Shown in pieces: positions 1-56,051 of a stretch of 56,051 nt of DNA. The notes beneath the pieces are model-generated. The model had not been told where the DNA came from. It searched no databases and worked only from the letters and a program-made list of their open reading frames with translations. Within the stretch, counting starts at the first letter, position 1; the number at the start of each line of letters is the position of its first letter. The stretch comes from a virus. The stretch covers positions 1-56,051 of the IMG/VR virus record IMGVR_UViG_3300025000_000126; one strand, 5' to 3'. The position numbers and the translations under genes are program-made.

Positions 1-127
1 CAATCATCTTATCAGTGTTGTGTGATTTGTTGCTTTCCACCATCTGCTGTTTCTGTAAAGCTGCAGTCTCTTTAGATACTTGATTCTCTCTTTCGAGTTG
101 CATCTCAATAGCTCTAAGTTGTAACTC
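1..127. repeat. Terminal redundancy of the contig (left copy)
   Basis: The first 127 bases are identical to 55925-56051. An exact 127-base overlap is what a k=127 de Bruijn assembly leaves when it closes a circle, so I read it as an assembly overlap and not as a phage terminal repeat. The portal reading frame runs straight through it. Confidence 0.95.
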
Positions 128-3100
128 TTCAGCCTTAGCTTGGGCCTTCTGTTGAAGTTCTGCAGCCTTAAGCTCTTGAGTCTGCTGATGCATAGCCATC
201 TGACCCTCAATCTGAAGTTGAGTAGCTTGCAGACCTGTCTGACTCTTCTGCTGTTCAATCTGCATCTGCTGCTGTGACTGCTGAGCTTGCTGAGCCTTAG
301 ACTCTTCTTGTTTCTTTCTAAGTTCTATTCTACTTGGGATGATATCAGCACCAAGTCCAAGAGTCTTAGCCATCTCTCTGAGGATATCAGCAACCCCTTC
401 CATCCCTACAATACTAAGATAATTAGGATTAGCAAGAATCTGAAGGAACTCATTCCTTCGCATCTCACTAGCACCTTTAAGGGTAAGGATCTCTGAGCCT
501 TTAGGTACTACATTAACGTCTCCAGTAAACTTAATATTATCATTACTAATAACATTCCAGTAGAACTGGTACTCAATTCTAGGTTTAATGAGTCCAAAGT
601 CTATATTCCTTACAGAATCTTTTATCCCTTTAGCTGCTGAGTCAAGTAACATAGATAACCCAGAAGCTGTCTGAGTTGCGCCCCCTGTGTTATGTGTAGG
701 TATGAAGTTGCCACACAAGAACAAATGATCTTTAGAGTCTACCTTTATACAAGTTGCAGTATGAGAACCAACATATTCAACTCCAGTTATGTAAGTGTTT
801 ACATACCTAGTTCTTGCTATACGTCTATTCTCTTTTCTTTTTATCTTAAATATTGGAACTGTAAGATCATTATACTGGAATGTAACCTTATAAGAGGGTT
901 TGTATCCAGCCTTTTTATTAACTGAAAATCCCTGAGTTATACCACCAAGAGACTTCACAAGTTGAATAAAATTGTCTCTAAGTTTCTTTGATGATGTAGT
1001 GAATATTAATCTTCCATTTTCTCCACAACACCCATCAGTATCCATAAGTCCACGTAGAACTTCTAGTCTAGTCCTCTCAGAGTTATACAGGTAATGTATT
1101 GGAATGAACTTATCAAAAGATCCTTTATCCCATACATCTGTTTTCTTGAGATCTGTTATCAGCCCTCTGCAATTATGATGAACACCATCAGGACCAAATG
1201 TAGTTTCATAAGGGATGTGGTCAAAGATTTCTAAATCTATACCTGAGATTTTTCCAGTCCCTTTACACCCATCCCCGAGCCACACTCCCATAGTATATGG
1301 ATCTACAGGAACATACCAGTTTATGTAGACTACACTTTTGATATTTGGTATCTTAAATTTTGGTCTATACTTATCTCCATCTTTCCTATAGATACCTTCA
1401 TCAAGTATTTGCTCTAAGCTCTTAGTCGTGAAGATGTCGTTGGTAGCTACATCCCATAGATGATCCATAGTGCAATCAACATGAGTGTTGTTAGAAAAAC
1501 GTACTCTAAAGATATCGCAAGTTCCTTGTGGATATACTCCCTTTACTTGGGAGATACCCCCGTAAGTATTGCATACTTCCATCCCAACTTCGAGGTTGCT
1601 TATCTTTACATGGCCGAACGGAGTGACGACAGTCTCGTAGTCAGCCAAACTTCTCTCATTGCCGTAAGCATATCGAGGAATACCAGTAGCATCATCTGCT
1701 CTGATCTCAAACTCCTTATAGACTGCTAGCAACTCTTGTGCATTACTTGTAGGTTGCCAGAAAGTTATAGCTCTGCCACCAGCCCCTGAAGGGTCTGATG
1801 TAAGTTGCCAAACATGAAAAGGAGTTATATCATCTATCTCAGAGTCATCTGCAAGTCTATCTACATACACCTCTATCTGAGGCCCTGAAGCAACTGCCAT
1901 ATTATTAGCAAGTGCTCTAGCAGTAGCATTACACATCCTCTGAATATCTCTCATAAGCTCTGGCAGGGATCTTCCCCAAAAAGAACCGGGGATGTTCTGC
2001 CAGGATGCTTTATAATAAGGTCTCCTCAAGAGCGGATCAGCATTAAGTACACACTTAATAACTTCACCACCTGCAAGAATAGCCTCTACTTCAAACTCTC
2101 TATCCTCATCAATACCTATTTTATCTTCTTCAAATCCCCAATCAGAGAGTAACTTCCACCCTATAGACCCATGGAAGTGTACACCATGGATGATATTCTT
2201 TGAGGCTCTGAAGGTATCTCCACGATACTCCTCAATTACCTTTTCTGATTCTATAGATGAGTCAAGTTCTTCTCCTGTATATCCACTCTTAAAGTCTTCT
2301 AAGATCTTTCTAATGTTTTCTTCTTTATAATTAGGAACCCCTATAAGGTTGTACAAAGATTTTCTATCAAATCTGACATGCTCACAAAGATCTCCTTCTT
2401 GAATACTAGTTGCATTAGCACTAGGATAGATATCAAGTGGAGATACTCTCTTATTTAAGAAAACAAAATCTTCAATCTCTTCTACTTCACCATCTTTATA
2501 AGTAAGTCTCTTCTTCTTCGAGATTACAGGAGCCTTCATTATAGCTACCTGGAATACACAAAAGTCTTCAATAAACTCAGAGAATGCTTTCTCCCATTCC
2601 CCCTCTTGAAGTTGATCAGCTACAATCTTCTCATACTTCTTAACTTCAGTAAGAGCTACCTTATATATCTCATCTGCTATAGCTTCTTCAATATCTCTTT
2701 TAAGTTGATTAACTTCCTGCATCTTCTGTGCAGCATTCATAACAGCAGGTTGATTTGGTTGCTGCTGTTGTTCTCCTTCTACAGGTGCAGGTGTCTCTAC
2801 AAGCTTATTGATTTGATCTTCTATCTGTGCTCTAATCTCTACAGGTAACTCAGGAACATCTGTAGGGTAGAGACCCCATGCATATTCCTTAGCTGGCATC
2901 ATAATATCTCTGAGCCATGACATAGCTGCCCTACACTTTGTAGGTGTAAGGTTCATGTAGATCTCAGAGCCACCAGTTTCTTGTATCCTAGCAAGATCTT
3001 CAGGATCGTAGTGCCCATTATAAGCTCTGAGAGACTGAAGCATCTTCTCTTCAATACCAGAAGATCTACGAGTATCTTGATTCTCTCTGAAGACTTCCAT

Positions 3101-3247
3101 GATATAAGAAGCTAAAGATGAATACTCTTCTTTCTCTTCTAGATAATCATCAGGATCTTCAATAGCTTTAGCATATAAATCTTCTATTTCTTGCACCTTA
3201 TCTGCTGGTGCTATAAATACTCCAGGTCTGTCATGGTAACTATCCAT
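1..3247 (-). CDS. Portal protein with intein, N-terminal 1082 codons (continues at 55924)
   Basis: Head-tail portal protein, the dodecameric ring through which DNA is packaged and ejected. The frame opens at ATG 3247, just after the terminase stop, and runs without a stop across the circle junction to TGA at 55884-55886: 1095 codons, or 774 residues once the 321-residue intein is removed. The host sequence Y-G-N-E-R joined to T-G-G-A-T-Q-T-A-S-G-L is a typical podovirus portal segment. The C-terminal part (about residues 935-1095) is a long Gln/Glu/Ala-rich coiled coil. Its place between large terminase and scaffold/capsid genes fits the usual packaging module. The start has only a weak Shine-Dalgarno, so translation is probably coupled to the terminase gene. 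I translated the frame by hand and found no frameshift. Confidence 0.88.
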   Translation of the reverse strand, partial: MDSYHDRPGVFIAPADKVQEIEDLYAKAIEDPDDYLEEKEEYSSLASYIMEVFRENQDTRRSSGIEEKMLQSLRAYNGHYDPEDLARIQETGGSEIYMNLTPTKCRAAMSWLRDIMMPAKEYAWGLYPTDVPELPVEIRAQIEDQINKLVETPAPVEGEQQQQPNQPAVMNAAQKMQEVNQLKRDIEEAIADEIYKVALTEVKKYEKIVADQLQEGEWEKAFSEFIEDFCVFQVAIMKAPVISKKKRLTYKDGEVEEIEDFVFLNKRVSPLDIYPSANATSIQEGDLCEHVRFDRKSLYNLIGVPNYKEENIRKILEDFKSGYTGEELDSSIESEKVIEEYRGDTFRASKNIIHGVHFHGSIGWKLLSDWGFEEDKIGIDEDREFEVEAILAGGEVIKCVLNADPLLRRPYYKASWQNIPGSFWGRSLPELMRDIQRMCNATARALANNMAVASGPQIEVYVDRLADDSEIDDITPFHVWQLTSDPSGAGGRAITFWQPTSNAQELLAVYKEFEIRADDATGIPRYAYGNERSLADYETVVTPFGHVKISNLEVGMEVCNTYGGISQVKGVYPQGTCDIFRVRFSNNTHVDCTMDHLWDVATNDIFTTKSLEQILDEGIYRKDGDKYRPKFKIPNIKSVVYINWYVPVDPYTMGVWLGDGCKGTGKISGIDLEIFDHIPYETTFGPDGVHHNCRGLITDLKKTDVWDKGSFDKFIPIHYLYNSERTRLEVLRGLMDTDGCCGENGRLIFTTSSKKLRDNFIQLVKSLGGITQGFSVNKKAGYKPSYKVTFQYNDLTVPIFKIKRKENRRIARTRYVNTYITGVEYVGSHTATCIKVDSKDHLFLCGNFIPTHNTGGATQTASGLSMLLDSAAKGIKDSVRNIDFGLIKPRIEYQFYWNVISNDNIKFTGDVNVVPKGSEILTLKGASEMRRNEFLQILANPNYLSIVGMEGVADILREMAKTLGLGADIIPSRIELRKKQEESKAQQAQQSQQQMQIEQQKSQTGLQATQLQIEGQMAMHQQTQELKAAELQQKAQAKAEELQLRAIEMQLERENQVSKETAALQKQQMVESNKSHNTDKMI
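689..1651 (-). other. Intein with LAGLIDADG homing endonuclease inside the portal protein
   Basis: Portal residues 533-853 (321 aa) form an in-frame insertion. It starts with Ser in a block A-like S-L-A-D-Y-E-T-V-V-T. Block B is seen as C-T-M-D-H (T-x-x-H). It ends with block G F-I-P-T-H-N, followed by Thr as the +1 nucleophile. Two dodecapeptide motifs, around W-L-G-D-G (first) and L-R-G-L-M-D-T-D-G (second), mark a LAGLIDADG (DOD) homing endonuclease in the middle. Removing the insert rejoins a conserved portal segment. Splicing keeps the portal functional while the nuclease drives homing. Ser1 and Thr+1 are both competent nucleophiles, and the terminal His-Asn is present, so the intein should be active. 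Confidence 0.88.
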
Positions 3248-3248
3248 C

Positions 3249-4658
3249 TTATACCCATAAGGTTCTAGTGCGTTTTATAGGTCTTTTAAATGCCCTCTTA
3301 TGCTTTACATCTCTGATAGATTCAAAGAAGGTGAATGCAAGGGAATCTGCTAGATCAGGTGAAGGGTATCCAAGCCTCTTTAAATCTTTCTTAGATAAGA
3401 GTTGGATCTGCATTTTATTGTTGTAACCATACTCCATTGATGTAAGTTGAGATGGTAAGTTAATATCTTTCTCCCGAGTCTCTGCTGGGAGATCTGCACC
3501 ATTCTCTAACCACTCTCTCATCTTACCCCATAACTGGGATCTAAGATTAGCATATCTCTCAGGTTCTGTAGATTTATTACTGACTACTACATCCTTTATA
3601 GGTAACTTAAGATCCCTACACCTGTCAGCAGTTCCAGCCCCTACCCCTATAGAGTCTATATAGATACCAGCACAATTATGGATTGAGTTAAACTCTGCTA
3701 CCTTAGTAGCAACCTCCATGGTATCAAGACCTTTGTAAAGTTTATAGTCTAACATCTTAGGACCTTGGCGAACTACTAGGGCTGTAAGGTCATCACCAAA
3801 TCTAGCTACATCTACTCCCATCACTTTAGGGAACTGATGGTAACTTCTATAATCTAGTTTGTTTCTTAATGCTTCCTCTACCGTGTCTGCTGAGATAAAC
3901 TGAGATACACCAACTCTAGGGAACTGACCAAGAACTCGCATTCTATATAGGTCACTGTCTACCCCGTAGGTATCTTCCATCTCCTTGATCCAATCTTCAT
4001 TAACATTCGGTGAGTCAAAAGCACTAAAGTAAAGCTTCTTCCAAGAACCTAGTTCCCTATTAAAGATCTCAAAGAACCTACCAGAAGACCTGACAGGGTT
4101 AGATACTAAGATAAATCTACCACCCTTACCAGTACTTAAAGTACCTAGTAAGATATCAAAAGCATCTTCAGGGATACCAGAACTTTCATCTCCTATGATG
4201 ATATAGTTACTAGCATGTCCACCTGCAAGACTCTCTTTATTCTCTGCAGATGCTGTAACTAATGAAGCAAATTGAACATATGTCTTAGCTTTATATTCAA
4301 CTTTCCTTAATGTAAGTTCAAAGAGATCTTGGAACTGCTTGGGCATTCTACGATACCACTTCTCTAGTTCATTTCTAAAGACACGCTCTAAGTGATTCGA
4401 TGTAGGTGCTGTTATAAGTATACGACAATCTGGAAGAGTTATAAGATACAATAAAGTCATCATACAAAGTACTGCAGTCTTACCACTACCAGTGCAAGAA
4501 GATACAGCTACACGAGCTGCTTGATCCATAGAGAGTCTTACTAGCTCCTGTTGCTGACCAGTAAGAGTTATATCAAATAAGCTTTCTATTCCTAGAACAT
4601 TATCTTTACTCCACAGGTCTACTAGGTCCTCGAACTGCTCTTGAGTTAATAAAGACAT
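3249..4658 (-). CDS. terL: Terminase large subunit
   Basis: DNA-packaging motor ATPase and nuclease, 469 aa. The ATPase has Walker A S-S-C-T-G-S-G-K-T at residues 53-61, and Walker B followed by the catalytic acid in Y-I-I-I-G-D-E-S near residue 150. The RNase H-like nuclease shows V-D-V-A-R-F-G-D-D, then I-D-S-I-G-V-G-A-G, then D-L-A-D-S near the C-terminus: the usual acidic triad spacing. The gene lies four bases below the putative small subunit and directly above portal. Length and domain order are normal for a podovirus terminase. The start follows the previous stop by only a few bases and the Shine-Dalgarno is weak, which suggests translational coupling. Confidence 0.93.
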   Translation of the reverse strand: MSLLTQEQFEDLVDLWSKDNVLGIESLFDITLTGQQQELVRLSMDQAARVAVSSCTGSGKTAVLCMMTLLYLITLPDCRILITAPTSNHLERVFRNELEKWYRRMPKQFQDLFELTLRKVEYKAKTYVQFASLVTASAENKESLAGGHASNYIIIGDESSGIPEDAFDILLGTLSTGKGGRFILVSNPVRSSGRFFEIFNRELGSWKKLYFSAFDSPNVNEDWIKEMEDTYGVDSDLYRMRVLGQFPRVGVSQFISADTVEEALRNKLDYRSYHQFPKVMGVDVARFGDDLTALVVRQGPKMLDYKLYKGLDTMEVATKVAEFNSIHNCAGIYIDSIGVGAGTADRCRDLKLPIKDVVVSNKSTEPERYANLRSQLWGKMREWLENGADLPAETREKDINLPSQLTSMEYGYNNKMQIQLLSKKDLKRLGYPSPDLADSLAFTFFESIRDVKHKRAFKRPIKRTRTLWV

Positions 4659-4661
4659 AAG

Positions 4662-5438
4662 TTACATACTATCCTCTTGTTCTATTAGAGTACCTTTAGC
4701 CTCTTTAGCTCTCTTCAAGATCTTATCAATAGCACTATCACCATCAAGACCTTCTATTGATATATTATCTTGAAAGGCAGCAAAGGTTCTTCCTAATTCT
4801 GAGATAGCTTTAAGTTGTGTCATAGCAGCTCTCTCACCTTCAAGGTTCTTAACCTTCTCCATGACTGCAAGGAGTTGAGACTGAATGAACCCTTTACCAT
4901 CTACTATAGTCTTTAACTTATCTTGTTGTATCTTCTGCAAGTATGCAGCTACATTAGGTTTCCTTTTGAGATAAAAGGCTCTAAGGTGCATAGCTTGCTT
5001 ATATTGCTCTCTATCCTTCTGATCTTTAGTCCTTTTAAGTCCTGCATCAAGCTTAGATTCTATTATAGCTTTGATGTCATCTCCATCATAGTTCATCAAC
5101 TCACAGAAGATAACCTCATTATCAGAGAGGACAAGGCTATCAGGTTCAGAAAGAAGAGATAAGAACTCTTTATTGATCTTCTCAGGGTCTAGAACATCCA
5201 TCTTAAAGGACTGATAGAGGGTAGGTTGCTGTGAGAGAAGGACTCTAGTCTCTCTTACATTGGATAAAGCCTTATGATGTCTAGTGATTATTAACTCTAT
5301 GTTATTTGTAGTGGTCTTATACTTGTCTGCAAGGGCCTGTGTAGTCATACCAGAGTAGATATAGTCATCTATAATGTCATATTTACTTTCTTTAGTGATA
5401 TTATCTACTTGCTTGCGTATAATGGTTTTAGTTTCCAT
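4662..5438 (-). CDS. Putative terminase small subunit
   Basis: 258 aa, the first gene of the minus-strand packaging/structural operon, ending just before the large terminase. Residues 20-60 look like a helix-turn-helix: T-T-Q-A-L-A-D-K-Y-K-T-T-T-N-N-I, a resolvase/small-terminase-like DNA-reading helix pair. The rest is helical and charged, with a predicted coiled segment at about 180-220. This fits a small terminase that recognises phage DNA and loads the motor. The assignment rests mainly on position and the HTH; sequence similarity to a named family is not obvious to me. It faces the structured-RNA region, so its promoter should lie within 5439-5600. Confidence 0.65.
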   Translation of the reverse strand: METKTIIRKQVDNITKESKYDIIDDYIYSGMTTQALADKYKTTTNNIELIITRHHKALSNVRETRVLLSQQPTLYQSFKMDVLDPEKINKEFLSLLSEPDSLVLSDNEVIFCELMNYDGDDIKAIIESKLDAGLKRTKDQKDREQYKQAMHLRAFYLKRKPNVAAYLQKIQQDKLKTIVDGKGFIQSQLLAVMEKVKNLEGERAAMTQLKAISELGRTFAAFQDNISIEGLDGDSAIDKILKRAKEAKGTLIEQEDSM

Positions 5439-5457
5439 AGGAGACCCCAGTGATTTA

Positions 5458-5488
5458 TTGTGTAACTTAATGAATTTGTAGTATATAT
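5458..5488 (+). promoter_or_regulatory. Weak sigma70-like promoter candidate
   Basis: TTGTGT at 5458-5463 and TATATAT at 5482-5488 are separated by 18 bases on the plus strand. If used, transcription would begin near 5495 and run into the structured RNA and gene 6144. The match to the -35 consensus is only partial and AT-rich DNA gives chance hits, so confidence is low. Confidence 0.28.
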
Positions 5489-5539
5489 ACCCCTTGTAGT
5501 GTTCTTTTAGACCCTATATGGGCAGGATTGTTGAGATTT

Positions 5540-6125
5540 TGGCAAGGATCTTAAAGGAGTCTGAAGGGGAAGGATTTTAGGGGCTTGTAGCGACTGAGAG
5601 ACCATCCCCTGAGCGCAGCGAGGGGGCTTCGATCCCCTTCAAGGGTGCTGCCCCCTCTGTAAGGGAAACTCCCCACCCCTGGCAAAGTGCTCCAAAATCT
5701 ATAAGGGGCAAGGGATTCGGCCTCTCAGACTCCCCAAGATGCTGGTTAGCATCGCTGTCAACCTTCCATGGTGGCTAGCGTCTCGCAAGAGGTCCCCTAG
5801 CCGTGAAGGTGAGTATCCGAGCCTGTAACCTGATACCGCAACAGGGACGCAGAACGGCCTAAAGGCAACGGATAGCAGATAAACGAGTATCTTCTAGACT
5901 CCTTCAGGAAACCGGGAAACCGCTGTTGAATCCTGATCATAGTAAGAAAATGAAAGACAAGCTGTATCGCCATGAGAAATCAGAAAGATATACCACGTTG
6001 ACTGGCGTGACATGGGATACAGTAGATTTACTAGTAGCTTGCAAGGTTCTGGCTTGTGTTAGTAGAACCTTGTGACGTAGTAGTAAATCAGTAAGATCAA
6101 CCTTAAACCGGAGGTTTTACCTCCT
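5540..6125 (+). ncRNA. Candidate large structured non-coding RNA or leader
   Basis: This gene-free stretch is richer in GC than its surroundings and holds many perfect helices. An outer 9-bp pair (5556-5564 with 5725-5733) encloses GATTTT/AAAATC (5573/5694), CCCCT/AGGGG (5606/5621) and GGGGGC/GCCCCC (5622/5650). A second domain pairs ACCTTC/GAAGGT (5761/5805) and GGCTAG/CTAGCC (5773/5797) around a CTC-GCAA-GAG hairpin with a GNRA loop. GTATC/GATAC (5813/5832) follows. A third domain pairs CTGTATC/GATACAG (5962/6016), then GATTTACTA/TAGTAAATC (6025/6081) enclosing AAGGTTCT/AGAACCTT (6043/6064). A GGAGG-TTTTA-CCTCC hairpin at 6110-6124 sits just before the ribosome site of gene 6144. The architecture resembles the large ornate phage RNAs (ROOL/GOLLD type), but I cannot match it to a known class. 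The strand is assumed. Confidence 0.6.
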
Positions 6126-6143
6126 ACAGGAGCCTAGAAAACC

Positions 6144-6821
6144 ATGAGTATCCCATTTGAAGGATTAGTTAGATTTCAGTTAACCAACGACAACGAGTAT
6201 TGGTCACAGCTTCAAGAAGCTACAAGGCTTCACCTTACAGCCCGTGATAGGTACGAGGACCTGTTAGCTTTTTGCAAAAAGAAAGGTGTCAAGTTCGTTG
6301 ATATTAAGAGACACCTTCTCAACGAAGCAAAGAAATGCGGATTGTATACCAGGAGCATGTGGAGCGATAAAGAAAAAGCTATGGTCTTCAGGACATGGAG
6401 TGATCTTCTCCAATGTAAGTATTCTTGGGTAATCAGCCTTAATAACTTTATAACCTATATTAAGAAATATAAGGATTATGATGTAAGGGCTGGTAGAGTA
6501 GCTAAAAAGAACCCTGTAGCCAGTAAGACTACAACGATTCGTAGAACCACTGATCAGGCTGGTAACAAGTCTGAAGTCAAAACAGAAACCATTGAGACAG
6601 TAGAGCCTGTAAAGAACCTTTCCCCTTCAGCACCTACTAGTATTCCAACAGGTTCTATTGTGGCTCCTGTCAGCCAGGATCTAACAGAGCTTCAACGTGT
6701 AACCTTGATCCTTCAGAACCTTGATCTCCTAGGTAAGGTCTGTCAAGAGAAGGGAGCCGTAAAGGAATTCAACACCTTAATGGCAGCTCTCGGATCGGTT
6801 GAGTTTATTATTGAAGCTTAA
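6144..6821 (+). CDS. Hypothetical early protein, 225 aa
   Basis: First protein gene of the plus arm, directly below the structured RNA. AGGAG at 6128-6132 lies 11 bases before the ATG. Residues 1-115 are mixed, Trp/Lys/Arg-rich and probably helical (a conserved-looking core around K-K-K-G-V-K-F-V-D-I). Residues 120-175 are a Pro/Thr/Ser-rich linker, and 180-225 form a final helical pair. I do not recognise the family. Being first in the early arm, it may act in host takeover or regulation, but nothing in the sequence proves this. Confidence 0.75.
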   Translation: MSIPFEGLVRFQLTNDNEYWSQLQEATRLHLTARDRYEDLLAFCKKKGVKFVDIKRHLLNEAKKCGLYTRSMWSDKEKAMVFRTWSDLLQCKYSWVISLNNFITYIKKYKDYDVRAGRVAKKNPVASKTTTIRRTTDQAGNKSEVKTETIETVEPVKNLSPSAPTSIPTGSIVAPVSQDLTELQRVTLILQNLDLLGKVCQEKGAVKEFNTLMAALGSVEFIIEA

Positions 6822-6832
6822 TACCGTCTTTT

Positions 6833-6867
6833 AGCCTTGTAGAGTTCTTGAAGGATTCTACAAGGCT
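6833..6867 (+). promoter_or_regulatory. 11-bp perfect hairpin between genes
   Basis: AGCCTTGTAGA (6833-6843) and TCTACAAGGCT (6857-6867) form a perfect stem with a 13-base loop. There is no T-tract on either side, so it is not a classical terminator. It may be an RNA processing or mRNA-stability element separating gene 6144 from the next small genes. Confidence 0.5.
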
Positions 6868-6908
6868 TGAAGATGTTATTAACCCTTTCACTTAATGGAG
6901 ATAATCAA

Positions 6909-7064
6909 ATGAAAGTAATAAGAATCTCAAAAGATGCTAAGATTGTAAGACGGTTAGAAAGGTATGAGAAATCAATTAAAGCTGATCAGTATCTTTCAGC
7001 CTTGCAGCTTCCTTCAGTCTCTCTTCGAAGAGAGATGACCAGGAAGTCTAACTTAATCTTATAA
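6909..7064 (+). CDS. Small basic hypothetical protein, 51 aa
   Basis: The start at ATG 6909 is chosen because AATGGAGATAATCAA gives a good Shine-Dalgarno just upstream; an in-frame ATG at 6867 lies inside the hairpin and lacks one. The product is rich in Arg and Lys (R-R-L-E-R-Y, L-R-R-E-M-T-R-K) and may bind nucleic acid or a host protein. Family unknown. It belongs to a run of tiny early genes in which host-takeover proteins are common. Confidence 0.55.
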   Translation: MKVIRISKDAKIVRRLERYEKSIKADQYLSALQLPSVSLRREMTRKSNLIL

Positions 7065-7080
7065 CCTATAAGGTAATCCA

Positions 7081-7305
7081 GTGATAAAAGAACTCTGTTG
7101 TGGCTTTATATTTGCTTTAATAGCTACAAGTCTTATATTATCCTTTATCTTCTTTTTAGGAGTTACAATGGATAAAACATCCTGTAGCTCCTATGGGGAA
7201 GTTACAAACACTAAAACCCATTATGATATCTTCAGTGGCTGTTATATCAAGAAAGGATATGATTGGTATCTTTTAGACTCTTTTAGGGTGGAGGAACCAA
7301 AATGA
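7081..7305 (+). CDS. Small membrane protein, 74 aa
   Basis: GTG start at 7081 with AAGGTAAT upstream. Residues 5-30 are a single hydrophobic segment (G-F-I-F-A-L-I-A-T-S-L-I-L-S-F-I-F-F-L), followed by a short domain with three Cys and several Tyr and Trp. It looks like an N-terminal anchor with a soluble tail, or an uncleaved signal. Its stop overlaps the next start (ATGA). Function unknown. Confidence 0.6.
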   Translation: MIKELCCGFIFALIATSLILSFIFFLGVTMDKTSCSSYGEVTNTKTHYDIFSGCYIKKGYDWYLLDSFRVEEPK

Positions 7306-7469
7306 ACTTTATAGAGATAGATGAAAACATTAAGGTTAATGTAAGATCTGTAGAGTCTTTAACCCTTATAGACAACATAGTAGTCATTCAGTTTACTGAT
7401 AAGTCTATAAGGAAAAGAGAGTTCTATGATGTACAAGAAGCTAGATATTACTTTAACTCTATTCAGTAA
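7302..7469 (+). CDS. Hypothetical protein, 55 aa
   Basis: Starts in the ATGA overlap with the gene above, with GGAGG a few bases upstream. It alternates strand-like segments (V-N-V-R-S-V, N-I-V-V-I-Q-F-T) with a charged C-terminal helix and looks like a small alpha/beta fold. No family recognised. Confidence 0.5.
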   Translation: MNFIEIDENIKVNVRSVESLTLIDNIVVIQFTDKSIRKREFYDVQEARYYFNSIQ

Positions 7470-7505
7470 CCTGAAGGAGTTACACAATTAAAAGGAGATA
7501 ATAAC

Positions 7506-7652
7506 ATGGAAAGTAAATGTAAGGTAATAGGAGCTGTAGCCTTTCCCCTTAAAGAATCCTTCAAGGTGGTTAAGAGTTATAAGAAATCATTAAAAACTAA
7601 ATTAGGTCCTTTACTCTTTAAGGCTTATGTTGCTAAGAGTATTCAAAAGTAA
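7506..7652 (+). CDS. Small basic hypothetical protein, 48 aa
   Basis: AAAGGAGATAATAAC provides a strong ribosome site for ATG 7506. The 48-residue product is Lys-rich (about one quarter) with a few aliphatic runs. It is the last gene before the repeat-rich intergenic block. No family recognised; a nucleic-acid-binding early protein is possible. Confidence 0.5.
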   Translation: MESKCKVIGAVAFPLKESFKVVKSYKKSLKTKLGPLLFKAYVAKSIQK

Positions 7653-7817
7653 TATAAAACGCTATCTTACAGCACCTACCATGATCATATAATTATACAG
7701 TTGTGTAACTTTCTTTTACTTCTGTATAAGCTATATAGATCTGGTAGGTCCTGTAAGCCACTTAGATTCTAATACATCTTATAGACTCTATAGGATATAT
7801 TAGCACCTAATTGGTTT

Positions 7818-7862
7818 CTATCAGGTGTATAAGGATTCTTTAAGGTACTTCACATTCTTATA
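7818..7862 (+). repeat. 45-bp direct repeat, copy 1, in the 7653-8112 non-coding block
   Basis: It begins CTATCAGGTGTATAAG and matches 7945-7989 at 43 of 45 positions. The block 7653-8112 has no gene and also contains the palindrome CACCTGATAGGTG (7864-7876) and several partial CAGGTG/CACCT copies in both orientations. Iteron-like repeats in a gene-free, AT-rich stretch ahead of the replication genes suggest a replication origin or a repressor/activator site. Neither is shown by sequence alone. Confidence 0.8.
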
Positions 7863-7944
7863 TCACCTGATAGGTGCTATTAGCCCTTATAGTATCCTTT
7901 CTTAATGGATGAAAAGGGTTATCCTTTATACATCTAATAGTAGC

Positions 7945-7989
7945 CTATCAGGTGTATAAGAGTTCTTTAAGGTACTTCACATTCTTATA
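7945..7989 (+). repeat. 45-bp direct repeat, copy 2
   Basis: Differs from copy 1 (7818-7862) only by GA/AG at two adjacent positions. The copies start 127 bases apart. An AT-rich stretch with TTTATATACC (8055-8070) follows, then AAGGAGG (8091-8097), the ribosome site for gene 8113. Confidence 0.8.
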
Positions 7990-8112
7990 GAACTCTGATA
8001 GCATCTTATTAGAACCTATAGTCCTTATAGTACTATTAGACCCTAAAAGGATAAACTGTAGTTTATATACCATTCACTGTGCTTAACTCAAGGAGGTTTA
8101 GCTAAATAGCTT

Positions 8113-8337
8113 ATGCTAGATTTCTACGTAAGTGAGAACGCTGTAGGATGTGAACCTCCTTGGAATTGTGAAGAATCTGTATTAGCTTCAAGATACTTCT
8201 GGAGCAGAATGATTTATTGCTCTGAAGAGTCTACATTTGGTAATAAATACTCATTGTATCAAAGGTTAGGATTTGCTACGGGTGGATTAATACATGAAAG
8301 TAATCTAATTAAGTTATTAGTAAAAAGGAGACTGTAA
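8113..8337 (+). CDS. Tail-motif mini-gene 1 (74 aa)
   Basis: First member of the repeated tiny-gene family. It begins with an F-Y-V strand, has the central R-M-I-Y motif near residue 36, and ends L-L-V-K-R-R-L. It aligns visibly with genes 16031, 16240 and 16467 in the core (W-S-R-M-I-Y, then Y-Q-R-L-G and G-G-L-I-H). The last codons read AAAAAGGAGACTGTAATG, so the tail encodes the ribosome site of gene 8337. Its own AAGGAGG lies 15 bases before the ATG, with a small AGCT-AAAT-AGCT hairpin in between that could shorten the spacing. Function unknown. Confidence 0.75.
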   Translation: MLDFYVSENAVGCEPPWNCEESVLASRYFWSRMIYCSEESTFGNKYSLYQRLGFATGGLIHESNLIKLLVKRRL

Positions 8338-8558
8338 TGAACAGTACTAAAAAAGAGGTTATATCAAAAGAGAAAGAAATAGAATATCCAGTCTTAATGA
8401 AATCAAAATACTCAGATTTTGTTATATTACTTGTAACTCCTAAAGTCGGAACTGTAGTATGGTCAAATGACTATTCATATGAAGTAGGGTATTGGTCATC
8501 CTCTTGGATTAAAGATTCCTTTGATTATTATGATGGAAAGATACTCTTAGAGAACTAA
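8337..8558 (+). CDS. Hypothetical protein, 73 aa
   Basis: Starts in the TAATG overlap at the end of mini-gene 1, whose final codons supply its Shine-Dalgarno. The N-terminus is charged (Lys/Glu). The rest is rich in Tyr, Trp, Ser and Asp with alternating strands. It does not carry the K-R-R-L tail. No family recognised. Confidence 0.6.
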   Translation: MNSTKKEVISKEKEIEYPVLMKSKYSDFVILLVTPKVGTVVWSNDYSYEVGYWSSSWIKDSFDYYDGKILLEN

Positions 8559-8723
8559 ATGAAAACATTTATTAAAAATAACTGGCATTGGTTGTGGAGA
8601 ATACCTGTAAACTTTTTTACTATTTTATCTGGGAGAATTCCAATATGGCTATTAGTAGCTTGTATCTTTATTTTTATGATTGATTTAATTATTCTAGGAA
8701 TAAGACTTCAAGAGGAGTTTTAA
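8559..8723 (+). CDS. Small membrane protein, 54 aa
   Basis: Follows the previous stop directly (TAAATG). An amphipathic Trp/Lys/Arg-rich N-terminus precedes a strong transmembrane segment at about residues 29-48 (I-W-L-L-V-A-C-I-F-I-F-M-I-D-L-I-I-L). One Asp lies inside the membrane run. Inner-membrane protein of unknown role; in the early arm it is more likely superinfection- or takeover-related than lytic. Confidence 0.5.
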   Translation: MKTFIKNNWHWLWRIPVNFFTILSGRIPIWLLVACIFIFMIDLIILGIRLQEEF

Positions 8724-8724
8724 T

Positions 8725-8916
8725 ATGTGCACCTGTAAGAGTGGTTCGATGTGTTCTCGAAAGCATACCATCCTAATCAATGGTATTCCTCAAGTAATCT
8801 TCAAGAGTAAGAAGGAGGCTATTGAGTTCTGTAAATCAGTCAAGAAAGATCCTAAGACTCCTGAAGAGTGGATCTTTGAAATCTCATGTAGCTGTGGAAC
8901 CATTAAGATTGAATAA
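8725..8916 (+). CDS. Cys-rich small protein, 63 aa
   Basis: Six Cys in C-x-C, a single C, C and C-x-C groups (M-C-T-C near the start, S-C-S-C near the end) suggest metal binding. The ribosome site AGAGGAG lies at 8711-8717. The stop overlaps the next ATG (TAATG). No named family. Confidence 0.6.
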   Translation: MCTCKSGSMCSRKHTILINGIPQVIFKSKKEAIEFCKSVKKDPKTPEEWIFEISCSCGTIKIE

Positions 8917-9206
8917 TGGCTATAGTAATCTTTAAGGATGTAGAAAGAATCATTCAGGAGGATGGAGACCAAATACGTCTATTTCCTAATGGTGGTTTTT
9001 TTGATTCTAGAGTTCAGGATATTTTAACTTCTGAAATGAAAAGGCTTCTAACCAATAATAGAAGAAGATTCTCTAAATATAAAAGAACTAGTGATAACTT
9101 TAATCCACCTAAGAAATTCTGTATTAATAATGAAGATTGGGACTGGTATGGTCTTTGGGTGAAGATGTACATACCAGATAACTTCAAGGTGAAGAGGATA
9201 CTATAA
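8916..9206 (+). CDS. Tail-motif gene, diverged member (96 aa)
   Basis: It ends F-K-V-K-R-I-L, encoded by AAGGTGAAGAGGATACTATAATG, the same tail-plus-ribosome-site arrangement as the mini-gene family. It opens with a strand (A-I-V-I-F). The middle is longer than in other members, Arg/Lys- and Asp/Trp-rich, and lacks a clear R-x-I-Y motif. It is therefore either a remote member or an unrelated gene whose 3' end was replaced by a family tail. Confidence 0.6.
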   Translation: MAIVIFKDVERIIQEDGDQIRLFPNGGFFDSRVQDILTSEMKRLLTNNRRRFSKYKRTSDNFNPPKKFCINNEDWDWYGLWVKMYIPDNFKVKRIL

Positions 9207-9658
9207 TGAGAAAAGGAGAACTGTTAGAAGAAGTATTAAGAGCCTCTGGTGCTACTTTCATCGAACGTGGCTCTGGATATAATGAATACAGATTAGGTTC
9301 TAATATTGTCTTCTGGAATGAATTTCCAGAACTCTTCATAGGATTTAGATTAAACGGTAAAGAGATAAATGAACTTGACCTTATAGATTTTATAAGATCT
9401 TATAAGGTCAATAGAAGGTTTGTAAAAGATAATAACGACACCCTTGTAGAGGTTCCTGAAGGACTACCACTCTGTAAGAACTGTAAGTTCTATAATTCAG
9501 TAGGCTTTACTACGTTTTGTAGTTCTGATACGTACAATACAGTAATTGATCCTGTCAATGGAACTAATCAGACCTTTAAGGCTAATTGTTTAGCTTGTAG
9601 GCTTGATATCAATATTAACGGTTGTGGTATCTTCGGGGATAGATATGAGAAAGGTTAA
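9206..9658 (+). CDS. Hypothetical Zn-ribbon protein, 150 aa
   Basis: Starts in the TAATG overlap with gene 8916. Residues 1-75 resemble a small alpha/beta domain. Residues 90-145 hold C-x-x-C (C-K-N-C), then C, C-x-x-C (C-L-A-C) and a final Cys, a plausible zinc-binding knuckle. No specific family assigned. It sits in the run of small genes just before the ATP-grasp gene. Confidence 0.6.
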   Translation: MRKGELLEEVLRASGATFIERGSGYNEYRLGSNIVFWNEFPELFIGFRLNGKEINELDLIDFIRSYKVNRRFVKDNNDTLVEVPEGLPLCKNCKFYNSVGFTTFCSSDTYNTVIDPVNGTNQTFKANCLACRLDININGCGIFGDRYEKG

Positions 9659-9683
9659 ATATAGTGGAAGAAGAGTGGTTTGA

Positions 9684-9803
9684 ATGAAGTATTGGATAAA
9701 GCAGTTCTCGACTTTATCTATTTATAAGTCAAGAAGTATAGCGTTTAGTAGGCTTAATTTCTTTGAGCCATTTATCCAACTATCTATTAAAAGGAGATTG
9801 TAA
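9684..9803 (+). CDS. Tail-motif mini-gene, short form (39 aa)
   Basis: Begins M-K-Y-W-I and ends P-F-I-Q-L-S-I-K-R-R-L. The central S-R-S-I motif and the P-F-I-Q-L run are shared with gene 11035, so these two are clear paralogues. The last codons (AAAAGGAGATTGTAATG) form a ribosome site, here for an 11-codon leader ORF at 9802. Function unknown. Confidence 0.6.
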   Translation: MKYWIKQFSTLSIYKSRSIAFSRLNFFEPFIQLSIKRRL

Positions 9804-9837
9804 TGACTATTAAGGGACAAGATAAACTAGAACGATA
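9802..9837 (+). CDS. Possible 11-aa leader peptide
   Basis: ATG 9802 overlaps the stop of gene 9684 and is served by that gene's AAAAGGAGA. It encodes M-T-I-K-G-Q-D-K-L-E-R and stops at 9837, four bases before a leader with alternative hairpins. It could be a true leader peptide or simply the remnant of a gene lost downstream of the mini-gene. Confidence 0.3.
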
Positions 9838-9840
9838 ATA

Positions 9841-9924
9841 TAGGGTCTACAATCCATTTTCATAAGAAAACAAGTTACCCTACAGGCTATCTACAGAAAA
9901 TCAAATGTAGGTGCCTTGTAGGGT
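9841..9924 (+). promoter_or_regulatory. Structured leader with alternative hairpins, copy A
   Basis: TAGGGT (9841-9846) can pair with ACCCTA (9877-9882), while ACCCTACAGGC (9877-9887) can pair instead with GCCTTGTAGGGT (9913-9924). These are mutually exclusive stems of the attenuator kind. Positions 9842-9884 resemble 10903-10945 (both contain CTACAATCCATTTTC and GAGTTACCCTACA or AAGTTACCCTACA). It lies immediately before the ATP-grasp gene. Confidence 0.5.
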
Positions 9925-9943
9925 CTAGAAGGGGGTATTTATA

Positions 9944-10723
9944 ATGAAACCTATAAGAATCTTACGGTATGGCCCTTCAGACAGCCTTAATAGACTTGTA
10001 GATTCTCTCAGAGAGTCTGAAGTTGATGTTAAGAAACTAAAGATGATCAACAGCTCTTACAGGGGATCTATTGATCATTTCATATTTAATTGGGGATCTT
10101 CAAGCTATAGAAATATAGCTAGTTGTAATATCTTCAATAGACCATCTGCTGTTGCTATTGCAGCTAACAAGCTGGATACATACTATACCTTGGAAAGAGC
10201 TGGACTTAATAATGTCCTTCCAGTGTGGTTTACTGATCCTGATTTAGCTAAGCATTACACTAAGAATGGATGTAAGGTATACTGTCGTACTACTCTTACT
10301 GGGTCTCAAGGGGAAGGGATTATAGTATCTACTGAACCTTCTGAAGTGGTTCATGCTTCTCTCTACACCCTTCAGGCCCCTGTATGTAGGGAAGTGAGAG
10401 TACATGTGTTTGCTGATGAAGTTATCTATTGTACAGAGAAACGTAAGATGAACTCTGAAAGGCTGGAAGAGGAATCTATTGAGTTCTCAAGGGATGTTCG
10501 TAACCTTGAGAATGGATGGGTATTCTGCCAAACAGAAGTACCTGAATCAGTGCAAAGTGTTGCAATTGATGTAGTAGAAAGGCTTGGTTTAGACTTCGGT
10601 GCTGTAGATATTGGTCTCTCTCACAGGAATGAACCTTTCATCTTTGAGGTTAATACAGCACCTGGATTGGAAGGAACTACACTGACTGCTTACAGGGATG
10701 CTATCATTGCACAACTATGTTAG
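9944..10723 (+). CDS. ATP-grasp carboxylate-amine ligase (RimK-like)
   Basis: 259 aa. ATP-grasp enzymes join a carboxylate to an amine through an acylphosphate. The nucleotide-binding loop is seen in T-L-T-G-S-Q-G-E-G-I-I-V at about residues 117-128. Conserved C-terminal metal ligands appear in D-F-G-A-V-D-I-G and in F-E-V-N-T-A-P-G, the standard RimK/D-Ala-D-Ala ligase signature. With the amidoligase at 11162 and the glutamine amidotransferase-like gene at 13176 it forms the peptide-modification set described in phages and bacteria. The substrate may be a host or virion peptide or cell-wall amine; the sequence does not say which. GGGGG lies shortly before the ATG. Confidence 0.85.
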   Translation: MKPIRILRYGPSDSLNRLVDSLRESEVDVKKLKMINSSYRGSIDHFIFNWGSSSYRNIASCNIFNRPSAVAIAANKLDTYYTLERAGLNNVLPVWFTDPDLAKHYTKNGCKVYCRTTLTGSQGEGIIVSTEPSEVVHASLYTLQAPVCREVRVHVFADEVIYCTEKRKMNSERLEEESIEFSRDVRNLENGWVFCQTEVPESVQSVAIDVVERLGLDFGAVDIGLSHRNEPFIFEVNTAPGLEGTTLTAYRDAIIAQLC

Positions 10724-10902
10724 AGTTCCTTTTAGGTACAGAGATTAATTACGCCTGGAGAAGAGGAATCTTATGGTATTCTCCAACCACAAATATGTAT
10801 GGGTGTTATTCCTTTAATCACCCAAAGCGTTATGTAAGGGAAATGTTTAATGGTGACTACCCACGTGGGAGAACTCTATTAAAGGTGAAGAGGAGACTAT
10901 AA
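10717..10902 (+). CDS. Tail-motif mini-gene (61 aa)
   Basis: Starts within the last codons of the ATP-grasp gene (ATGTTAG overlap). It begins M-L-E-F-L-L and ends L-L-K-V-K-R-R-L, encoded by AAAGGTGAAGAGGAGACTATAAGG. The middle is Tyr/Trp/Arg-rich. No ATG follows the tail, which runs instead into leader copy B. Unknown function; family assigned by the N-terminal strand and the tail. Confidence 0.6.
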   Translation: MLEFLLGTEINYAWRRGILWYSPTTNMYGCYSFNHPKRYVREMFNGDYPRGRTLLKVKRRL

Positions 10903-11034
10903 GGTATCTACAATCCATTTTCCATTAAAGATGAGTTACCCTACACACCTATACCTAAAGATTAAACCTAGGGGCCTTCTAGCCCCTTCTAAAGCGAAAT
11001 AAAGTGGAGCTTTTACTTCTAGGAGGTATTTCAT
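10903..11034 (+). promoter_or_regulatory. Structured leader, copy B
   Basis: 10903-10945 repeats the CTACAATCCATTTTC ... GAGTTACCCTACA block of copy A (9842-9884). Downstream, GGGGC-CTTCTA-GCCCC (about 10971-10986) forms a short stem, followed by AGGAGG at 11021-11026, the ribosome site for gene 11035. Two related leaders directly after mini-gene tails suggest the leader travels with them or controls both transcripts. Confidence 0.45.
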
Positions 11035-11160
11035 GTGACATATTGGATACAAGTATGGTCTAGTAGAGATTATCTAGGAGATTCAAGAAGTATTGTAGTC
11101 TCTTATAGAGGTATGTATTTTCCTCCTTTCATACAACTGAAGGTTAAAAGGAGACTGTAA
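11035..11160 (+). CDS. Tail-motif mini-gene, short form (41 aa)
   Basis: GTG start at 11035 with AGGAGG eight bases upstream. It reads V-T-Y-W-I at the start, S-R-S-I-V in the middle and P-F-I-Q-L-K-V-K-R-R-L at the end, and is clearly paralogous to gene 9684. The terminal AAAAGGAGACTGTAAG is the ribosome site for GTG 11162. Unknown function. Confidence 0.6.
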   Translation: MTYWIQVWSSRDYLGDSRSIVVSYRGMYFPPFIQLKVKRRL

Positions 11161-11161
11161 G

Positions 11162-12997
11162 GTGGTAGAGTTCTCCTTAACCTATAAGGATGATGATGGT
11201 TGGTTTCAATTTGTAAGGAGTATAAACTATACTAAAGAAGATATATTTTACTATTTCTATAAGGATGGAGGTCGTATAAGAAGTATACATGATTATAATT
11301 ATTATGATTTAGAAAAACCACTAACTAAAAGGAACCTAACTATGCCTACTCAAACTGAGTGTTTGTGTGTTAACTGTCATGAGAATATTACTGATCCTGA
11401 TTTCAGAGTGGTACTCTACCAGGAAGAGTATCCTGAGATTGAGATTGGTCCTTACTGTGAACAATGCCTTGCAAGAGTTAAGATCTGTAGTGGGTGTCAG
11501 AAACCTGCTATGATAGATACTGTAACTCATGTAGGTAGTGGGTTGCATTACTGTTCTGAGTGTGTAAAAAACCTTGAGATCTGTAGTCACTGTGGATCTC
11601 AGGTAAGTGGTGGTACTACTGTTATAAATGGAAAGAAGGTATGTAACTCCTGTAGGGAGTCTTACTATTTCTTGTGTAAGAGTTGTAATACCTATCACCA
11701 CCAGTATGGCTCAGTATCTCATAATTCCTTTGAGGGTCTTCAAAGAGCTGGTATGTTCAAGAAGTATGGGAATCTTGTATGTAAAGAGTGCTTTGAAAGA
11801 CGTAAGCCATTCTACAAGAAATATGAAGTATCTACCTGTAGTCACTGTGAAAGATACTTTACTATCACTGACCCCTCCCAGACAGAGTTCTGTCAGAGCT
11901 GTTATGATGGTTTTGATACTTGCAGTATCTGTGGTGATAAAAATCCACATGTTCATGCAGCAAGGGTTGAAGGTGAAGGACTTTTTATCTGCAAGAGTTG
12001 TATTAAGAAGTATAACAAATGCGATCACTGTAATCGCTTGACAAAAGATAAACTTCATGTTATAAAAGGTAGAACAAATACCTATACTGTATGCTCTGAG
12101 TGCCACTCTTTTTATCGTATCTGTAAGGTTTGTGGATCATTTACAAGTAATGAAAGTTGTGTCTGTAATACTTGTGATAATACCTACGTAAATAATATCT
12201 GTGAGGTTTGTGGGAGAATTAAGGACGGTTCAGGAAACTGTAGGGTCTGTCATGAATCCTTCATCTACAGGTACTCTGAGAAACCTCCATTGTTCTTCAA
12301 TGTATCAAAAAAGGATAAGACCAAGGATATCTTCTTTGGCTTCGAGAATGAAACTACCTATGGAGACTCTTACACTGATAAGAATATTGCCCTTAAAGAA
12401 ATCTATAAGGTGTATGATCCTACCATCCTCCTGTGTAAGAGTGATGGGTCTATCAGGGGTGAAGGGTTTGAGATAGTTACACAACCAATGACCTATCAGT
12501 TCTTTAATGATACTTCATGGGCTGGTCTCTTCCAGGATGGTATTAAGAAGAGTAAGTCATGTGGACTTCATGTTCATGTAGAACGTCATGCATTCTTATC
12601 TGATATACATCTCTATAAGGTGTGTAATTTTATCTATGAAAATAAACTGTTTATCAAATATATAGTAGGTCGTGATAGTAATGAATACTGTAAGGACTTT
12701 AGGTATAAAGTATCTACAGAGATTAAAAATGCTAAGATGAAGAGAACTGAAAGGCATCAAGCAGTTAACTTCAATAACAGTAATACTATTGAATTCCGCA
12801 TGTTTGCTGGATGTACTACAGAGAAGGAACTTAGATATAAGATTGAGTTTCTTCATGCTCTTGTAACCTACCAGAAGACTACACCTATCAGTACCTGCAA
12901 GGATCTTCTTCTCTTCAAGGAATATGTCAGAGAGAATGAGAAGACTTATTCTAACCTGTTTGTAAAGGTGAAGAGGTATGCCTTGCCGAGGATGTAA
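11162..12997 (+). CDS. Amidoligase with N-terminal zinc ribbons and a fused mini-gene
   Basis: 611 aa. Residues 1-60 (11162-11341) look like a mini-gene without a stop: V-E-F-S-L strand, R-I-R-S-I-H motif, and P-L-T-K-R-N-L tail. ATG 11342 has its own AAAAGGAAC site and is probably the ancestral start (551 aa). Residues 68-370 hold many C-x-x-C pairs, a string of treble-clef or LIM-like zinc ribbons. Residues 390-595 carry amidoligase hallmarks: F-G-F-E-N-E, K-S-D-G-S-I, L-H-V-H-V-E and I-E-F-R-M-F. Amidoligases of the glutamine-synthetase fold form amide or peptide bonds and pair with ATP-grasp and GATase genes, as here. The C-terminus ends F-V-K-V-K-R then a short extension, itself resembling a mini-gene tail and overlapping the next mini-gene start. 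Confidence 0.82.
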   Translation: MVEFSLTYKDDDGWFQFVRSINYTKEDIFYYFYKDGGRIRSIHDYNYYDLEKPLTKRNLTMPTQTECLCVNCHENITDPDFRVVLYQEEYPEIEIGPYCEQCLARVKICSGCQKPAMIDTVTHVGSGLHYCSECVKNLEICSHCGSQVSGGTTVINGKKVCNSCRESYYFLCKSCNTYHHQYGSVSHNSFEGLQRAGMFKKYGNLVCKECFERRKPFYKKYEVSTCSHCERYFTITDPSQTEFCQSCYDGFDTCSICGDKNPHVHAARVEGEGLFICKSCIKKYNKCDHCNRLTKDKLHVIKGRTNTYTVCSECHSFYRICKVCGSFTSNESCVCNTCDNTYVNNICEVCGRIKDGSGNCRVCHESFIYRYSEKPPLFFNVSKKDKTKDIFFGFENETTYGDSYTDKNIALKEIYKVYDPTILLCKSDGSIRGEGFEIVTQPMTYQFFNDTSWAGLFQDGIKKSKSCGLHVHVERHAFLSDIHLYKVCNFIYENKLFIKYIVGRDSNEYCKDFRYKVSTEIKNAKMKRTERHQAVNFNNSNTIEFRMFAGCTTEKELRYKIEFLHALVTYQKTTPISTCKDLLLFKEYVRENEKTYSNLFVKVKRYALPRM

Positions 12998-13172
12998 CCA
13001 ATCAGGAACTAGTATTTCTGATTATAATAGTGAAGTAGAGACCTATGGAATCATTTTGTATAATCACTTTAAAGAGATACGGAATGATATCTATTTATCC
13101 TGTCAGCAGTGTTATGAAGATGACCTCCCAAGTAAAACAACTCTTGGTCTATTAATCAAAAGGAGACTTTAA
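12978..13172 (+). CDS. Tail-motif mini-gene (64 aa)
   Basis: ATG 12978 lies inside the 3' end of the amidoligase, directly after AAGGTGAAGAGG, which is both a family tail sequence and a Shine-Dalgarno. It carries N-D-I-Y-L-S in the middle and ends L-L-I-K-R-R-L (ATCAAAAGGAGACTTTAATATATG), giving the ribosome site for gene 13176. The N-terminus is atypical (C-R-G-C) and may bind metal with a later C-x-x-C. Unknown function. Confidence 0.6.
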   Translation: MPCRGCNQSGTSISDYNSEVETYGIILYNHFKEIRNDIYLSCQQCYEDDLPSKTTLGLLIKRRL

Positions 13173-13175
13173 TAT

Positions 13176-14060
13176 ATGTGCATAGCTATTTATAAGCCTG
13201 TAGGAAAAGAACTCTCTGAGGCTGTACTTAAAACCTGCTTCAATAATAATAATGATGGAGCAGGGTTCGCTTATATTTCAACGGATTATCACGGTGTTAA
13301 GAGGGTAAAGTTAAAGAAGTTTATGAAGTTTGATCAGTTCTATACAGCCTATAAGAGGGCTACTGATACAGCCCCTGACAGCCCCTTCATTATTCACTTT
13401 AGAATTGGTACACATGGTGAGAAGACAGTATACAACTGTCATCCTTTCTATGTGGATAAGAACCTTGTATTCATCCATAATGGTATCATCTCAGGTGTTG
13501 GTACCGACGTTAAGAAGTCAGATACACAACTCTTTAATGATAAGATCTTGAAGAAGCTACCAAAAGGATGGGAATCTAATGAAGCTATCCAAGAGTTGAT
13601 AGCTGATTATATTGGTTACTCTAAGCTCATCTTCCTAAATGTATTAGGTGAAGTGTATATTGTAAATGAGAAGAAAGGTAACTGGAATGATGGTATTTGG
13701 TTTAGTAATGAGTCCTACAAGGAGAGGACATATACACCACATACTACTTATAGCTCTGGAAGATATCCAGTAACTACATACAGAAATAAATGGTGGGAAG
13801 TTTCCTTCCACACGGTAGAGACCTGTGATTTCTGTAATGGTGCTAAACCTCTCAGGTCTCTCACAGTCTATAAGGATATAGATAATCCTCTTGATGTTAT
13901 CTTCATATGCAATCAGTGTCATAAAGAAGTAACTGATAATTGTATTCTTAGTGCTAATGAAATGATTCCTTTGTATAAGTACATAGAGGAAGAGAATAAG
14001 CGTCTTGCAATTGTGCATGACAAAAGTATCTTTACAGATGAACAAACCTATATGATGTAA
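13176..14060 (+). CDS. Class II glutamine amidotransferase-like protein
   Basis: 294 aa. Cys2 directly after the initiator Met (M-C-I-A-I-Y) is the N-terminal nucleophile of Ntn-type amidotransferases, which free ammonia from glutamine. Supporting motifs are D-G-A-G-F-A near residue 27, F-R-I-G-T-H-G near 74 and F-I-H-N-G-I-I-S near 99, the normal substrate-pocket sequence. Residues about 215-250 add C-x-x-C ... C-x-x-C, a zinc ribbon. It likely supplies ammonia to the ATP-grasp/amidoligase pair above. Function in the phage is inferred from context. Confidence 0.8.
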   Translation: MCIAIYKPVGKELSEAVLKTCFNNNNDGAGFAYISTDYHGVKRVKLKKFMKFDQFYTAYKRATDTAPDSPFIIHFRIGTHGEKTVYNCHPFYVDKNLVFIHNGIISGVGTDVKKSDTQLFNDKILKKLPKGWESNEAIQELIADYIGYSKLIFLNVLGEVYIVNEKKGNWNDGIWFSNESYKERTYTPHTTYSSGRYPVTTYRNKWWEVSFHTVETCDFCNGAKPLRSLTVYKDIDNPLDVIFICNQCHKEVTDNCILSANEMIPLYKYIEEENKRLAIVHDKSIFTDEQTYMM

Positions 14061-14065
14061 CCTCT

Positions 14066-14248
14066 ATGAGAATCTTTGCTATTAGAGTTCCTCATAGTTG
14101 CCTAGAAGAGATATATGAAAACTATAGAAGTATATACATAAGTAGACCAAATAATAATTCTAACTATGTATGGCATGGTAGCTTTAGGTCCTGTTGTCAG
14201 ACAAGAAAAACAAAAAGACTATTAGTTAGAAGGTTATATAATGAATAG
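14066..14248 (+). CDS. Tail-motif mini-gene (60 aa)
   Basis: Begins M-R-I-F-A-I-R-V, has Y-R-S-I-Y-I-S in the middle and W-H-G-S-F-R-S, and ends R-L-L-V-R-R-L plus three residues. The R-S-I-Y and H-G-S-F blocks match the next gene (14241), so the two are sister copies. Its last bases overlap the next start (ATAATGAATAG). Confidence 0.65.
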   Translation: MRIFAIRVPHSCLEEIYENYRSIYISRPNNNSNYVWHGSFRSCCQTRKTKRLLVRRLYNE

Positions 14249-14417
14249 AGAATTCTATATTCGAGTAAGAGGTTCAGACGAATATTACCCTGGAAGAGTG
14301 CGGAGTATATACTGTACAGGGAGAGACGGTCTTAATAGAAATAGTGTAGAGAATATATATCATGGTTCTTTTTGTTCTATTAGTGGTAAACTTATCAAGA
14401 AACTAAAGGTGAAATGA
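14241..14417 (+). CDS. Tail-motif mini-gene (58 aa)
   Basis: Begins N-R-E-F-Y-I-R-V, with V-R-S-I-Y-C-T and Y-H-G-S-F-C-S in the middle, and ends K-K-L-K-V-K. The truncated tail (AAAGGTGAAATGA) overlaps the primase-helicase start as ATGA and supplies its AAAGGTG ribosome site. Sister copy of gene 14066. Confidence 0.65.
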   Translation: MNREFYIRVRGSDEYYPGRVRSIYCTGRDGLNRNSVENIYHGSFCSISGKLIKKLKVK

Positions 14418-16030
14418 ATAATAGAGAGTGTCCTAAGTGCAGGGATGTTGGTAGAGATAAGACAGGTGATCACTTATGGCTCATGCGTGACGGAAAGACA
14501 TGGTGCTGTCTGAAACCCTACCATCCTCCCTACTACGAAAGAGATAACGAGGAATGTGAGGCTCCTGAAGAAATGCAAATACAACTAGAAGATGTAAAAA
14601 CTTTACCATGCTACGGAAACATAGATCGAAAGATCAGTAAGGAAACTCATCAGCACTTTAAGGTAAGGACAGAACTTAACGAGACCAACAGAACCCCCTC
14701 AGTTATATACTATCCAGAGACTTCAAGGGGAAAATTCATTGGTTATAAGCAGAGAATATTACCTAAGAGATTTGTTTCCTTACTAAAACCTGAGAGCAAG
14801 GGTTTAGTTCCTGATTTCTTTGGTCAACCTGTATGTCCTCAGACAGGGAAGAGACTTCTCATATGTGCAGGGGAGGAAGATACACTAGCTGCCTATGAGA
14901 TGTTAAAGAGTAAATACCCAGAAGTTGAACCATGTGTTGTAGGATTACCAAGGGGTGAGAGTGGTACTACTACAATCTCTGAGAACCTAGAGTTCCTGAA
15001 AGGGTTTGAAGAGGTTATAATAGGTACTGATATGGATGAAGCTGGCAGGAAAGCAGTCTCCTGCATAGCTCCTATTATTGGAGAGAGGGCTAGAGTTCTT
15101 GTCCTGTCAGAGAAAGATATCTCTGACATGAGGGTTAAGGGGAAAGATAAAGAGTTCATCAATGCTTTCTTCAATGCTAGAGAATATCGTCCAGTTAATG
15201 TGGTATCTGTATCTGATATCCTTGATAGAGCTATTACCCCTAGGCCTTGGGGTTTATCTTATCCCTTTCAGAAACTTACTCAGATGTCTTACGGGTTGAA
15301 GGAAGGTGGTGAGACCATCTCTATTGGTGCTGGTCCAGGGTGTGGAAAGACCACTCTAATGTATCAGATACAGCAACACTTAATGTTTGAACATAAAGAA
15401 CGTATAGCTATCTTCAACCTTGAAGAGAAGGCTGAAGGTGCCTTGAATCATCTCATAGGTACTATGATGAATAAGCCTATTCATAGACCTGATTGTGTAT
15501 ATGATCTTGAGGAAGCTAGAAGGGCTGGTGAATTGCTTGAGGGTAAAGCAGAGTTCTATGATGGTTTCTCTGAGGATTGGAATGAAGTTGAATCTCAAGT
15601 GAGATACTTTGCTAGTAAGGGTATAAGGTTTTACTTTATTGATCCTGTATCTGCATTGGTAGAACACCTCTCCCCTTCAGATGCTAACACAGAGCTTGGT
15701 AGAATCTACAGATCTATTAGAAAGTTTAGGATGGAGCAGGGTCTTACATTCTTTATTGTCAACCACCTTAATAATCCTCAAAGTGGTAAGGATCATGGTG
15801 CTGGAGGGGATGTATATGGGTCACAGTTCTCTGGTAGTAGAGCACAATGGAAGTACTCAACAGCACTGTGGGGTCTGGTAAGGGATCAATTAGCTGATGA
15901 TCCAGATGAGCGTAACAAGGTTAAGCTGTCAGTAATTAAAGACAGATTAGGTGGTAATACTGGGTATGTATACTTGAAGTATAACACAGCAACTGGTAAG
16001 CTGGAGGAAGAGTTCAATGAGGAATTTTAA
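14414..16030 (+). CDS. Primase-helicase (T7 gp4-like)
   Basis: 538 aa, bifunctional replication enzyme that primes and unwinds at the fork. The N-terminal zinc-binding domain has C-P-K-C near residue 5 and C-C about 28 residues later. A TOPRIM domain follows: E in A-G-E-E-D-T near 156 and D-x-D in G-T-D-M-D-E-A-G near 200. The RecA/DnaB-type helicase has Walker A G-P-G-C-G-K-T-T at about 307-314, Walker B F-Y-F-I-D-P near 410 and I-V-N-H-L near 450. Domain order and length are those of T7-type gp4. It lies between mini-genes, upstream of the polymerase. Confidence 0.92.
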   Translation: MNNRECPKCRDVGRDKTGDHLWLMRDGKTWCCLKPYHPPYYERDNEECEAPEEMQIQLEDVKTLPCYGNIDRKISKETHQHFKVRTELNETNRTPSVIYYPETSRGKFIGYKQRILPKRFVSLLKPESKGLVPDFFGQPVCPQTGKRLLICAGEEDTLAAYEMLKSKYPEVEPCVVGLPRGESGTTTISENLEFLKGFEEVIIGTDMDEAGRKAVSCIAPIIGERARVLVLSEKDISDMRVKGKDKEFINAFFNAREYRPVNVVSVSDILDRAITPRPWGLSYPFQKLTQMSYGLKEGGETISIGAGPGCGKTTLMYQIQQHLMFEHKERIAIFNLEEKAEGALNHLIGTMMNKPIHRPDCVYDLEEARRAGELLEGKAEFYDGFSEDWNEVESQVRYFASKGIRFYFIDPVSALVEHLSPSDANTELGRIYRSIRKFRMEQGLTFFIVNHLNNPQSGKDHGAGGDVYGSQFSGSRAQWKYSTALWGLVRDQLADDPDERNKVKLSVIKDRLGGNTGYVYLKYNTATGKLEEEFNEEF

Positions 16031-16243
16031 ATGAACTTCTATGTGTGTAGAGATTATAAAGGCTGTGTACCTAATAGGTTAGATGGAAGACCTTTCTCTA
16101 AAGCCTTCTGGTCAGGTCTTATATACACTGATAGGGGTGTTATTGATAATTATGTATCTATACTTCAGAAGCTAGGACTTTGTAGAGGGGGTATAGTGAG
16201 AGGTCACCAAATTAAACCATTAATAATTAAAAGAGTTCTATGA
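16031..16243 (+). CDS. Tail-motif mini-gene (70 aa)
   Basis: Begins M-N-F-Y-V-C, has G-L-I-Y-T-D in the middle, L-Q-K-L-G, and G-H-Q-I-K-P-L-I-I-K-R-V-L at the end. It is obviously homologous to 16240 and 16467; the first five residues and G-H-Q are shared with 16240. The terminal AAAAGAGTTCTATGA overlaps the next start. The first of three in tandem before the polymerase gene. Confidence 0.75.
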   Translation: MNFYVCRDYKGCVPNRLDGRPFSKAFWSGLIYTDRGVIDNYVSILQKLGLCRGGIVRGHQIKPLIIKRVL

Positions 16244-16470
16244 ACTTCTATGTGTGTATAAACTCTTATGAGTGTGTAGATCCAGAGATATATGATGATG
16301 GACTTGATGCAGATACTACAGACCCTGATAGGTTCTGGTTTGAAAGACTTATCTATACAGAAACAGTAGATGAAATGTACCTCTCTATAGCTCAAAAGTT
16401 AGATAAGGTATGGGGAGGATTTGTATATGGTCATCAAGTGAGACCTCTATTAGTTAAGAGAAGGCTATGA
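16240..16470 (+). CDS. Tail-motif mini-gene (76 aa)
   Basis: M-N-F-Y-V-C-I start, R-L-I-Y-T-E core, A-Q-K-L-D, and G-H-Q-V-R-P-L-L-V-K-R-R-L end. Overlaps the gene on each side by four bases (ATGA). The middle is acidic (D-A-D-T-T-D-P-D). Recent tandem duplicate of the neighbours. Confidence 0.75.
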   Translation: MNFYVCINSYECVDPEIYDDGLDADTTDPDRFWFERLIYTETVDEMYLSIAQKLDKVWGGFVYGHQVRPLLVKRRL

Positions 16471-16676
16471 GATTCTTTATATGTATAAGTGGGAAAGGAT
16501 GTTGCAGTAGCCATAATAGTGGTCACCATTTCTTCAACAGATTAATCTACATAGAAACTCCAGATGGTGTTGACTATATATCTTTACTTCAACGTATAGA
16601 TTACCATGCAGTAAGAGGTAGTGGATATGTAAGTGACTCTCAGGTGAAAGAACTAAAGGTTAAACGTGAAATCTAA
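16467..16676 (+). CDS. Tail-motif mini-gene (69 aa)
   Basis: M-R-F-F-I-C start, N-R-L-I-Y-I-E core, L-L-Q-R-I-D, and V-K-E-L-K-V-K-R-E-I end. The tail overlaps the start of the polymerase gene by 11 bases, with GTG 16666 lying inside the tail codons (AAAGGTTAAACGTGAAATC). Family membership is clear. Confidence 0.75.
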   Translation: MRFFICISGKGCCSSHNSGHHFFNRLIYIETPDGVDYISLLQRIDYHAVRGSGYVSDSQVKELKVKREI

Positions 16677-17373
16677 AATCATCTTTGACATAGAAGGTAA
16701 CAATCTACTATATGGTATCTCTAAAATATGGTGTATCTGCACCTATAATATAACCACTAGAGAAAGTCTACAGTTCTATGAAGATACCCTAGTAGATGGT
16801 CTTAAGTTGCTGCAAGATTCTGACTTGATCATTGGTCATAACATAACAGGGTTCGATCTGCCTGCTATAAAGAAACTATATCCTTGGTGGACATACAAAG
16901 ATATAAGAGATACTTATGTGATGTCTAAGTTGTTTAATCCTGATAGAGCACAAGGTCATTCATTAGAATCTTATGGTGAGCAATTCAGTAGGGCAAAACC
17001 AAAGCATGAGGACTGGACTCAGTTCTCTCCAGAGATGTTATATAGGTGCTCTGAAGATGTAGAAATCAATAAGTTGACATATGAATTTCTAGTACAAAGA
17101 TACTGCCAGGATTGGTCGTGGATAGAAGCTCTCAAATTAGAGCAGCAGTTCGCTATCTACCAGGCTTACCAAGAACTGGCAGGGGTTGATTTTGATGTAC
17201 AAAAAGCTAAGGATCTTCTAGTCCTTATAGACTCTGAAGTTGACAAGTTAGATAAAGAGTTGTATAATAGGATACCTAAGAGGGTAAAACAAGTAGGAGC
17301 TACAGTGACTAAACCATTTAAGAAGAATGGAGAGTATACAGTACAGGTGGAGAGGTGGATACATGGAGATTGA
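16666..17373 (+). CDS. DNA polymerase, N-terminal (3'-5' exonuclease) half
   Basis: 235 aa of a T7-type family A polymerase. Exonuclease motifs are complete: Exo I F-D-I-E-G-N, Exo II I-G-H-N-I-T-G-F-D, and Exo III C-S-E-D-V-E-I-N. The GTG start overlaps the preceding mini-gene tail. The polymerase frame is intact up to V-Q-V-E-R-W and then runs into the ATG of mini-gene 17363, ending after four foreign residues. The matching C-terminal half restarts at 17878. In relatives these are one protein, so here the polymerase is either made as two chains or rejoined by an unknown route. Confidence 0.85.
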   Translation: MKSKIIFDIEGNNLLYGISKIWCICTYNITTRESLQFYEDTLVDGLKLLQDSDLIIGHNITGFDLPAIKKLYPWWTYKDIRDTYVMSKLFNPDRAQGHSLESYGEQFSRAKPKHEDWTQFSPEMLYRCSEDVEINKLTYEFLVQRYCQDWSWIEALKLEQQFAIYQAYQELAGVDFDVQKAKDLLVLIDSEVDKLDKELYNRIPKRVKQVGATVTKPFKKNGEYTVQVERWIHGD

Positions 17374-17539
17374 GTTCTGGTTAGGGTATGATTTTAAGAA
17401 TATATGTAATAAAAAGCTAATAAGATCTATAGGAACAAGTAGGTATTCTGACGGGGTAGTTTTTATTTATTACAGTAGCATAGACATGGTTTGTCACAGG
17501 TGTAAGCAACTAAAGGTGAAGAGATGCTATTCTATTTGA
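17363..17539 (+). CDS. Tail-motif mini-gene inside the polymerase gene, copy 1 (58 aa)
   Basis: Starts at ATG 17363 in polymerase DNA that reads AGGTGGAGAGGTGG just upstream, close to a family tail (AGGTGAAGAGG) and usable as a ribosome site. Begins M-E-I-E-F-W, with I-R-S-I-G-T-S in the middle, and ends Q-L-K-V-K-R-C-Y-S-I. The AAGGTGAAGAG of the tail serves the next start (ATG 17524). Confidence 0.65.
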   Translation: MEIEFWLGYDFKNICNKKLIRSIGTSRYSDGVVFIYYSSIDMVCHRCKQLKVKRCYSI

Positions 17540-17694
17540 GGAAGAATCCTACAGCTAGTAATCATTTTCGATGTAGAACTATTTATAAAGGTAAGGGGGG
17601 TTTATGGTTAAAAGGTGGTGATGGAAACTTATGGGATCTTATGTCTCCACCCTTTAAGATTATGTATCAACTTAAAATCAAGAGGGTTCTGTAA
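17524..17694 (+). CDS. Tail-motif mini-gene inside the polymerase gene, copy 2 (56 aa)
   Basis: M-L-F-Y-L start, C-R-T-I-Y-K core, and M-Y-Q-L-K-I-K-R-V-L end. It is Gly/Lys/Trp-rich in the middle. It overlaps copy 1 by 16 bases, and its final AAGAGGGTTCTGTAAGATG supplies the ribosome site for copy 3. Confidence 0.6.
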   Translation: MLFYLRKNPTASNHFRCRTIYKGKGGLWLKGGDGNLWDLMSPPFKIMYQLKIKRVL

Positions 17695-17695
17695 G

Positions 17696-17881
17696 ATGAT
17701 AGAATTTTATATACAGAAAGTATACTTTGATAGTATTAGAACTAATGAACACACTACAAGGGGTATATTTCATACTCACTTTGGTGATCATAAAACTTTA
17801 GGTAGCCTAGGTAAATACTATTGGAACTTAAACGCTCAACCTTATAATGTTATGTATAAGTTAAAGGTTAAACCAATGTGA
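17696..17881 (+). CDS. Tail-motif mini-gene inside the polymerase gene, copy 3 (61 aa)
   Basis: M-I-E-F-Y-I start and V-M-Y-K-L-K-V-K-P-M end. The M-Y-x-L-K-[VI]-K run matches copy 2. Its tail AAAGGTTAAACCAATGTGA overlaps the GTG start of the polymerase C-terminal half by four bases, so that half is expressed by coupling. Confidence 0.65.
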   Translation: MIEFYIQKVYFDSIRTNEHTTRGIFHTHFGDHKTLGSLGKYYWNLNAQPYNVMYKLKVKPM

Positions 17882-19315
17882 ACATACAAGGCCCTTTCAC
17901 CCGTATAGAATACCGAGAAATCAACTTAGACTCCTCCCAGCAGGTTAAGGATTATCTGCTTAGTGTTGGGTGGATACCTACACAGTATAATATTAATAAG
18001 GAGACTAGAGAACCTACAAGCCCTAAACTGACAGAAGATTCCTTCAGTAGTATTAAGGATGATACAGGAATCTTACTCGCTAAGAGGGCTATCTTAGTAC
18101 ATAGACGTAGACAGATAGAGAATTACAAAGACCCAGAGAATAAGGGTCTGTTAGCTTACGTAAGGGATGATGGTAGGATACCTGCTGCTGGTATTACATG
18201 TGCTACTCCAACCGGAAGAACAACTCACAGAATTTGTGTGAACATTCCGAAGGCAGACCCTAAGATCCTACTAGGGAAAGAGATGAGGGAGTTGTTCATC
18301 TGCCTCCCCCCTTACAAGATGGTTGGGTGTGATTTAGCTGCTATAGAGAATAGATTACTTGGACACTTCGTATCACAGTTTGATGGTGGTGCCTACTGGA
18401 ATCATATGAACTCTGTAGAGGACCCGCACCAGTATAATGCAGATCTGTTAGGGTGTTCAAGAAACACTGCGAAGACATGGATCTATGCGTTAAAACACAA
18501 GCGCATATAAAACTCATTGAACTCAGGAAACATCTAAGATCTTATTGACTGTAGGAGTTGTGACCTTTGGTACAGATTATGACGATCCTGATCGAAGCTT
18601 TAATTCTTATTGGTTGTGCTTTAAGAGTTGAAGAACGAGCAACGACTATCCCGTAAGGGAGTACACTCAAGCGAGTGGAAGCGGTGAGATCCAAAAAGCA
18701 TGAATAAACATGCTCGAAAGAATCTACGGTGGTAGATTTAAGTAGTGGACTAATGTCCTATGGATATGATATAGTCTGATCTATATGGAAACATATAGCT
18801 GTCTTTGGACGGGTAGTAATTAGCGACTACTACTGAACACTAATGTTATGTTTGGAGCCTCTGCCAGGAAGCTTGCCAGTATCCTTGGTTGTTCTCTAGA
18901 AGAATCAGAAGAGAAGATGGCAGTATTCTGGGCAGCAAACCCTGGCCTTAAAGGTCTAATAGATTCCTTAGAGAAATACTACAGAAAGAACAAGTGTCTT
19001 GTAGGTCTTGATGGTAGGAGGTTGTCTGTAAGGGGAAGACATAAGTTACTCAACACTCTTATCCAATCCTCTGCTGCTATTATCTTTAAAAGATGGAACC
19101 TTATAGCTAATGCAAGGATCTTGCAGGTTGGTCTAGATGCAACACAGATTATTGCTATGCACGATGAGTATCAATATAGGGTATTAGATGTAGACGTTGA
19201 AGATACTTGCAAAGTATTAGTAGAATCTGCAAGAGATGCTGGGTCTTATTATTCATTAAGAGTTCCTATCGAAGCTGAGTGCAAATACGGAGAAAACTGG
19301 TACGAAACACACTAA
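17878..19315 (+). CDS. DNA polymerase, C-terminal (polymerase) half; two exons
   Basis: Join 17878-18490 and 18846-19315 gives 360 aa. The sequence opens in the linker before the polymerase fold (G-P-F-T-R-I-E-Y) and carries motif A G-C-D-L-A-A-I-E-N-R, motif B R-N-T-A-K-T-W-I-Y-A-F then M-F-G-A, and motif C M-H-D-E-Y. Motif B is complete only after the 355-base group I intron is removed; the joined frame then matches T7 polymerase residue for residue in register (I-Y-A-F-M-F-G-A against I-Y-G-F-L-Y-G-A). The GTG start lies in the tail of mini-gene 17696. With the exonuclease half the enzyme would total about 590 aa. Confidence 0.87.
18491..18845 (+). ncRNA. Group I intron in polymerase motif B (no ORF)
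   Basis: The exon end UAUGCGU (to 18490) pairs with GCGCAUA (18501-18507) to make P1, with the expected U-G pair at the 5' splice site. P7 is visible as GACTAT (18644-18649) with ATAGTC (18771-18776) in the typical GATATAGTC context. The intron ends in G at 18845. Removing these 355 bases restores a continuous polymerase frame. There is no endonuclease ORF inside, so it must rely on a nuclease elsewhere or has lost its own. Confidence 0.88.
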
Positions 19316-19362
19316 TATTAAAGGAGAGTTTATTCTCTTTGGTTCTACTTTAAGGAGTGGAA

Positions 19363-19560
19363 ATGAATCTTAAAAGATATAACCTATTTATAGGTGACGA
19401 GTATATAGATTTTGAAGTAAATAAAGAAGAAAGTTCTGAAGGAGAGTGGGTATATTACCCAGACCTTTCAGAACTCTTCACCAGAATTGAATGGCTTGAG
19501 AAAGAACTTACTAACACTAACGCAAAGATCATTAAGGCGAGGGAATGTCTGACAAAATAA
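19363..19560 (+). CDS. Hypothetical protein, 65 aa
   Basis: AAGGAG lies five bases before ATG 19363; an in-frame GTG at 19357 is too close to it. Acidic first half with strands, then a coiled helix (I-E-W-L-E-K-E-L). It overlaps the sigma-like gene by 16 bases, so the two are probably co-translated. No family recognised. Confidence 0.55.
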   Translation: MNLKRYNLFIGDEYIDFEVNKEESSEGEWVYYPDLSELFTRIEWLEKELTNTNAKIIKARECLTK

Positions 19561-20069
19561 AAGAAATGGTAGAGGCTCACTGGTCTCTGATAGGTGTAGT
19601 AGTACGGTCATTCCTGAAGCAAAGGAAGTACTCTAGGTTTGAACAACATAAAGAAGACCTAATGGGTGTAGCTTCTATAGCCCTTGTAGAAGCAGCAGAA
19701 CGCTATGATCCTAATAGGTTAGTACTCTTCAGGACATATGCATCTGCAAGGATGAGAGGGAAGATGCAGAAGGAGATAGCTAAGATAGTAGAGAAGGAGC
19801 ACAACGAAGTATATATAGCAGATTGTGGGGAGAGAGACCGTGAAGAGTTCTCTACTCCTGATTTCACTAAACTACTTATTGATGGAGATGAGAATGACAC
19901 AGGACTCATAGAGAGGTTAGAGCCTAAAGATCCCTTTGAGAAAGAGGTGTACTGGAGGTGCATCATTGGTAATGAGGGAGTGAGGTCTGCAGGGAAAGCT
20001 CTTCGTTCAGGACATAAGAAAGTAACTGATACTAAACAAGCACTTTTAAAACGATTTAAAGGAGAATAA
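19545..20069 (+). CDS. Sigma-70-like factor (region 2)
   Basis: 174 aa. Residues 30-80 read E-D-L-M-G-V-A-S-I-A-L-V-E-A-A-E-R-Y-D-P, then F-R-T-Y-A-S-A-R-M-R-G-K-M-Q, the characteristic sigma region 2.1-2.3 pattern (core binding and -10 recognition). The C-terminal 40 residues (R-S-A-G-K-A-L-R-S-G-H-K-K-V-T-D-T-K) could be a reduced region 4 helix-turn-helix. No phage RNA polymerase is seen, so this factor may direct host polymerase to late (minus-arm) promoters. The start is served by GGCGAGGGA just upstream. Confidence 0.72.
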   Translation: MSDKIKEMVEAHWSLIGVVVRSFLKQRKYSRFEQHKEDLMGVASIALVEAAERYDPNRLVLFRTYASARMRGKMQKEIAKIVEKEHNEVYIADCGERDREEFSTPDFTKLLIDGDENDTGLIERLEPKDPFEKEVYWRCIIGNEGVRSAGKALRSGHKKVTDTKQALLKRFKGE

Positions 20070-20150
20070 CATCAGTCTTTATATCTAGAAACAATATTAG
20101 AACGCAAATATAAAATAGAAAAATACTTAAAACAATAGGAGAATATAACT

Positions 20151-20624
20151 ATGCCTTTATGCCGTGGTCGTGCTTTTTGGTCGTTCACTCAGAAACCTGA
20201 TGTTAAATTTGAACCTGTCTATCGTATCACTATCCAGATGGAAGATGATGAAGCAGCTAAGTTGAAAGCTGTAGGGCTTAAAGTACGAAGAAATGATGAT
20301 GGTATCTTCGAGTATAAGTTCAAACGTAACGTAACTAACAAGAAGACAGGAGAACCTAACCCTGCACCTAAGCAGGTAGATGCAAACAGAGAACCTATGA
20401 CAGCAATCATAGGTAATGGGTCTGATGTAGTAGTACAGTACGCTACATATAACTGGGAGTACAAAGGTAAGAAAGGAACTAACGCTGACTTCCAAGCAGT
20501 ACAGGTAATTAACCTTGTGCCTTATGGTGATGGTAAGACAAGTGAAAGGTTGCCTGACGGGGAAGAGTTCGGTCAGGTTGCTGAGCCTGGAGGAATTACT
20601 CCTACTACGGTAGATGAATACTAA
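20151..20624 (+). CDS. Single-stranded DNA-binding protein (T7 gp2.5-like)
   Basis: 157 aa. Residues 1-120 form an OB-like core with aromatic and basic residues (A-F-W-S-F-T, V-V-Q-Y-A-T-Y-N-W-E-Y). The C-terminus is acidic and ends with an aromatic residue (T-V-D-E-Y), the signature by which gp2.5-type SSBs recruit polymerase and helicase. TAGGAG lies upstream of the ATG. It is preceded by about 80 bases of very AT-rich DNA (20070-20150) that may hold a promoter. Confidence 0.8.
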   Translation: MPLCRGRAFWSFTQKPDVKFEPVYRITIQMEDDEAAKLKAVGLKVRRNDDGIFEYKFKRNVTNKKTGEPNPAPKQVDANREPMTAIIGNGSDVVVQYATYNWEYKGKKGTNADFQAVQVINLVPYGDGKTSERLPDGEEFGQVAEPGGITPTTVDEY

Positions 20625-20889
20625 TCCTTCAAAAGGTGTGAGGTCTCGATTGTCTCACACCTTTAACTGGTGGTTTAAAGAAGAGCCTAGTGAGGTAAAG
20701 ATGATAGATGTAGATGAACTGAAAGGATTTGAATCTACATATATGAGGTGCTTTAACTATATAAAATGTAGAGGGTGGTATAGAGAGAAAGGAAACTGGT
20801 GCAGTCCTGATGGAAAGTATAGGTTCAATAAGATCGAGGCTGCCTTTAGGTGCTGTAAATTCTATGAGGAAATAGTAAAGCCAACATGA
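20614..20889 (+). CDS. Hypothetical protein, 91 aa
   Basis: Overlaps the SSB stop by 11 bases and the exonuclease start by four. Several Trp, Cys and basic residues are scattered through it, with C-x-x-x-x-W-Y ... R-C-C-K-F-Y near the end. No family recognised. Coupled between two replication genes, so a replication accessory role is possible. Confidence 0.6.
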   Translation: MNTNPSKGVRSRLSHTFNWWFKEEPSEVKMIDVDELKGFESTYMRCFNYIKCRGWYREKGNWCSPDGKYRFNKIEAAFRCCKFYEEIVKPT

Positions 20890-21692
20890 TAGGGCACATA
20901 GATGGAGACATCATTGTCTATGCAGTAGCGGGTGTCTGTGAGGGTAACAAGTGGGTCTATAAGGGAGAGACATTTGACTCTAAGCTCTTACTGAATCAAG
21001 TCCTTAAAGATGATGGAGTAGATGATAGTTGTATTACACACTACAAGGAACCAGAACCCTGGGAGAAGTGTAGAGACTCTATCATCTCATACCTAGAAGA
21101 AATCATTGAGCATCTTGATTGTGACTACAAGGTGTACCTCTCAGGGAAGGGTAACTTCAGGTATGAGAAGGCTACTATCCAACCTTATAAGGGTAATCGA
21201 GTATCTTTAAGTAAGCCTTTCCACTACGATAGTGCTAGACAACTTCTTGTAGATGTCTACAATGCAGAGGTATCTTCAGGGATAGAGGCTGATGATCTTA
21301 TAGGACTAAGTCATGATCCTGAGAAGGATTGTATAGTTACATTAGATAAGGATCTTAATTGTATTCCTGGTCTTCATTATAACTGGAAGAATAAGCAATG
21401 CTACTGGGTAAAGGAGGTGGATGCTGACAGATCTTTCTACTCACAGGTGCTAACAGGAGATAGTACAGATAATATCTTAGGACTATATGGTGTAGGTGCT
21501 AAGAGTGCTGCGGTTAAACAGGTATCCTCACAGAGTTCTGACAGGGAAATGTTTGACACAGTACGTAAAGAATATCAGTCAAGGTTTGGTTCGTATTGGA
21601 AACAGTTTATGTCAGAGAACTGTGAGCTGTTGTGGATCTTACAGAAGAGAGAACCTTCATGGAGGAAATATATTGAGCAGGAAGAAAATTAA
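20886..21692 (+). CDS. 5'-3' exonuclease (T7 gp6 / FEN-like)
   Basis: 268 aa. FEN/5' nuclease active-site acids are all visible: I-D-G-D near residue 6, E-A-D-D-L-I near 138, T-L-D-K-D-L-N near 154, and T-G-D-S-T-D-N-I in the helix-hairpin-helix segment near 190, followed by G-V-G-A-K-S-A. It degrades 5' ends during recombination, primer removal and host-DNA breakdown. It is encoded beside SSB and endonuclease I, as in T7-like phages. Confidence 0.9.
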   Translation: MIGHIDGDIIVYAVAGVCEGNKWVYKGETFDSKLLLNQVLKDDGVDDSCITHYKEPEPWEKCRDSIISYLEEIIEHLDCDYKVYLSGKGNFRYEKATIQPYKGNRVSLSKPFHYDSARQLLVDVYNAEVSSGIEADDLIGLSHDPEKDCIVTLDKDLNCIPGLHYNWKNKQCYWVKEVDADRSFYSQVLTGDSTDNILGLYGVGAKSAAVKQVSSQSSDREMFDTVRKEYQSRFGSYWKQFMSENCELLWILQKREPSWRKYIEQEEN

Positions 21693-22131
21693 TCCATTTA
21701 AAAGTACACTAGAACATAAGATTGCTACAAGGGTACTGACAGAATATCTCTATGAACCTAAAGGATCTGGTATAGAATATACAGTACCTCATGTATATAA
21801 CCCTGACTTCATACACCCGCAGCAGCCTGATATTATTATAGAAGTGAAAGGTTACTTCATTAAGGGTCATTCAGATTGCCAGAAATATATTGCAGTAGCT
21901 AGAGATAATCCAGATAAGGAGCTTGTATTTATCTTCAGCGATCCTGATAAGAAGGCTTATGGGCAGTGTCGGGAGAGGAAGGATGGGACCTTTATGACAC
22001 TTGCAGAATGGAGTAGAAAGAATAACTTCCTATATTTCCATGCTGATAAGGTGCCTAGAGATCTCTGTAAGGGGAGATGGAATATAGATCAGGTTAGAGA
22101 ATATAAAAATAAATTCTATGGGAGATCTTAA
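21673..22131 (+). CDS. T7 endonuclease I-like Holliday-junction resolvase
   Basis: 152 aa. The start is taken as TTG 21673 because GGAGG (21661-21665) sits seven bases before it; the longer upstream reading overlaps the exonuclease deeply. Catalytic pattern P-D-F ... P-D-I-I-I-E-V-K-G (residues 36-55) matches the restriction-like PD-(D/E)xK core of endonuclease I, with a preceding Glu in T-L-E-H-K. It resolves branched DNA before packaging. Ends in TAATG with the HNH gene. Confidence 0.82.
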   Translation: MSRKKINPFKSTLEHKIATRVLTEYLYEPKGSGIEYTVPHVYNPDFIHPQQPDIIIEVKGYFIKGHSDCQKYIAVARDNPDKELVFIFSDPDKKAYGQCRERKDGTFMTLAEWSRKNNFLYFHADKVPRDLCKGRWNIDQVREYKNKFYGRS

Positions 22132-22661
22132 TGGATTATGAAAGATTAAAAGAAGTTTTGGAGTATAATCCAGACACTGGAGTATTCACTTGGATAGTTA
22201 AAAAAACTTATAAACGTGACAAAGGTAGTAAGGCTGGTAAAGTGCATAGTGCGGGTTATATCTCTATAGGAATAGATGGGAAGCAATACCTTGCTCATAG
22301 ATTAGCTTGGCTTTTCTATTATGGTTATCTACCAGAAAATTGTATAGATCATATTAATGGTAGTAAGACAGATAATAGTATACATAATTTAAGAGAGGTA
22401 TCAAAATCTTGTAATGCTTTTAATTCAAAGATAAATGTGCTAAATAAATCAGGAATAAAAGGTATTTCCTTAGATACAGAAAGGAATAAATATGTTGTCA
22501 GGTTTAAAAATAAAAATAGATATCTTTTTATAGGCAGATTTGATGACCTTATTGAAGCTACAGCTCATCGGTTAGCAATAGAACAGTGTACTGGTACAGA
22601 AGTTTGTGAGAGATCTCCAGCTTTTGCATGTATAGAAAATTATAGGAGAAGAAACTATTGA
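22131..22661 (+). CDS. Free-standing HNH homing endonuclease with AP2-like domain
   Basis: 176 aa. The HNH core shows Y-L-A-H-R-L-A-W, then C-I-D-H-I-N-G, then N-S-I-H-N-L-R near residues 52-90, the HNH_3 type. Residues 105-145 (S-G-I-K-G-I-S, R-F-K-N-K, F-I-G-R-F) resemble the AP2 DNA-binding fold common behind such nucleases. It sits between endonuclease I and the phosphoesterase and shares overlap with both, so it appears to have slotted neatly into an operon. The gene is somewhat more AT-rich than its neighbours, as expected for a recent arrival. Confidence 0.85.
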   Translation: MDYERLKEVLEYNPDTGVFTWIVKKTYKRDKGSKAGKVHSAGYISIGIDGKQYLAHRLAWLFYYGYLPENCIDHINGSKTDNSIHNLREVSKSCNAFNSKINVLNKSGIKGISLDTERNKYVVRFKNKNRYLFIGRFDDLIEATAHRLAIEQCTGTEVCERSPAFACIENYRRRNY

Positions 22662-23341
22662 AGGGGTTTGAAAACCGCAGGGTGCTCTTATTTTCAGACA
22701 CACATGCGCCATACCATCATAAAAATACATTAGACTTTCTTACTGAAGTGAAGGAAGAATTTAATCCTGATAGAGTATTCCATCTAGGAGATCTTGGAGA
22801 TATTTATAATGTTTCAGATTATCCTAAGAGTCTTGATCACCCTCATACATGGAAGGACGAGATAAAGCGTTTGAGAAAGTTTACTACAAACCTTGCAAAT
22901 ATTTTTCCTCACATGATTTTATTAGATTCAAACCATGACTCTAGAATTTACAAGAAGTCTAGAGTGTCTGGAATACCTAGAGAAGCTATGCTAAGTTATC
23001 TCGAAGTTATAGGAGCACCTGACACCTGGAAATCAGTAAGGAATGCTAGGTTTAGGGCAGAGAAAAATAAAAAACATTGGCTATTAATGCACACTGTCAG
23101 TGGCGGGTGTGTAACAGCAGCAAAGCAGTTGGCTATCAATGTAGCAGTAGGACACAGCCACACAAAGTTTGGTATGCAAGCATTTGATAACGGAACTAAT
23201 GTTTTTTATGGTGTAGATACTGGTTGTCTAATATCAGACGAAGGTCCATCATTTGCTTACAATAAGACCCAACTTGGAAGACCTATAAGGGGTTGTTGTA
23301 TTATCCTTGATGGTATTCCTAGACTTATACCTATGGATTAA
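22658..23341 (+). CDS. Calcineurin-like metallophosphoesterase
   Basis: 227 aa, TTG start at 22658 in the ATTGA overlap. Metal-binding motifs are in order: F-S-D-T-H near residue 13, H-L-G-D-L-G-D near 42, D-S-N-H-D-S near 87, H-T near 146 and G-H-S-H near 167. These form the two-metal site of the MPE family, which includes nucleases and phosphodiesterases; phage copies often act on DNA or nucleotides. The specific substrate is unknown. Confidence 0.83.
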   Translation: MKGFENRRVLLFSDTHAPYHHKNTLDFLTEVKEEFNPDRVFHLGDLGDIYNVSDYPKSLDHPHTWKDEIKRLRKFTTNLANIFPHMILLDSNHDSRIYKKSRVSGIPREAMLSYLEVIGAPDTWKSVRNARFRAEKNKKHWLLMHTVSGGCVTAAKQLAINVAVGHSHTKFGMQAFDNGTNVFYGVDTGCLISDEGPSFAYNKTQLGRPIRGCCIILDGIPRLIPMD

Positions 23342-23343
23342 CT

Positions 23344-23505
23344 ATGACTACAGAACAGTACGAGAAGATACTGGAATACATGGACTCTATTGTAGATCTC
23401 TCAGAGGAATACGGATTCAATGGTGGAGACTACTACGATCAGAGGGAAGAAGTAGTGAAAGAATTTCAGAAGTATTTGATGAGTATCGTTAAGGAGACTA
23501 AATGA
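23344..23505 (+). CDS. Small acidic hypothetical protein, 53 aa
   Basis: ATG 23344 follows the phosphoesterase stop closely. Product is acidic and helical (Y-E-K-I-L-E-Y-M-D-S-I-V). The last codons AAGGAGACTAAATGA form the ribosome site and start of the next gene, reminiscent of mini-gene ends, but the product lacks the V-K-R-R-L tail. Family unknown. Confidence 0.5.
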   Translation: MTTEQYEKILEYMDSIVDLSEEYGFNGGDYYDQREEVVKEFQKYLMSIVKETK

Positions 23506-23672
23506 ATTTGAGTCCTGATTACTGGTTGATCTGGGTTGAACGAGTACCTAACCGTAAATTCTCTACTAAGTTTAAGTCATTGGAAGATCTTAATGATTTC
23601 CTTAAAGTACTACGAGCAGATAACATAGAATCTGTAGAGGTCATCTCAGGGTTCTGTCTGGAGAAACGATGA
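23502..23672 (+). CDS. Hypothetical protein, 56 aa
   Basis: Starts in the ATGA overlap with AAGGAG upstream. It shows a W-L-I-W-V strand, then F-S-T-K-F-K-S-L-E-D-L-N-D-F, a helix, and a final strand, a compact alpha/beta outline. Family unknown. Confidence 0.5.
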   Translation: MNLSPDYWLIWVERVPNRKFSTKFKSLEDLNDFLKVLRADNIESVEVISGFCLEKR

Positions 23673-23678
23673 ATCCTT

Positions 23679-23894
23679 ATGGGGTTTAAAGGGTACACAG
23701 GAGTTACAATACATATCATTAAGGATATCCCTATGAGGGTAGACTATTTCGCTCTCTGTCAGAGTGGTAACTCTTTTACTCTATACAAGAAAGACTTTGT
23801 AGATAGTAACCTTGATGGTCTAATGAATCAGATGGAAGAAACTAATAAGTATATTTACTGGTGGAACTCACACCTTCTTGATCAAGGAGATTAA
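23679..23894 (+). CDS. Hypothetical protein, 71 aa (start uncertain)
   Basis: ATG 23679 is the longest reading, but AAGGA placed seven bases before ATG 23733 favours a 53-residue product starting M-R-V-D-Y-F. The product is mixed, with several aromatic residues near the C-terminus. Ends just before gene 23895, whose start follows the stop directly. Family unknown. Confidence 0.5.
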   Translation: MGFKGYTGVTIHIIKDIPMRVDYFALCQSGNSFTLYKKDFVDSNLDGLMNQMEETNKYIYWWNSHLLDQGD

Positions 23895-24422
23895 ATGGAA
23901 GTAAGGATTCTAAAAGAGTCAGGATTTGAAGAGGCAATGCTTGGTCTCTCACTAAGTTATAATAAACCTGTAGACCTTATGCCTACAGTCGCTGAGAAGT
24001 TAGCACCTATAGGGGTAGGACATAATAAGTTCCTTGAGAGTATGTGTGTGTGGATAGATATCAGAGCACCTTTGGATTTTTGGATTCAGTACGATACCTA
24101 CAGGATCTCTATGTCTAAGCAATCAGAGAGTACTATGCACACCTTGAAGAGGCGTAGACTGAAGCAGGAAGACTTCGAGGATGGTATCGATGTAGCTTAC
24201 TTAGCACATCTTAATAGTTGTATTGATGGTAATATCCCTATAGATGTCTTGAAGAAGAAGCTTCCTTGTGGATTCTTACAACGAAGAATAGTATGCACTA
24301 ACTATAAAACCTTGCAGAATATTATCAGACAAAGAAGTAAGCATAAGCTACCACAATGGCAAGTGTTCTGTGAGGCTATGAAGTCCTTAGAACACTACAG
24401 TATGATTAGTGTAGATGAGTGA
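23895..24422 (+). CDS. ThyX-like protein (putative flavin-dependent thymidylate synthase family)
   Basis: 175 aa. The segment V-W-I-D-I-R-A-P-L-D-F-W-I-Q-Y-D-T-Y-R and the later R-R-I-V-C-T-N-Y and R-Q-R-S-K-H-K-L-P-Q-W resemble the phage branch of ThyX, in which an R-H-R-x-S-like motif binds FAD and dUMP. The canonical RHR motif is not intact here, so catalysis is uncertain. The position two genes before dUTPase, in a nucleotide-metabolism cluster with RNR, supports the call. Confidence 0.5.
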   Translation: MEVRILKESGFEEAMLGLSLSYNKPVDLMPTVAEKLAPIGVGHNKFLESMCVWIDIRAPLDFWIQYDTYRISMSKQSESTMHTLKRRRLKQEDFEDGIDVAYLAHLNSCIDGNIPIDVLKKKLPCGFLQRRIVCTNYKTLQNIIRQRSKHKLPQWQVFCEAMKSLEHYSMISVDE

Positions 24423-24669
24423 TATCTTCACTACCCTTTCAGCATCTTGCCCACTCTGTGATGGGCCTGTAGGGATCATATCAGATCAAGGAGATGGTAA
24501 GGAATATAGGATTGATCAGAGACCACTACCTCCTATGCTAGCTTTATCCTTACATGGTATCTTCATACAGTGTAAGGGTTGTGGTGTTATCCTTAAGTAC
24601 CAAGCAGACTTCCTTGGTGGTCTATGTCTTATTAACTCAGATGATGGAGTAGATAGTGATAAACATTAA
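24415..24669 (+). CDS. Zn-ribbon protein, 84 aa
   Basis: C-P-L-C near residue 12 and C-K-G-C about 40 residues later form a four-Cys zinc ribbon, similar in layout to the Lar-type restriction-alleviation family. The spacing fits, but I cannot assign it firmly. It overlaps ThyX-like above and dUTPase below. Confidence 0.55.
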   Translation: MSDIFTTLSASCPLCDGPVGIISDQGDGKEYRIDQRPLPPMLALSLHGIFIQCKGCGVILKYQADFLGGLCLINSDDGVDSDKH

Positions 24670-25078
24670 GTTGCTTAATGAAGATGCTAAGATTCCTACA
24701 AGGGCTACTAATGGATCTGCTGCCTTTGACTTGTACTCAACTGAGGATATCTTGATTATTCCAGAGACCAGTGAGATTGTAAGTACTGGTATAGCACTTG
24801 AGATTCCTCAAGGGTGGTTTGGTTTACTGTCTCACAGATCCTCACTGGCTTTTAAGTTGGACTGTGTAGCATCTCTCGGATTCATTGATGCAGACTATAG
24901 AGGGGAGGTGAAGATCAAGTTATTCAACCATGGGTATGAAGGAGTACAGATAAAGAAGGGAGATAGAGTAGCTCAGATAGCTTTTATTCAGAGCTATCAG
25001 GGTTCTGATATCCATGTAGTATCAGAGCTTACAGATACTCACAGGGGGGAAGGAGGGTTTGGAAGTACAGGAGATTAA
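24656..25078 (+). CDS. dut: dUTPase
   Basis: 140 aa, homotrimeric dUTP diphosphatase that keeps uracil out of DNA and makes dUMP for thymidylate synthesis. All five motifs are present: A-A-F-D-L-Y-S near 20; H-R-S-S-L-A near 60; G-F-I-D-A-D-Y-R-G near 76; G-D-R-V-A-Q near 102; and R-G-E-G-G-F-G-S-T near the C-terminus (flexible P-loop-like arm). The length is standard. Confidence 0.94.
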   Translation: MINIKLLNEDAKIPTRATNGSAAFDLYSTEDILIIPETSEIVSTGIALEIPQGWFGLLSHRSSLAFKLDCVASLGFIDADYRGEVKIKLFNHGYEGVQIKKGDRVAQIAFIQSYQGSDIHVVSELTDTHRGEGGFGSTGD

Positions 25079-25259
25079 GAAATATAACTTCTGCTCTGCG
25101 TTTGACTGCCTAGTGCGTACATGCTCAAGACACTGTTGTCATTACAGGAAGAGGTGGTTGTATGATACGCACTGGCAGAATCACTCAGAGACCTGTGGGA
25201 TGTACAGATCCTTTAAGAAGTGGGAAACAATATATGAACCATATAGTGAGGAACCTTAA
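25059..25259 (+). CDS. Cys-rich hypothetical protein, 66 aa
   Basis: Overlaps the dUTPase end by 20 bases. Six Cys (F-C ... D-C ... T-C ... H-C-C-H ... T-C) together with His suggest zinc binding. The stop overlaps the next ATG. Family unknown. Confidence 0.5.
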   Translation: MEVQEIKKYNFCSAFDCLVRTCSRHCCHYRKRWLYDTHWQNHSETCGMYRSFKKWETIYEPYSEEP

Positions 25260-25423
25260 TGGATTCAACAGGCGTCTTAATAAGTAAAGAAGAATATCAA
25301 GACTTATTGGAATGTAAGTTGTGGGTAGAGGCACTCTCGGCAACTGGTGTTGATAGTTGGGAAGGGTATGAAGAAGCGTGTAAACTTCTTCAAGAAATGA
25401 TTAAGGAAGGGGTGGATGCATGA
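25259..25423 (+). CDS. Small acidic hypothetical protein, 54 aa
   Basis: ATG 25259 lies in the TTAATGG overlap; GAGGAA lies just upstream. Two amphipathic helices (E-E-Y-Q-D-L-L-E-C and A-C-K-L-L-Q-E-M-I-K-E). Ends in ATGA with the next gene. Family unknown. Confidence 0.5.
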   Translation: MDSTGVLISKEEYQDLLECKLWVEALSATGVDSWEGYEEACKLLQEMIKEGVDA

Positions 25424-25548
25424 AAGATAAGACACTAATCAATATGCTGGAGAGAGAGCTTGCAAAGATCTATGATAAGATAGAGTTTCTCTTATCTAAG
25501 ATTGAGGTGCATGGAGAAGAACCTGATGAGGATGATGAGGAAGACTGA
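25420..25548 (+). CDS. Small coiled-coil protein with acidic tail, 42 aa
   Basis: Starts in the ATGA overlap, served by AAGGAAGGGG. A single long helix (M-L-E-R-E-L-A-K-I-Y-D-K-I) precedes a very acidic tail (E-E-P-D-E-D-D-E-E-D). DNA-mimic anti-restriction proteins look like this, but the evidence stops at composition. Ends in TGATG with the next gene. Confidence 0.45.
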   Translation: MKDKTLINMLERELAKIYDKIEFLLSKIEVHGEEPDEDDEED

Positions 25549-25787
25549 TGCCACTGTATGAATATTTTTGCAAGGTGTGCTCTAAGACATGGGAAGAAAA
25601 CCAACCAGTTGATCTAAGAGATCTTCCAACTACCCTACCTTGTCCATCTTGTAGTAAATACGAGATATCCAGAATGGTTGGCTGTGCAGGGTTTAGGCTG
25701 AAAGGGTTCTGCTGGAGTAGGGATAACTATAGTAGACTTCTAGGGGATGATCCAAGGGGAGTCTTTGCACAACAGAAGGATGAATAA
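25548..25787 (+). CDS. FmdB-type zinc-ribbon protein, 79 aa
   Basis: M-P-L-Y-E-Y-F-C-K-V-C at the start and C-P-S-C about 22 residues later match the FmdB putative regulatory zinc ribbon family (P-x-Y-E-Y-x-C-x-x-C). The C-terminus is unstructured. Role in the phage is unknown. Confidence 0.7.
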   Translation: MPLYEYFCKVCSKTWEENQPVDLRDLPTTLPCPSCSKYEISRMVGCAGFRLKGFCWSRDNYSRLLGDDPRGVFAQQKDE

Positions 25788-25792
25788 ATAAG

Positions 25793-26038
25793 ATGCCAAC
25801 CTTTAGAAGATGTACTGAGTCAGATAGAGGAGGATGGGTTGAAGAAGCTATTAGGATATCTAGAAATCTATACCATACATATGAAGTAAGTACAGAACCG
25901 TTTATTATTCACACAAATCCTCACACTCATTCTAGAGTAAGTAGGGTGCTTCGAGAGATGGAAGTAGTAGTTGATAAAAGAATATCTAACCTCTACATGC
26001 TTGCAGCAAAGGAGAAAGAGATCCGTGACAAGTCCTAA
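25793..26038 (+). CDS. Hypothetical protein, 81 aa
   Basis: Starts shortly after the FmdB-like gene. His- and Arg-rich centre (H-T-N-P-H-T-H-S-R), then a charged helix. Its 3' end contains AAAGGAG, the ribosome site for GTG 26025 of the next gene. Family unknown. Confidence 0.55.
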   Translation: MPTFRRCTESDRGGWVEEAIRISRNLYHTYEVSTEPFIIHTNPHTHSRVSRVLREMEVVVDKRISNLYMLAAKEKEIRDKS

Positions 26039-26363
26039 ATGGTGGAGAAATGTGTTGAATAATAAAATTACATGGAAGCAGTTAGAAGATCCTAGAGTCT
26101 TTGAGGTTCCTAAAGCGGAACAAAGTGAAGCTTTTATTCCTGGTGGTAGTACCCCCTCACAGTATGCACTACCAGAGGGTGCTAAGGAGCTTCAAGATCT
26201 TATAGAGTATCGTAACTTTAACTTTGCACTTGGTAATATCTTTAAGGCTTGTTATAGGTTAGGCCACTGTAAACACTCTGATAGGAGAAGGGATCTTCGC
26301 AAGATTATCTGGTTTGCTAACAGGGAACTGAATAGGTTAGAGAATGAAAATACCGTTGGCTAA
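26025..26363 (+). CDS. DUF3310-like protein (T7 gp1.7 related)
   Basis: GTG 26025 is chosen because AAAGGAG (26008-26014) precedes it; an earlier ATG at 25971 overlaps gene 25793 deeply. The C-terminal half shows F-A-L-G-N-I-F-K-A-C-Y-R-L-G followed by D-L-R-K-I-I-W-F-A-N-R-E-L, the signature of DUF3310 proteins. T7 gp1.7 of this family is a nucleotide kinase. The central Pro/Gly segment (F-I-P-G-G-S-T-P) is non-standard. Confidence 0.65.
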   Translation: MTSPKWWRNVLNNKITWKQLEDPRVFEVPKAEQSEAFIPGGSTPSQYALPEGAKELQDLIEYRNFNFALGNIFKACYRLGHCKHSDRRRDLRKIIWFANRELNRLENENTVG

Positions 26364-26739
26364 AGATATGTTAGCAGTCAGTAAGAAAGCTAATGAGGAA
26401 ATTCTTAAAAATAGGTGTAAGATGAGAGAGCTAGAACTTCAGAAAATTAATGATATGGTATCTTCCGAAGCTTCTAAAATAGTAGAAATTATTTCTAATA
26501 AACTAACTGAAGATGTAAATAAAAAATCGAAGAAAGGCTATACTGAAGTTGTATATAGCTTTCCTTGGGCACATAAGTACACTTTGCATAATAAAATAGT
26601 TGAAGATTTTCTTCAAGATTTAAGAAAATCTGGCTATAAAACTAAAGTGTCTGTTTATGATAATGATTTAGGAAAAATAGATATTGATTATTGGGGGTGT
26701 ATAGATCATATTAGAGATGTTTTTATAATGTGGGAATAA
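26344..26739 (+). CDS. Hypothetical protein, 131 aa
   Basis: Overlaps the DUF3310-like gene by 20 bases. Residues 10-60 are a charged coiled helix. Residues 65-131 are alternating strands and helices (Y-T-E-V-V-Y-S-F-P-W ... V-F-I-M-W). The gene is more AT-rich than its neighbours. Family unknown. Confidence 0.6.
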   Translation: MKIPLAKDMLAVSKKANEEILKNRCKMRELELQKINDMVSSEASKIVEIISNKLTEDVNKKSKKGYTEVVYSFPWAHKYTLHNKIVEDFLQDLRKSGYKTKVSVYDNDLGKIDIDYWGCIDHIRDVFIMWE

Positions 26740-26741
26740 AA

Positions 26742-26936
26742 ATGGGGCAGAAGAAGGAAGAGTTCCTAAAGAAGCTTGAAGAGTTCTGTGAGGCTGAAGG
26801 GTTCTACTTCCAATGTTCTAATGTAGACTACCCTCTTATTATATTTCATAAGAAGTTTAAAGTAGAAGGAGAACATTATAGTTTCTATGATCTCTCTAAA
26901 AGTGATGAGTTCGATTTAATAATAAGGAAACCATGA
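26742..26936 (+). CDS. Hypothetical protein, 64 aa
   Basis: ATG 26742 directly follows the previous stop. An N-terminal helix (F-L-K-K-L-E-E-F-C-E-A) precedes a strand-rich end with many aromatics. It overlaps the RNR start (ATGA). Family unknown. Confidence 0.55.
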   Translation: MGQKKEEFLKKLEEFCEAEGFYFQCSNVDYPLIIFHKKFKVEGEHYSFYDLSKSDEFDLIIRKP

Positions 26937-29662
26937 ACGATTATATGCGCTACATCCATCTTTCTAAGTATGCCAGATATAGTGATACTCAAGGACGGAG
27001 GGAGACTTGGCCAGAGACTGTGAGAAGGTATTGTACCTTTCTTGAAGAGAGGGTCTCACAGGTTGCTGGGTTAGATGACTACCTCCTTAATGATCTCTGC
27101 AAGGTAGAGGATGCTATACTGAACCTCCGGGTCATGCCATCTATGAGGGCTATGATGACTGCAGGGAGAGCATTAAGGAGGGATCATCTAGCTGCTTACA
27201 ACTGTGCTGCTATTGCAGTTAATAATCCTAGAGTATTTGATGAAGTATTCTTTATCCTAATGAATGGAGGTGGTGTAGGGTTCTCTGTAGAGAGGCAGTT
27301 CATCAATCAGTTACCTGAAGTTGCTGAGCATCTCTATGATTCTGAAACCACTGTTGTAGTACATGACAGTAAGGGCGGATGGAGCAAGGCACTTAAGGAA
27401 CTTATAGCCCTACTGTATAATGGAGATATACCTAAGTGGGATATGAGTTCTGTAAGACCTGCAGGGGAGCGCTTGAAGACCTTTGGGGGTAGGGCTTGCC
27501 TCACTGGAGATACTATCCTATACAAAGATAGGAAAAAAACTAGAGGGTACAACGAAATAACTATAAAGCAGCTCTTTGATATGGAGAGGAGTCAGGGTTT
27601 TTGGGAGAACAAAGCAAACCATTTTAAGGATGTTAAACTTAGATCTCTAGATGAAAAATCTGGGATGTTTTTTAGGAACAAAGTGATTTCTGTGGTGGAT
27701 AACGGGACTGCTCCTGTATATGAAGTTCTTACAGAAAACGGATATCGAATTAAGGCTACAGGAAATCATCGTTTTATGAATGAGTCTGGTGAGTATGAGT
27801 ATCTTGACAACTTCTCAGTAGGAGATTTAATAGCTGTTAATGGTTCTGTTGAGAAAAAGACTGGTGTGTGTATAGACTGCGGCTGCCCTACCTCTAGACG
27901 ATCGCTTAGGTGTAAATCTTGTTTTGATCTTAAACAGATACGACACGACGCTCTTGGCACAACAGCAAGGCAGAGGAAAGAGAAGCTGGATTATGTCTCT
28001 GACACTTGTGAACGGTGCGGTGCAACAGGTAGAATAGAAGTACACCATATTGACGAGAACCCTCACAACAATAACCATCAAAATTTAGAATGTCTTTGCC
28101 CAAAATGTCATCAGAATCATCATGCTCGTGTAAGAACTTTTGGAGATCCTTACTCGCATAAGTATCTATCGTATGATACAATCATCTCAATTGAGTATGC
28201 TGGAGAAGAGCAGGTGTATGACCTCCAGATGGGGGGTCCAAACCACAACTTTGTGGCTAACGGATTTGTGTCTCACAATTCAGGTCCTGAACCTTTAGAT
28301 CTGCTGTTCAGGAAGACAGTAGCACTCTTTAAGAAAGCTGCAGGAAGAAAGCTGAACTCCCTAGAATGTCATGACCTTCTCTGTCAGATAGCAGATACAG
28401 TTATAGTAGGTGGAGTCAGAAGGTCTGCTATGATCTCCTTATCAAATCTCACAGATGATCGTATGAGACGTGCTAAGACCGGAGAGTTTGGCCTTACAGA
28501 TCCTCAAAGATATCTTGCTAACAACTCTGTAATGTATACAGAGAAGCCTGACCTTGACTCTTTCCTTGGAGAATTTAGAAGTATGTACAAGAGTCGGGCA
28601 GGTGAGAGAGGGATGGTAAACCAAAAGGCTCTGAAGGAGAAGGCTGTAAGTTGTGGTAGAGATCCTGAACAATATTACTTACTTAACCCGTGCGGGGAGG
28701 CAATCCTTCGCAGCACTGGAGGGCTGTGTAATCTCTCTAGTGTAGTCATTAGACCAGAAGATACCTTAGTTTCTTTGAAAGAGAAAGTAAGGCTTGCAGC
28801 TATTGTAGGAACTATACAGGCTACCCTTACTGACTTCAAGTATCTTAGAAAGATTTGGAAGGATAATGCAGAGGAAGAGAGGTTGCTTGGTATCTCACTT
28901 ACCGGGATCATGGATCATCCAGTTATGAGTAGCCTAGATTCAGGTAAACTTACAGATAGTTGTATAGAGTCTTTTGATGCTGAATCGAAACTGTTTGGAA
29001 AGTTTTCTCTTAAAGCTGTTCTTAATGAGTTAAGAACCACTGCTATAGAAGTAAACAATAAATGGGCAGACCTTTTAGGAATCAATAGATCCAAGCAGCT
29101 TACCCTAATAAAACCTGAAGGTACAGTATCTCAATTAGTAAACTGTAGTTCTGGTATCCACCCAAGATACTCTAAGTACTATATCAGGAAGGTGACTCAA
29201 GACAATAAAGATCCACTGACAAAGATGATGATAGATCAAAACATTCCTCATCAAGTAAAAGGAGACAAGACTTACTTTAGTTTCCCTATAGAAGCTCCAG
29301 ATACTGCAGTCCTACAGAAAGACATTAGCCCCATAGAGCAGCTAGAACTCTGGAAGATCTATCAGGAATATTGGTGCGATGGTAATCCTAGTCAGACTAT
29401 CTACTATACTGATGAGAACTTTCCAGAGGTTCAAGCATGGGTATGGAAGCATTGGGACTATATAGGGGGCTTAAGCTTCTTCCCTGTAGATGATAATGTC
29501 TATGAGATTAATCCTTACAATCCATGTACTAAGGAGGAATATCAAGAGGCTGTAAGTAATTTTCCAGTTATAGATTGGAGTATGCTTACAGCGTATGAGT
29601 CTTCTGATATGACTACAGGATCTCAGGAACTTAACTGTGCTGGAGGGGCTTGTGAGTTATGA
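26933..29662 (+). CDS. Class II (B12-dependent) ribonucleotide reductase with intein
   Basis: 909 aa, or 648 after removal of a 261-residue intein. Monomeric adenosylcobalamin-dependent reductase (RTPR type) that makes deoxynucleotides without a separate radical subunit. Landmarks are N-C-A-A-I-A near residue 91; G-G-V-G-F-S-V-E; G-G-R-A joined to S-G-P-E-P-L after splicing; N-P-C-G-E-A-I-L with a second Cys in G-L-C-N-L; P-E-G-T-V-S; and the C-terminal redox pair C-A-G-G-A-C. All catalytic Cys are present. B12 dependence gives oxygen-independent synthesis but needs host cobalamin. Start overlaps the previous stop. Confidence 0.92.
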   Translation: MNDYMRYIHLSKYARYSDTQGRRETWPETVRRYCTFLEERVSQVAGLDDYLLNDLCKVEDAILNLRVMPSMRAMMTAGRALRRDHLAAYNCAAIAVNNPRVFDEVFFILMNGGGVGFSVERQFINQLPEVAEHLYDSETTVVVHDSKGGWSKALKELIALLYNGDIPKWDMSSVRPAGERLKTFGGRACLTGDTILYKDRKKTRGYNEITIKQLFDMERSQGFWENKANHFKDVKLRSLDEKSGMFFRNKVISVVDNGTAPVYEVLTENGYRIKATGNHRFMNESGEYEYLDNFSVGDLIAVNGSVEKKTGVCIDCGCPTSRRSLRCKSCFDLKQIRHDALGTTARQRKEKLDYVSDTCERCGATGRIEVHHIDENPHNNNHQNLECLCPKCHQNHHARVRTFGDPYSHKYLSYDTIISIEYAGEEQVYDLQMGGPNHNFVANGFVSHNSGPEPLDLLFRKTVALFKKAAGRKLNSLECHDLLCQIADTVIVGGVRRSAMISLSNLTDDRMRRAKTGEFGLTDPQRYLANNSVMYTEKPDLDSFLGEFRSMYKSRAGERGMVNQKALKEKAVSCGRDPEQYYLLNPCGEAILRSTGGLCNLSSVVIRPEDTLVSLKEKVRLAAIVGTIQATLTDFKYLRKIWKDNAEEERLLGISLTGIMDHPVMSSLDSGKLTDSCIESFDAESKLFGKFSLKAVLNELRTTAIEVNNKWADLLGINRSKQLTLIKPEGTVSQLVNCSSGIHPRYSKYYIRKVTQDNKDPLTKMMIDQNIPHQVKGDKTYFSFPIEAPDTAVLQKDISPIEQLELWKIYQEYWCDGNPSQTIYYTDENFPEVQAWVWKHWDYIGGLSFFPVDDNVYEINPYNPCTKEEYQEAVSNFPVIDWSMLTAYESSDMTTGSQELNCAGGACEL
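27497..28279 (+). other. Intein with HNH endonuclease in the RNR
   Basis: RNR residues 189-449. It starts Cys (C-L-T-G-D-T-I-L-Y, block A), shows block B T-G-N-H near residue 276, and ends F-V-A-N-G-F-V-S-H-N before Ser+1. An HNH domain lies within: C-E-R-C, V-H-H-I-D-E-N, N-N-H-Q-N-L, C-P-K-C-H. The insertion sits in the conserved G-G-R-A/S-G-P-E active-site loop, a frequent intein site in reductases. All splicing residues are present. Confidence 0.92.
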
Positions 29663-30030
29663 CAGACATCCTTTTAGTCCTTGGAGTATCTTCAATCTAT
29701 TTACTACTTCTATACATAGTTTTAACTCTTGGGTTGAATAAAGAAATGAATTTTATTTCTAAATTTCTACAGAAAAGAAAAGAAAGAATTGATAAAGAAA
29801 ATCAAGAGTATTGGGAAGCTCATAAATTATCTAAAAGTTTAGCAGAAAAGGAACTCCACAAACTACAGGACAGAATGCTAAGAAAACTTTGTGCTATAAA
29901 TAAAGCACCATACTGTAGTAAGGATTGTATTCATTACTACAGTGGTAGTATACTTGATTTTTCATCCCCAGATGAAATGTATCCAGTCCATAAAGTTTTT
30001 CCACCTTCTTGTAAACTATGGAAGAGTTGA
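29659..30030 (+). CDS. Membrane-anchored hypothetical protein, 123 aa
   Basis: Residues 3-26 form one transmembrane helix (I-L-L-V-L-G-V-S-S-I-Y-L-L-L-L-Y-I-V). A highly charged coiled region (30-75) follows, then a Cys-containing C-terminus with C-S-K-D-C and two further Cys. It overlaps the RNR end by four bases. Family unknown. Confidence 0.6.
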   Translation: MTDILLVLGVSSIYLLLLYIVLTLGLNKEMNFISKFLQKRKERIDKENQEYWEAHKLSKSLAEKELHKLQDRMLRKLCAINKAPYCSKDCIHYYSGSILDFSSPDEMYPVHKVFPPSCKLWKS

Positions 30031-30033
30031 AAG

Positions 30034-30549
30034 ATGATCACAAAGATAACTGAAGGACTCTTCGTAGGTGCTCAGTATGATTACGAGAACATGGACCCTA
30101 GAGGATGGTATATAGTTCATGCCTGTAAGGAACCGTACCATCGAGAACTATTAGGGTACAAGACAGCTTCAGCCCCTAAAGACAGTAAAGAATACTTATG
30201 GGCTAGAAGAGATGATGTACTCTACATGAACCTTGTAGACCCTAGAGAAGCTAAGTGGATACCACCAACACTGATAGAGAAATCTCTAAGCTTCATACAA
30301 GAAGCTATGGATAAAGGTAAGCCTACTTTAGTCCACTGCAATCTTGGTAACTCTAGAGCGCCTTCTATCTGTCTGATGTACCTAATAAGAAACAATCAGT
30401 ACTCCAGTCTTAAAGAAGCAGTAGATACTTTTAAGAAGATATATAAATACTATAGACCCTCTGAAGGGTTTAAGGAGTTCATTAAGAAATTCTATGAGGA
30501 AGAGGAAGATAATCGTAGATCCAGAGTGGGTCTGCCTGGAGTGCGGTAG
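30034..30549 (+). CDS. Dual-specificity protein phosphatase-like
   Basis: 171 aa. The signature V-H-C-N-L-G-N-S-R-A-P-S (Cys102, Arg108) is the CX5R P-loop of Cys-based phosphatases, and the general acid could be Asp in L-V-D-P-R-E-A near residue 69. Length and motif spacing fit atypical DSPs. Targets could be protein, nucleotide or RNA 5' phosphates. The end overlaps the next gene by 56 bases, so the last residues are set by that frame's constraints. Confidence 0.8.
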   Translation: MITKITEGLFVGAQYDYENMDPRGWYIVHACKEPYHRELLGYKTASAPKDSKEYLWARRDDVLYMNLVDPREAKWIPPTLIEKSLSFIQEAMDKGKPTLVHCNLGNSRAPSICLMYLIRNNQYSSLKEAVDTFKKIYKYYRPSEGFKEFIKKFYEEEEDNRRSRVGLPGVR

Positions 30550-30724
30550 GAGGTACGGAAGGAAACCTGTAGGGATAGCTACATGGCATGAAGATATGTG
30601 TGATATTTGTGGGGAGATAACATCAGTAACAGAACCTAGAGACTTTGGTTATCTTGATGATTCTTATCTGGGTGTGGAGTATCTTGTAGTCAAGAGGAAG
30701 AAAGTGAGGGAGGAACTTTATTGA
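30494..30724 (+). CDS. Zn-ribbon hypothetical protein, 76 aa
   Basis: C-L-E-C near residue 14 and C-D-I-C near 36 form a four-Cys zinc ribbon, with an intervening basic loop. It begins inside the phosphatase gene. The C-terminus is charged (K-R-K-K-V-R-E-E). Family unknown; small DNA- or host-protein-binding factor is likely. Confidence 0.6.
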   Translation: MRKRKIIVDPEWVCLECGRRYGRKPVGIATWHEDMCDICGEITSVTEPRDFGYLDDSYLGVEYLVVKRKKVREELY

Positions 30725-30725
30725 T

Positions 30726-30797
30726 ATGGGATGGCCTGATGCTTTCTGTATAGTTGGTGTAGTAGTAGCTCTTGTATATTTGTTAACAAAGCTTTAA
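30726..30797 (+). CDS. Tiny single-span membrane protein, 23 aa
   Basis: ATG 30726 sits two bases after the previous stop, with GAGGAAC upstream. Nearly the whole product is one hydrophobic helix (F-C-I-V-G-V-V-V-A-L-V-Y-L-L). It is the last gene of the plus arm. Too short to prove by sequence alone. Confidence 0.4.
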   Translation: MGWPDAFCIVGVVVALVYLLTKL

Positions 30798-30804
30798 AAA
30801 CAAG

Positions 30805-30848
30805 AAAGGGCTATAGATTCCGAGAGGTTTCTATAGCCCTTTTTTATT
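30805..30848. terminator. Bidirectional rho-independent terminator between convergent arms
   Basis: AAAGGGCTATAGA (30805-30817) and TCTATAGCCCTTT (30830-30842) form a perfect 13-bp stem with a 12-base loop. A T-run follows on the plus strand, and the opposite strand shows TTTCTTGTTTTT, so it can stop both arms where they meet. Confidence 0.9.
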
Positions 30849-31335
30849 TATTTTCTAAATACCTTATAGCATTATGCAAGAGATTTATATCATCCTTTAA
30901 AAACCCTATACCACAGTTACAACTACTACACAACAAGCCTCTCACAATTCCTGTAGTATGGTCATGATCTATACAATAATTTTTATTAGAGTCTGGATTA
31001 ACTAAACTACATCCACAGATTGAACAACAACCCCCTTGCTCATCCATTAGATCCCTAATAAACTCCTCACTAACTTTATATTTATTGTGTACTTTAGCTC
31101 TATCAGTGTAGATGAAAGCTTCTTTATACTTCTCCCTATGCCGCTTAGCGTACTCCTTACTCTTCTCTGGGTTATAAACGTATACTCTATTCTTTTGCCT
31201 TTTAGCGTTTATCTTAGCTCTGTTATTCTTTTGATACATTGATGCGCGAGCCTTAACACAATCCTTACAACTGTTTCTCTTATTATAGAAGTCTTCTATG
31301 TCTTTCTCTTCTCCGCAACTTTTACATATTTTCAT
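30844..31335 (-). CDS. Recombination endonuclease VII-like HNH nuclease
   Basis: 163 aa. The N-terminus has C-K-S-C and C-K-D-C, a zinc knuckle. The C-terminal half has C-S-I-C, C-I-D-H-D-H-T-T-G, R-G-L-L-C-S-S-C-N, and G-F-L-K-D-D, the T4 endonuclease VII pattern. Phage genomes use this fold both as a junction resolvase and as a homing nuclease. Since endonuclease I (21673) already supplies resolution, and this gene sits alone at the end of the arm, a mobile origin is plausible. Confidence 0.82.
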   Translation of the reverse strand: MKICKSCGEEKDIEDFYNKRNSCKDCVKARASMYQKNNRAKINAKRQKNRVYVYNPEKSKEYAKRHREKYKEAFIYTDRAKVHNKYKVSEEFIRDLMDEQGGCCSICGCSLVNPDSNKNYCIDHDHTTGIVRGLLCSSCNCGIGFLKDDINLLHNAIRYLENK

Positions 31336-31356
31336 TTACTATCTCCCAGATAGTCC

Positions 31357-31417
31357 CATATAAAACCCTAGAGAAGAGTCGGGTAACTCTTGTCGGATGG
31401 CCATCCTATCTCTAGGG
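31357..31417 (-). terminator. Branched terminator after gene 31445
   Basis: On the minus strand CCCTAGAGA ... TCTCTAGGG (31409-31417 with 31366-31374) is followed by TTTTATAT. Between the arms are two more stems, the palindrome GGATGGCCATCC (31395-31406) and AAGAGT/ACTCTT (near 31374-31391), so the RNA would fold as a three-way junction. Confidence 0.78.
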
Positions 31418-31444
31418 CCATTTGTCGTTTAAGCTACAGAGATA

Positions 31445-32227
31445 TTAATAACCCCATAGTTGGATCAAGAACTTCCCGGCTGAATAGGTTCCAGCAGTAG
31501 CTACACCAGAAGTCAGATAGAGATAATGATTAGCTGCTGGGATACCAGTCAATACTTTCTCAAGTCCGATAGTCCAGTTACCACCAGCAGTTACGAGAGC
31601 AGTCTCTGTAAGGTCAGTAACCAACCCATCATAAGCACCAGTAGCTTCAACAGCAGAGTAGAGGTCAATATCTACAGCACCCCCTGCAGGTACTTCAAGG
31701 CAAGTCATCTTACCCATGAGGATAGTGCCGTGCATAGCTGCAGTGATCTGCCCAATGTAAGATACACCAGAGACACCAATGATATCAAGATCTGTAGCCA
31801 CTGATTTAGCATCTGTAAGGTCAAGGAGAATCTCAGTCTTCCTCATACCACCAGTCCTTCTAACACCCATCCTAACAATAGTACCTGCACCCTGGAAGCC
31901 AGCAGCAGCAGCAGTAGCCTGAAGGGTATAGTCACACTGCTGATTTACATACTCAAGCGTAGCTGAAAGAAGGGTATCATCTGCATCCTTAAGCTGAAAG
32001 TACTGAATGACACTATTAGTTGGAGCTACCCAGTCAGAGTTGGCATCGAGCACTACAGCTTTACTAGGCGCTCCAAGACCAAGGGTAGTGATATCAAGGT
32101 AGTTCAACTCAGCAGCAGTAGCTGTAGTTGTAACTCCTGCACTTCCATATACCTCTGTAAAGTTATCATTGATCATATCACGTGCATCATCAGAAATACT
32201 TACAGAGGTCACAGTTTGTTTAGCCAT
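31445..32227 (-). CDS. Putative virion surface / head-fibre-like protein
   Basis: 260 aa, Ala/Thr/Gly-rich with many short strands and no signal peptide. The N-terminus (D-D-A-R-D-M-I-N-D-N-F) and the repeated T-A-A-E-L-N-Y-L-D type segment resemble phage fibre and decoration proteins. GGAG lies upstream of ATG. It stands at the end of the structural arm with its own terminator and upstream inverted repeat, which suggests strong separate expression, as for an abundant virion protein. Function inferred. Confidence 0.5.
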   Translation of the reverse strand: MAKQTVTSVSISDDARDMINDNFTEVYGSAGVTTTATAAELNYLDITTLGLGAPSKAVVLDANSDWVAPTNSVIQYFQLKDADDTLLSATLEYVNQQCDYTLQATAAAAGFQGAGTIVRMGVRRTGGMRKTEILLDLTDAKSVATDLDIIGVSGVSYIGQITAAMHGTILMGKMTCLEVPAGGAVDIDLYSAVEATGAYDGLVTDLTETALVTAGGNWTIGLEKVLTGIPAANHYLYLTSGVATAGTYSAGKFLIQLWGY

Positions 32228-32289
32228 ACTTTTACTTCTCCTTTACTTTGTAGTTGCTGTTCGAGACCCTAATGTCTCTGATTGGTAGT

Positions 32290-32318
32290 GGATGTCAAAC
32301 TCTTTAACTAAGACATCC
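32290..32318 (-). promoter_or_regulatory. Inverted repeat upstream of gene 31445
   Basis: GGATGTC (32290-32296) and GACATCC (32312-32318) are perfect 7-base arms around 15 bases, in the 107-base gap between the endolysin stop and gene 31445. TTGACA lies on the minus strand overlapping this gap. It could be an operator or a promoter element; there is no T-run for a terminator. Confidence 0.35.
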
Positions 32319-32334
32319 CCTGTCAAAATCTATT

Positions 32335-32823
32335 TTAGTCTGAGTCTTGTGCTCCATAAAGGAGATTAGCAGCTATCCTATTCATCCACCCTTTACTGAA
32401 CTTATCCCAAGTTCTCAAGCCTATGAGATACTTAATCCTAGCTGAGAGGATAAGCATAATGGCATCAGACTCACTGAGCTGATTCATCTTAGTTATAGTT
32501 TGGAGTCCAATAATACCATCCTCTTTAAGACCAAGTGCATCCTGAATATGCATGATAGCATTCTTAACTCCAGAGTTTACAGCAAAGTCAAACAACTGGA
32601 AGGCTATCCCATCAGGAAGTCTATCAAACTTCAATGGCCTCAAGAAGTCACGTAGATATATCTCTACTGCATCTTCAATAGTTAGTGATGCAATATCTAG
32701 GTTAGGATAAGAACGCTTACTGATACCCCATTTAGTCTCTCCACCAGGGTCATTAGGGTCATTAACATATCCACCTTCATGACCAAGTATCCTAATCAAC
32801 CACTTCTGTACGTTTCTGTTCAT
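32335..32823 (-). CDS. Endolysin, N-acetylmuramidase (GH108 type)
   Basis: 162 aa, cuts host peptidoglycan at lysis. The GH108 active-site signature is clear at the start: L-G-H-E-G-G-Y-V-N-D-P-N-D-P-G-G-E-T-K-W-G-I-S, with catalytic Glu16. The C-terminal half resembles the peptidoglycan-binding domain that normally follows (D-A-L-G-L-K-E-D-G-I-I-G-L-Q-T). No signal peptide, so it needs a holin. Its start overlaps the DUF1353 stop (ATGA). Confidence 0.92.
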   Translation of the reverse strand: MNRNVQKWLIRILGHEGGYVNDPNDPGGETKWGISKRSYPNLDIASLTIEDAVEIYLRDFLRPLKFDRLPDGIAFQLFDFAVNSGVKNAIMHIQDALGLKEDGIIGLQTITKMNQLSESDAIMLILSARIKYLIGLRTWDKFSKGWMNRIAANLLYGAQDSD

Positions 32824-33227
32824 GGTGCTCTCAATACAGGTTTCTCTTTAGAAGGATAGAGACTATCAGCACCCCTCCACTTAACTCCTAGATACCACCA
32901 GTTGGCTCTAAGAGTACACATCCCATCTTCTATAAGTATTCTTCTAAGAAGTTTATCAGCATACGCTTTCCACTCTATACCTATATGACCGTTACGAATT
33001 AAGTAGTACAAAGCATCATGTACAAAAGCACCCCTTATAGAATTCTTTGTATCAAAGGTAGGACCACTAGCGCCATCAGTTGCATAACCATTCTTAAGCT
33101 TTAGAGTGCCATCTCTAGTAAGTTGTATATAGGCTGTATTAATGTCATAACCTAATGTATCAATCTTAACGGTATAGCTTTTAGCTAACTGGTATTTAAA
33201 ACCATCTCGATATTCTATGTACTCCAT
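32820..33227 (-). CDS. DUF1353 protein
   Basis: 135 aa. The family core is visible: G-Y-A-T-D-G-A-S-G-P near residue 48 and A-F-V-H-D-A-L-Y-Y-L near 68. DUF1353 proteins are common in phage lysis/tail regions and resemble small peptidases or cell-wall-associated enzymes, but their function is not established. Sits immediately above the endolysin. Confidence 0.8.
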   Translation of the reverse strand: MEYIEYRDGFKYQLAKSYTVKIDTLGYDINTAYIQLTRDGTLKLKNGYATDGASGPTFDTKNSIRGAFVHDALYYLIRNGHIGIEWKAYADKLLRRILIEDGMCTLRANWWYLGVKWRGADSLYPSKEKPVLRAP

Positions 33228-33228
33228 A

Positions 33229-33891
33229 TTAGTACCTTACAGTCACACTTGCAATATGAACATTACGAGGACCAAGGACTACAGCCTTGCCATTACTATC
33301 TGAAACAGGTTTCCAGAGGGTACCATCTGGCCATTCTTTCCTAGTAGCGCCGTTAGGTACAACTACCTTATGTCCATTAGAGAACTCAAGAGTAATATTA
33401 GAACCATAAGATGATCCACTCTTAGACAGCCTGAAGTGGTCTCTGTTCCCATTAGCCCATGCAGAAGTCTTTGAGGTCTCTACGTTCTTACCAGACCCTG
33501 AAGTAGTAGTTGCACTACCAGTAGTAGCTGTATATACAGTTCCATCTAATGCAGTAATGACAATCTTAAGTGGACGAGCATAGGCACTTCCTTCCTTAGT
33601 AAACCTAAAGACTGGTATACCCTTGTATGGTACATCTATAAAAGCTTGTTCACCATTAAGGGTGAGTGACTTAACTTTAGATAACCAACTAGCAGGGAGA
33701 AGTATTACAGCCTTGCCAGCATACTGTCCAGTAGCTACATCACTAGAAGCTTCAAATGTAATCTGATCAGGAAACACTTTAGTTCCTGCAGGAATCTCTG
33801 GAGTAGTAGGAGTTGAAGATAACTTCTTACACTCTGTTACAGTAGCTACCCCTGTAGCATCATCGAGTTTTATCTGTATTGACCATTGCAT
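33229..33891 (-). CDS. Hypothetical virion-associated protein, 220 aa
   Basis: All-beta composition with Ser/Thr/Gly-rich stretches at about 120-150 and no signal or membrane segment. W-P-D-G-T-L-W-K-P-V near the end looks like a carbohydrate-contact loop. It lies between DUF1353 and the lipoprotein. It may be a fibre accessory or receptor-facing protein. Family unknown. Confidence 0.55.
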   Translation of the reverse strand: MQWSIQIKLDDATGVATVTECKKLSSTPTTPEIPAGTKVFPDQITFEASSDVATGQYAGKAVILLPASWLSKVKSLTLNGEQAFIDVPYKGIPVFRFTKEGSAYARPLKIVITALDGTVYTATTGSATTTSGSGKNVETSKTSAWANGNRDHFRLSKSGSSYGSNITLEFSNGHKVVVPNGATRKEWPDGTLWKPVSDSNGKAVVLGPRNVHIASVTVRY

Positions 33892-34160
33892 TATTCTACC
33901 TCTACGATATCACCACCTTCAATGGTCTCAGTGATCTGATCAATAATACTAGTAGTCTTACCGGAGATGACAGACTTTGCAGCTTCTAACAGGGGTGTAA
34001 GATCTGCTTGAGCTGCCTGTCCAGTGTCGGTAGTGTTACTAGCACCTGAAGCATCTACTGTAGTATCTCTACCACTATAGAAGGTGATCTCAGTATTACG
34101 ATAATTAGTTGTGCAAGAACTCAGTAAGAGTACTGCAAGGACTAAGAGAATCTTTTTCAT
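33891..34160 (-). CDS. Small lipoprotein, possible outer spanin
   Basis: The start at ATG 34160 is preferred over a longer reading because the product then begins M-K-K-I-L-L-V-L-A-V-L-L-L-S-S-C, a clean type II signal with lipobox Cys15. The mature part is about 75 residues, with two short helices near the end. It lies in the lysis neighbourhood, so o-spanin is a reasonable guess, although no partner i-spanin overlaps it. Confidence 0.65.
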   Translation of the reverse strand: MKKILLVLAVLLLSSCTTNYRNTEITFYSGRDTTVDASGASNTTDTGQAAQADLTPLLEAAKSVISGKTTSIIDQITETIEGGDIVEVE

Positions 34161-34164
34161 ATTA

Positions 34165-34506
34165 TCACCAGTTAATAATGAACCGTATAATTTTAGGTTT
34201 AGGACCCCAATCATTTACTACATATGCTTCAGAGTGTGGAGACTCTTCTCCATTCTGAAATACTGCAGTCATAGTAAATGGTGTGGATCTTTTAGAAAGG
34301 ACTACTCCACAAGAAGCAGTTCTAGCTTCTGTCCCTGGAAGGTCACATGCAACAATACCTTCCTGATAAAGCTTGAACCCTATAAGGACAAGGTCTGTAG
34401 GGGGTTCGTATCCCCATTCAACTGTAATGTCTCTATTCCATCCAGGTGCAGCCATCGCCGCTACAGGACACAGGCACAGCAGCAGTGTGATCAATAATTT
34501 CTTCAT
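34165..34506 (-). CDS. Secreted small beta protein (Fn3-like)
   Basis: 113 aa from ATG 34506, set by GGAGAG just upstream; a longer frame open to 34644 ignores it. Residues 1-20 are a Sec signal peptide ending A-M-A-A. The mature domain (V-E-W-G-Y-E-P-P-T-D ... G-F-K-L-Y) looks like a fibronectin type III fold, with two Cys that could be disulfide-bonded in the periplasm. The 5' part lies in the GC-rich block. Function unknown. Confidence 0.6.
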   Translation of the reverse strand: MKKLLITLLLCLCPVAAMAAPGWNRDITVEWGYEPPTDLVLIGFKLYQEGIVACDLPGTEARTASCGVVLSKRSTPFTMTAVFQNGEESPHSEAYVVNDWGPKPKIIRFIINW

Positions 34507-34613
34507 ATGTCTCTCCAATATGCCAAAGGTTGCAGCAATCCATAGTTCAGGGCGTAGTAGATCAGCGCCCACATTGCCAGGGTTGTCAGGGCTGAGATGA
34601 TGATAGTCTTCAC
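34503..34613 (-). CDS. Tiny membrane protein, 36 aa, possible holin
   Basis: GTG 34613 overlaps the stop of gene 34610, and the stop overlaps ATG 34506 (ATGA). The product is almost one transmembrane helix (I-I-I-S-A-L-T-T-L-A-M-W-A-L-I-Y-Y-A-L) with a Lys near the start and a charged end (W-R-D-I). Coupling on both sides and the lysis setting suggest a real gene, perhaps a small holin or pinholin. Confidence 0.45.
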   Translation of the reverse strand: MKTIIISALTTLAMWALIYYALNYGLLQPLAYWRDI

Positions 34614-34879
34614 ACGACCCCCAAATACCGATCAATAGCGGCAATCTCCGCAGCAGTCCGCTCCGAGCCGTAGATCATCATCCCTCGCGGGCCGACGCGG
34701 GTATAGTTGCTGCCAGCGAACGTGCTCAGGTCAACCTCCGCGCCTCCGGTCCACTCGGCAATCTCCTGAAACTCCGGGCCGAGGGGGGCCTTGATCGTGA
34801 TACCCGGGTAGGTGGTGCCTGCTGTGATGGTGGCTGAGACGTTGAGGGGGCCGGGTGTGATTATTGGTGATCGTATCAT
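34610..34879 (-). CDS. Hypothetical fibre-associated protein, 89 aa
   Basis: GC-rich and Ala/Gly/Pro-rich, with no signal or membrane segment. The C-terminal E-I-A-A-I-D-R-Y-L-G-V is like the closing helix of LamG-type fibre domains. It directly follows the spike gene, so it may be a chaperone or small cap for the spike. Family unknown. Confidence 0.5.
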   Translation of the reverse strand: MIRSPIITPGPLNVSATITAGTTYPGITIKAPLGPEFQEIAEWTGGAEVDLSTFAGSNYTRVGPRGMMIYGSERTAAEIAAIDRYLGVV

Positions 34880-34893
34880 ATTGTCCTCCTCTA

Positions 34894-37614
34894 TTAATCA
34901 AAATCTATTCCAGCGCGGCTAATCTCTGATGCTGCCAAAACCCGCTTCCACAATCCAGCTCCACTTACCCCGCCTATTAGCTGACTGCCATCTGCCAGAG
35001 AAACCATAGCGGCAAGCGCGAGGGCTTGAGTGGCAAACTCTTTACCCGTTCCATCAGCGTTATAGACAGCGTTATCAACTCCGGTAACCTCTATTATATC
35101 CAGCACAGACGGCCATTGCGGAGGATCAAGAAGGGAGTATTTCACCCGCCCTGAGTCTAAAATTAACTCATTGTTTGTATCGACCGCCCCCCTTGGAGAG
35201 GGTAATGCTTGCTCAAATAAATTGGCGATATACATAGCCCCTGCCATAGACGGGTGTATCGTGTCGCCGCTGTCATAGGCAGGTAATAAATATTGAGGGT
35301 TGCTCGGGTCTTCGAGGGCATCATACATATCAACCACTGCAACCGACGGATTTGCATCATAGGTTGTATGAATCCACTGGTTATGGGCTTCCAAGTCTAT
35401 CTGTCTCTGTTCAGTCCAAAGAGCATGACCTTTGAACGGCGTGATAGTGCCGATGACAAATAAAGCCCCGGTAGCCAGAGTCGTATCAATTATCTCTTCG
35501 ATATTATCTCTAACCCTGCTGTATTCCCTGTCGTTTTTCACATCGTTGATGCCTACTATCATCGTCACGACAGATGGGCTAAAACTCAGAACGTCAGGCT
35601 GTAGCCGCTCCAATACAAGATCAGTTGTATTCCCTCCAATTCCTGCATTGACCACATTTGACGCTGAAGGCAGAAGCCCCCATAAATAGCCAGGATATCC
35701 GACCCCCCCATAGACCGTTATCGAATCTCCCACGCAAACAATGACCCCTGTCCCGGTGTGCCTTGTTGCAATTCGTTTCGGCGCACGTTCTTTTTTGACC
35801 GGAAATCCTGTGGTCCTGACATAATTTCCGCCATTTACAGTCAGATGCCAGTTGGTAAATTCTGCTGGCATATCTCGCATGTCCACATAACGGAAAAAGC
35901 CATACCCAGACCCAACAACTCCAGTTGCCGTAACTGTTTTTGACAGTCGATACCACCCATCACCAAGCGATGTTATCGAATCAACAGTTAGTAATGACAC
36001 TCCATCAACGCGTAGTTTTAGGTCCACGTTGGCATCATAACTATCTCCGACGACAGGTTCTCTGTGGTCCGCACATCTCATGTCGAGGGTAAAGGTTACT
36101 TCCTGCCCTGAGAGATTATCAAGCGTGTAGATGTAGCAAAAATTAGTCAATCCACCATCTACAGAAACTATCCCGTTAGACACACTGTCTATGTTGCTGT
36201 ACCCGTTCACCTCAAAGATTGACCGAGGCTCAGATACTGGCAAAAGATTCTCAGCATTGCGCTCGCTGTACCCGTCTTGGTCGAGAGTGTTATTGCCAAA
36301 AAATATGTTAGAACTGATATGGCTTGCTGGTGTCGCGACGGTAGCTATTGCGTCAAGTTGTTTTGTTCCACGGTCATGCCAAACTGCTGATCCAACGTGC
36401 GATAGTGTTGGGAAAGAATAAAAATATTTGTCATTTATATTTACGTCCCAGATATAGCCTTCCGCCCAAAGGTTTGATGACCCAAGCCTTCCGATACTCC
36501 CGGCGATGTTGGTTATTGGATAAGCCGACGCGTAGTTATTTATTACACCGCCGGAATACTCTGTTGTAGACACCGGCTGCCCTAACGCGTCAAATGTCGA
36601 GACTGTAAATGTTACTTGGCCTGTGGCCTTCACAAACTCAACTCGCACATTTACGATATCGTTGGCAGTGTAAATATATGTTGGGCAATAGACAAGATTG
36701 CTGCCTTCTGCCGTAGCTCTGTAGAAGGCCAAAACTCCATTGGTCATTATCCGTAATGACAATGATTGCAATGTCCTAATGCTGACAATAAGTGGTCCGG
36801 TAGAGACGTTGGCAATCTTGAAAGATGCTTGGAGAACAATATCCCCAATAAGTTCGCTTGGCGGTATTGTGAGGGGAACGTGGTCAGATGTGCCGTTGAA
36901 ATAACCACTCTGCAACAACTGTACTGGCCGGCTTGATGCACCTACAGAATCAACCATATTAGACGCAAGCATTGTGTTGAACACTGCGATATCTTCTGAC
37001 CCCAACAGTTCTTCGTCGGTAAATGACCACGAAGCGCATCCTGAACCGTCCGTCAATGCGGGTATTCTCCACCCAGGACCAATTACATCCAAGCTGCCAA
37101 CCTCCAGAGATTGCGACCCATCAGCAACCGTGAAACCCATCTCATTGCACCAGTTCGTTCCGCTACCATCCACCGCCTCGACTATCCCGGTGGTCGTCAG
37201 ATACAAGTGATGGCCCAATCCACTCGCGTCCAACTCAAAAGCACCACCAACATTGATCCCCGGCCAGTACGCCCACAACGTACCTGCCCTGTGCACCTCA
37301 ATATCCCAACAATCAGCGGAGATGGTCAACGTGCCGTCAACGGTGCAGGTCGGAGTAGTGCCGCTGGATGTTATGGTGTCCGTGGTCAACAGGCCCGTAG
37401 ATGCACCAGTTCCGGCACCTGTGAAGGCTGAACCCTTGACTTGCGGAGTGGCTGAATAACTAATAGGGTAAGAACAAACTAAATTAGTTCCCTGAATGTT
37501 TCCCCTATAGTATGCAATAAGATCTTCCTGAAAAGGAAGACCCCCTTGCCTATTACTTCCTGATCCCCATAATGCTGGAGATGCTTTATCATAAGTTTTA
37601 TTATAGGTTCCCAT
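34894..37614 (-). CDS. Tail spike/fibre with LamG-like and SGNH hydrolase domains
   Basis: 906 aa receptor-binding protein. Residues 1-55 keep the AT-rich phage composition and probably anchor to the virion. Residues 55 onward are GC-rich. About 235-400 look like a LamG/concanavalin jelly roll. About 620-800 form an SGNH/GDSL esterase: G-D-S (Ser631), G-I-G-G-N near 661, G-I-N-D near 687, and D-T-I-H-P (Asp784, His787). Such esterases usually de-acetylate host surface polysaccharide. A short C-terminal domain follows. The composition break marks a recent swap of the receptor-binding part. Confidence 0.85.
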   Translation of the reverse strand: MGTYNKTYDKASPALWGSGSNRQGGLPFQEDLIAYYRGNIQGTNLVCSYPISYSATPQVKGSAFTGAGTGASTGLLTTDTITSSGTTPTCTVDGTLTISADCWDIEVHRAGTLWAYWPGINVGGAFELDASGLGHHLYLTTTGIVEAVDGSGTNWCNEMGFTVADGSQSLEVGSLDVIGPGWRIPALTDGSGCASWSFTDEELLGSEDIAVFNTMLASNMVDSVGASSRPVQLLQSGYFNGTSDHVPLTIPPSELIGDIVLQASFKIANVSTGPLIVSIRTLQSLSLRIMTNGVLAFYRATAEGSNLVYCPTYIYTANDIVNVRVEFVKATGQVTFTVSTFDALGQPVSTTEYSGGVINNYASAYPITNIAGSIGRLGSSNLWAEGYIWDVNINDKYFYSFPTLSHVGSAVWHDRGTKQLDAIATVATPASHISSNIFFGNNTLDQDGYSERNAENLLPVSEPRSIFEVNGYSNIDSVSNGIVSVDGGLTNFCYIYTLDNLSGQEVTFTLDMRCADHREPVVGDSYDANVDLKLRVDGVSLLTVDSITSLGDGWYRLSKTVTATGVVGSGYGFFRYVDMRDMPAEFTNWHLTVNGGNYVRTTGFPVKKERAPKRIATRHTGTGVIVCVGDSITVYGGVGYPGYLWGLLPSASNVVNAGIGGNTTDLVLERLQPDVLSFSPSVVTMIVGINDVKNDREYSRVRDNIEEIIDTTLATGALFVIGTITPFKGHALWTEQRQIDLEAHNQWIHTTYDANPSVAVVDMYDALEDPSNPQYLLPAYDSGDTIHPSMAGAMYIANLFEQALPSPRGAVDTNNELILDSGRVKYSLLDPPQWPSVLDIIEVTGVDNAVYNADGTGKEFATQALALAAMVSLADGSQLIGGVSGAGLWKRVLAASEISRAGIDFD

Positions 37615-37621
37615 CAGGGTC

Positions 37622-37918
37622 TCACTTATTCAAGTAGCGTCCAAGTCGGACATACACAGCAGCATTGTTAGCTACACCTGTAAGCCTCAATTCTACACCA
37701 TGCTCTGAGATGAATACAGTTTTATATACATCTGCAGTGTAACTCTCATCAGGGAAATCTGTCCAAGAAGGTACAGCCTTTAATGTACTCGGTGGTAATT
37801 TATATTGAAGTTTAACAGCCCCTGCAGTCAACCCTTCTACTAAGATATCACATTGGCCTACAATAAGAAATCCGGGACTTGATTCTCCAACACCAATACT
37901 AGCTTCTACCATGTGCAT
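37622..37918 (-). CDS. Hypothetical small virion protein, 98 aa
   Basis: Beta-rich, with AGGAGA five bases before the ATG. The pattern of a single compact domain (I-L-V-E-G-L, V-K-L-Q-Y-K-L, V-E-L-R-L-T-G-V) resembles small fibre-attachment or decoration proteins. Lies directly upstream of the spike. Family unknown. Confidence 0.55.
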   Translation of the reverse strand: MHMVEASIGVGESSPGFLIVGQCDILVEGLTAGAVKLQYKLPPSTLKAVPSWTDFPDESYTADVYKTVFISEHGVELRLTGVANNAAVYVRLGRYLNK

Positions 37919-37932
37919 AATCTTCTCCTATC

Positions 37933-38268
37933 CTAACTCTTTAGTATAATCCCTAATATGAATAAACATATAGGGACTAGAAATGTAAGAGCACTTAAGA
38001 CTCCTACAGCCTTATTCATAAAGGCACTTTGCTCAGCTATCTTCTTATCTTGTTCTTCATCTTTCTCTTTCTGCTGCTCAAAGATCTTATCAATTCTTAT
38101 ATTGGTTCTTTGTAATTCAGCAAAATTCTCTACTAGCTTTACTGAGACTTTAGATAACTCTTGGTGGCTCTCGGTTAATCTCTCATTCATATCTTTAAGC
38201 TCACGCATAGTATCCATCATATATGCATGAGCCTCACAGTCCTCAGCCCTACATCTCCCGTCAGCCAT
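37933..38268 (-). CDS. Coiled-coil protein with C-terminal membrane helix (holin or i-spanin candidate)
   Basis: 111 aa. Two Cys near the N-terminus, then a coiled coil from about residue 20 to 85, then one transmembrane helix at about 88-108 (V-G-V-L-S-A-L-T-F-L-V-P-I-C-L-F-I-L-G-I). The layout is tail-anchored. It could serve as a holin or an inverted spanin-like element in the lysis region; no family match is obvious. Confidence 0.55.
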   Translation of the reverse strand: MADGRCRAEDCEAHAYMMDTMRELKDMNERLTESHQELSKVSVKLVENFAELQRTNIRIDKIFEQQKEKDEEQDKKIAEQSAFMNKAVGVLSALTFLVPICLFILGIILKS

Positions 38269-38291
38269 TTACATATCCTTATCTTTCTTTA

Positions 38292-38329
38292 TATAAAAAC
38301 CTATAGGGTTCTTAAAGACACCCTATAGG
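38292..38329 (-). terminator. Rho-independent terminator after the giant ejection protein
   Basis: CCTATAGGGT (38300-38309) and ACCCTATAGG (38320-38329) form a perfect 10-bp stem with a 10-base loop. On the minus strand it is followed by TTTTTATAT. It separates the ejection-protein operon from the fibre/lysis genes. Confidence 0.88.
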
Positions 38330-38360
38330 CCCAGAAGATCTTATACTTCGTATATACTCC

Positions 38361-41300
38361 TTATTGTGCTTTCTTAGTTCTCCGAAGAGTGCTAAATGTA
38401 ATTAATGGTTCATCTACATTCCTAGCCCAAGCGTTATACTTGTTTATCTTCCTTCTAAGTTGACCGTAAGAAGACCCGTCCTTATAGTCCTCAAGGATCT
38501 TACTCTTGATCATACTATATTCAGATTTCTCTGCAGTATCTGTAATCCAACTATAAGCAAGCTTACCAGCACCTGGAATATTCCTTAAGGTATAGAAGGA
38601 AGCTTCTTTCTCAGGATCTATTAAGTTACGAAGATCCTTAATAGGATCATCAGCCAACTGTAGGGGTGGTATAAGATTACCAGATACAAAGCTCTTAAAG
38701 AAACCATCCCTTTCAGCCTTCTGTAAGGAGAACTTACTGACCATCACCATCTTGAGTAAGTTATCAATCACCCTATCGGAGTAAGATTGAGAATCTACTT
38801 TACCTAAGATAAAGTCTTTCAACTCATCTGCAGTAGCCCCTGCAAGAATTACTAGGGTTAAAAGCTTACTAGCATCTCTAAGGGACTTAATTCTTTCTTT
38901 AGGGGTCTTTGCTTCCTGTACGTTGTATACAAACCTTTTATAAAGGTTGTTCAGTAACTTAATATTATAACTCTTCAGAGCATAGAAGAATCTACCATTA
39001 CCTGCAGTGAGATACTTCATAGGCATCTCAGATAAAGATACAGGCTGTACTTCTGACAGTGCATTAAATGCAAAGAACTTTACAAGGTTAGTATCTTTAC
39101 CATCCTTTATATCATTATAGGTCTGTTCAGTATCTTTCTCAAGGTACTTACCCCATTCAGATCTGAATTGATCTAAAGAGGATTTCTTAGCTTTATTGAT
39201 TACTGCATTCATGTAAAGTTCTTTACCGAACTTATCCATTGCAGTCATACCAAATCTTCTAAGAGACCAGTCCAACCATGCAGCAGTCTTACCAGTCTGA
39301 AACTCTCTAAGAGAATGTGCTAGATCTAAGTCTCTTGCAGATACTACCTTTTTACCAAAGGCAGCCTGAAGAGAGTTCTGCAGTCCAGCATCACTAAGAG
39401 AGAAAGACGTATCACCTAACTGAGTAACAGCAGATAAAGGATTACCAAGTACAGACATAAGACTTAAGTTACGTAAAGCAGCCCAAGTTCCTGTCATACC
39501 TGTCTGAGTTAATCTACCTCTTAGTAGTTTAATAAGGTCTGACTGGTCTTTAGGGGAAAGATCAACACCCTCTACATCCTTGTTGATTGGATTAGCAAAG
39601 ATCCATTTCTGTATCTTATTCCTATTCCTTATAGCAAGTGCATAAGCTGCTGTACCAACCTTCAAGGTCTTCAAGTCTTCTTCAATGTTAGCTAGTTCTT
39701 TAAGTTTCCTATTATGCTCTACATTGGTTAGACTCTTCTCTAAGAACTCAGAGATACCTTCTTGGTATTCCTTGTCAGATATACTATCTAACCAAGCTTC
39801 AAGCTCTACGATCTTCTTAGTTGTTCTATTGTATCCTTTAGATTCTGGTCTCTTACTCTCAAGAGTCTTATACAACCTATCACGTAACTCTGCATTCTGT
39901 TTTCTCTTAGTACTACCGAACATTGCTCTAGACTCTATAGCTTCATTATTCTCATAGATGTGATGAACTAGAGCCTCAGAGGTATTCATATAATGGTGCT
40001 TCCAAGTTGCAGGTACTACATGAATCTGTCGTTCCTTTGCAGATGATGGGGTCTTAAAGGCAAGCTTTGGCATCCTCCCTGTATTTACAAGAGAAGTGAT
40101 AGCAGCCTCCCTGTCAGTCGCATTAAGACCTTCACGGTCTATCTGAGCCTCTATAACACCATAAGAACCATCATCCTTCATGGATTGTCTAAGAGCATTA
40201 ATATCTTTTACTACACGTGGCCAGTAATCTTCTACCTCGTTAGTCTTATTAAGACCTACAACCTTTCTTCGCTTGTAGATGTCTGCAAGTACTTTCTTAA
40301 CCTTTGCATACTCATCAAGCATCTTATTGTCTTTTAGGATCTGATCTCGTCTTGCAGAATACTCATTAGTTCCATCAGCATTCATAAGATAAAGATCTAA
40401 GAGAAGCCTATCCTTTTGAGATAACTTATCGTACTTGTCAATAAAAGGTTTAACTTCCTTAGAGTACTCCTGATTCTTAATGGAGATATTAAACTCCATG
40501 TTTCTCAAGTGATTAGCTATAGGCTGAGAGATCTGAGCTAACCTTTCAGTTGTACTCTGTGCATAATCCTTAATTGTATCTTTAATATCTGATACTTGTT
40601 TCTTTAACCATGCTGTAGGAGAATCTTTTAATGAGACTTCCAATTCCTTCATGGTCTGAAAGTGCTTCTCTGCAGAGGTGGTAGCCTTGTCAGATTCAAG
40701 TACATCTATACCATACGTTTTGGTTCCTGCAGTCCACATAGTTGTATCCTGCCCTGCCAGTTCTGTGTAGAGTTCTAACATCCTCTTCATAGCACTATCA
40801 GAAACAGATACACCAGTACGAGAAAACATCTTAGCTAAGATACCAACTATAGCATCATAGATGTTCTTTACTGCACTCCTTAATGTAGAAGGAGTCTTTT
40901 TAAAAGTAGAGGGTAACTCTACAGTTGTAAGGAACTGAGAGAATCCTTTATTGTTAAAAGGCTGAGCCATGAACTCAAACTCATTCGTTAATGCATAAAG
41001 GATAGCTCTTTCTGTAGTCTCTATCTCTCTATCATTAGTGAATGCTTTCTTGAATTCCTGACCTGTTCTCTTCTGAAGAGCTTTTACTTTATCAAGATTC
41101 TCCTGAGATATAAGACCCCTAGCTACAGCTTCCTGCCCTACAAGATCCATCAGGTCTATTACTTCCTGTCTTACCTTATCGTTACTATACAGTTCCCTTA
41201 CAGTAATAGCATGAGCAATCTCATGTAATGGTGTAGGGTCTACTGTGTTGATCCCTGTAAGAACCACTGTATGGGTGTTAGGGTCATAATGGGCTGAAGG

Positions 41301-44300
41301 AGCTTCAGGGTCCTTTCTGATTCTTAAGGAGTTAAGCTTATTGTTGTTATCACTAAGTAATCTTTTCAAGAACCCAGCAAGGTTCTTATACTCTTTAGGT
41401 ACCTCAGTGCCTCTAATATATCTATCAAGAATACTAGTTGCTGTATTCTGAGTTAAGTTGTCAATCTCAGTTACTACCTTATCCCTTGCAGCCTTGTCAG
41501 GGATAGTATCCTTAGCGAACATCATTGCATCAATCTTGTTCCAACCTAAGCGATCTAAGATGCTTGTAGCTGTTTTAGTGACTTCAGCTTTTCTAGCATC
41601 TACCTGAGCTTTAGGTCTACGAATAGTATCAACCCATAGAGGTTCTACTGCATTTTTAACTTCCTCTGCAGGTTTCTTACTTGATAGTTCTTTATCTACA
41701 GACTCTATAGTCTTCTTCCCGTCAGCAACATCTAAGAAATACTTCCCTCTAGACTCTGCAGGAACCTTATGTTTATCTAAGACTTCCTTCAAGGATTTAG
41801 CAGGAGGTGCTTCTACCTTCTCTTCCTTCTCTACATTAAGAGGGACTGCAGCAGCCACATCTCCTTTAGTAGCAGAAGCAATGGTTCCTTCCTTCTCAGA
41901 ACCCTCATCAACTTCAGTAGAGGATTCCTGTCTTTCCATCTTATCTATCTCTGCTCTCTTCTTCCCGTAGTCTAAGACAGCACCCTTAGCTTTACTAATA
42001 GCCCAAGACTTAAAGGATGCCCCTTTCTCAGGATTGAAAGTAGTAGCAGCCTTAGTGATAGCCTCTAAAGCTACGCCAGAAGCTTCAGGATCATCTCTGA
42101 GATAACTTTTAGCTAGTACCTTACCTACCACCTCTTCAGGGTTAATAGTCTCTACAAGGGCCTTCTGAGGCTCTGTAAGCTTAATGACTTCTTTTACCTT
42201 CTCTTCCTTGGTTATTGGAAGCTTTCCTTCTGACAGAGACTGTATAGCTTCCTTTTGTCCAGTAAAGAAACCATGAGAGATCCTTTCCCCTTCAGTCCCT
42301 TTCTGAATAAACTCCCACTTCCTTGTACCCCTTTTAACTAAGATACCATTACCGTTAGTAAGAACTCCTGTCATCCCAACTCTAGTCCACTCTGTAGGAG
42401 TGTAACTAACAGAAGTCTTTGCACCAGTTCTATCTACACCAGTAATCTCACCTTTAGGTACTACAGTGTCATCACGTTTTATAAGCTTATCTTGGAGTTT
42501 TTCTATCTTATTTTCAGTAGATACTACCTCTTCTTCAGATACATCAGGACCCTTGATAGATTCTTTTAGTTGTGTTATCTCACTACTTATAGCCTCTGCC
42601 TTCTTAGCAGATACTTGAGCAATAGGTTGTACAGTAACCTGTGGAGTTCCTTTAGCTTTCTCCTTGGTTACTATAACTCCTGTAGCTTCCTGCAACTTTT
42701 TAAGTTCATTCTTTTCTTTTAGTGTAAGCTTAGTCTTTGCAGATAGTTCAGTAACTCTAGTAACACTAGCTTCTTTGGCTTGCTTCTCTACTATTGCTTG
42801 CTGTTGTTCTACAGTAAGAGTATTAGAATCCTCTGGAAGCTCAGCCATAGCCTCTGCAATCTTTGTAGGATTGTCATAGATAGGCTTCTTCCACTGTGCT
42901 GTAAGATTTGTAGCTTTCCTTTCAGGTTCTGCTACTGCTTTTACTTTCCCTTTAGTTGGTACTTCAGCTATCTTAGAGGGTGGAAGCTCACCACCTTTTT
43001 GATATTCTTCTACCTGCTTATCCATTAAGGTATTAGTTTCCTTTTTAGATAATGGTAGATCTTTCTTCCATTGAGGTTCTGTACCTGATTTATTATAAAG
43101 TTCTCTAGGCTCTACTGTAGGTGTAGTTATATCTCTTGAAACACCTGGAGGGGCTATACCTTCCCCATAAGGAGATATTACTTTCTTTACTGTTTCAGGA
43201 GTACCTGTAGGGATACCAGACTCTTGAAGAACTTCTTCAGGAGCTTTAGTGATTTTATTTATAATACCTTTTTCTTCAAGTTTCTGAATATTAAGATCAG
43301 AAGAAGCTCTCTGAAGAACAGGGTTAGTGAGAGAGAGAGGACCTTTCTCTAAATTAAGTTCTACATAGTCGGACCAAAGTTTAGCAGCCTCTGGAGAAGC
43401 TACTTTCATCTTATCATAAATCTGACCTGCAGAGATTCTTCTTTGTTCTACGTCCTCAGAACTGAGACCTTTCTCAAGATTGCTTCTAATCTTTTGCTGA
43501 CTTCTATTCTCTACATAAGATGCAGCAGTTGCTATAGGGGCTTCAGCTACAAGACCAATCATAAAGGTCTTGAAGTAGTCTGGAGCTTCTCTATAGATAT
43601 CATAGCTCTTATCTACTTCATACTGTAGTTTCTCTGCTGCAACTTCCGATAGACCACCAACAGATCCAGCCCCTGCAGCCTTTGCAAGAAGTGTTGGAAC
43701 TCCTACAGTCTTTGCAGCTATTCCAAGATAATCATCTACCTTCAGGAGATCATGAGTAAAAGCTGCTTTCAGTGCATTCTTAGTTAAACCACCACCAAGT
43801 TTTGCAGTAAATAGATCAACACCAGTAGATGCTAACTCAGTGATTACCTCTATACCAGTTTGCTTGAAGGCATAGCTATCAGCTTCCTCTGGAGAAGCAT
43901 CTGGCTTCTGCTTAAAGAACTCTTCAAGATTCTGATCATAAAGGCCCCTAGCCAAGATAGTAGCAGCACCACTAGCACCAAGAGTTGCACCAGCAGCAGA
44001 AGCCCCAGGTACTGGAACTAAAGCACCAGCAGCACTACCAGCAAGTCCACCAGCCATGATGGGTGCTGATACTGGTATAGATTGTGCAGCACCTGTAAGG
44101 GTTCCAGATACAATACCTTCTTTACCAAAATACTCTTCAACATCTGGTTTAGCAAAAGAGGTCTCGTTAATCCAGTCACCAATATCTGCCATCCACTCCT
44201 GACCAGAACCAGTACCATAAAGCTTTAATGCTTCTCCAGATCCAGACCAAAGTCCATGAAGAACATCAGCAAATGTGTTTCTACTCTCTGTGTAGAGTGG

Positions 44301-44375
44301 TACATCAGAGGCAGGAATCGTAGTATATATGCCATCTGGATCAACAGATTCCCAGAAACTATCAAACATTGCCAT
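38361..44375 (-). CDS. Giant ejection/internal virion protein with sigma-like and metalloprotease-like motifs
   Basis: 2004 aa. AAGGAT lies about eight bases before the ATG. Residues 75-140 are Gly/Ala-rich and hydrophobic. About 300-740 are low-complexity, Lys/Glu/Pro-rich. Residues 780-807 (F-N-P-E-K-G-A-S-F-K-S-W-A then K-G-A-V-L-D-Y-G-K-K-R) closely follow the sigma-70 region 2 pattern. H-E-I-A-H at 1051-1055 is a zincin HExxH. The remaining ~900 residues are helical, with no clear domain. Large multi-domain proteins at this place in podoviruses are packed in the head and injected with the DNA. The sigma and protease readings are from short motifs, so treat them as hypotheses. Confidence 0.75.
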   Translation of the reverse strand: MAMFDSFWESVDPDGIYTTIPASDVPLYTESRNTFADVLHGLWSGSGEALKLYGTGSGQEWMADIGDWINETSFAKPDVEEYFGKEGIVSGTLTGAAQSIPVSAPIMAGGLAGSAAGALVPVPGASAAGATLGASGAATILARGLYDQNLEEFFKQKPDASPEEADSYAFKQTGIEVITELASTGVDLFTAKLGGGLTKNALKAAFTHDLLKVDDYLGIAAKTVGVPTLLAKAAGAGSVGGLSEVAAEKLQYEVDKSYDIYREAPDYFKTFMIGLVAEAPIATAASYVENRSQQKIRSNLEKGLSSEDVEQRRISAGQIYDKMKVASPEAAKLWSDYVELNLEKGPLSLTNPVLQRASSDLNIQKLEEKGIINKITKAPEEVLQESGIPTGTPETVKKVISPYGEGIAPPGVSRDITTPTVEPRELYNKSGTEPQWKKDLPLSKKETNTLMDKQVEEYQKGGELPPSKIAEVPTKGKVKAVAEPERKATNLTAQWKKPIYDNPTKIAEAMAELPEDSNTLTVEQQQAIVEKQAKEASVTRVTELSAKTKLTLKEKNELKKLQEATGVIVTKEKAKGTPQVTVQPIAQVSAKKAEAISSEITQLKESIKGPDVSEEEVVSTENKIEKLQDKLIKRDDTVVPKGEITGVDRTGAKTSVSYTPTEWTRVGMTGVLTNGNGILVKRGTRKWEFIQKGTEGERISHGFFTGQKEAIQSLSEGKLPITKEEKVKEVIKLTEPQKALVETINPEEVVGKVLAKSYLRDDPEASGVALEAITKAATTFNPEKGASFKSWAISKAKGAVLDYGKKRAEIDKMERQESSTEVDEGSEKEGTIASATKGDVAAAVPLNVEKEEKVEAPPAKSLKEVLDKHKVPAESRGKYFLDVADGKKTIESVDKELSSKKPAEEVKNAVEPLWVDTIRRPKAQVDARKAEVTKTATSILDRLGWNKIDAMMFAKDTIPDKAARDKVVTEIDNLTQNTATSILDRYIRGTEVPKEYKNLAGFLKRLLSDNNNKLNSLRIRKDPEAPSAHYDPNTHTVVLTGINTVDPTPLHEIAHAITVRELYSNDKVRQEVIDLMDLVGQEAVARGLISQENLDKVKALQKRTGQEFKKAFTNDREIETTERAILYALTNEFEFMAQPFNNKGFSQFLTTVELPSTFKKTPSTLRSAVKNIYDAIVGILAKMFSRTGVSVSDSAMKRMLELYTELAGQDTTMWTAGTKTYGIDVLESDKATTSAEKHFQTMKELEVSLKDSPTAWLKKQVSDIKDTIKDYAQSTTERLAQISQPIANHLRNMEFNISIKNQEYSKEVKPFIDKYDKLSQKDRLLLDLYLMNADGTNEYSARRDQILKDNKMLDEYAKVKKVLADIYKRRKVVGLNKTNEVEDYWPRVVKDINALRQSMKDDGSYGVIEAQIDREGLNATDREAAITSLVNTGRMPKLAFKTPSSAKERQIHVVPATWKHHYMNTSEALVHHIYENNEAIESRAMFGSTKRKQNAELRDRLYKTLESKRPESKGYNRTTKKIVELEAWLDSISDKEYQEGISEFLEKSLTNVEHNRKLKELANIEEDLKTLKVGTAAYALAIRNRNKIQKWIFANPINKDVEGVDLSPKDQSDLIKLLRGRLTQTGMTGTWAALRNLSLMSVLGNPLSAVTQLGDTSFSLSDAGLQNSLQAAFGKKVVSARDLDLAHSLREFQTGKTAAWLDWSLRRFGMTAMDKFGKELYMNAVINKAKKSSLDQFRSEWGKYLEKDTEQTYNDIKDGKDTNLVKFFAFNALSEVQPVSLSEMPMKYLTAGNGRFFYALKSYNIKLLNNLYKRFVYNVQEAKTPKERIKSLRDASKLLTLVILAGATADELKDFILGKVDSQSYSDRVIDNLLKMVMVSKFSLQKAERDGFFKSFVSGNLIPPLQLADDPIKDLRNLIDPEKEASFYTLRNIPGAGKLAYSWITDTAEKSEYSMIKSKILEDYKDGSSYGQLRRKINKYNAWARNVDEPLITFSTLRRTKKAQ

Positions 44376-44390
44376 AGTCGTTTATCCTTT

Positions 44391-45419
44391 CTACTTTATA
44401 TACTGAGTCTTACCGGCGTTAAGCCATCTTTGTATTGCAGATTTACCGTATGCCTGTTCAATTGCTGCTTTCTCTTCTTGAGACCCTTTACTATAAGCCT
44501 CTCCTTTCATAGCATCTGTCATGTTCAGGAGACTAGGAGGCTCTTCTGGATTATAAGAAGAACCAAAAGCTTTTATAGCATTCTCAGGATTTCTTTCAAC
44601 TTTAGTAGGAACCCTATTAGTGGTTTCTGTAGAGGAAGTTTTACCACCTAATACATCAAACAACATATTATCCCCGTCAGGATTCTTATCAAGATCATAT
44701 CCGAAACTCTTGAGATAAGTTTTTGTTTGTTCCACTGACCAGTAGGATCTTGCTTCCTCTTTAGAAATCTTTTCTCCTGTCTGATTGAAATAGTTTACTT
44801 GTATCTTTTTAATTGTAGAGTTTGGTAATTTCTCTGCGGCTTTAGCTGTCTTCTCGTCAGCAAATTGTATAAGTTCTGCAGGTGGTTTTCTTTCTTCTTC
44901 TCTCTTATTTAATCCAGTAGCAGTAGCAACAACAAGAGTGTCTTTAATCTTCTGAGCCTTGTCCTTATCTCCACCAGCTTTATCTAAAGCCCATCTGTCA
45001 AGAGCTTCCTGATTCTTCTCAAACATTTGCATCTGATCAGACTTCTTATTTGCAGCTTGTTTTTGTAACTCAAAGGAGCTACTCCTATAAGCAGCATTAG
45101 CCGCTCTTTCAGCAGCATTAGCTTTAGCTTCTTGTTCTGCTATACCAACCCTCCTACCTTCAAACTCAGAGGTAGTTTTGAATTGGTCCGCTTGTTGCTT
45201 TCTAGTAGCTGCACCTTCCTCTTTAGTTGCATCGATCTGCATCCCTGCAAGATCCTTCTGGTTCTGCATCTGTAATTTAGCAAGGTTCTCAGCCCTAAGC
45301 TCTCTAAGTCTTGATTGTTCAGACTCCCAGTTTCTTTTCTCATTTTCCTTTAAGATCTCTCCGTACCCTACCATCCCAGCACCGAGACCTCTCATCATAC
45401 CACCGAAGTTAAATGCCAT
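44391..45419 (-). CDS. Putative internal virion protein, 342 aa
   Basis: AGGAGG lies just before the ATG, which overlaps the upstream stop. Residues 1-20 are Gly-rich and hydrophobic. About 25-165 are an almost unbroken Lys/Glu/Ala/Gln coiled coil, followed by mixed helices. The order and the composition match the ejection proteins of short-tailed phages (T7 gp14-16 or P22 gp7/16/20 position). No sequence family recognised. Confidence 0.6.
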   Translation of the reverse strand: MAFNFGGMMRGLGAGMVGYGEILKENEKRNWESEQSRLRELRAENLAKLQMQNQKDLAGMQIDATKEEGAATRKQQADQFKTTSEFEGRRVGIAEQEAKANAAERAANAAYRSSSFELQKQAANKKSDQMQMFEKNQEALDRWALDKAGGDKDKAQKIKDTLVVATATGLNKREEERKPPAELIQFADEKTAKAAEKLPNSTIKKIQVNYFNQTGEKISKEEARSYWSVEQTKTYLKSFGYDLDKNPDGDNMLFDVLGGKTSSTETTNRVPTKVERNPENAIKAFGSSYNPEEPPSLLNMTDAMKGEAYSKGSQEEKAAIEQAYGKSAIQRWLNAGKTQYIK

Positions 45420-46075
45420 TATCTGCCTCCTGGTGCTGGTTGCTGCAACATACCTTCTCGGTACTTCTTCTGACCAAAAGCTTCCATAGCTACATTCTCA
45501 TCTGCTTGCATTGAGAGACCTTCTTTCTTAGCATATGCAAGACCTTCCTCTCTATCACTATCCTGAAGGAGTGGTTCTGTAATGGCTTGAAGTTCTACAG
45601 GATCTATAGATCCATCCTTCAGTCCTCTTTCTACATAAGTCTGAATAGTTGTCTGAAGGATCTCTTTAACTTGATCTTCATCAGTTACTTCAAAGAATCC
45701 TCCAGCATTACCAATTTCTATAAGATCAGATACAACATAAACTCCACCAAGAAAAGTAGTCTCCAGATCTGCAGGTTGACCTCCTTTCCTAGCAATAGTC
45801 TGCTGCATCATATCATTAACTTCCATAGTAATACGGGGAATGGTCTGCTCTGGGGGGCCAGCTTTGAGCATCTCCTGTACCATTGGAGTAGTCTGTTTAT
45901 CATGAAGAACACGCATAAGAGCACCAACATACGCTTCCTGCTGCTTGTTCATCTTCTGCTCTGGATCTCCACTAAGAATCCCTGAAGCTACCTTTGGTTC
46001 TTCTTGCGGAGTTGCTTGCTCCTGCTCAGTGGCATTGGTTTGGAGAGCAGCCTCCGCATTATAAGTTTTCTCCAT
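45419..46075 (-). CDS. Putative internal virion protein, 218 aa
   Basis: Acidic and helical, with a Gln/Glu/Thr-rich N-terminus (A-T-E-Q-E-Q-A-T-P-Q-E-E). Both ends overlap or abut neighbours. Position among ejection genes is the only guide to function. No motif recognised. Confidence 0.5.
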   Translation of the reverse strand: MEKTYNAEAALQTNATEQEQATPQEEPKVASGILSGDPEQKMNKQQEAYVGALMRVLHDKQTTPMVQEMLKAGPPEQTIPRITMEVNDMMQQTIARKGGQPADLETTFLGGVYVVSDLIEIGNAGGFFEVTDEDQVKEILQTTIQTYVERGLKDGSIDPVELQAITEPLLQDSDREEGLAYAKKEGLSMQADENVAMEAFGQKKYREGMLQQPAPGGR

Positions 46076-46076
46076 A

Positions 46077-46928
46077 CTATGCCTCTTTTACTGTAGTATT
46101 AGATAAGATTGATTTAATAGTTTCTTTCTTCTTCTGATAGTCATTACGAAGCTTTTCCCAACCCATAGCTCTCTGATTCTTTGCTGAATCTAGTGTGATC
46201 TGAGATTGTCCAAGACTACCTGCAGCCGTAGCATACTGTTCATTAAGTTGAGTATTAGCACCTGCAAGAACTCCTTTACCTTCTTGAACTTGAGACATTA
46301 CTAATGGAGCTGTCTGAGTGTACCATTGCTGATAGATATCCTTCTCACCTTGAGAGAATCCTTCATGTAACTCTTCGCCTATGTATCTACCACCTTCTGC
46401 AGTTTTTACATCTACATAAAAGTTACCTTTATCATCCCAGTTAGTTGCTACACCTTTCTCTTTTGCAAGATCTTCTGCAACAGCCCTAGGAAGATGATAA
46501 GTTCCCTCTGTGATATAACCACCCTTACCATCTTGCTTTACCACATTAATATTAATGAAGTCACTTGAAGTATCTTTCCACAAGTTATCAAGAATCTTTA
46601 CAGGATCAAGAGAGGAATAGGCTTCATCAATCTTTCCCAATCCTGTTTGATATTTAGTATTTAGATCTGAGGTCTGTGTATCTAGCTGCTTCTGATAGTC
46701 TACAGCACTACTCTGAAAGTTAGCCTCTTCTTGCTTTAAGATATCGGCTTGTTCCTGAGTTGTACTAAAACCAAGATCATCATAATAGTTAATGTAATCT
46801 CCACGAGTTACATGAGCAACCCTATTAGGATCTCCAGCTACACGATGATCTTGTCCCTTTATTCCTGTAGTCTGTCTTTCCTGTCGCATTACTCCGCGAT
46901 AGGCATCTTTATTTGTATTATCTGCCAT
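46077..46928 (-). CDS. Hypothetical structural protein, 283 aa
   Basis: Charged and Gln/Asp/Lys-rich, with an extended N-terminus and coiled segments at about 60-100 and 225-275. A central region (N-V-V-K-Q-D-G-K-G-G-Y-I-T-E-G) resembles a small beta domain. Part of the tightly overlapped ejection operon. Family unknown. Confidence 0.5.
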   Translation of the reverse strand: MADNTNKDAYRGVMRQERQTTGIKGQDHRVAGDPNRVAHVTRGDYINYYDDLGFSTTQEQADILKQEEANFQSSAVDYQKQLDTQTSDLNTKYQTGLGKIDEAYSSLDPVKILDNLWKDTSSDFININVVKQDGKGGYITEGTYHLPRAVAEDLAKEKGVATNWDDKGNFYVDVKTAEGGRYIGEELHEGFSQGEKDIYQQWYTQTAPLVMSQVQEGKGVLAGANTQLNEQYATAAGSLGQSQITLDSAKNQRAMGWEKLRNDYQKKKETIKSILSNTTVKEA

Positions 46929-47761
46929 TACTTATTACCGAAAAGAAGTCCAGTAGATTCTGCAGGATTCTGCTCTTCACCATACATAGCCTTGCTTTCA
47001 TCATAGACTTGCTGCTGTACACTAGGAGTAGCTGTATTCCCACTAGGGGCATTAGCTACCTTCAGACCTGTAAGTGCTCCCCTTCTTCTAGCCCTCTGCT
47101 CATCAATAAGACTAAACTCTTTCTGCTTAAGTTTCCAATCAGCTTGTCTCTGTTCCCTTGCATTAAGTAACTGAAGATCTGCTGAGTACTTAGCAGCATC
47201 ACTAGAGCTTCCTCCTCCGCCCTTGCTCATTCTCTCAGAGGCTTCTAGTTGTGCATAGAACTGTTCATTCTGTTGCTTCATCTTATCTCTCTCAAGGGCT
47301 TCAGCCTTCTCTGCAGAGTCATCAAAGGCACCCATAAGCATTTGGCCCCCTGTAGATACTAGGGCAGCTCCTGTACCTTCTCCTAGAGATCCAAGTATAC
47401 CGGCTCCCCCTCCTGCTCCCCCTGCAGTACCTGCAGTTGATCCAAGAGCTACTCCTGAATTAGCTGATGCTTCCATAAGGGCAGGAGATGCAATCTGAGA
47501 AGTAGAAGTACCTGCAGCAGTACCAGCACTAGTTGCAGTAGATCCCCAGCTAGCGTAGGCTGAGAAACCACCCATTACAGCACCACCTATAGCTCCATAC
47601 AAAATACCTTTCCCTATATCACCTCCCATTACTGCAGCACCAAGTCCACCAATTACTGCTCCAGCTACTGCATAAGTTACTACAGTTGCTATAGCTGTTG
47701 ACACAGCAGCACTAAAACCTATTGTACCAAGAACACCTGCTATTGCTGGGATTGCTGGCAT
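46928..47761 (-). CDS. Gly/Ala-rich membrane-active internal protein, 277 aa
   Basis: Residues 1-65 are three glycine-zipper hydrophobic stretches (A-G-V-L-G-T-I-G-F, A-V-A-G-A-V-I-G-G-L-G-A-A, G-G-A-V-M-G-G-F). This resembles internal virion proteins such as T7 gp14 that form the membrane channel for DNA entry. A Gly-rich linker near 120 and a coiled segment at 145-210 follow. Assignment is from composition and place in the operon. Confidence 0.65.
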   Translation of the reverse strand: MPAIPAIAGVLGTIGFSAAVSTAIATVVTYAVAGAVIGGLGAAVMGGDIGKGILYGAIGGAVMGGFSAYASWGSTATSAGTAAGTSTSQIASPALMEASANSGVALGSTAGTAGGAGGGAGILGSLGEGTGAALVSTGGQMLMGAFDDSAEKAEALERDKMKQQNEQFYAQLEASERMSKGGGGSSSDAAKYSADLQLLNAREQRQADWKLKQKEFSLIDEQRARRRGALTGLKVANAPSGNTATPSVQQQVYDESKAMYGEEQNPAESTGLLFGNK

Positions 47762-48201
47762 GTTGACCTCCTACCTTCTAGTTCCTTTCTATTTCTTATA
47801 GAATAAATATACATAATCTCATCCTCCTTACCACCAGCATCTTCTAAGATACCAACTCTTTTACCACCTGTAAGCCCTATAAACCTTTGCATTCTTTTAT
47901 TACTTGCTCCAGCAAAAGCTATAAGACATGTACAAGAAGTATTATCAAACATCCAAGATCCTACATCGATTGTAAAATCTCTATAGCCCTTTACATCTCT
48001 TGTACTTCCTATAGTATGAATAGAAAATTTATACTCCCCTATAGGTTCTACAAGGACTAGAAGATCCTCACTAAATCCAAACAATTTTACCATAGGATTA
48101 AATAGCATTTGTCTAGCCCAGTTAATAGCATCATACCCAAAATGCTTTGTTCCTATATTAGCTACTTCTATTATATCTTTATATGTATAAGGCTTAATCA
48201 T
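47740..48201 (-). CDS. GNAT-like protein (phage DUF2824 type)
   Basis: 153 aa. Its layout (Y-T-Y-K-D-I ... F-I-G-L-T-G-G-K-R-V-G-I-L-E ... I-Y-S-I-R-N) recalls the GNAT-like DUF2824 family found near head/ejection genes of P22-type and related phages. The acetyl-CoA loop is not clearly intact, so it may be structural and not enzymatic. It overlaps genes on both sides. Confidence 0.45.
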   Translation of the reverse strand: MIKPYTYKDIIEVANIGTKHFGYDAINWARQMLFNPMVKLFGFSEDLLVLVEPIGEYKFSIHTIGSTRDVKGYRDFTIDVGSWMFDNTSCTCLIAFAGASNKRMQRFIGLTGGKRVGILEDAGGKEDEIMYIYSIRNRKELEGRRSTCQQSQQ

Positions 48202-49292
48202 GTTGCACTAGTAGTTGTAGTAGTCGTAGTAGTTGCTGGAGGCTCTGTGAGGGCAGCTTGGTTAACTGTAGGAGCGATAATATAAGTATCAATAAGCTTA
48301 CCAAAATCTTTCAGCCCTGCAGCAGCCCCAATAAACTTCAAGTTATTTTTAGCTATAGTAGTCTCTAATGCTATAGCAGCCTGTACAGCATCTCCACCAA
48401 GATCTAAGATATCGGGATCAGTTAAAATGTTTTCAATAGCAATATTGTAATCGCCAATAATCTTTGAGGTCTGAGCCTTTACATCTTTAGCTACATCAGC
48501 TTGTACGGCAAACTGTTGCAACTGAAGATTCTGTTCCCCTACAAGCTCTTGATTAGTCTTCTGCCACTGGCCTTGAAGCTCTTGAAGATATACCTTACTC
48601 TGTTCATTTGCTCCTGCAAGCTTAGCATTAAAAGCATTCTGAATATTCTGAGTAAGTTGCTGATTAGTTGCTTGCTGGTTAGTAATCTGCTCAGAAATAA
48701 TACCTTCAGCCAAATTAGTTGCTGTAAGATTCTCAGCCTGTTGCTGTTGCAACCCGAACTTACTATAGGTTTCTGCATCCTGTTGAGCTATAGGAAGTGC
48801 AGATTCTATAGCTGCTCTCTGTCCTGCCCCTGCAGCCATAGAAGAATTAAGAAGACCTCTACCTGCAGCTTGTTCCTTAGCTTTAGTTTGTGCTAACTGG
48901 ATGTAAGGGCTATCACTCTTCAAGAGAGTATTAAGTTGACCGGCTACAGTGTTAGTAGCGTTATCAATATAGCTTGATCCTGTCTTAGGGGTAGCTGTAT
49001 CCTGAACCTTTTGAGAAGCTGTAGCTGCATCAAAGGTTCCCCATGTAGGAACTCCAGTGTCTGTAGCATCCTTAGCTATACCCTCATATGCAACTCCCTG
49101 AGCCTTAGAGATATCTTGAGCATTCTTTGAAATACCAGATAATACTCCAGTAGAGGGAGTGGTAGGTGCAGTAGGGGCCTTCTGGGTTGTAGGAGTAGTT
49201 ATTTTAGGTGCAACTAATGGATTTACTACAGTAGTAGGAAGGGGGGTATTAGTTGTAGTACTTGTAGGGTCAAATGGAATTGTTAAAGCCAT
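48198..49292 (-). CDS. Ala/Gln-rich coiled-coil internal protein, 364 aa
   Basis: Long Thr/Pro-rich N-terminus (about 1-60), then a Gln/Ala-rich coiled coil (about 115-265), then a mixed end with a final Thr run. No membrane segment. The composition is that of an ejection or tail-interior protein. Overlaps the neighbours by a few bases. Family unknown. Confidence 0.5.
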   Translation of the reverse strand: MALTIPFDPTSTTTNTPLPTTVVNPLVAPKITTPTTQKAPTAPTTPSTGVLSGISKNAQDISKAQGVAYEGIAKDATDTGVPTWGTFDAATASQKVQDTATPKTGSSYIDNATNTVAGQLNTLLKSDSPYIQLAQTKAKEQAAGRGLLNSSMAAGAGQRAAIESALPIAQQDAETYSKFGLQQQQAENLTATNLAEGIISEQITNQQATNQQLTQNIQNAFNAKLAGANEQSKVYLQELQGQWQKTNQELVGEQNLQLQQFAVQADVAKDVKAQTSKIIGDYNIAIENILTDPDILDLGGDAVQAAIALETTIAKNNLKFIGAAAGLKDFGKLIDTYIIAPTVNQAALTEPPATTTTTTTTSAT

Positions 49293-49606
49293 AATGTCTC
49301 CTTACTCGTTATGGCCTTTGGCCATCCTACAAGGTAGTTATATTCATCTAATTCTAAGATGGATTCTTTCTCAAGTACTGCTTGTAAGATCCTCAAGGCC
49401 AAGGAGTCTGAAAGGATAATATTTTCTTTATCCATAGTTCTCCAAGTCATACTAGACCTTGTCTGAACTACTATAAGATAAACTATTTTAGATTGAAGAT
49501 CAGTTTGGAACCATCTCTTAGTTCCTGAATCATCTGCTACATATACTCCTGTAGGAGGTACAACATTAATTGTCTGTACCTCCACAAGATTCGTTTGTAC
49601 TATCAT
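49283..49606 (-). CDS. Hypothetical structural protein, 107 aa
   Basis: N-terminal half beta-rich (V-V-P-P-T-G-V-Y-V-A-D-D), C-terminal half helical. Located between the fibre and the coiled-coil protein and overlapping the latter by ten bases. No family recognised. Confidence 0.5.
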   Translation of the reverse strand: MIVQTNLVEVQTINVVPPTGVYVADDSGTKRWFQTDLQSKIVYLIVVQTRSSMTWRTMDKENIILSDSLALRILQAVLEKESILELDEYNYLVGWPKAITSKETLWL

Positions 49607-49638
49607 ACTATTTTATCTCCATTCAAACCTGAAGAGAT

Positions 49639-51030
49639 CTAATAAAATTCTGCATCTGCAACCCAATCAAAAGTGCTCTTTCCAGCTTGTCCTTGTGTAC
49701 CACTTGTCCAATTATAATATGGAGCAAAGTCTTCTATAGTTGCTGCTGTTCCAGAAAGAGTCCCGATTGTACCACTCATACCTTGTGTAGTTACATTACT
49801 TAGTGTGATAGTTGGGACTATACGTTTAGTAACTTTATACCAAGCTGTTGGAAGTTGTACCGCTGCAACATTATAACATGCACAAACTCCTCTTAAACTT
49901 CCAGTCTCATAATATCGTTGACATAACGCAAGCTCTACACTATATGGTCTTTGTTCAAAAGCTGCAGCTTCAGTTCCATCCTCAAGTTGTATTGTACTAA
50001 AATCAAAAATAACTCCTGACTGATGTCCTAATGAGTCTGTTCTTGTATTAAATGAAGACCCAGCATCAACCCAAATATTTAAAGCTAAAAAACTATTATT
50101 GTCTGTTCCGAGGGTTTTACCAGAAATAGATGGTAAAGTAACAGTTAATGTTATTTTGTCCCAAGCTGCAGATGGGTTGACTTTTCCACCCAAAGTATAG
50201 ACCTGACTACTTGGGCTTCCACCAGTTCCAAAATCTTGCACAAACTCTATAGAAATATACCCAGCAACATAGCGTTTTGCATAAAAAGACAGTGTAACAC
50301 TTTTCCCTTGATATCTTGTAACATCTTCAAACTTATGTTGAAGTAATGCATAATCACTCGCACCAGACGAGGGAGTGCATGTAACCTGAAGAAAATGTTT
50401 CGGAGCCTGAACCGATCCAGTAAAAAATGTTCCTATTGGAAAGTCTTGTCTCGAATAACCTATTGAAGAGTTGACAGAGACAGCAGCCCATCTATCAGCC
50501 ATAAAGCGGGTTCCAGTTCCACCTAATAGGCTTGTTCCTCGCTGCCATATATCAAAGTTACCATTGATAACTTTATTCCTAAAACTTTGATTAGGTAGAT
50601 TATCAACAATTCCTTCTATTGCAACCTTATCGGCTGCAGTAGCTATTACATCTAATCCCGTCTGTACCCTATCGGCTGCTGTAGCTACTTTATCTAATCC
50701 TGTTTGTACCCTATCGGCTGCTGTAGCTACTTTATCTAACCCTGTCTGAACTCTATCAGCGGATGTAGCTACTGCATTATCCTCTGCTTTAGCAGACCAG
50801 TGAAGTGCTGAATAACTTCCTGGTTCTACTTCAGAGTCTTCAGGATTAATTGCCCATGCCTCAGCAAGATCTGAATAGTAGGACTGATTGGCACTAACAG
50901 CATTAATAGCAACTTCTACTTGCTGAAAGGCTGAATCGACTGCATTATTAATATCATTTATATCTGCAGCGTAAGCAATATCTCCAGCTACTACAGACTT
51001 TCCTGCGCTATCATAATATGTACTTGCCAT
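49639..51030 (-). CDS. Tail fibre protein with 14-residue repeats
   Basis: 463 aa. Residues 1-85 hold a virion-attachment type N-terminus (I-N-D-I-N-N-A-V). Residues 90-145 contain four tandem 14-residue units of the A-T-A-A-D-R-V-Q-T-G-L-D-K-V kind, a coiled-coil shaft. Residues 150-320 (N-F-D-I-W-Q-R-G-T-S) resemble the carbohydrate-binding jelly roll found in many phage fibres. The end is beta-rich and probably receptor-facing. It is a second receptor-binding protein besides the spike at 34894. Confidence 0.78.
   Translation of the reverse strand: MASTYYDSAGKSVVAGDIAYAADINDINNAVDSAFQQVEVAINAVSANQSYYSDLAEAWAINPEDSEVEPGSYSALHWSAKAEDNAVATSADRVQTGLDKVATAADRVQTGLDKVATAADRVQTGLDVIATAADKVAIEGIVDNLPNQSFRNKVINGNFDIWQRGTSLLGGTGTRFMADRWAAVSVNSSIGYSRQDFPIGTFFTGSVQAPKHFLQVTCTPSSGASDYALLQHKFEDVTRYQGKSVTLSFYAKRYVAGYISIEFVQDFGTGGSPSSQVYTLGGKVNPSAAWDKITLTVTLPSISGKTLGTDNNSFLALNIWVDAGSSFNTRTDSLGHQSGVIFDFSTIQLEDGTEAAAFEQRPYSVELALCQRYYETGSLRGVCACYNVAAVQLPTAWYKVTKRIVPTITLSNVTTQGMSGTIGTLSGTAATIEDFAPYYNWTSGTQGQAGKSTFDWVADAEFY
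50622..50774 (-). repeat. 42-bp tandem repeats coding the fibre shaft
   Basis: Four units with a 42-base period, containing TATCGGCTGCTGTAGC on the plus strand, encode the 14-residue coiled repeats of the fibre. The middle copies are nearly identical in DNA, so unit number can change by slippage or unequal recombination, altering fibre length. Confidence 0.85.
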
Positions 51031-52679
51031 TACATTTGTCTCCCCATCACTGTAAAGTCTACAATCATATCTTGGAAGGTGTGCTGCCTTGTATACTTAG
51101 AAGAGTATCTAAATGCTACATTCATATTACTTCCAATACCAAGCATATCATAAAAGAGCCTGTTAGTAACAGCACTACCTACCCATATCATCTGATCCCA
51201 TAATCCCTGATCCCACTGATCTCCAGCTCCTGTAACCCCTAAAGTATTCTCTACAGAGTTAGCATAATAGTCACCAGAATAATCAAACGAAGGTTTAATA
51301 TAAAATGTAAGTTCATCAACAGAGTCAACCTCTAAAGTAATTCTAAAGAACCTCTTCCAGTTTCTAGGAGAACTATAATGGAAATAACTAGTAGCAAAGT
51401 TATAGTCTATTACAGTACCATCAAAAGATGTACCAACATCTGATTGATAAGCATATCCAGAATTAGATGAGAAGAAACTTACTAGATCCCCTGAAGAATC
51501 CATACCTTCAGTTATAAATAAGACAGGAGCAGTATACCTTAAGAAAGTTGCACCCCTAAGTTTCTTATTATAAAAAGAAAATACTATACACCTCCCATCA
51601 CTAAAGTAGAGTCTATATTGATTTAACTTCTTTAATGTAATAGCACATGTTATTAGATTCTTATATTTAAATAGAGTTCTCTTTACTCTTTCAGAGATAG
51701 TATTAGTAGAGAAGTCACCAAACTCTTGAGCTGCTGCAAGGGTAGTTACACCCATGTCACTCATAAAGATTATAGTATCAAATAGTTTATCTACAGTATG
51801 AGGATAGGCTCCTAGAGAATCTGAGAAGGTCTTTAAGACTCCTTCCTCTATAGAAGGGCCTTCAAATACTTTTATAAAATCTCTTCCAAAGATAATTAAG
51901 GTACTTCCTACAGAACTTCTGAGTGCTGTTATTTCTCCACCAATCCCTATCTCCCCTGCACCATTAACAGAAGACCAATCATTAGCTTCTCCATCAACTC
52001 CATTGTTGTCGAAGTCCATACCAACTACAGAGTATTGAAGAGATCCACCAGGATAAGATAACCAAAGTCTATCTATATGAGCTGCAATGTATGTAGGTTT
52101 ATCATTAGGGTCCATTCCTACATTATCCATAACTCTTACAGTAGTACCATCAAACGATCTAGCCTTATCAACTCCATTACACCAGTACATTCTCTCGCCT
52201 GTAGAGGTAGCAAAGAAGTTATGAGTAATGAAAGAATAAGAACCTCCAGGTAAGAGGGGGGCTACTGATGTGTCTACTTCTACCCATCCTGCAGCAGTTG
52301 CTTTATACATACCTGCTGCTGCTCCACCTACCTTATCCCTGAAGGCATATACCTCATCCTGAAAGACATATACACCCCTTACAGGTCCTGTACCATTTAT
52401 ACCACCTACAACCCCTATGGCAGTTCTTGCAGCTTCTCTAGCTACATCATCAAGAGGAGTAGCTAGTACGCTTGAAGGTGCCGTCTGCCCATCGTATCTC
52501 TCATAGCCAGCTACAGATACATAACCCCCTGCTGAGCCTTCAGTAATATAATAGTTCTTACAGGTTAATAGGTCGCTTGGCTTCATCTCAATAGATGAGA
52601 CTGCCTCATTAACACCAGTATCGAAAATGATACTCTGTGTATTTACTGGCATTATATTAATTTGTCTAGGAGTAGTCAT
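51030..52679 (-). CDS. Tail hub / DNA-stabilisation protein (P22 gp10-like position)
   Basis: 549 aa, beta-propeller-like composition with many aromatic and Asp/Gly-rich strands. Recurrent patterns such as V-Y-V-F-Q-D-E-V-Y-A-F and L-I-I-F-G-R-D-F-I-K-V-F are those of the P22-type packaged-DNA stabilisation / tail hub proteins. It sits below the head-tail adaptor and above the fibre, as expected. It closes the portal channel and carries the tail spikes. Confidence 0.68.
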   Translation of the reverse strand: MTTPRQINIMPVNTQSIIFDTGVNEAVSSIEMKPSDLLTCKNYYITEGSAGGYVSVAGYERYDGQTAPSSVLATPLDDVAREAARTAIGVVGGINGTGPVRGVYVFQDEVYAFRDKVGGAAAGMYKATAAGWVEVDTSVAPLLPGGSYSFITHNFFATSTGERMYWCNGVDKARSFDGTTVRVMDNVGMDPNDKPTYIAAHIDRLWLSYPGGSLQYSVVGMDFDNNGVDGEANDWSSVNGAGEIGIGGEITALRSSVGSTLIIFGRDFIKVFEGPSIEEGVLKTFSDSLGAYPHTVDKLFDTIIFMSDMGVTTLAAAQEFGDFSTNTISERVKRTLFKYKNLITCAITLKKLNQYRLYFSDGRCIVFSFYNKKLRGATFLRYTAPVLFITEGMDSSGDLVSFFSSNSGYAYQSDVGTSFDGTVIDYNFATSYFHYSSPRNWKRFFRITLEVDSVDELTFYIKPSFDYSGDYYANSVENTLGVTGAGDQWDQGLWDQMIWVGSAVTNRLFYDMLGIGSNMNVAFRYSSKYTRQHTFQDMIVDFTVMGRQM

Positions 52680-53338
52680 ACTATCCCTCTGACCTTGAAG
52701 AACTCTTTAGGGTTAAGCTCTCTTAAGATATTACCAAGAGCTTCTGAAGCTTTCAAAGCATACTGCTGATAGATGTGACTAAGTCCTATAGATAACGCAT
52801 AACGTGCTGTAGCTTCATATACAATGTAGTTATGGTAGTCCACAGGCATTTCAGGTTCTGTCGTACTAAGAGACAGTTCTTGATTATTCTTATAATAGTC
52901 TGCATAGATCCAATAGGCTCCATCAGGTTTATTAATAATCACTGCATAATCTTGTGGCCTTATAGTAAATTCAGTAACTTTACTACTGTTAGTATTATCT
53001 CTATACTTATAAACAAAGTAATCATATTCTAAATACCTCAACAGAGTCTTCTTTGTATTATCTAAAACATAGAAGGCTTCTGGATACCATCTTTTAAATC
53101 TATTAGTGGGGCCAAAGATTGTAGCAGGTGTATAAGTTGTAGTTCCAGATACTGTAGCAAATGATTTAGTATCTCTCATCCACTTCCAGTTCTTTCTATA
53201 GTTCTGCAAGTCAGTCCAAGCATCTCTTACCATATGAAGCATTTGGCCTTCAGCGCCTATAGCATCTATGGAAGATGGCCCTGTACCTTGTAGACCTATA
53301 TGCTCTCTGACTGCTTGAGCCATCTTAAGATATTGCAT
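52676..53338 (-). CDS. Head-tail adaptor (P22 gp4 / T7 gp11-like)
   Basis: 220 aa. N-terminal helical segment (V-R-E-H-I-G-L-Q-G-T-G-P-S, D-A-W-T-D-L-Q-N-Y-R-K-N-W-K-W-M) and the motif Y-A-D-Y-Y-K-N near residue 155 are typical of short-tail adaptor proteins that bind the portal ring. Overlaps the hub protein start by four bases. The family level is confident only by position and outline. Confidence 0.68.
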   Translation of the reverse strand: MQYLKMAQAVREHIGLQGTGPSSIDAIGAEGQMLHMVRDAWTDLQNYRKNWKWMRDTKSFATVSGTTTYTPATIFGPTNRFKRWYPEAFYVLDNTKKTLLRYLEYDYFVYKYRDNTNSSKVTEFTIRPQDYAVIINKPDGAYWIYADYYKNNQELSLSTTEPEMPVDYHNYIVYEATARYALSIGLSHIYQQYALKASEALGNILRELNPKEFFKVRGIV

Positions 53339-53341
53339 GGA

Positions 53342-53527
53342 TTACTCCTTAGTTTTCTTATTAGTCCTTGTAAGCTTATCAACACTGGGAGAGTCTGAAG
53401 GGGTAGGGTCTTCTACTTTAGTGGGTTTTACAAGAAAGTATCTTTCCTTATAGTTCTCATAGTGCTCTTTATTCACACAAAATTTTACTCCGTCTTCTTT
53501 CCTAATTACATATACCGATTCTTTCAT
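53342..53527 (-). CDS. Hypothetical small protein, 61 aa
   Basis: Basic, with an N-terminal beta hairpin (V-Y-V-I-R-K-E-D-G-V-K-F-C-V) and an unstructured Thr/Lys/Pro tail. Between the capsid terminator and the adaptor. The beta N-terminus looks like small head-completion proteins, but no family is recognised. Confidence 0.5.
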   Translation of the reverse strand: MKESVYVIRKEDGVKFCVNKEHYENYKERYFLVKPTKVEDPTPSDSPSVDKLTRTNKKTKE

Positions 53528-53544
53528 TAGATCTCCAGATAATA

Positions 53545-53635
53545 AAAAACCCCCATAGATCCTACTATGGTCCTATGGGGGTTCTTGTAGTAACCCTCTG
53601 AGGTGCACAGATCCTACGAGATGTGTAGAGGGTAT
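53545..53635 (-). terminator. Terminator after the major capsid gene, with a second hairpin
   Basis: CCCCCATAG (53552-53560) and CTATGGGGG (53575-53583) make a perfect 9-bp stem, followed on the minus strand by a TTTTTTAT run. A second stem, ACCCTCT/AGAGGGT (53595-53601 with 53629-53635), precedes it in transcription. It likely lets the capsid gene be expressed above the tail genes. Confidence 0.88.
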
Positions 53636-53645
53636 TGTTTAATTA

Positions 53646-54584
53646 TTATGCCTTGTAAGCGTAAAGAGCTACAAGAGCTTTAGGCTGTACAACAGCACGA
53701 CCGTAGACTGCAAGGCCCCTCATGTATGTTCCGAAGCTAGATTCGATCTGAAGGGACTCAGTCTTCACCAACTGATTGGCAAAGGTTACAGCCTCTTTAG
53801 TACCTGCCATACAGTAGAAGCACTCATTAGCACCATCAGTCGTATGCTTCAGGAGATTAGACTGGATGATTTTGGTACGATCAACCATACCTACAACTCC
53901 TGACCGAATAACACCAGTGGTATCCCCAGAGATATCTGCAGACTTAAGATCACCCTTCTTCAGAAGAGCAACAAACCATGCAGGAAGAACAACCCAGCGA
54001 TTCTCTGAGGGGATCGATTGCTCATCAAGGACAGTATTAATATCTACAATAAGGTCAGTAGCATTAGTACTGGAAACAGCGACACCAGCACCGGCTCCAC
54101 CCATATCAATATTAGCACTAATAGCTCCAGCAGTTGCACCAATATTATCTGCATGTGCAAGAGTAGAGATATAATCAAAGCAATCAGTATCAATAGCAAT
54201 CTTCAGACGCTCACCAGCATCTGCAGCAAACTTGTTCATAAGATCCAGATCACTCTGGACAGCATCAATATCGTCAATTCTGAAACTCCAACTCTTTGCC
54301 TTATCAATATTCAGTTCCGTGTTTGCAATCTCAGGAACCTGATAAGTAAGAGTACCACCAACCGTGTAGTCACTAACAGTGATTACCGGAGTATGCCGGA
54401 TAATAACTTTATCACCAGCACTTTTAATCTCGCCCATATAATCAGTATTAGCAATCTCATTAAATGCAGTCACTTCATAGAAGTTCCTAAGCATCTTGCG
54501 GCTGAACATCAACTGTATAAATTTAGAAGTACTGTCAGAAGCATAGGTTGCATATCCAGCAGCACGAGCGGGTCCATTAGCCAT
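53646..54584 (-). CDS. Major capsid protein (HK97-fold)
   Basis: 312 aa. Upstream scaffold, downstream terminator and adaptor place it as capsid. The N-terminus (A-T-Y-A-S-D-S-T-S-K-F-I-Q-L-M-F-S-R-K-M) and the pattern V-I-I-R-H-T-P-V-I-T-V-S-D-Y ... Y-Q-V-P-E near residue 60-90 are standard for T7/P22-type coat proteins that wrap the E-loop and P-domain. The central stretch 165-185 is Gly/Ala-rich. The end is W-V-V-L-P-A-W-F then V-V-Q-P-K-A-L-V-A-L. Abundant expression is likely. Confidence 0.87.
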   Translation of the reverse strand: MANGPARAAGYATYASDSTSKFIQLMFSRKMLRNFYEVTAFNEIANTDYMGEIKSAGDKVIIRHTPVITVSDYTVGGTLTYQVPEIANTELNIDKAKSWSFRIDDIDAVQSDLDLMNKFAADAGERLKIAIDTDCFDYISTLAHADNIGATAGAISANIDMGGAGAGVAVSSTNATDLIVDINTVLDEQSIPSENRWVVLPAWFVALLKKGDLKSADISGDTTGVIRSGVVGMVDRTKIIQSNLLKHTTDGANECFYCMAGTKEAVTFANQLVKTESLQIESSFGTYMRGLAVYGRAVVQPKALVALYAYKA

Positions 54585-54624
54585 TTTGTTTCTCCATTAA
54601 ATTATAAATGGCTAGATATACTTG

Positions 54625-55611
54625 TTATCGGATTCTTCCTTCCACATAAGCTTTAGTAATTCTAGCCTCAATTTCGTTAGCTTCTTTTTGTCTATTTTTA
54701 TACACACCTCTGGCTATATCATTAAAGAAATCCTCTACCTGTCTCGCTGTGAAAGTTTCTTCAGCCTTGACAGTATTCGTATTACTTGCTGATGCAGATC
54801 CTGTAGGTGTAATATTTTCCTCTAGCCTTTCTTTTTTACTTCGTGGTAATGCCCTCTTGAATTCTATGAAGAAGTCTGCAACCCTTTCAGCATCAAGAAA
54901 TTCTTCAGCTCTCCTAAAGACATCTACTTTCTTCTCTCCTGTATACTCGTCATAGCCTTCCATAAACTGAGCAAACTTAGGGTCCTTATCAATACTCTGA
55001 TAGTCAGGAACAAACTTACTTAAGTCCATAAGAAAACTATTATAAGCTGAAGCCCTTCTAGCTTCTGCAAGCCTTCGTTGCTCAGCTACTTTATCTGCTT
55101 TAAGACGATTGATCTCTTCTTTAAGCGGAGTAACAGATGCCTCTACAGCTTTCTGTGAGGCTCTCTTAACAATATCTACTGCTTCCTCCCCGATAGAATC
55201 TGTATCTTCTTCAGTAATAATTCCCTGAAAGATATCAGTATTACTATTCATAAGGTTAGATAGCTTAACTGAGAGATCATCAATCTTCTCTTCAGACTCT
55301 CGAAGTCTAGTAAAGAGATTTACATTTTCTTTCCTCAGTGTAGATATAGTCTTATCGGTAGATGCTTTATAACTCTTGAAGCGTTGCTTCCAAGATACAC
55401 GCTGCTTCTCTGGTTCTTTCTCTTGTTCTTCCTGCTGGATTACCGTAGTAGCATCAGGAAAATCTATAGACCCTGTAGTCTCATCTTCTTCTACAAAACT
55501 ATCATCAGGGTCAAGATTAAGATTACTAGTGGACTCTTCCGAGGATTCACTAGGACCAAACATTTCTTTCTCAAGTTCTGCTTCTTCTTGCAACAGTTTT
55601 TCAAGTGACAT
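54625..55611 (-). CDS. Scaffolding protein
   Basis: 328 aa, acidic and Glu/Ser-rich N-terminus, then an extended coiled coil (about 75-125 and 160-195), and a basic C-terminus (about 280-328), the usual design of a head scaffold. GGAGAA lies just before the ATG. It is placed immediately upstream of the coat gene. Confidence 0.82.
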   Translation of the reverse strand: MSLEKLLQEEAELEKEMFGPSESSEESTSNLNLDPDDSFVEEDETTGSIDFPDATTVIQQEEQEKEPEKQRVSWKQRFKSYKASTDKTISTLRKENVNLFTRLRESEEKIDDLSVKLSNLMNSNTDIFQGIITEEDTDSIGEEAVDIVKRASQKAVEASVTPLKEEINRLKADKVAEQRRLAEARRASAYNSFLMDLSKFVPDYQSIDKDPKFAQFMEGYDEYTGEKKVDVFRRAEEFLDAERVADFFIEFKRALPRSKKERLEENITPTGSASASNTNTVKAEETFTARQVEDFFNDIARGVYKNRQKEANEIEARITKAYVEGRIR

Positions 55612-55695
55612 TGTGTTCTCCAGTACTCTTTCAGCAGGGGCACTACAGACCTGTGATGGCGATTGCGTGGTTGCTTACTTAAGTAGATTGAAGGT

Positions 55696-55887
55696 TTATG
55701 CTAGGAGTTCTAGCAGTTCTTTAATAAAACTTCCTTTTCCTTTCAGTACATTGTCATACTCAGGACCATCCCTTCTATATGACAAGAGTTGGTTCTTTAT
55801 TTCTTCAAGCTCAGTGGAGAGTACCTTCTTCAAAAAAGGTACATCTCCAGAGCTAATACGTCTCTTTTCTTCTTGATTGAGTTTCAT
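55696..55887 (-). CDS. Hypothetical small protein between portal and scaffold, 63 aa
   Basis: Start overlaps the portal stop (ATGA arrangement at 55884-55887). All helical and charged (E-E-K-R-R-I-S-S-G-D, L-E-E-I-K-N-Q-L-L). Genes of this size between portal and scaffold occur in T7-like and related phages without assigned role. The 70 bases after it (55624-55695) hold no gene. Confidence 0.6.
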   Translation of the reverse strand: MKLNQEEKRRISSGDVPFLKKVLSTELEEIKNQLLSYRRDGPEYDNVLKGKGSFIKELLELLA

Positions 55888-56051
55888 TGCTGATTAACTT
55901 TATCTCCGGTCTGGATACTAAGAGCAATCATCTTATCAGTGTTGTGTGATTTGTTGCTTTCCACCATCTGCTGTTTCTGTAAAGCTGCAGTCTCTTTAGA
56001 TACTTGATTCTCTCTTTCGAGTTGCATCTCAATAGCTCTAAGTTGTAACTC
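55884..56051 (-). CDS. Portal protein, C-terminal end (continues from position 1)
   Basis: The last 13 residues (T-D-K-M-I-A-L-S-I-Q-T-G-D ...) and stop TGA at 55884-55886 belong to the portal that starts at 3247. Because 55925-56051 duplicates 1-127, this stretch also repeats part of the coiled-coil end. No real second gene is present here. Confidence 0.88.
   Translation of the reverse strand, partial: ELQLRAIEMQLERENQVSKETAALQKQQMVESNKSHNTDKMIALSIQTGDKVNQQ
55925..56051. repeat. Terminal redundancy of the contig (right copy)
   Basis: Identical to 1-127. Shows the molecule was assembled as a circle; the true physical ends and packaging strategy cannot be read from it. Confidence 0.95.

Follow-up and report, generated by a model that had tools for sequence, protein, structure and literature searches.

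A gene-free stretch at the divergence point of a phage genome

What does a phage encode in about 550 bases that hold no gene, are rich in predicted helices and lie exactly where its two gene arms diverge? This question is raised by the record IMGVR_UViG_3300025000_000126, whose entire length of 56,051 bases was analyzed and is referred to here as the window. The two ends of the record share a repeat of at least 100 bases, and the phage genome is thus very likely complete and assembled as a circle. At the divergence point (5439-6143), leftward genes lie on one side and rightward genes, starting at 6144, on the other. The leftward arm (minus strand) carries the portal gene with an insert, the gene for the terminase large subunit (3249-4658), identified by a PHROGs match, and the presumed gene for the terminase small subunit (4662-5438), which has no family match in PHROGs or Pfam and was assigned from its location directly upstream of terminase large. 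The rightward gene block spans 6.1 to 30.7 kb, i.e. an operon of roughly 25 kb. Its first gene (6144-6821, plus strand) encodes a 225-aa protein with no assigned function, for which no PHROG or Pfam match was found and whose predicted structure is of low confidence (pLDDT 52). The phage also encodes a family A DNA polymerase with a group I intron inside its gene, a primase-helicase, a sigma-70 region 2 protein and an endonuclease I-like protein.

Several other features were recorded along the genome. The portal gene (1-3247, minus strand; Pfam SU10_portal), whose reading frame continues on the minus strand through position 1, contains an in-frame insert that matches LAGLIDADG and is probably an intein. 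The group I intron (18437-18798, plus strand) splits the family A DNA polymerase into two halves, and short pieces of it (18633-18683) are near-identical in Pseudoalteromonas phage HP1, Klebsiella phage Roth32, phage C72C1 and an Aeromonas phage. The ribonucleotide reductase gene (26933-29662, plus strand) has an intein-splicing domain (Pfam Intein_splicing, E 6e-18) and an HNH motif inside it. Adjacent genes at 9944-14060 (plus strand), with weak matches to RimK/ATP-grasp, amidoligase and glutamine amidotransferase, possibly form a small peptide- or amide-forming cluster, and a 42-bp tandem repeat of 3.6 copies (50624-50773) lies within a leftward ORF.

There is no ORF of at least 60 aa on either strand of 5439-6143, and the GC content of 5540-6125 is 0.502 vs. 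0.395 genome-wide, which bears out the claims of a first-pass annotation that the region is free of genes and GC-richer than the rest. On the plus strand, 5540-6125 folds with an MFE of -217.8 kcal/mol (z -4.5), and none of 100 shuffled sequences folds as well. The minus strand also folds well (z -4.0), as is expected of long perfect helices. Across 122 other 586-nt segments/strands of the genome, the mean z is -1.04 (sd 1.43); only two of these have a lower z than the element, namely those starting at 7201 (plus strand; -7.4) and 29701 (plus strand; -7.0), and none has a lower MFE. The folding of the element is exceptional within the genome, yet it is not unique.

The segment at 29701-30286 is coding, and the fold of its plus strand is unusually stable given the base composition (z -7.0, 16 shuffles). 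A second gene-poor and very hairpin-rich stretch is found within the rightward operon (7653-8112, plus strand; z -6.4 for 7290-8110 and -7.4 for the above segment starting at 7201). It holds two direct repeats of 59 nt, 127 nt apart (7804-7862 and 7931-7989), and a DNA search of five related records with it returned only short matches of 15-35 bases. Since such a stretch exists in the same genome, hairpin richness alone is not special here.

Related regions in other phages and the conserved core

With terminase small, terminase large and the 225-aa neighbour as queries, contigs from the same phage group were gathered. Homologous regions occur in no fewer than eight further IMG/VR contigs. Their place and strand are those of the element, and the terminase-small genes next to them are 32-91% identical. 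The element adjoins terminase small in every member found, and where both flanks are present it shares the strand of the rightward genes. All of the relatives are metagenomic, and most are cut inside the region. L001, L018 and L022 are identical to the window into the 5′ edge of the element, where the contig ends. The region is complete in L026 and L031; it is also complete in G003 (L003 plus L016), but joined there across contig ends. It is cut in L024, G004 (L004), L027 and L028, as well as at the 3′ side in L002, a close relative. L095 (G011) is more distant, with a terminase small of 40% identity.

Homologues of the 225-aa gene are found at the same place in L026 (68%), L031 (35%) and G003 (32%), the last of which has an extra 61-aa ORF between the element and the gene. 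No homologue was found in G011, where a core-like match is present; thus, the element is not tied to that gene. When the region was compared by blastn with named phages, chance-level matches only were obtained, and tblastn of terminase small revealed no named-phage relative. Matches of terminase large to named phages are all below 60% identity, the best being phage C72C1, which has annotated genes at the element's expected place. A scan of genome contigs found no relative, and the core DNA pattern (see below), searched over all viral contigs, gave only the members already known.

The most widely recognisable part of the element lies near its 5′ end. This core domain of ~123 nt (5592-5714, plus strand) is defined by alignments of six members, in which it is 122-126 nt long, and by held-out profile matches. 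A DNA profile from five members, searched in 650 kb of sequence, matches at the corresponding place and strand in L026 (E 6e-9), L028 (4.5e-7), L031 (0.0021) and L024 (0.0048), among which L026, L031 and L024 are the only independent held-out matches, as L028 is nearly identical to L027 of the training set. The sole other match is a second, weak one inside G004 (0.021), with nothing elsewhere at E <0.02. An iterated profile reaches L095 (E 0.0019, in a smaller search set), a weak match in a region full of short tandem repeats. The core constants are a CCCC/GGGG stem around a GCGCA loop, seen in the window as CCCCU (5606-5610) and AGGGG (5621-5625), and a strand near the end of the core that is CUAUAAGGGG in the window and similar to it elsewhere; the GCGCA loop motif is absent in L031. 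The ~123-nt core provides a defined query for searching other collections.

Tandem repeats of 10-11 bp lie beside the core in L002 and L031 and, as judged by eye, in G011, whose contig ends (L098 1-300 and L095 1-160) show a short GATAGCCT/GATAGGTACA-type repeat array beside the weak core match. The octamer CTnnnAGG occurs in 4000-24000 of the window at ~2x its rest-of-genome frequency, on both strands, and short repeats similar to it adjoin the core in related phages (L031, G011).

Conservation of the region as RNA-like sequence

The window and L002 are ~89% identical over their best 393 aligned bases, compared to 80% at the third codon positions of terminase small and 69% at those of terminase large, and this conservation covers the whole aligned length, not one element alone. 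In six of six members, the plus strand has both a lower MFE and a lower z than the minus strand. Consensus folding was then compared with column shuffles, giving z-scores for the plus and minus strands, respectively, of -4.1 and -1.3 for window/L002, -7.9 and -6.9 for G003/G004, -3.2 and -2.8 for G004/L027, -2.3 and -1.9 for the core in seven sequences, and -1.7 and -0.5 for the core in three. The plus strand is the better one in all five sets; column shuffling ignores dinucleotides, so that the absolute z values are rough, and the strand comparison should be less affected.

Among the 120 consensus pairs of window/L002, two show double changes, eight show single changes and none is broken, a count biased in favour of the structure, which had been fitted to this very alignment. 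Most of the helix changes between these two sequences yield G-U pairs. In G003/G004, six double changes leave an 11-bp terminal hairpin intact, and this hairpin becomes much weaker when strands are swapped between the two sequences. For stem H1, the outer pairs by themselves are not above permutation, as 15% of permutations give pairing just as good. When WC-only MFE structures were transferred within pairs of members, the result was uninformative, the single-sequence folds being unreliable; these differ from the consensus folds in several places.

No reading frame conserved across members was seen in the region. A small protein in the 3′ part (KLYRHxKSER, in the window and L026) was considered and dropped, as a one-base insertion in L002 shifts its frame. 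Covariation in homologues, proposed earlier as a check, is present, although its formal statistics are limited by the few sequences. The claim of a large structured RNA is thus supported by homologues at the same place, by consensus folding that favours the plus strand and exceeds shuffles, and by helices that are maintained while their sequences differ. The region shows RNA-like conservation at a fixed place and strand, with a core of near-constant length and variable outer domains.

Domains of the element

The element is preceded by an AT-rich spacer (5439-5539) just upstream of the terminase-small start. The spacer is similar to that of L002, and at the matching place an 88-nt stretch is conserved between G003 and G004/L027. 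We presume that the spacer is the divergent promoter site, an assumption for which a sigma-70 scan of 5439-5539 found no site.

At the 5′ side, the strand AGGAGUCUG (5555-5563, plus strand) is perfectly complementary in the window to both 5895-5903 and 5725-5733, and the two pairings are mutually exclusive. As isolated pairs in the window, that with 5725-5733 is the stronger (-15.5 vs. -13.4 kcal/mol). In L002, the pairing with 5895-5903 (UAGACUCCU) is kept as AGGGGUCUA/UAGAUUCCU and stays at 9 bp via G-U changes (-10.4 kcal/mol), whereas that with 5725-5733 is imperfect (-9.2 kcal/mol); the former is therefore better conserved. The 9-bp closing pair described in the first-pass annotation (5556-5564/5725-5733) is indeed perfect in the window, but it is not the best-conserved pairing of the 5′ strand. 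Hypothetically, the two long-range pairings could form a switch.

Following the core, three stacked helices (5761-5766/5806-5811, 5773-5778/5797-5802 and 5782-5784/5789-5791) with a GCAA tetraloop cap make up 5761-5811. The innermost, CUC-GCAA-GAG at 5782-5791, is the GNRA-capped stem that had been reported, and it sits inside the other two. In L002 the tetraloop is identical, and both helix changes yield G-U pairs. By complementarity, UAUCCG (5814-5819) may pair with CGGAUA (5869-5874) and close further small helices (5814-5874); this helix is tentative, as the single-sequence and consensus folds prefer overlapping alternatives. A hairpin formed by UCAGGA (5904-5909) and UCCUGA (5931-5936) is unchanged in L002. 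The CUGUAUC-g-CCAUG / CAUGG-GAUACAG domain (5962-6022), present in the MFE structure, is kept in L026 with one G-U substitution and one mismatch. Directly before this domain, between the middle and 3′ domains, L002 has ~140 extra nt with further hairpins; structured RNAs often vary by such inserted stretches.

The 3′ arm (6025-6089) consists of 6025-6033/6081-6089 enclosing 6042-6050/6064-6072. The nested arm of the earlier description is thus present, with 9+9 rather than 9+8 bp, and most of the other perfect helices named there are found as well. At the same place, L026 has an arm of the same plan and unrelated sequence (CAGCCUGUUAGA/UCUAACAGGCUG and CUUUAGG/CCUAAAG). Finally, the small hairpin GGAGGU-UUU-ACCUCC (6110-6124), which had been noted to abut a ribosome site, lies just upstream of the likely ribosome site of the 225-aa gene in the window; in L026, nothing like it precedes the neighbouring gene.

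Search for known RNA families

No match to any of the 4227 models of Rfam 15 was found in 5430-6200, even at E<=5. The ROOL, GOLLD, OLE, tmRNA and group I or II intron models gave none in L002, L004, L026 and L027 at E<=3, nor in L016 (G003) at E<=1, and none of these members scored credibly against other classes of structured RNA. The group I intron core (RF00028) is absent in 5430-6200, and the same search does detect the one at 18437-18798. ARAGORN found no tmRNA in the window or the members, and no tRNA in the window. Near the element, Rfam, run at gathering as well as permissive thresholds, and ARAGORN on the window and members detected only the tRNA-Leu beside terminase in L027 and L028 and the tRNA cluster of L034. 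These tRNAs lie upstream of terminase, the tRNA-Leu at 776-853 in L027 and the cluster, in the more distant L034, consisting of five tRNAs within 1-1453. The tRNA-like ends and tag frame of a tmRNA were not detected with ARAGORN and Rfam, and the tRNA neighbourhood typical of ROOL and GOLLD is lacking from the window. In G003 and G004, GGGATTCGACGG and what may be a short peptide frame had suggested a tmRNA, an idea dropped on the negative Rfam and ARAGORN results.

The first-pass annotation had suggested that the element may be a member of ROOL or GOLLD, or else a new class. Membership finds no support in the empty Rfam search and the window without tRNA, and a new class is the better half of that guess. 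With its conserved structure and no conserved protein frame, the element should be filed as a new family under the broad kind of large structured phage RNA, not under ROOL or GOLLD.

Nature and possible role of the element

Our best reading of the element, to which we give an even chance, is a new family of large structured RNAs with several domains, encoded on the plus strand where the rightward operon begins in a group of uncultivated tailed phages. The element would form the start of the rightward transcript, which is presumably early: no intrinsic-terminator-like site was found on the plus strand of 5439-6143, so that an RNA begun in the AT-rich spacer would continue across the element and on into the rightward genes. 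The RNA fold itself would then be the product. We think it most likely that a stable RNA is freed from the transcript and serves as a scaffold or binding partner, the alternative being a leader that stays attached to the transcript. With modest confidence, we rank a free structured RNA above a leader acting on RNA polymerase, and the latter above a replication primer. A more specific proposal, put forward tentatively and well short of an even chance, is that of a new class of large ornate RNA from the early operon head that would act in trans as a particle or scaffold, is unrelated to ROOL and GOLLD in sequence and may switch its fold between the two pairings of the 5′ strand.

A cis-acting leader, which we consider possible but rather doubtful, would remain with RNA polymerase as nascent RNA and allow it to pass pauses and terminators along the ~25-kb operon in the manner of HK022 putRNA, or would gate the first gene. 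Its location at the head of the 6.1 to 30.7 kb block, on the strand of the rightward genes where both flanks are known, and the terminator-free plus strand all suit such a role. However, putRNA is ~70 nt, making the element some eight times larger, the leftward arm has no such element, and the conservation between the window and L002 spans the whole aligned length. Control of translation of the 225-aa gene is unlikely, since the ribosome-site hairpin is not conserved in L026, the 61-aa ORF of G003 intervenes and G011 has a core without the gene. An origin of replication, at which the structured transcript would make an R-loop and prime DNA synthesis like RNA II in ColE1 plasmids, is unlikely. 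The cumulative GC skew is lowest near 5000, tandem repeats adjoin the core in three relatives, and the phage encodes its own family A DNA polymerase and primase-helicase; but the minimum is also just where the genes change direction, the window's own region has no such tandem array apart from one 8-bp pair, and no origin protein was identified.

That the inverted repeats merely resemble RNA helices and belong to a double-strand DNA element, e.g. a pac site by the terminase genes, appears very unlikely. The constant proximity to terminase small would fit, whereas folding consistently prefers the plus strand, the G-U pairs produced by most window/L002 helix changes are sensible only in RNA, and a pac site needs no multi-branch structure of several hundred bases. 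The least probable reading, to which we give hardly any weight, places the element in a known family (ROOL, GOLLD, OLE, tmRNA, or a group I or II intron) as a broken or highly diverged member. It draws on the phage location and on the GGG(A)TTCGACGG found in G003 and G004, which we take to resemble the conserved 5′ motif of tmRNA; against it are the Rfam and ARAGORN searches above, at thresholds as permissive as E<=5, with a group I intron detected by the same search elsewhere in the window.

Comparison with known systems

Of the RNAs to which the element can be likened, RNA II of ColE1 is a structured transcript of ~550 nt at an origin, the origin here being a candidate. HK022 putRNA is an RNA element early in a phage transcript (PMC9378689) and thus a possible functional analogue, but it is far smaller, and the likeness is one of position. 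Large structured RNAs from phages fall into just a handful of known classes, two of which, ROOL and GOLLD, assemble into RNA-only cages with a function still open (PMC12286853); these two are nearest in kind to the element. Like ROOL, the element is large, ornate and phage-encoded, with no known protein partner. ROOL, however, is often near tRNA islands (PMC12286853), whereas the element gives no match to its covariance model and lies between divergent operons beside terminase genes, in a window without tRNA. With GOLLD it shares being a large phage RNA that combines a conserved and a variable part; the GOLLD model gives no match, and in GOLLD it is the 3′ region that is conserved and many members are longer than 800 nt (PMC12286853), as opposed to the core near the 5′ end here. 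An RNA family unrelated to ROOL and GOLLD, with a fixed place at an operon head rather than in a tRNA island, would offer a new testable case for the role of such RNAs.

Follow-up and report, generated by a model that had tools for sequence, protein, structure and literature searches.

The DNA polymerase of the phage studied here is encoded as two separate chains, an exonuclease chain (N chain) and a polymerase chain (C chain), with three orphan mini-genes lying between them. The window analyzed comprises 56,051 bases and represents an entire IMG/VR contig, classed as linear. We consider it very probable that the two-chain enzyme is the only DNA polymerase of this phage and that the gap between the chains is a site for exchangeable short cistrons. 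The two cistrons together cover the whole enzyme, both chains are maintained by selection, and the break is inherited across whole clades of relatives as little as 55% identical.

Gene organization around the break

The genes around the break are tightly packed (Table 1). The N chain starts with a GTG located within the tail of the preceding mini-gene, and the ATG of mini-gene 1 in turn sits within the final codons of the N chain. Mini-genes 1 and 2 have 16 nt in common, mini-gene 3 starts 1 nt past mini-gene 2, and the GTG of the C chain overlaps the stop codon of mini-gene 3 by 4 nt. A first-pass annotation had described three genes between the halves and a GTG restart in the tail of the third, and both features were recovered as ORFs. 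With 504 nt separating the stop at 17373 from the restart at 17878, the gene does not encode a single continuous polypeptide.

Table 1. Features of the window in and around the split polymerase gene
Feature	Positions	Strand	Remarks
Further mini-gene family members (8113, 10717, 11035, 12978, 14066, 14241)	8113..14417	+	At other gene boundaries
Primase-helicase-like protein	14414-16030		Early region, upstream of three mini-genes
Three tandem mini-genes (16031, 16240, 16467)	16031..16676	+	Between primase-helicase and N chain
N chain: 3'-5' exonuclease domain and first thumb helix	16666..17373	+	235 aa; ORF
Mini-gene 1 (58 aa)	17363..17539	+	Orthologue L139:1974-2150
Mini-gene 2 (56 aa)	17524..17694	+	Partial orthologue at the edge of L018 (27-128)
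Mini-gene 3 (61 aa)	17696..17881	+	Orthologues L018:130-318 and L139:2816-3004
C chain exon 1: remaining thumb, palm motif A, start of fingers	17878..18490	+	phrog_17, E 5e-30; probable end, placed by comparison with uninterrupted relatives and by the group I convention of a U preceding the splice site
Group I intron	18491..18845	+	Rfam RF00028 match 18437-18798; boundaries inferred
C chain exon 2: fingers and palm with HDE motif C	18846..19315	+	PF00476, E 4e-16; phrog_17, E 6.5e-32

The N chain ends with EYTVQVERW-IHGD followed by a stop codon, as had been annotated; the description of the last four residues as foreign was too strong, and they are not clearly so. In most split relatives, the exonuclease chain ends with W-I and a few variable residues (e.g., WIGEQ, WINENL, WIGEIK, and WIGGDRHE); another ending is WFSI. 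An assembly error at the junction is ruled out by L018, an independent contig with a 97% identical polymerase half and the same mini-gene/GTG junction, and contig L139 carries both polymerase halves with five genes between them. The label "T7-like" given to the phage holds for the replication module only, since no T7-type RNA polymerase gene was seen in the contig.

A perfect sigma-70 consensus (TTGACA-17-TATAAT; 12/12) occurs inside the exonuclease ORF (17240-17268, + strand), 95 bases upstream of mini-gene 1, where about 0.1 such sites per window are expected by chance. Both hexamers are kept in L002, in which changes are found in the spacer only, and the site was not seen in L031, L032, or L035. 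This candidate promoter may drive the mini-genes and the C chain.

Identity, completeness, and selection

Both halves match the PHROG DNA polymerase phrog_17, the first at positions 669-889 (E 2e-33) and the second at the consecutive positions 895-1072 (E 5e-30). The N chain additionally matches the exonuclease-subunit family phrog_403 (E 2e-11), and the PF00476 match on exon 2 exceeds its cut-off. A profile of intact relatives found T7 gp5 at 1e-124 to 1e-126, and the exonuclease, thumb, palm, and fingers are homologous to those of T7-type family A DNA polymerases. The exonuclease residues D8, E10, D64, and D131 are kept in the N chain, and the C chain carries motif A (D152), motif B (K199 and Y203), and motif C (MHDEYQ). 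The break had been assigned to a variable linker before GPFTRI, and alignment to uninterrupted relatives agrees with this placement. About 6-14 residues separate the conserved W of KPFKKNGEYxxxVxxW from the G of GPFTRI in intact relatives; the two ends sum to 8-18 residues in split relatives and to 8 (4 + 4) in the window. Because these lengths match those of intact relatives, no conserved residue has been lost.

A family A search of the 56-kb contig gave one match (i.e., exon 2), and searches of the same contig for family B and bacterial polIII (polC) enzymes gave none. The contig therefore yielded no continuous alternative polymerase, which the first-pass annotation had named as an objection to its own reading. 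Likewise, none of ten relatives, seven of which are 38-61 kb long, contains a second family A enzyme.

The dN/dS ratio was 0.097 for the exonuclease (window versus L002) and 0.042 and 0.155 for polymerase exons 1 and 2 (window versus L018), with values of 0.06-0.09 in two other split pairs (L004/L113 and L031/L032). The mini-genes gave 0.33-0.78, and a neighboring core gene gave 0.05. Both chains are thus under strong purifying selection, whereas the mini-genes drift.

A group I intron in the C chain

The polymerase ORF stops at 18510 and resumes at 18848 owing to a group I intron (75.7 bits against a gathering score of 50; E 1.7e-17) located in the fingers (motif B). The restart of the polymerase half had been annotated correctly, but its division into two exons around this intron had not been reported. 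The intron limits were placed from intact relatives, in which the flanking pieces abut, together with the usual U/G rule, giving GCG-TTT-ATG-TTT across the joint. The same intron is present in L018 and absent from L031, L032, and L139. The polymerase ORFs of L033 and L034 stop at this point too, although Rfam found no intron there. In L139, the polymerase gene is interrupted once more, for about 1.2 kb after TGRT (L139:3354-4539), probably by another intron. Elsewhere in the window, two ORFs (22131-22661, + strand; 30844-31335, - strand) read, by eye, like HNH/endonuclease VII-type homing enzymes.

Location of the break in the thumb

We modeled the intact relative L042 (594 aa; mean pLDDT 90.3), whose best structural match is T7 DNA polymerase (2ajq; Z 37.4, 540 residues, 29% identity). 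The break maps to loop 232-242 of this model, between helix 225-231 and strand 243-249. In a profile alignment with T7 gp5, the exonuclease chain stops short of about residue 310, and the restart is close to residue 319. Judged from the model, the break is in the thumb-tip loop, inside the thioredoxin-binding segment of T7 gp5, which we take to be residues 258-333. The model has thumb helices on both sides of the break. With thumb elements on both chains, the thumb must be built from both, and the chains must assemble. This two-sided thumb of the model is the strongest structural argument for the assembly that we infer. The thioredoxin-binding domain of T7 has been placed near residue 300, and E319 and E330 have been described as contact residues (PMC5984650).

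Distribution of the break

We scanned IMG/VR with single sequences and alignments, followed by frame-by-frame checks of the candidates, and found a break at the same loop in 19 contigs, including the window (the L018 contig covers just the downstream side). In a tree of 44 rows based on the exonuclease plus polymerase, the split forms fall into three clades, in each of which every member is split: clade A (10 rows, 100/100; the window, L018, L139, L031-L035, L132, and L138), clade B (3 rows, 99/95; L004, L112, and L113), and clade C (6 rows, 100/100; L007, L048, L141, L143, L144, and L146). Intact relatives fall between these clades. AU tests on an earlier 39-row tree rejected a single clade of all split rows (p 5.7e-36), as well as B plus C (p 0.005) and A plus B (1e-6) as single clades. 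An internal start as a predisposition to splitting was also considered and rejected; a ribosome site with a start codon is located at the break in 1/20 intact relatives, against a background of 0.23.

A second recurrent break lies at the exonuclease/thumb border (L010, L011, L039, L052, L064, L070, L088, L089, L105, and L109). In these contigs, the exonuclease (about 150 aa) and the thumb-palm-fingers portion are separate genes, with other genes between them in several cases (e.g., an ORF of L089 that reads like a uracil-DNA glycosylase). Since many relatives are broken at this border, breaks in this polymerase family are frequent but confined to few sites.

Contents of the gap

The genes in the gap differ among the clades and even within the clade of the window. 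The window and L018 have orthologous mini-genes in common, and L139, which is 93% identical to the window across the first 114 polymerase residues compared, carries four mini-genes and a dCMP deaminase-like gene (PF00383, E 2e-8). The gap of L132 (clade A) holds three mini-genes and, immediately upstream of the polymerase start, a gene of the endonuclease VII family (PF02945, E 1e-21). Four genes of another family are present in L034, and a profile comparison gave no signal of their kinship with the mini-genes of the window. Other small ORFs occupy the gaps of L004, L007, L048, and L146.

L113 has no cargo; its exonuclease and polymerase frames overlap directly, and it is one base away from a continuous gene, so this clearest cargo-free case might be a sequencing error. 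L004 and L113 form a filled/near-empty pair, in which a start-codon word (ATGAA) flanks the L004 insert and occurs once at the L113 junction. This arrangement suggests insertion or deletion between start codons.

The mini-gene family

With some exceptions, the 12 members in the window open with M-x-F-Y-[IVL], carry a central R-x-I, and close with LKVKR-x-L. The tail pattern is found in 11 ORFs on the + strand and in none on the - strand, whereas Markov-shuffled sequence gives 0.2; one of the 11 (ORF 26730) probably matches by chance. Many gene boundaries in the early region carry mini-genes, and those of the late region do not. Among 33 members from four genomes, 28 contain a ribosome-site-like word within the last 24 nt, and a 4-nt stop/start overlap occurs in 21/33. 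These final 24 nt are also enriched threefold in AGG arginine codons (odds ratio 3, p 0.002). The constant tail therefore serves, at least in part, as a signal for translating the following cistron. The mini-gene preceding the polymerase ends with KPM/KPV rather than KR, leaving a weak ribosome site (in the window, AAAGG 10 nt upstream of the polymerase start), which may keep the C chain low. Other tandem short genes occur at the same gene boundaries in L034, L035, and L138, with the tails WVKRLEKC, LKRKE, and LKELV.

The mini-genes matched no family in Pfam or PHROGs, and a profile search of the PDB gave one match at chance level. A structural model (pLDDT 79, pTM 0.67) had weak matches only, chiefly SH3 domains with E values of 0.27 or poorer, and no viral structure gave a convincing match. 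The model offers at most a hint of a small-barrel fold.

Proposed mechanism and alternative explanations

The first-pass annotation read the two halves as a split enzyme, and the lack of a second polymerase in the contig, the purifying selection on both halves, and the inheritance of the break through clades support that reading. We propose that the N and C chains would be translated as separate cistrons of one operon message by coupled translation, the C chain after self-splicing of the intron in the mRNA, and that they would then fold together across the thumb into an active polymerase. The break sits in a variable loop on the enzyme surface, at the position that the thioredoxin-binding insertion occupies in T7 polymerase, so that interrupting the chain there would cost little. 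Once opened, the gap could gain, lose, and swap short cistrons, provided that each restarts translation for the next. The end codons of a mini-gene would usually form the ribosome-binding site of the following gene and would often overlap its start; arrays encoding the next start signal in their own tails could therefore grow without silencing the genes downstream.

An alternative is that the halves are rejoined at the RNA or protein level, by splicing out of the insert, by ribosomal bypass, or through a split intein, to yield one full-length polymerase. A true group I intron is located 600 bases downstream in the same gene, and the halves starting at 16666 and 17878 share a frame, which would favor rejoining. 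However, Rfam detected no RNA family in 17250-17990 on either strand at E values up to 5, and the gap is filled with overlapping cistrons whose length and content vary between lineages. The chains extend only about 4 residues past their conserved ends, leaving no room for intein halves, and we know of no precedent for ribosomal bypass of more than 500 nt. Rejoining is thus very improbable. The idea that the polymerase is a decaying gene, its exonuclease and polymerase remnants left over in a phage that relies on the host enzyme, appears scarcely credible. The gene is indeed broken at several places (the split and the intron, with one more interruption in L139), and a host polymerase could in principle replace that of the phage; nevertheless, dN/dS is 0.04-0.16 on all three pieces, the motif residues are kept, and the other clades are equally constrained. 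The sharing of the split by relatives down to 55% identity also counts against decay.

The two-chain reading leaves room for different origins of the break. A split that happened once, in an ancestor shared by clades A, B, and C, and was then reversed by several re-fusions would fit the identical restart motif (M/V-N-I-x-GPF) in split members from all three clades, but this motif also follows from the conserved GPF neighborhood. Parsimony requires 3 changes for separate breaks and more for one break plus fusions, given the intact relatives between the clades, and no scar of a start signal was seen in intact linkers. Three separate breaks represent the simplest reading, and a single split is improbable. 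Somewhat unlikely is an origin through a homing endonuclease that disrupted the gene, as happened in T4-like phages, and whose place was subsequently taken by mini-genes. The endonuclease VII-family gene in the L132 gap, inside clade A, and the precedents of seg43 and mobE (PMC2988022) point in this direction. Against it, the gap of L132 is the only one in which such a gene was seen, and the window gap holds three mini-genes without Pfam or PHROG matches. Such an origin would account for how the break arose, not for its present state, and is compatible with the two-chain reading. More tentatively, and with some doubt, the thumb tip may be a convergent docking site for accessory cistrons. The same loop would have been opened in three lineages, and in that of the window, orphan mini-genes linked by translational coupling, most of which bear the ribosome site of the neighboring gene, would spread as cassettes among gene boundaries and into the polymerase.

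An essential polymerase seems to double here as a landing site for accessory genes. If this is true, a family A replicase that occurs naturally as two chains, severed within the thumb, would provide a template for laboratory split polymerases, and one loop of an essential enzyme would have been broken open on several occasions and would have given accessory genes a place. It would also be a clear case of small-gene arrays that sustain translation by encoding the start signal of the next gene in their own tails, which would make gene gain inside an essential operon cheap.

Comparison with known systems

The arrangement resembles gene 43 of the T4-like Aeromonas phages 25 and 44RR, in which the replicative polymerase is encoded in two cistrons separated by a seg43 gene or an untranslated spacer; for phage 25, the gp43A and gp43B chains co-purify and polymerize (PMC2988022). 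Those enzymes belong to family B and are associated with homing-endonuclease cargo, whereas the enzyme of the window belongs to family A, is broken at the thumb tip, and is associated with tandem mini-genes, with such breaks in three lineages. Closer in polymerase family are the OM43 phages MEP401 and MEP402 (Zobellviridae), whose family A polymerase is encoded by two ORFs around a small ORF and for which the authors of the MEP401 study suspected an intron (PMC10580990). The MEP401 break lies just before palm motif A and contains one small ORF, in contrast to the thumb-tip break of the window. In the MEP401 genome (OP830906; L126:3112-5222), the downstream chain restarts at MILNADAKALEW after a 77-aa ORF, representing a third break site.

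A literature search on tandem coupled small genes and on exonuclease/polymerase subunit splits found nothing further. PHROG 403-type systems, found in many IMG/VR relatives, also encode the exonuclease apart, often with small genes between; their break is at the border of the exonuclease and thumb domains, whereas that of the window is inside the thumb. T7 gp5, the closest solved structure, tolerates an insertion at the same place, but its insertion is continuous and binds host thioredoxin, whereas in the window the chain is open there. Split phage polymerases are already known; what is new is the convergent break at the thumb tip and the mini-gene cassettes.
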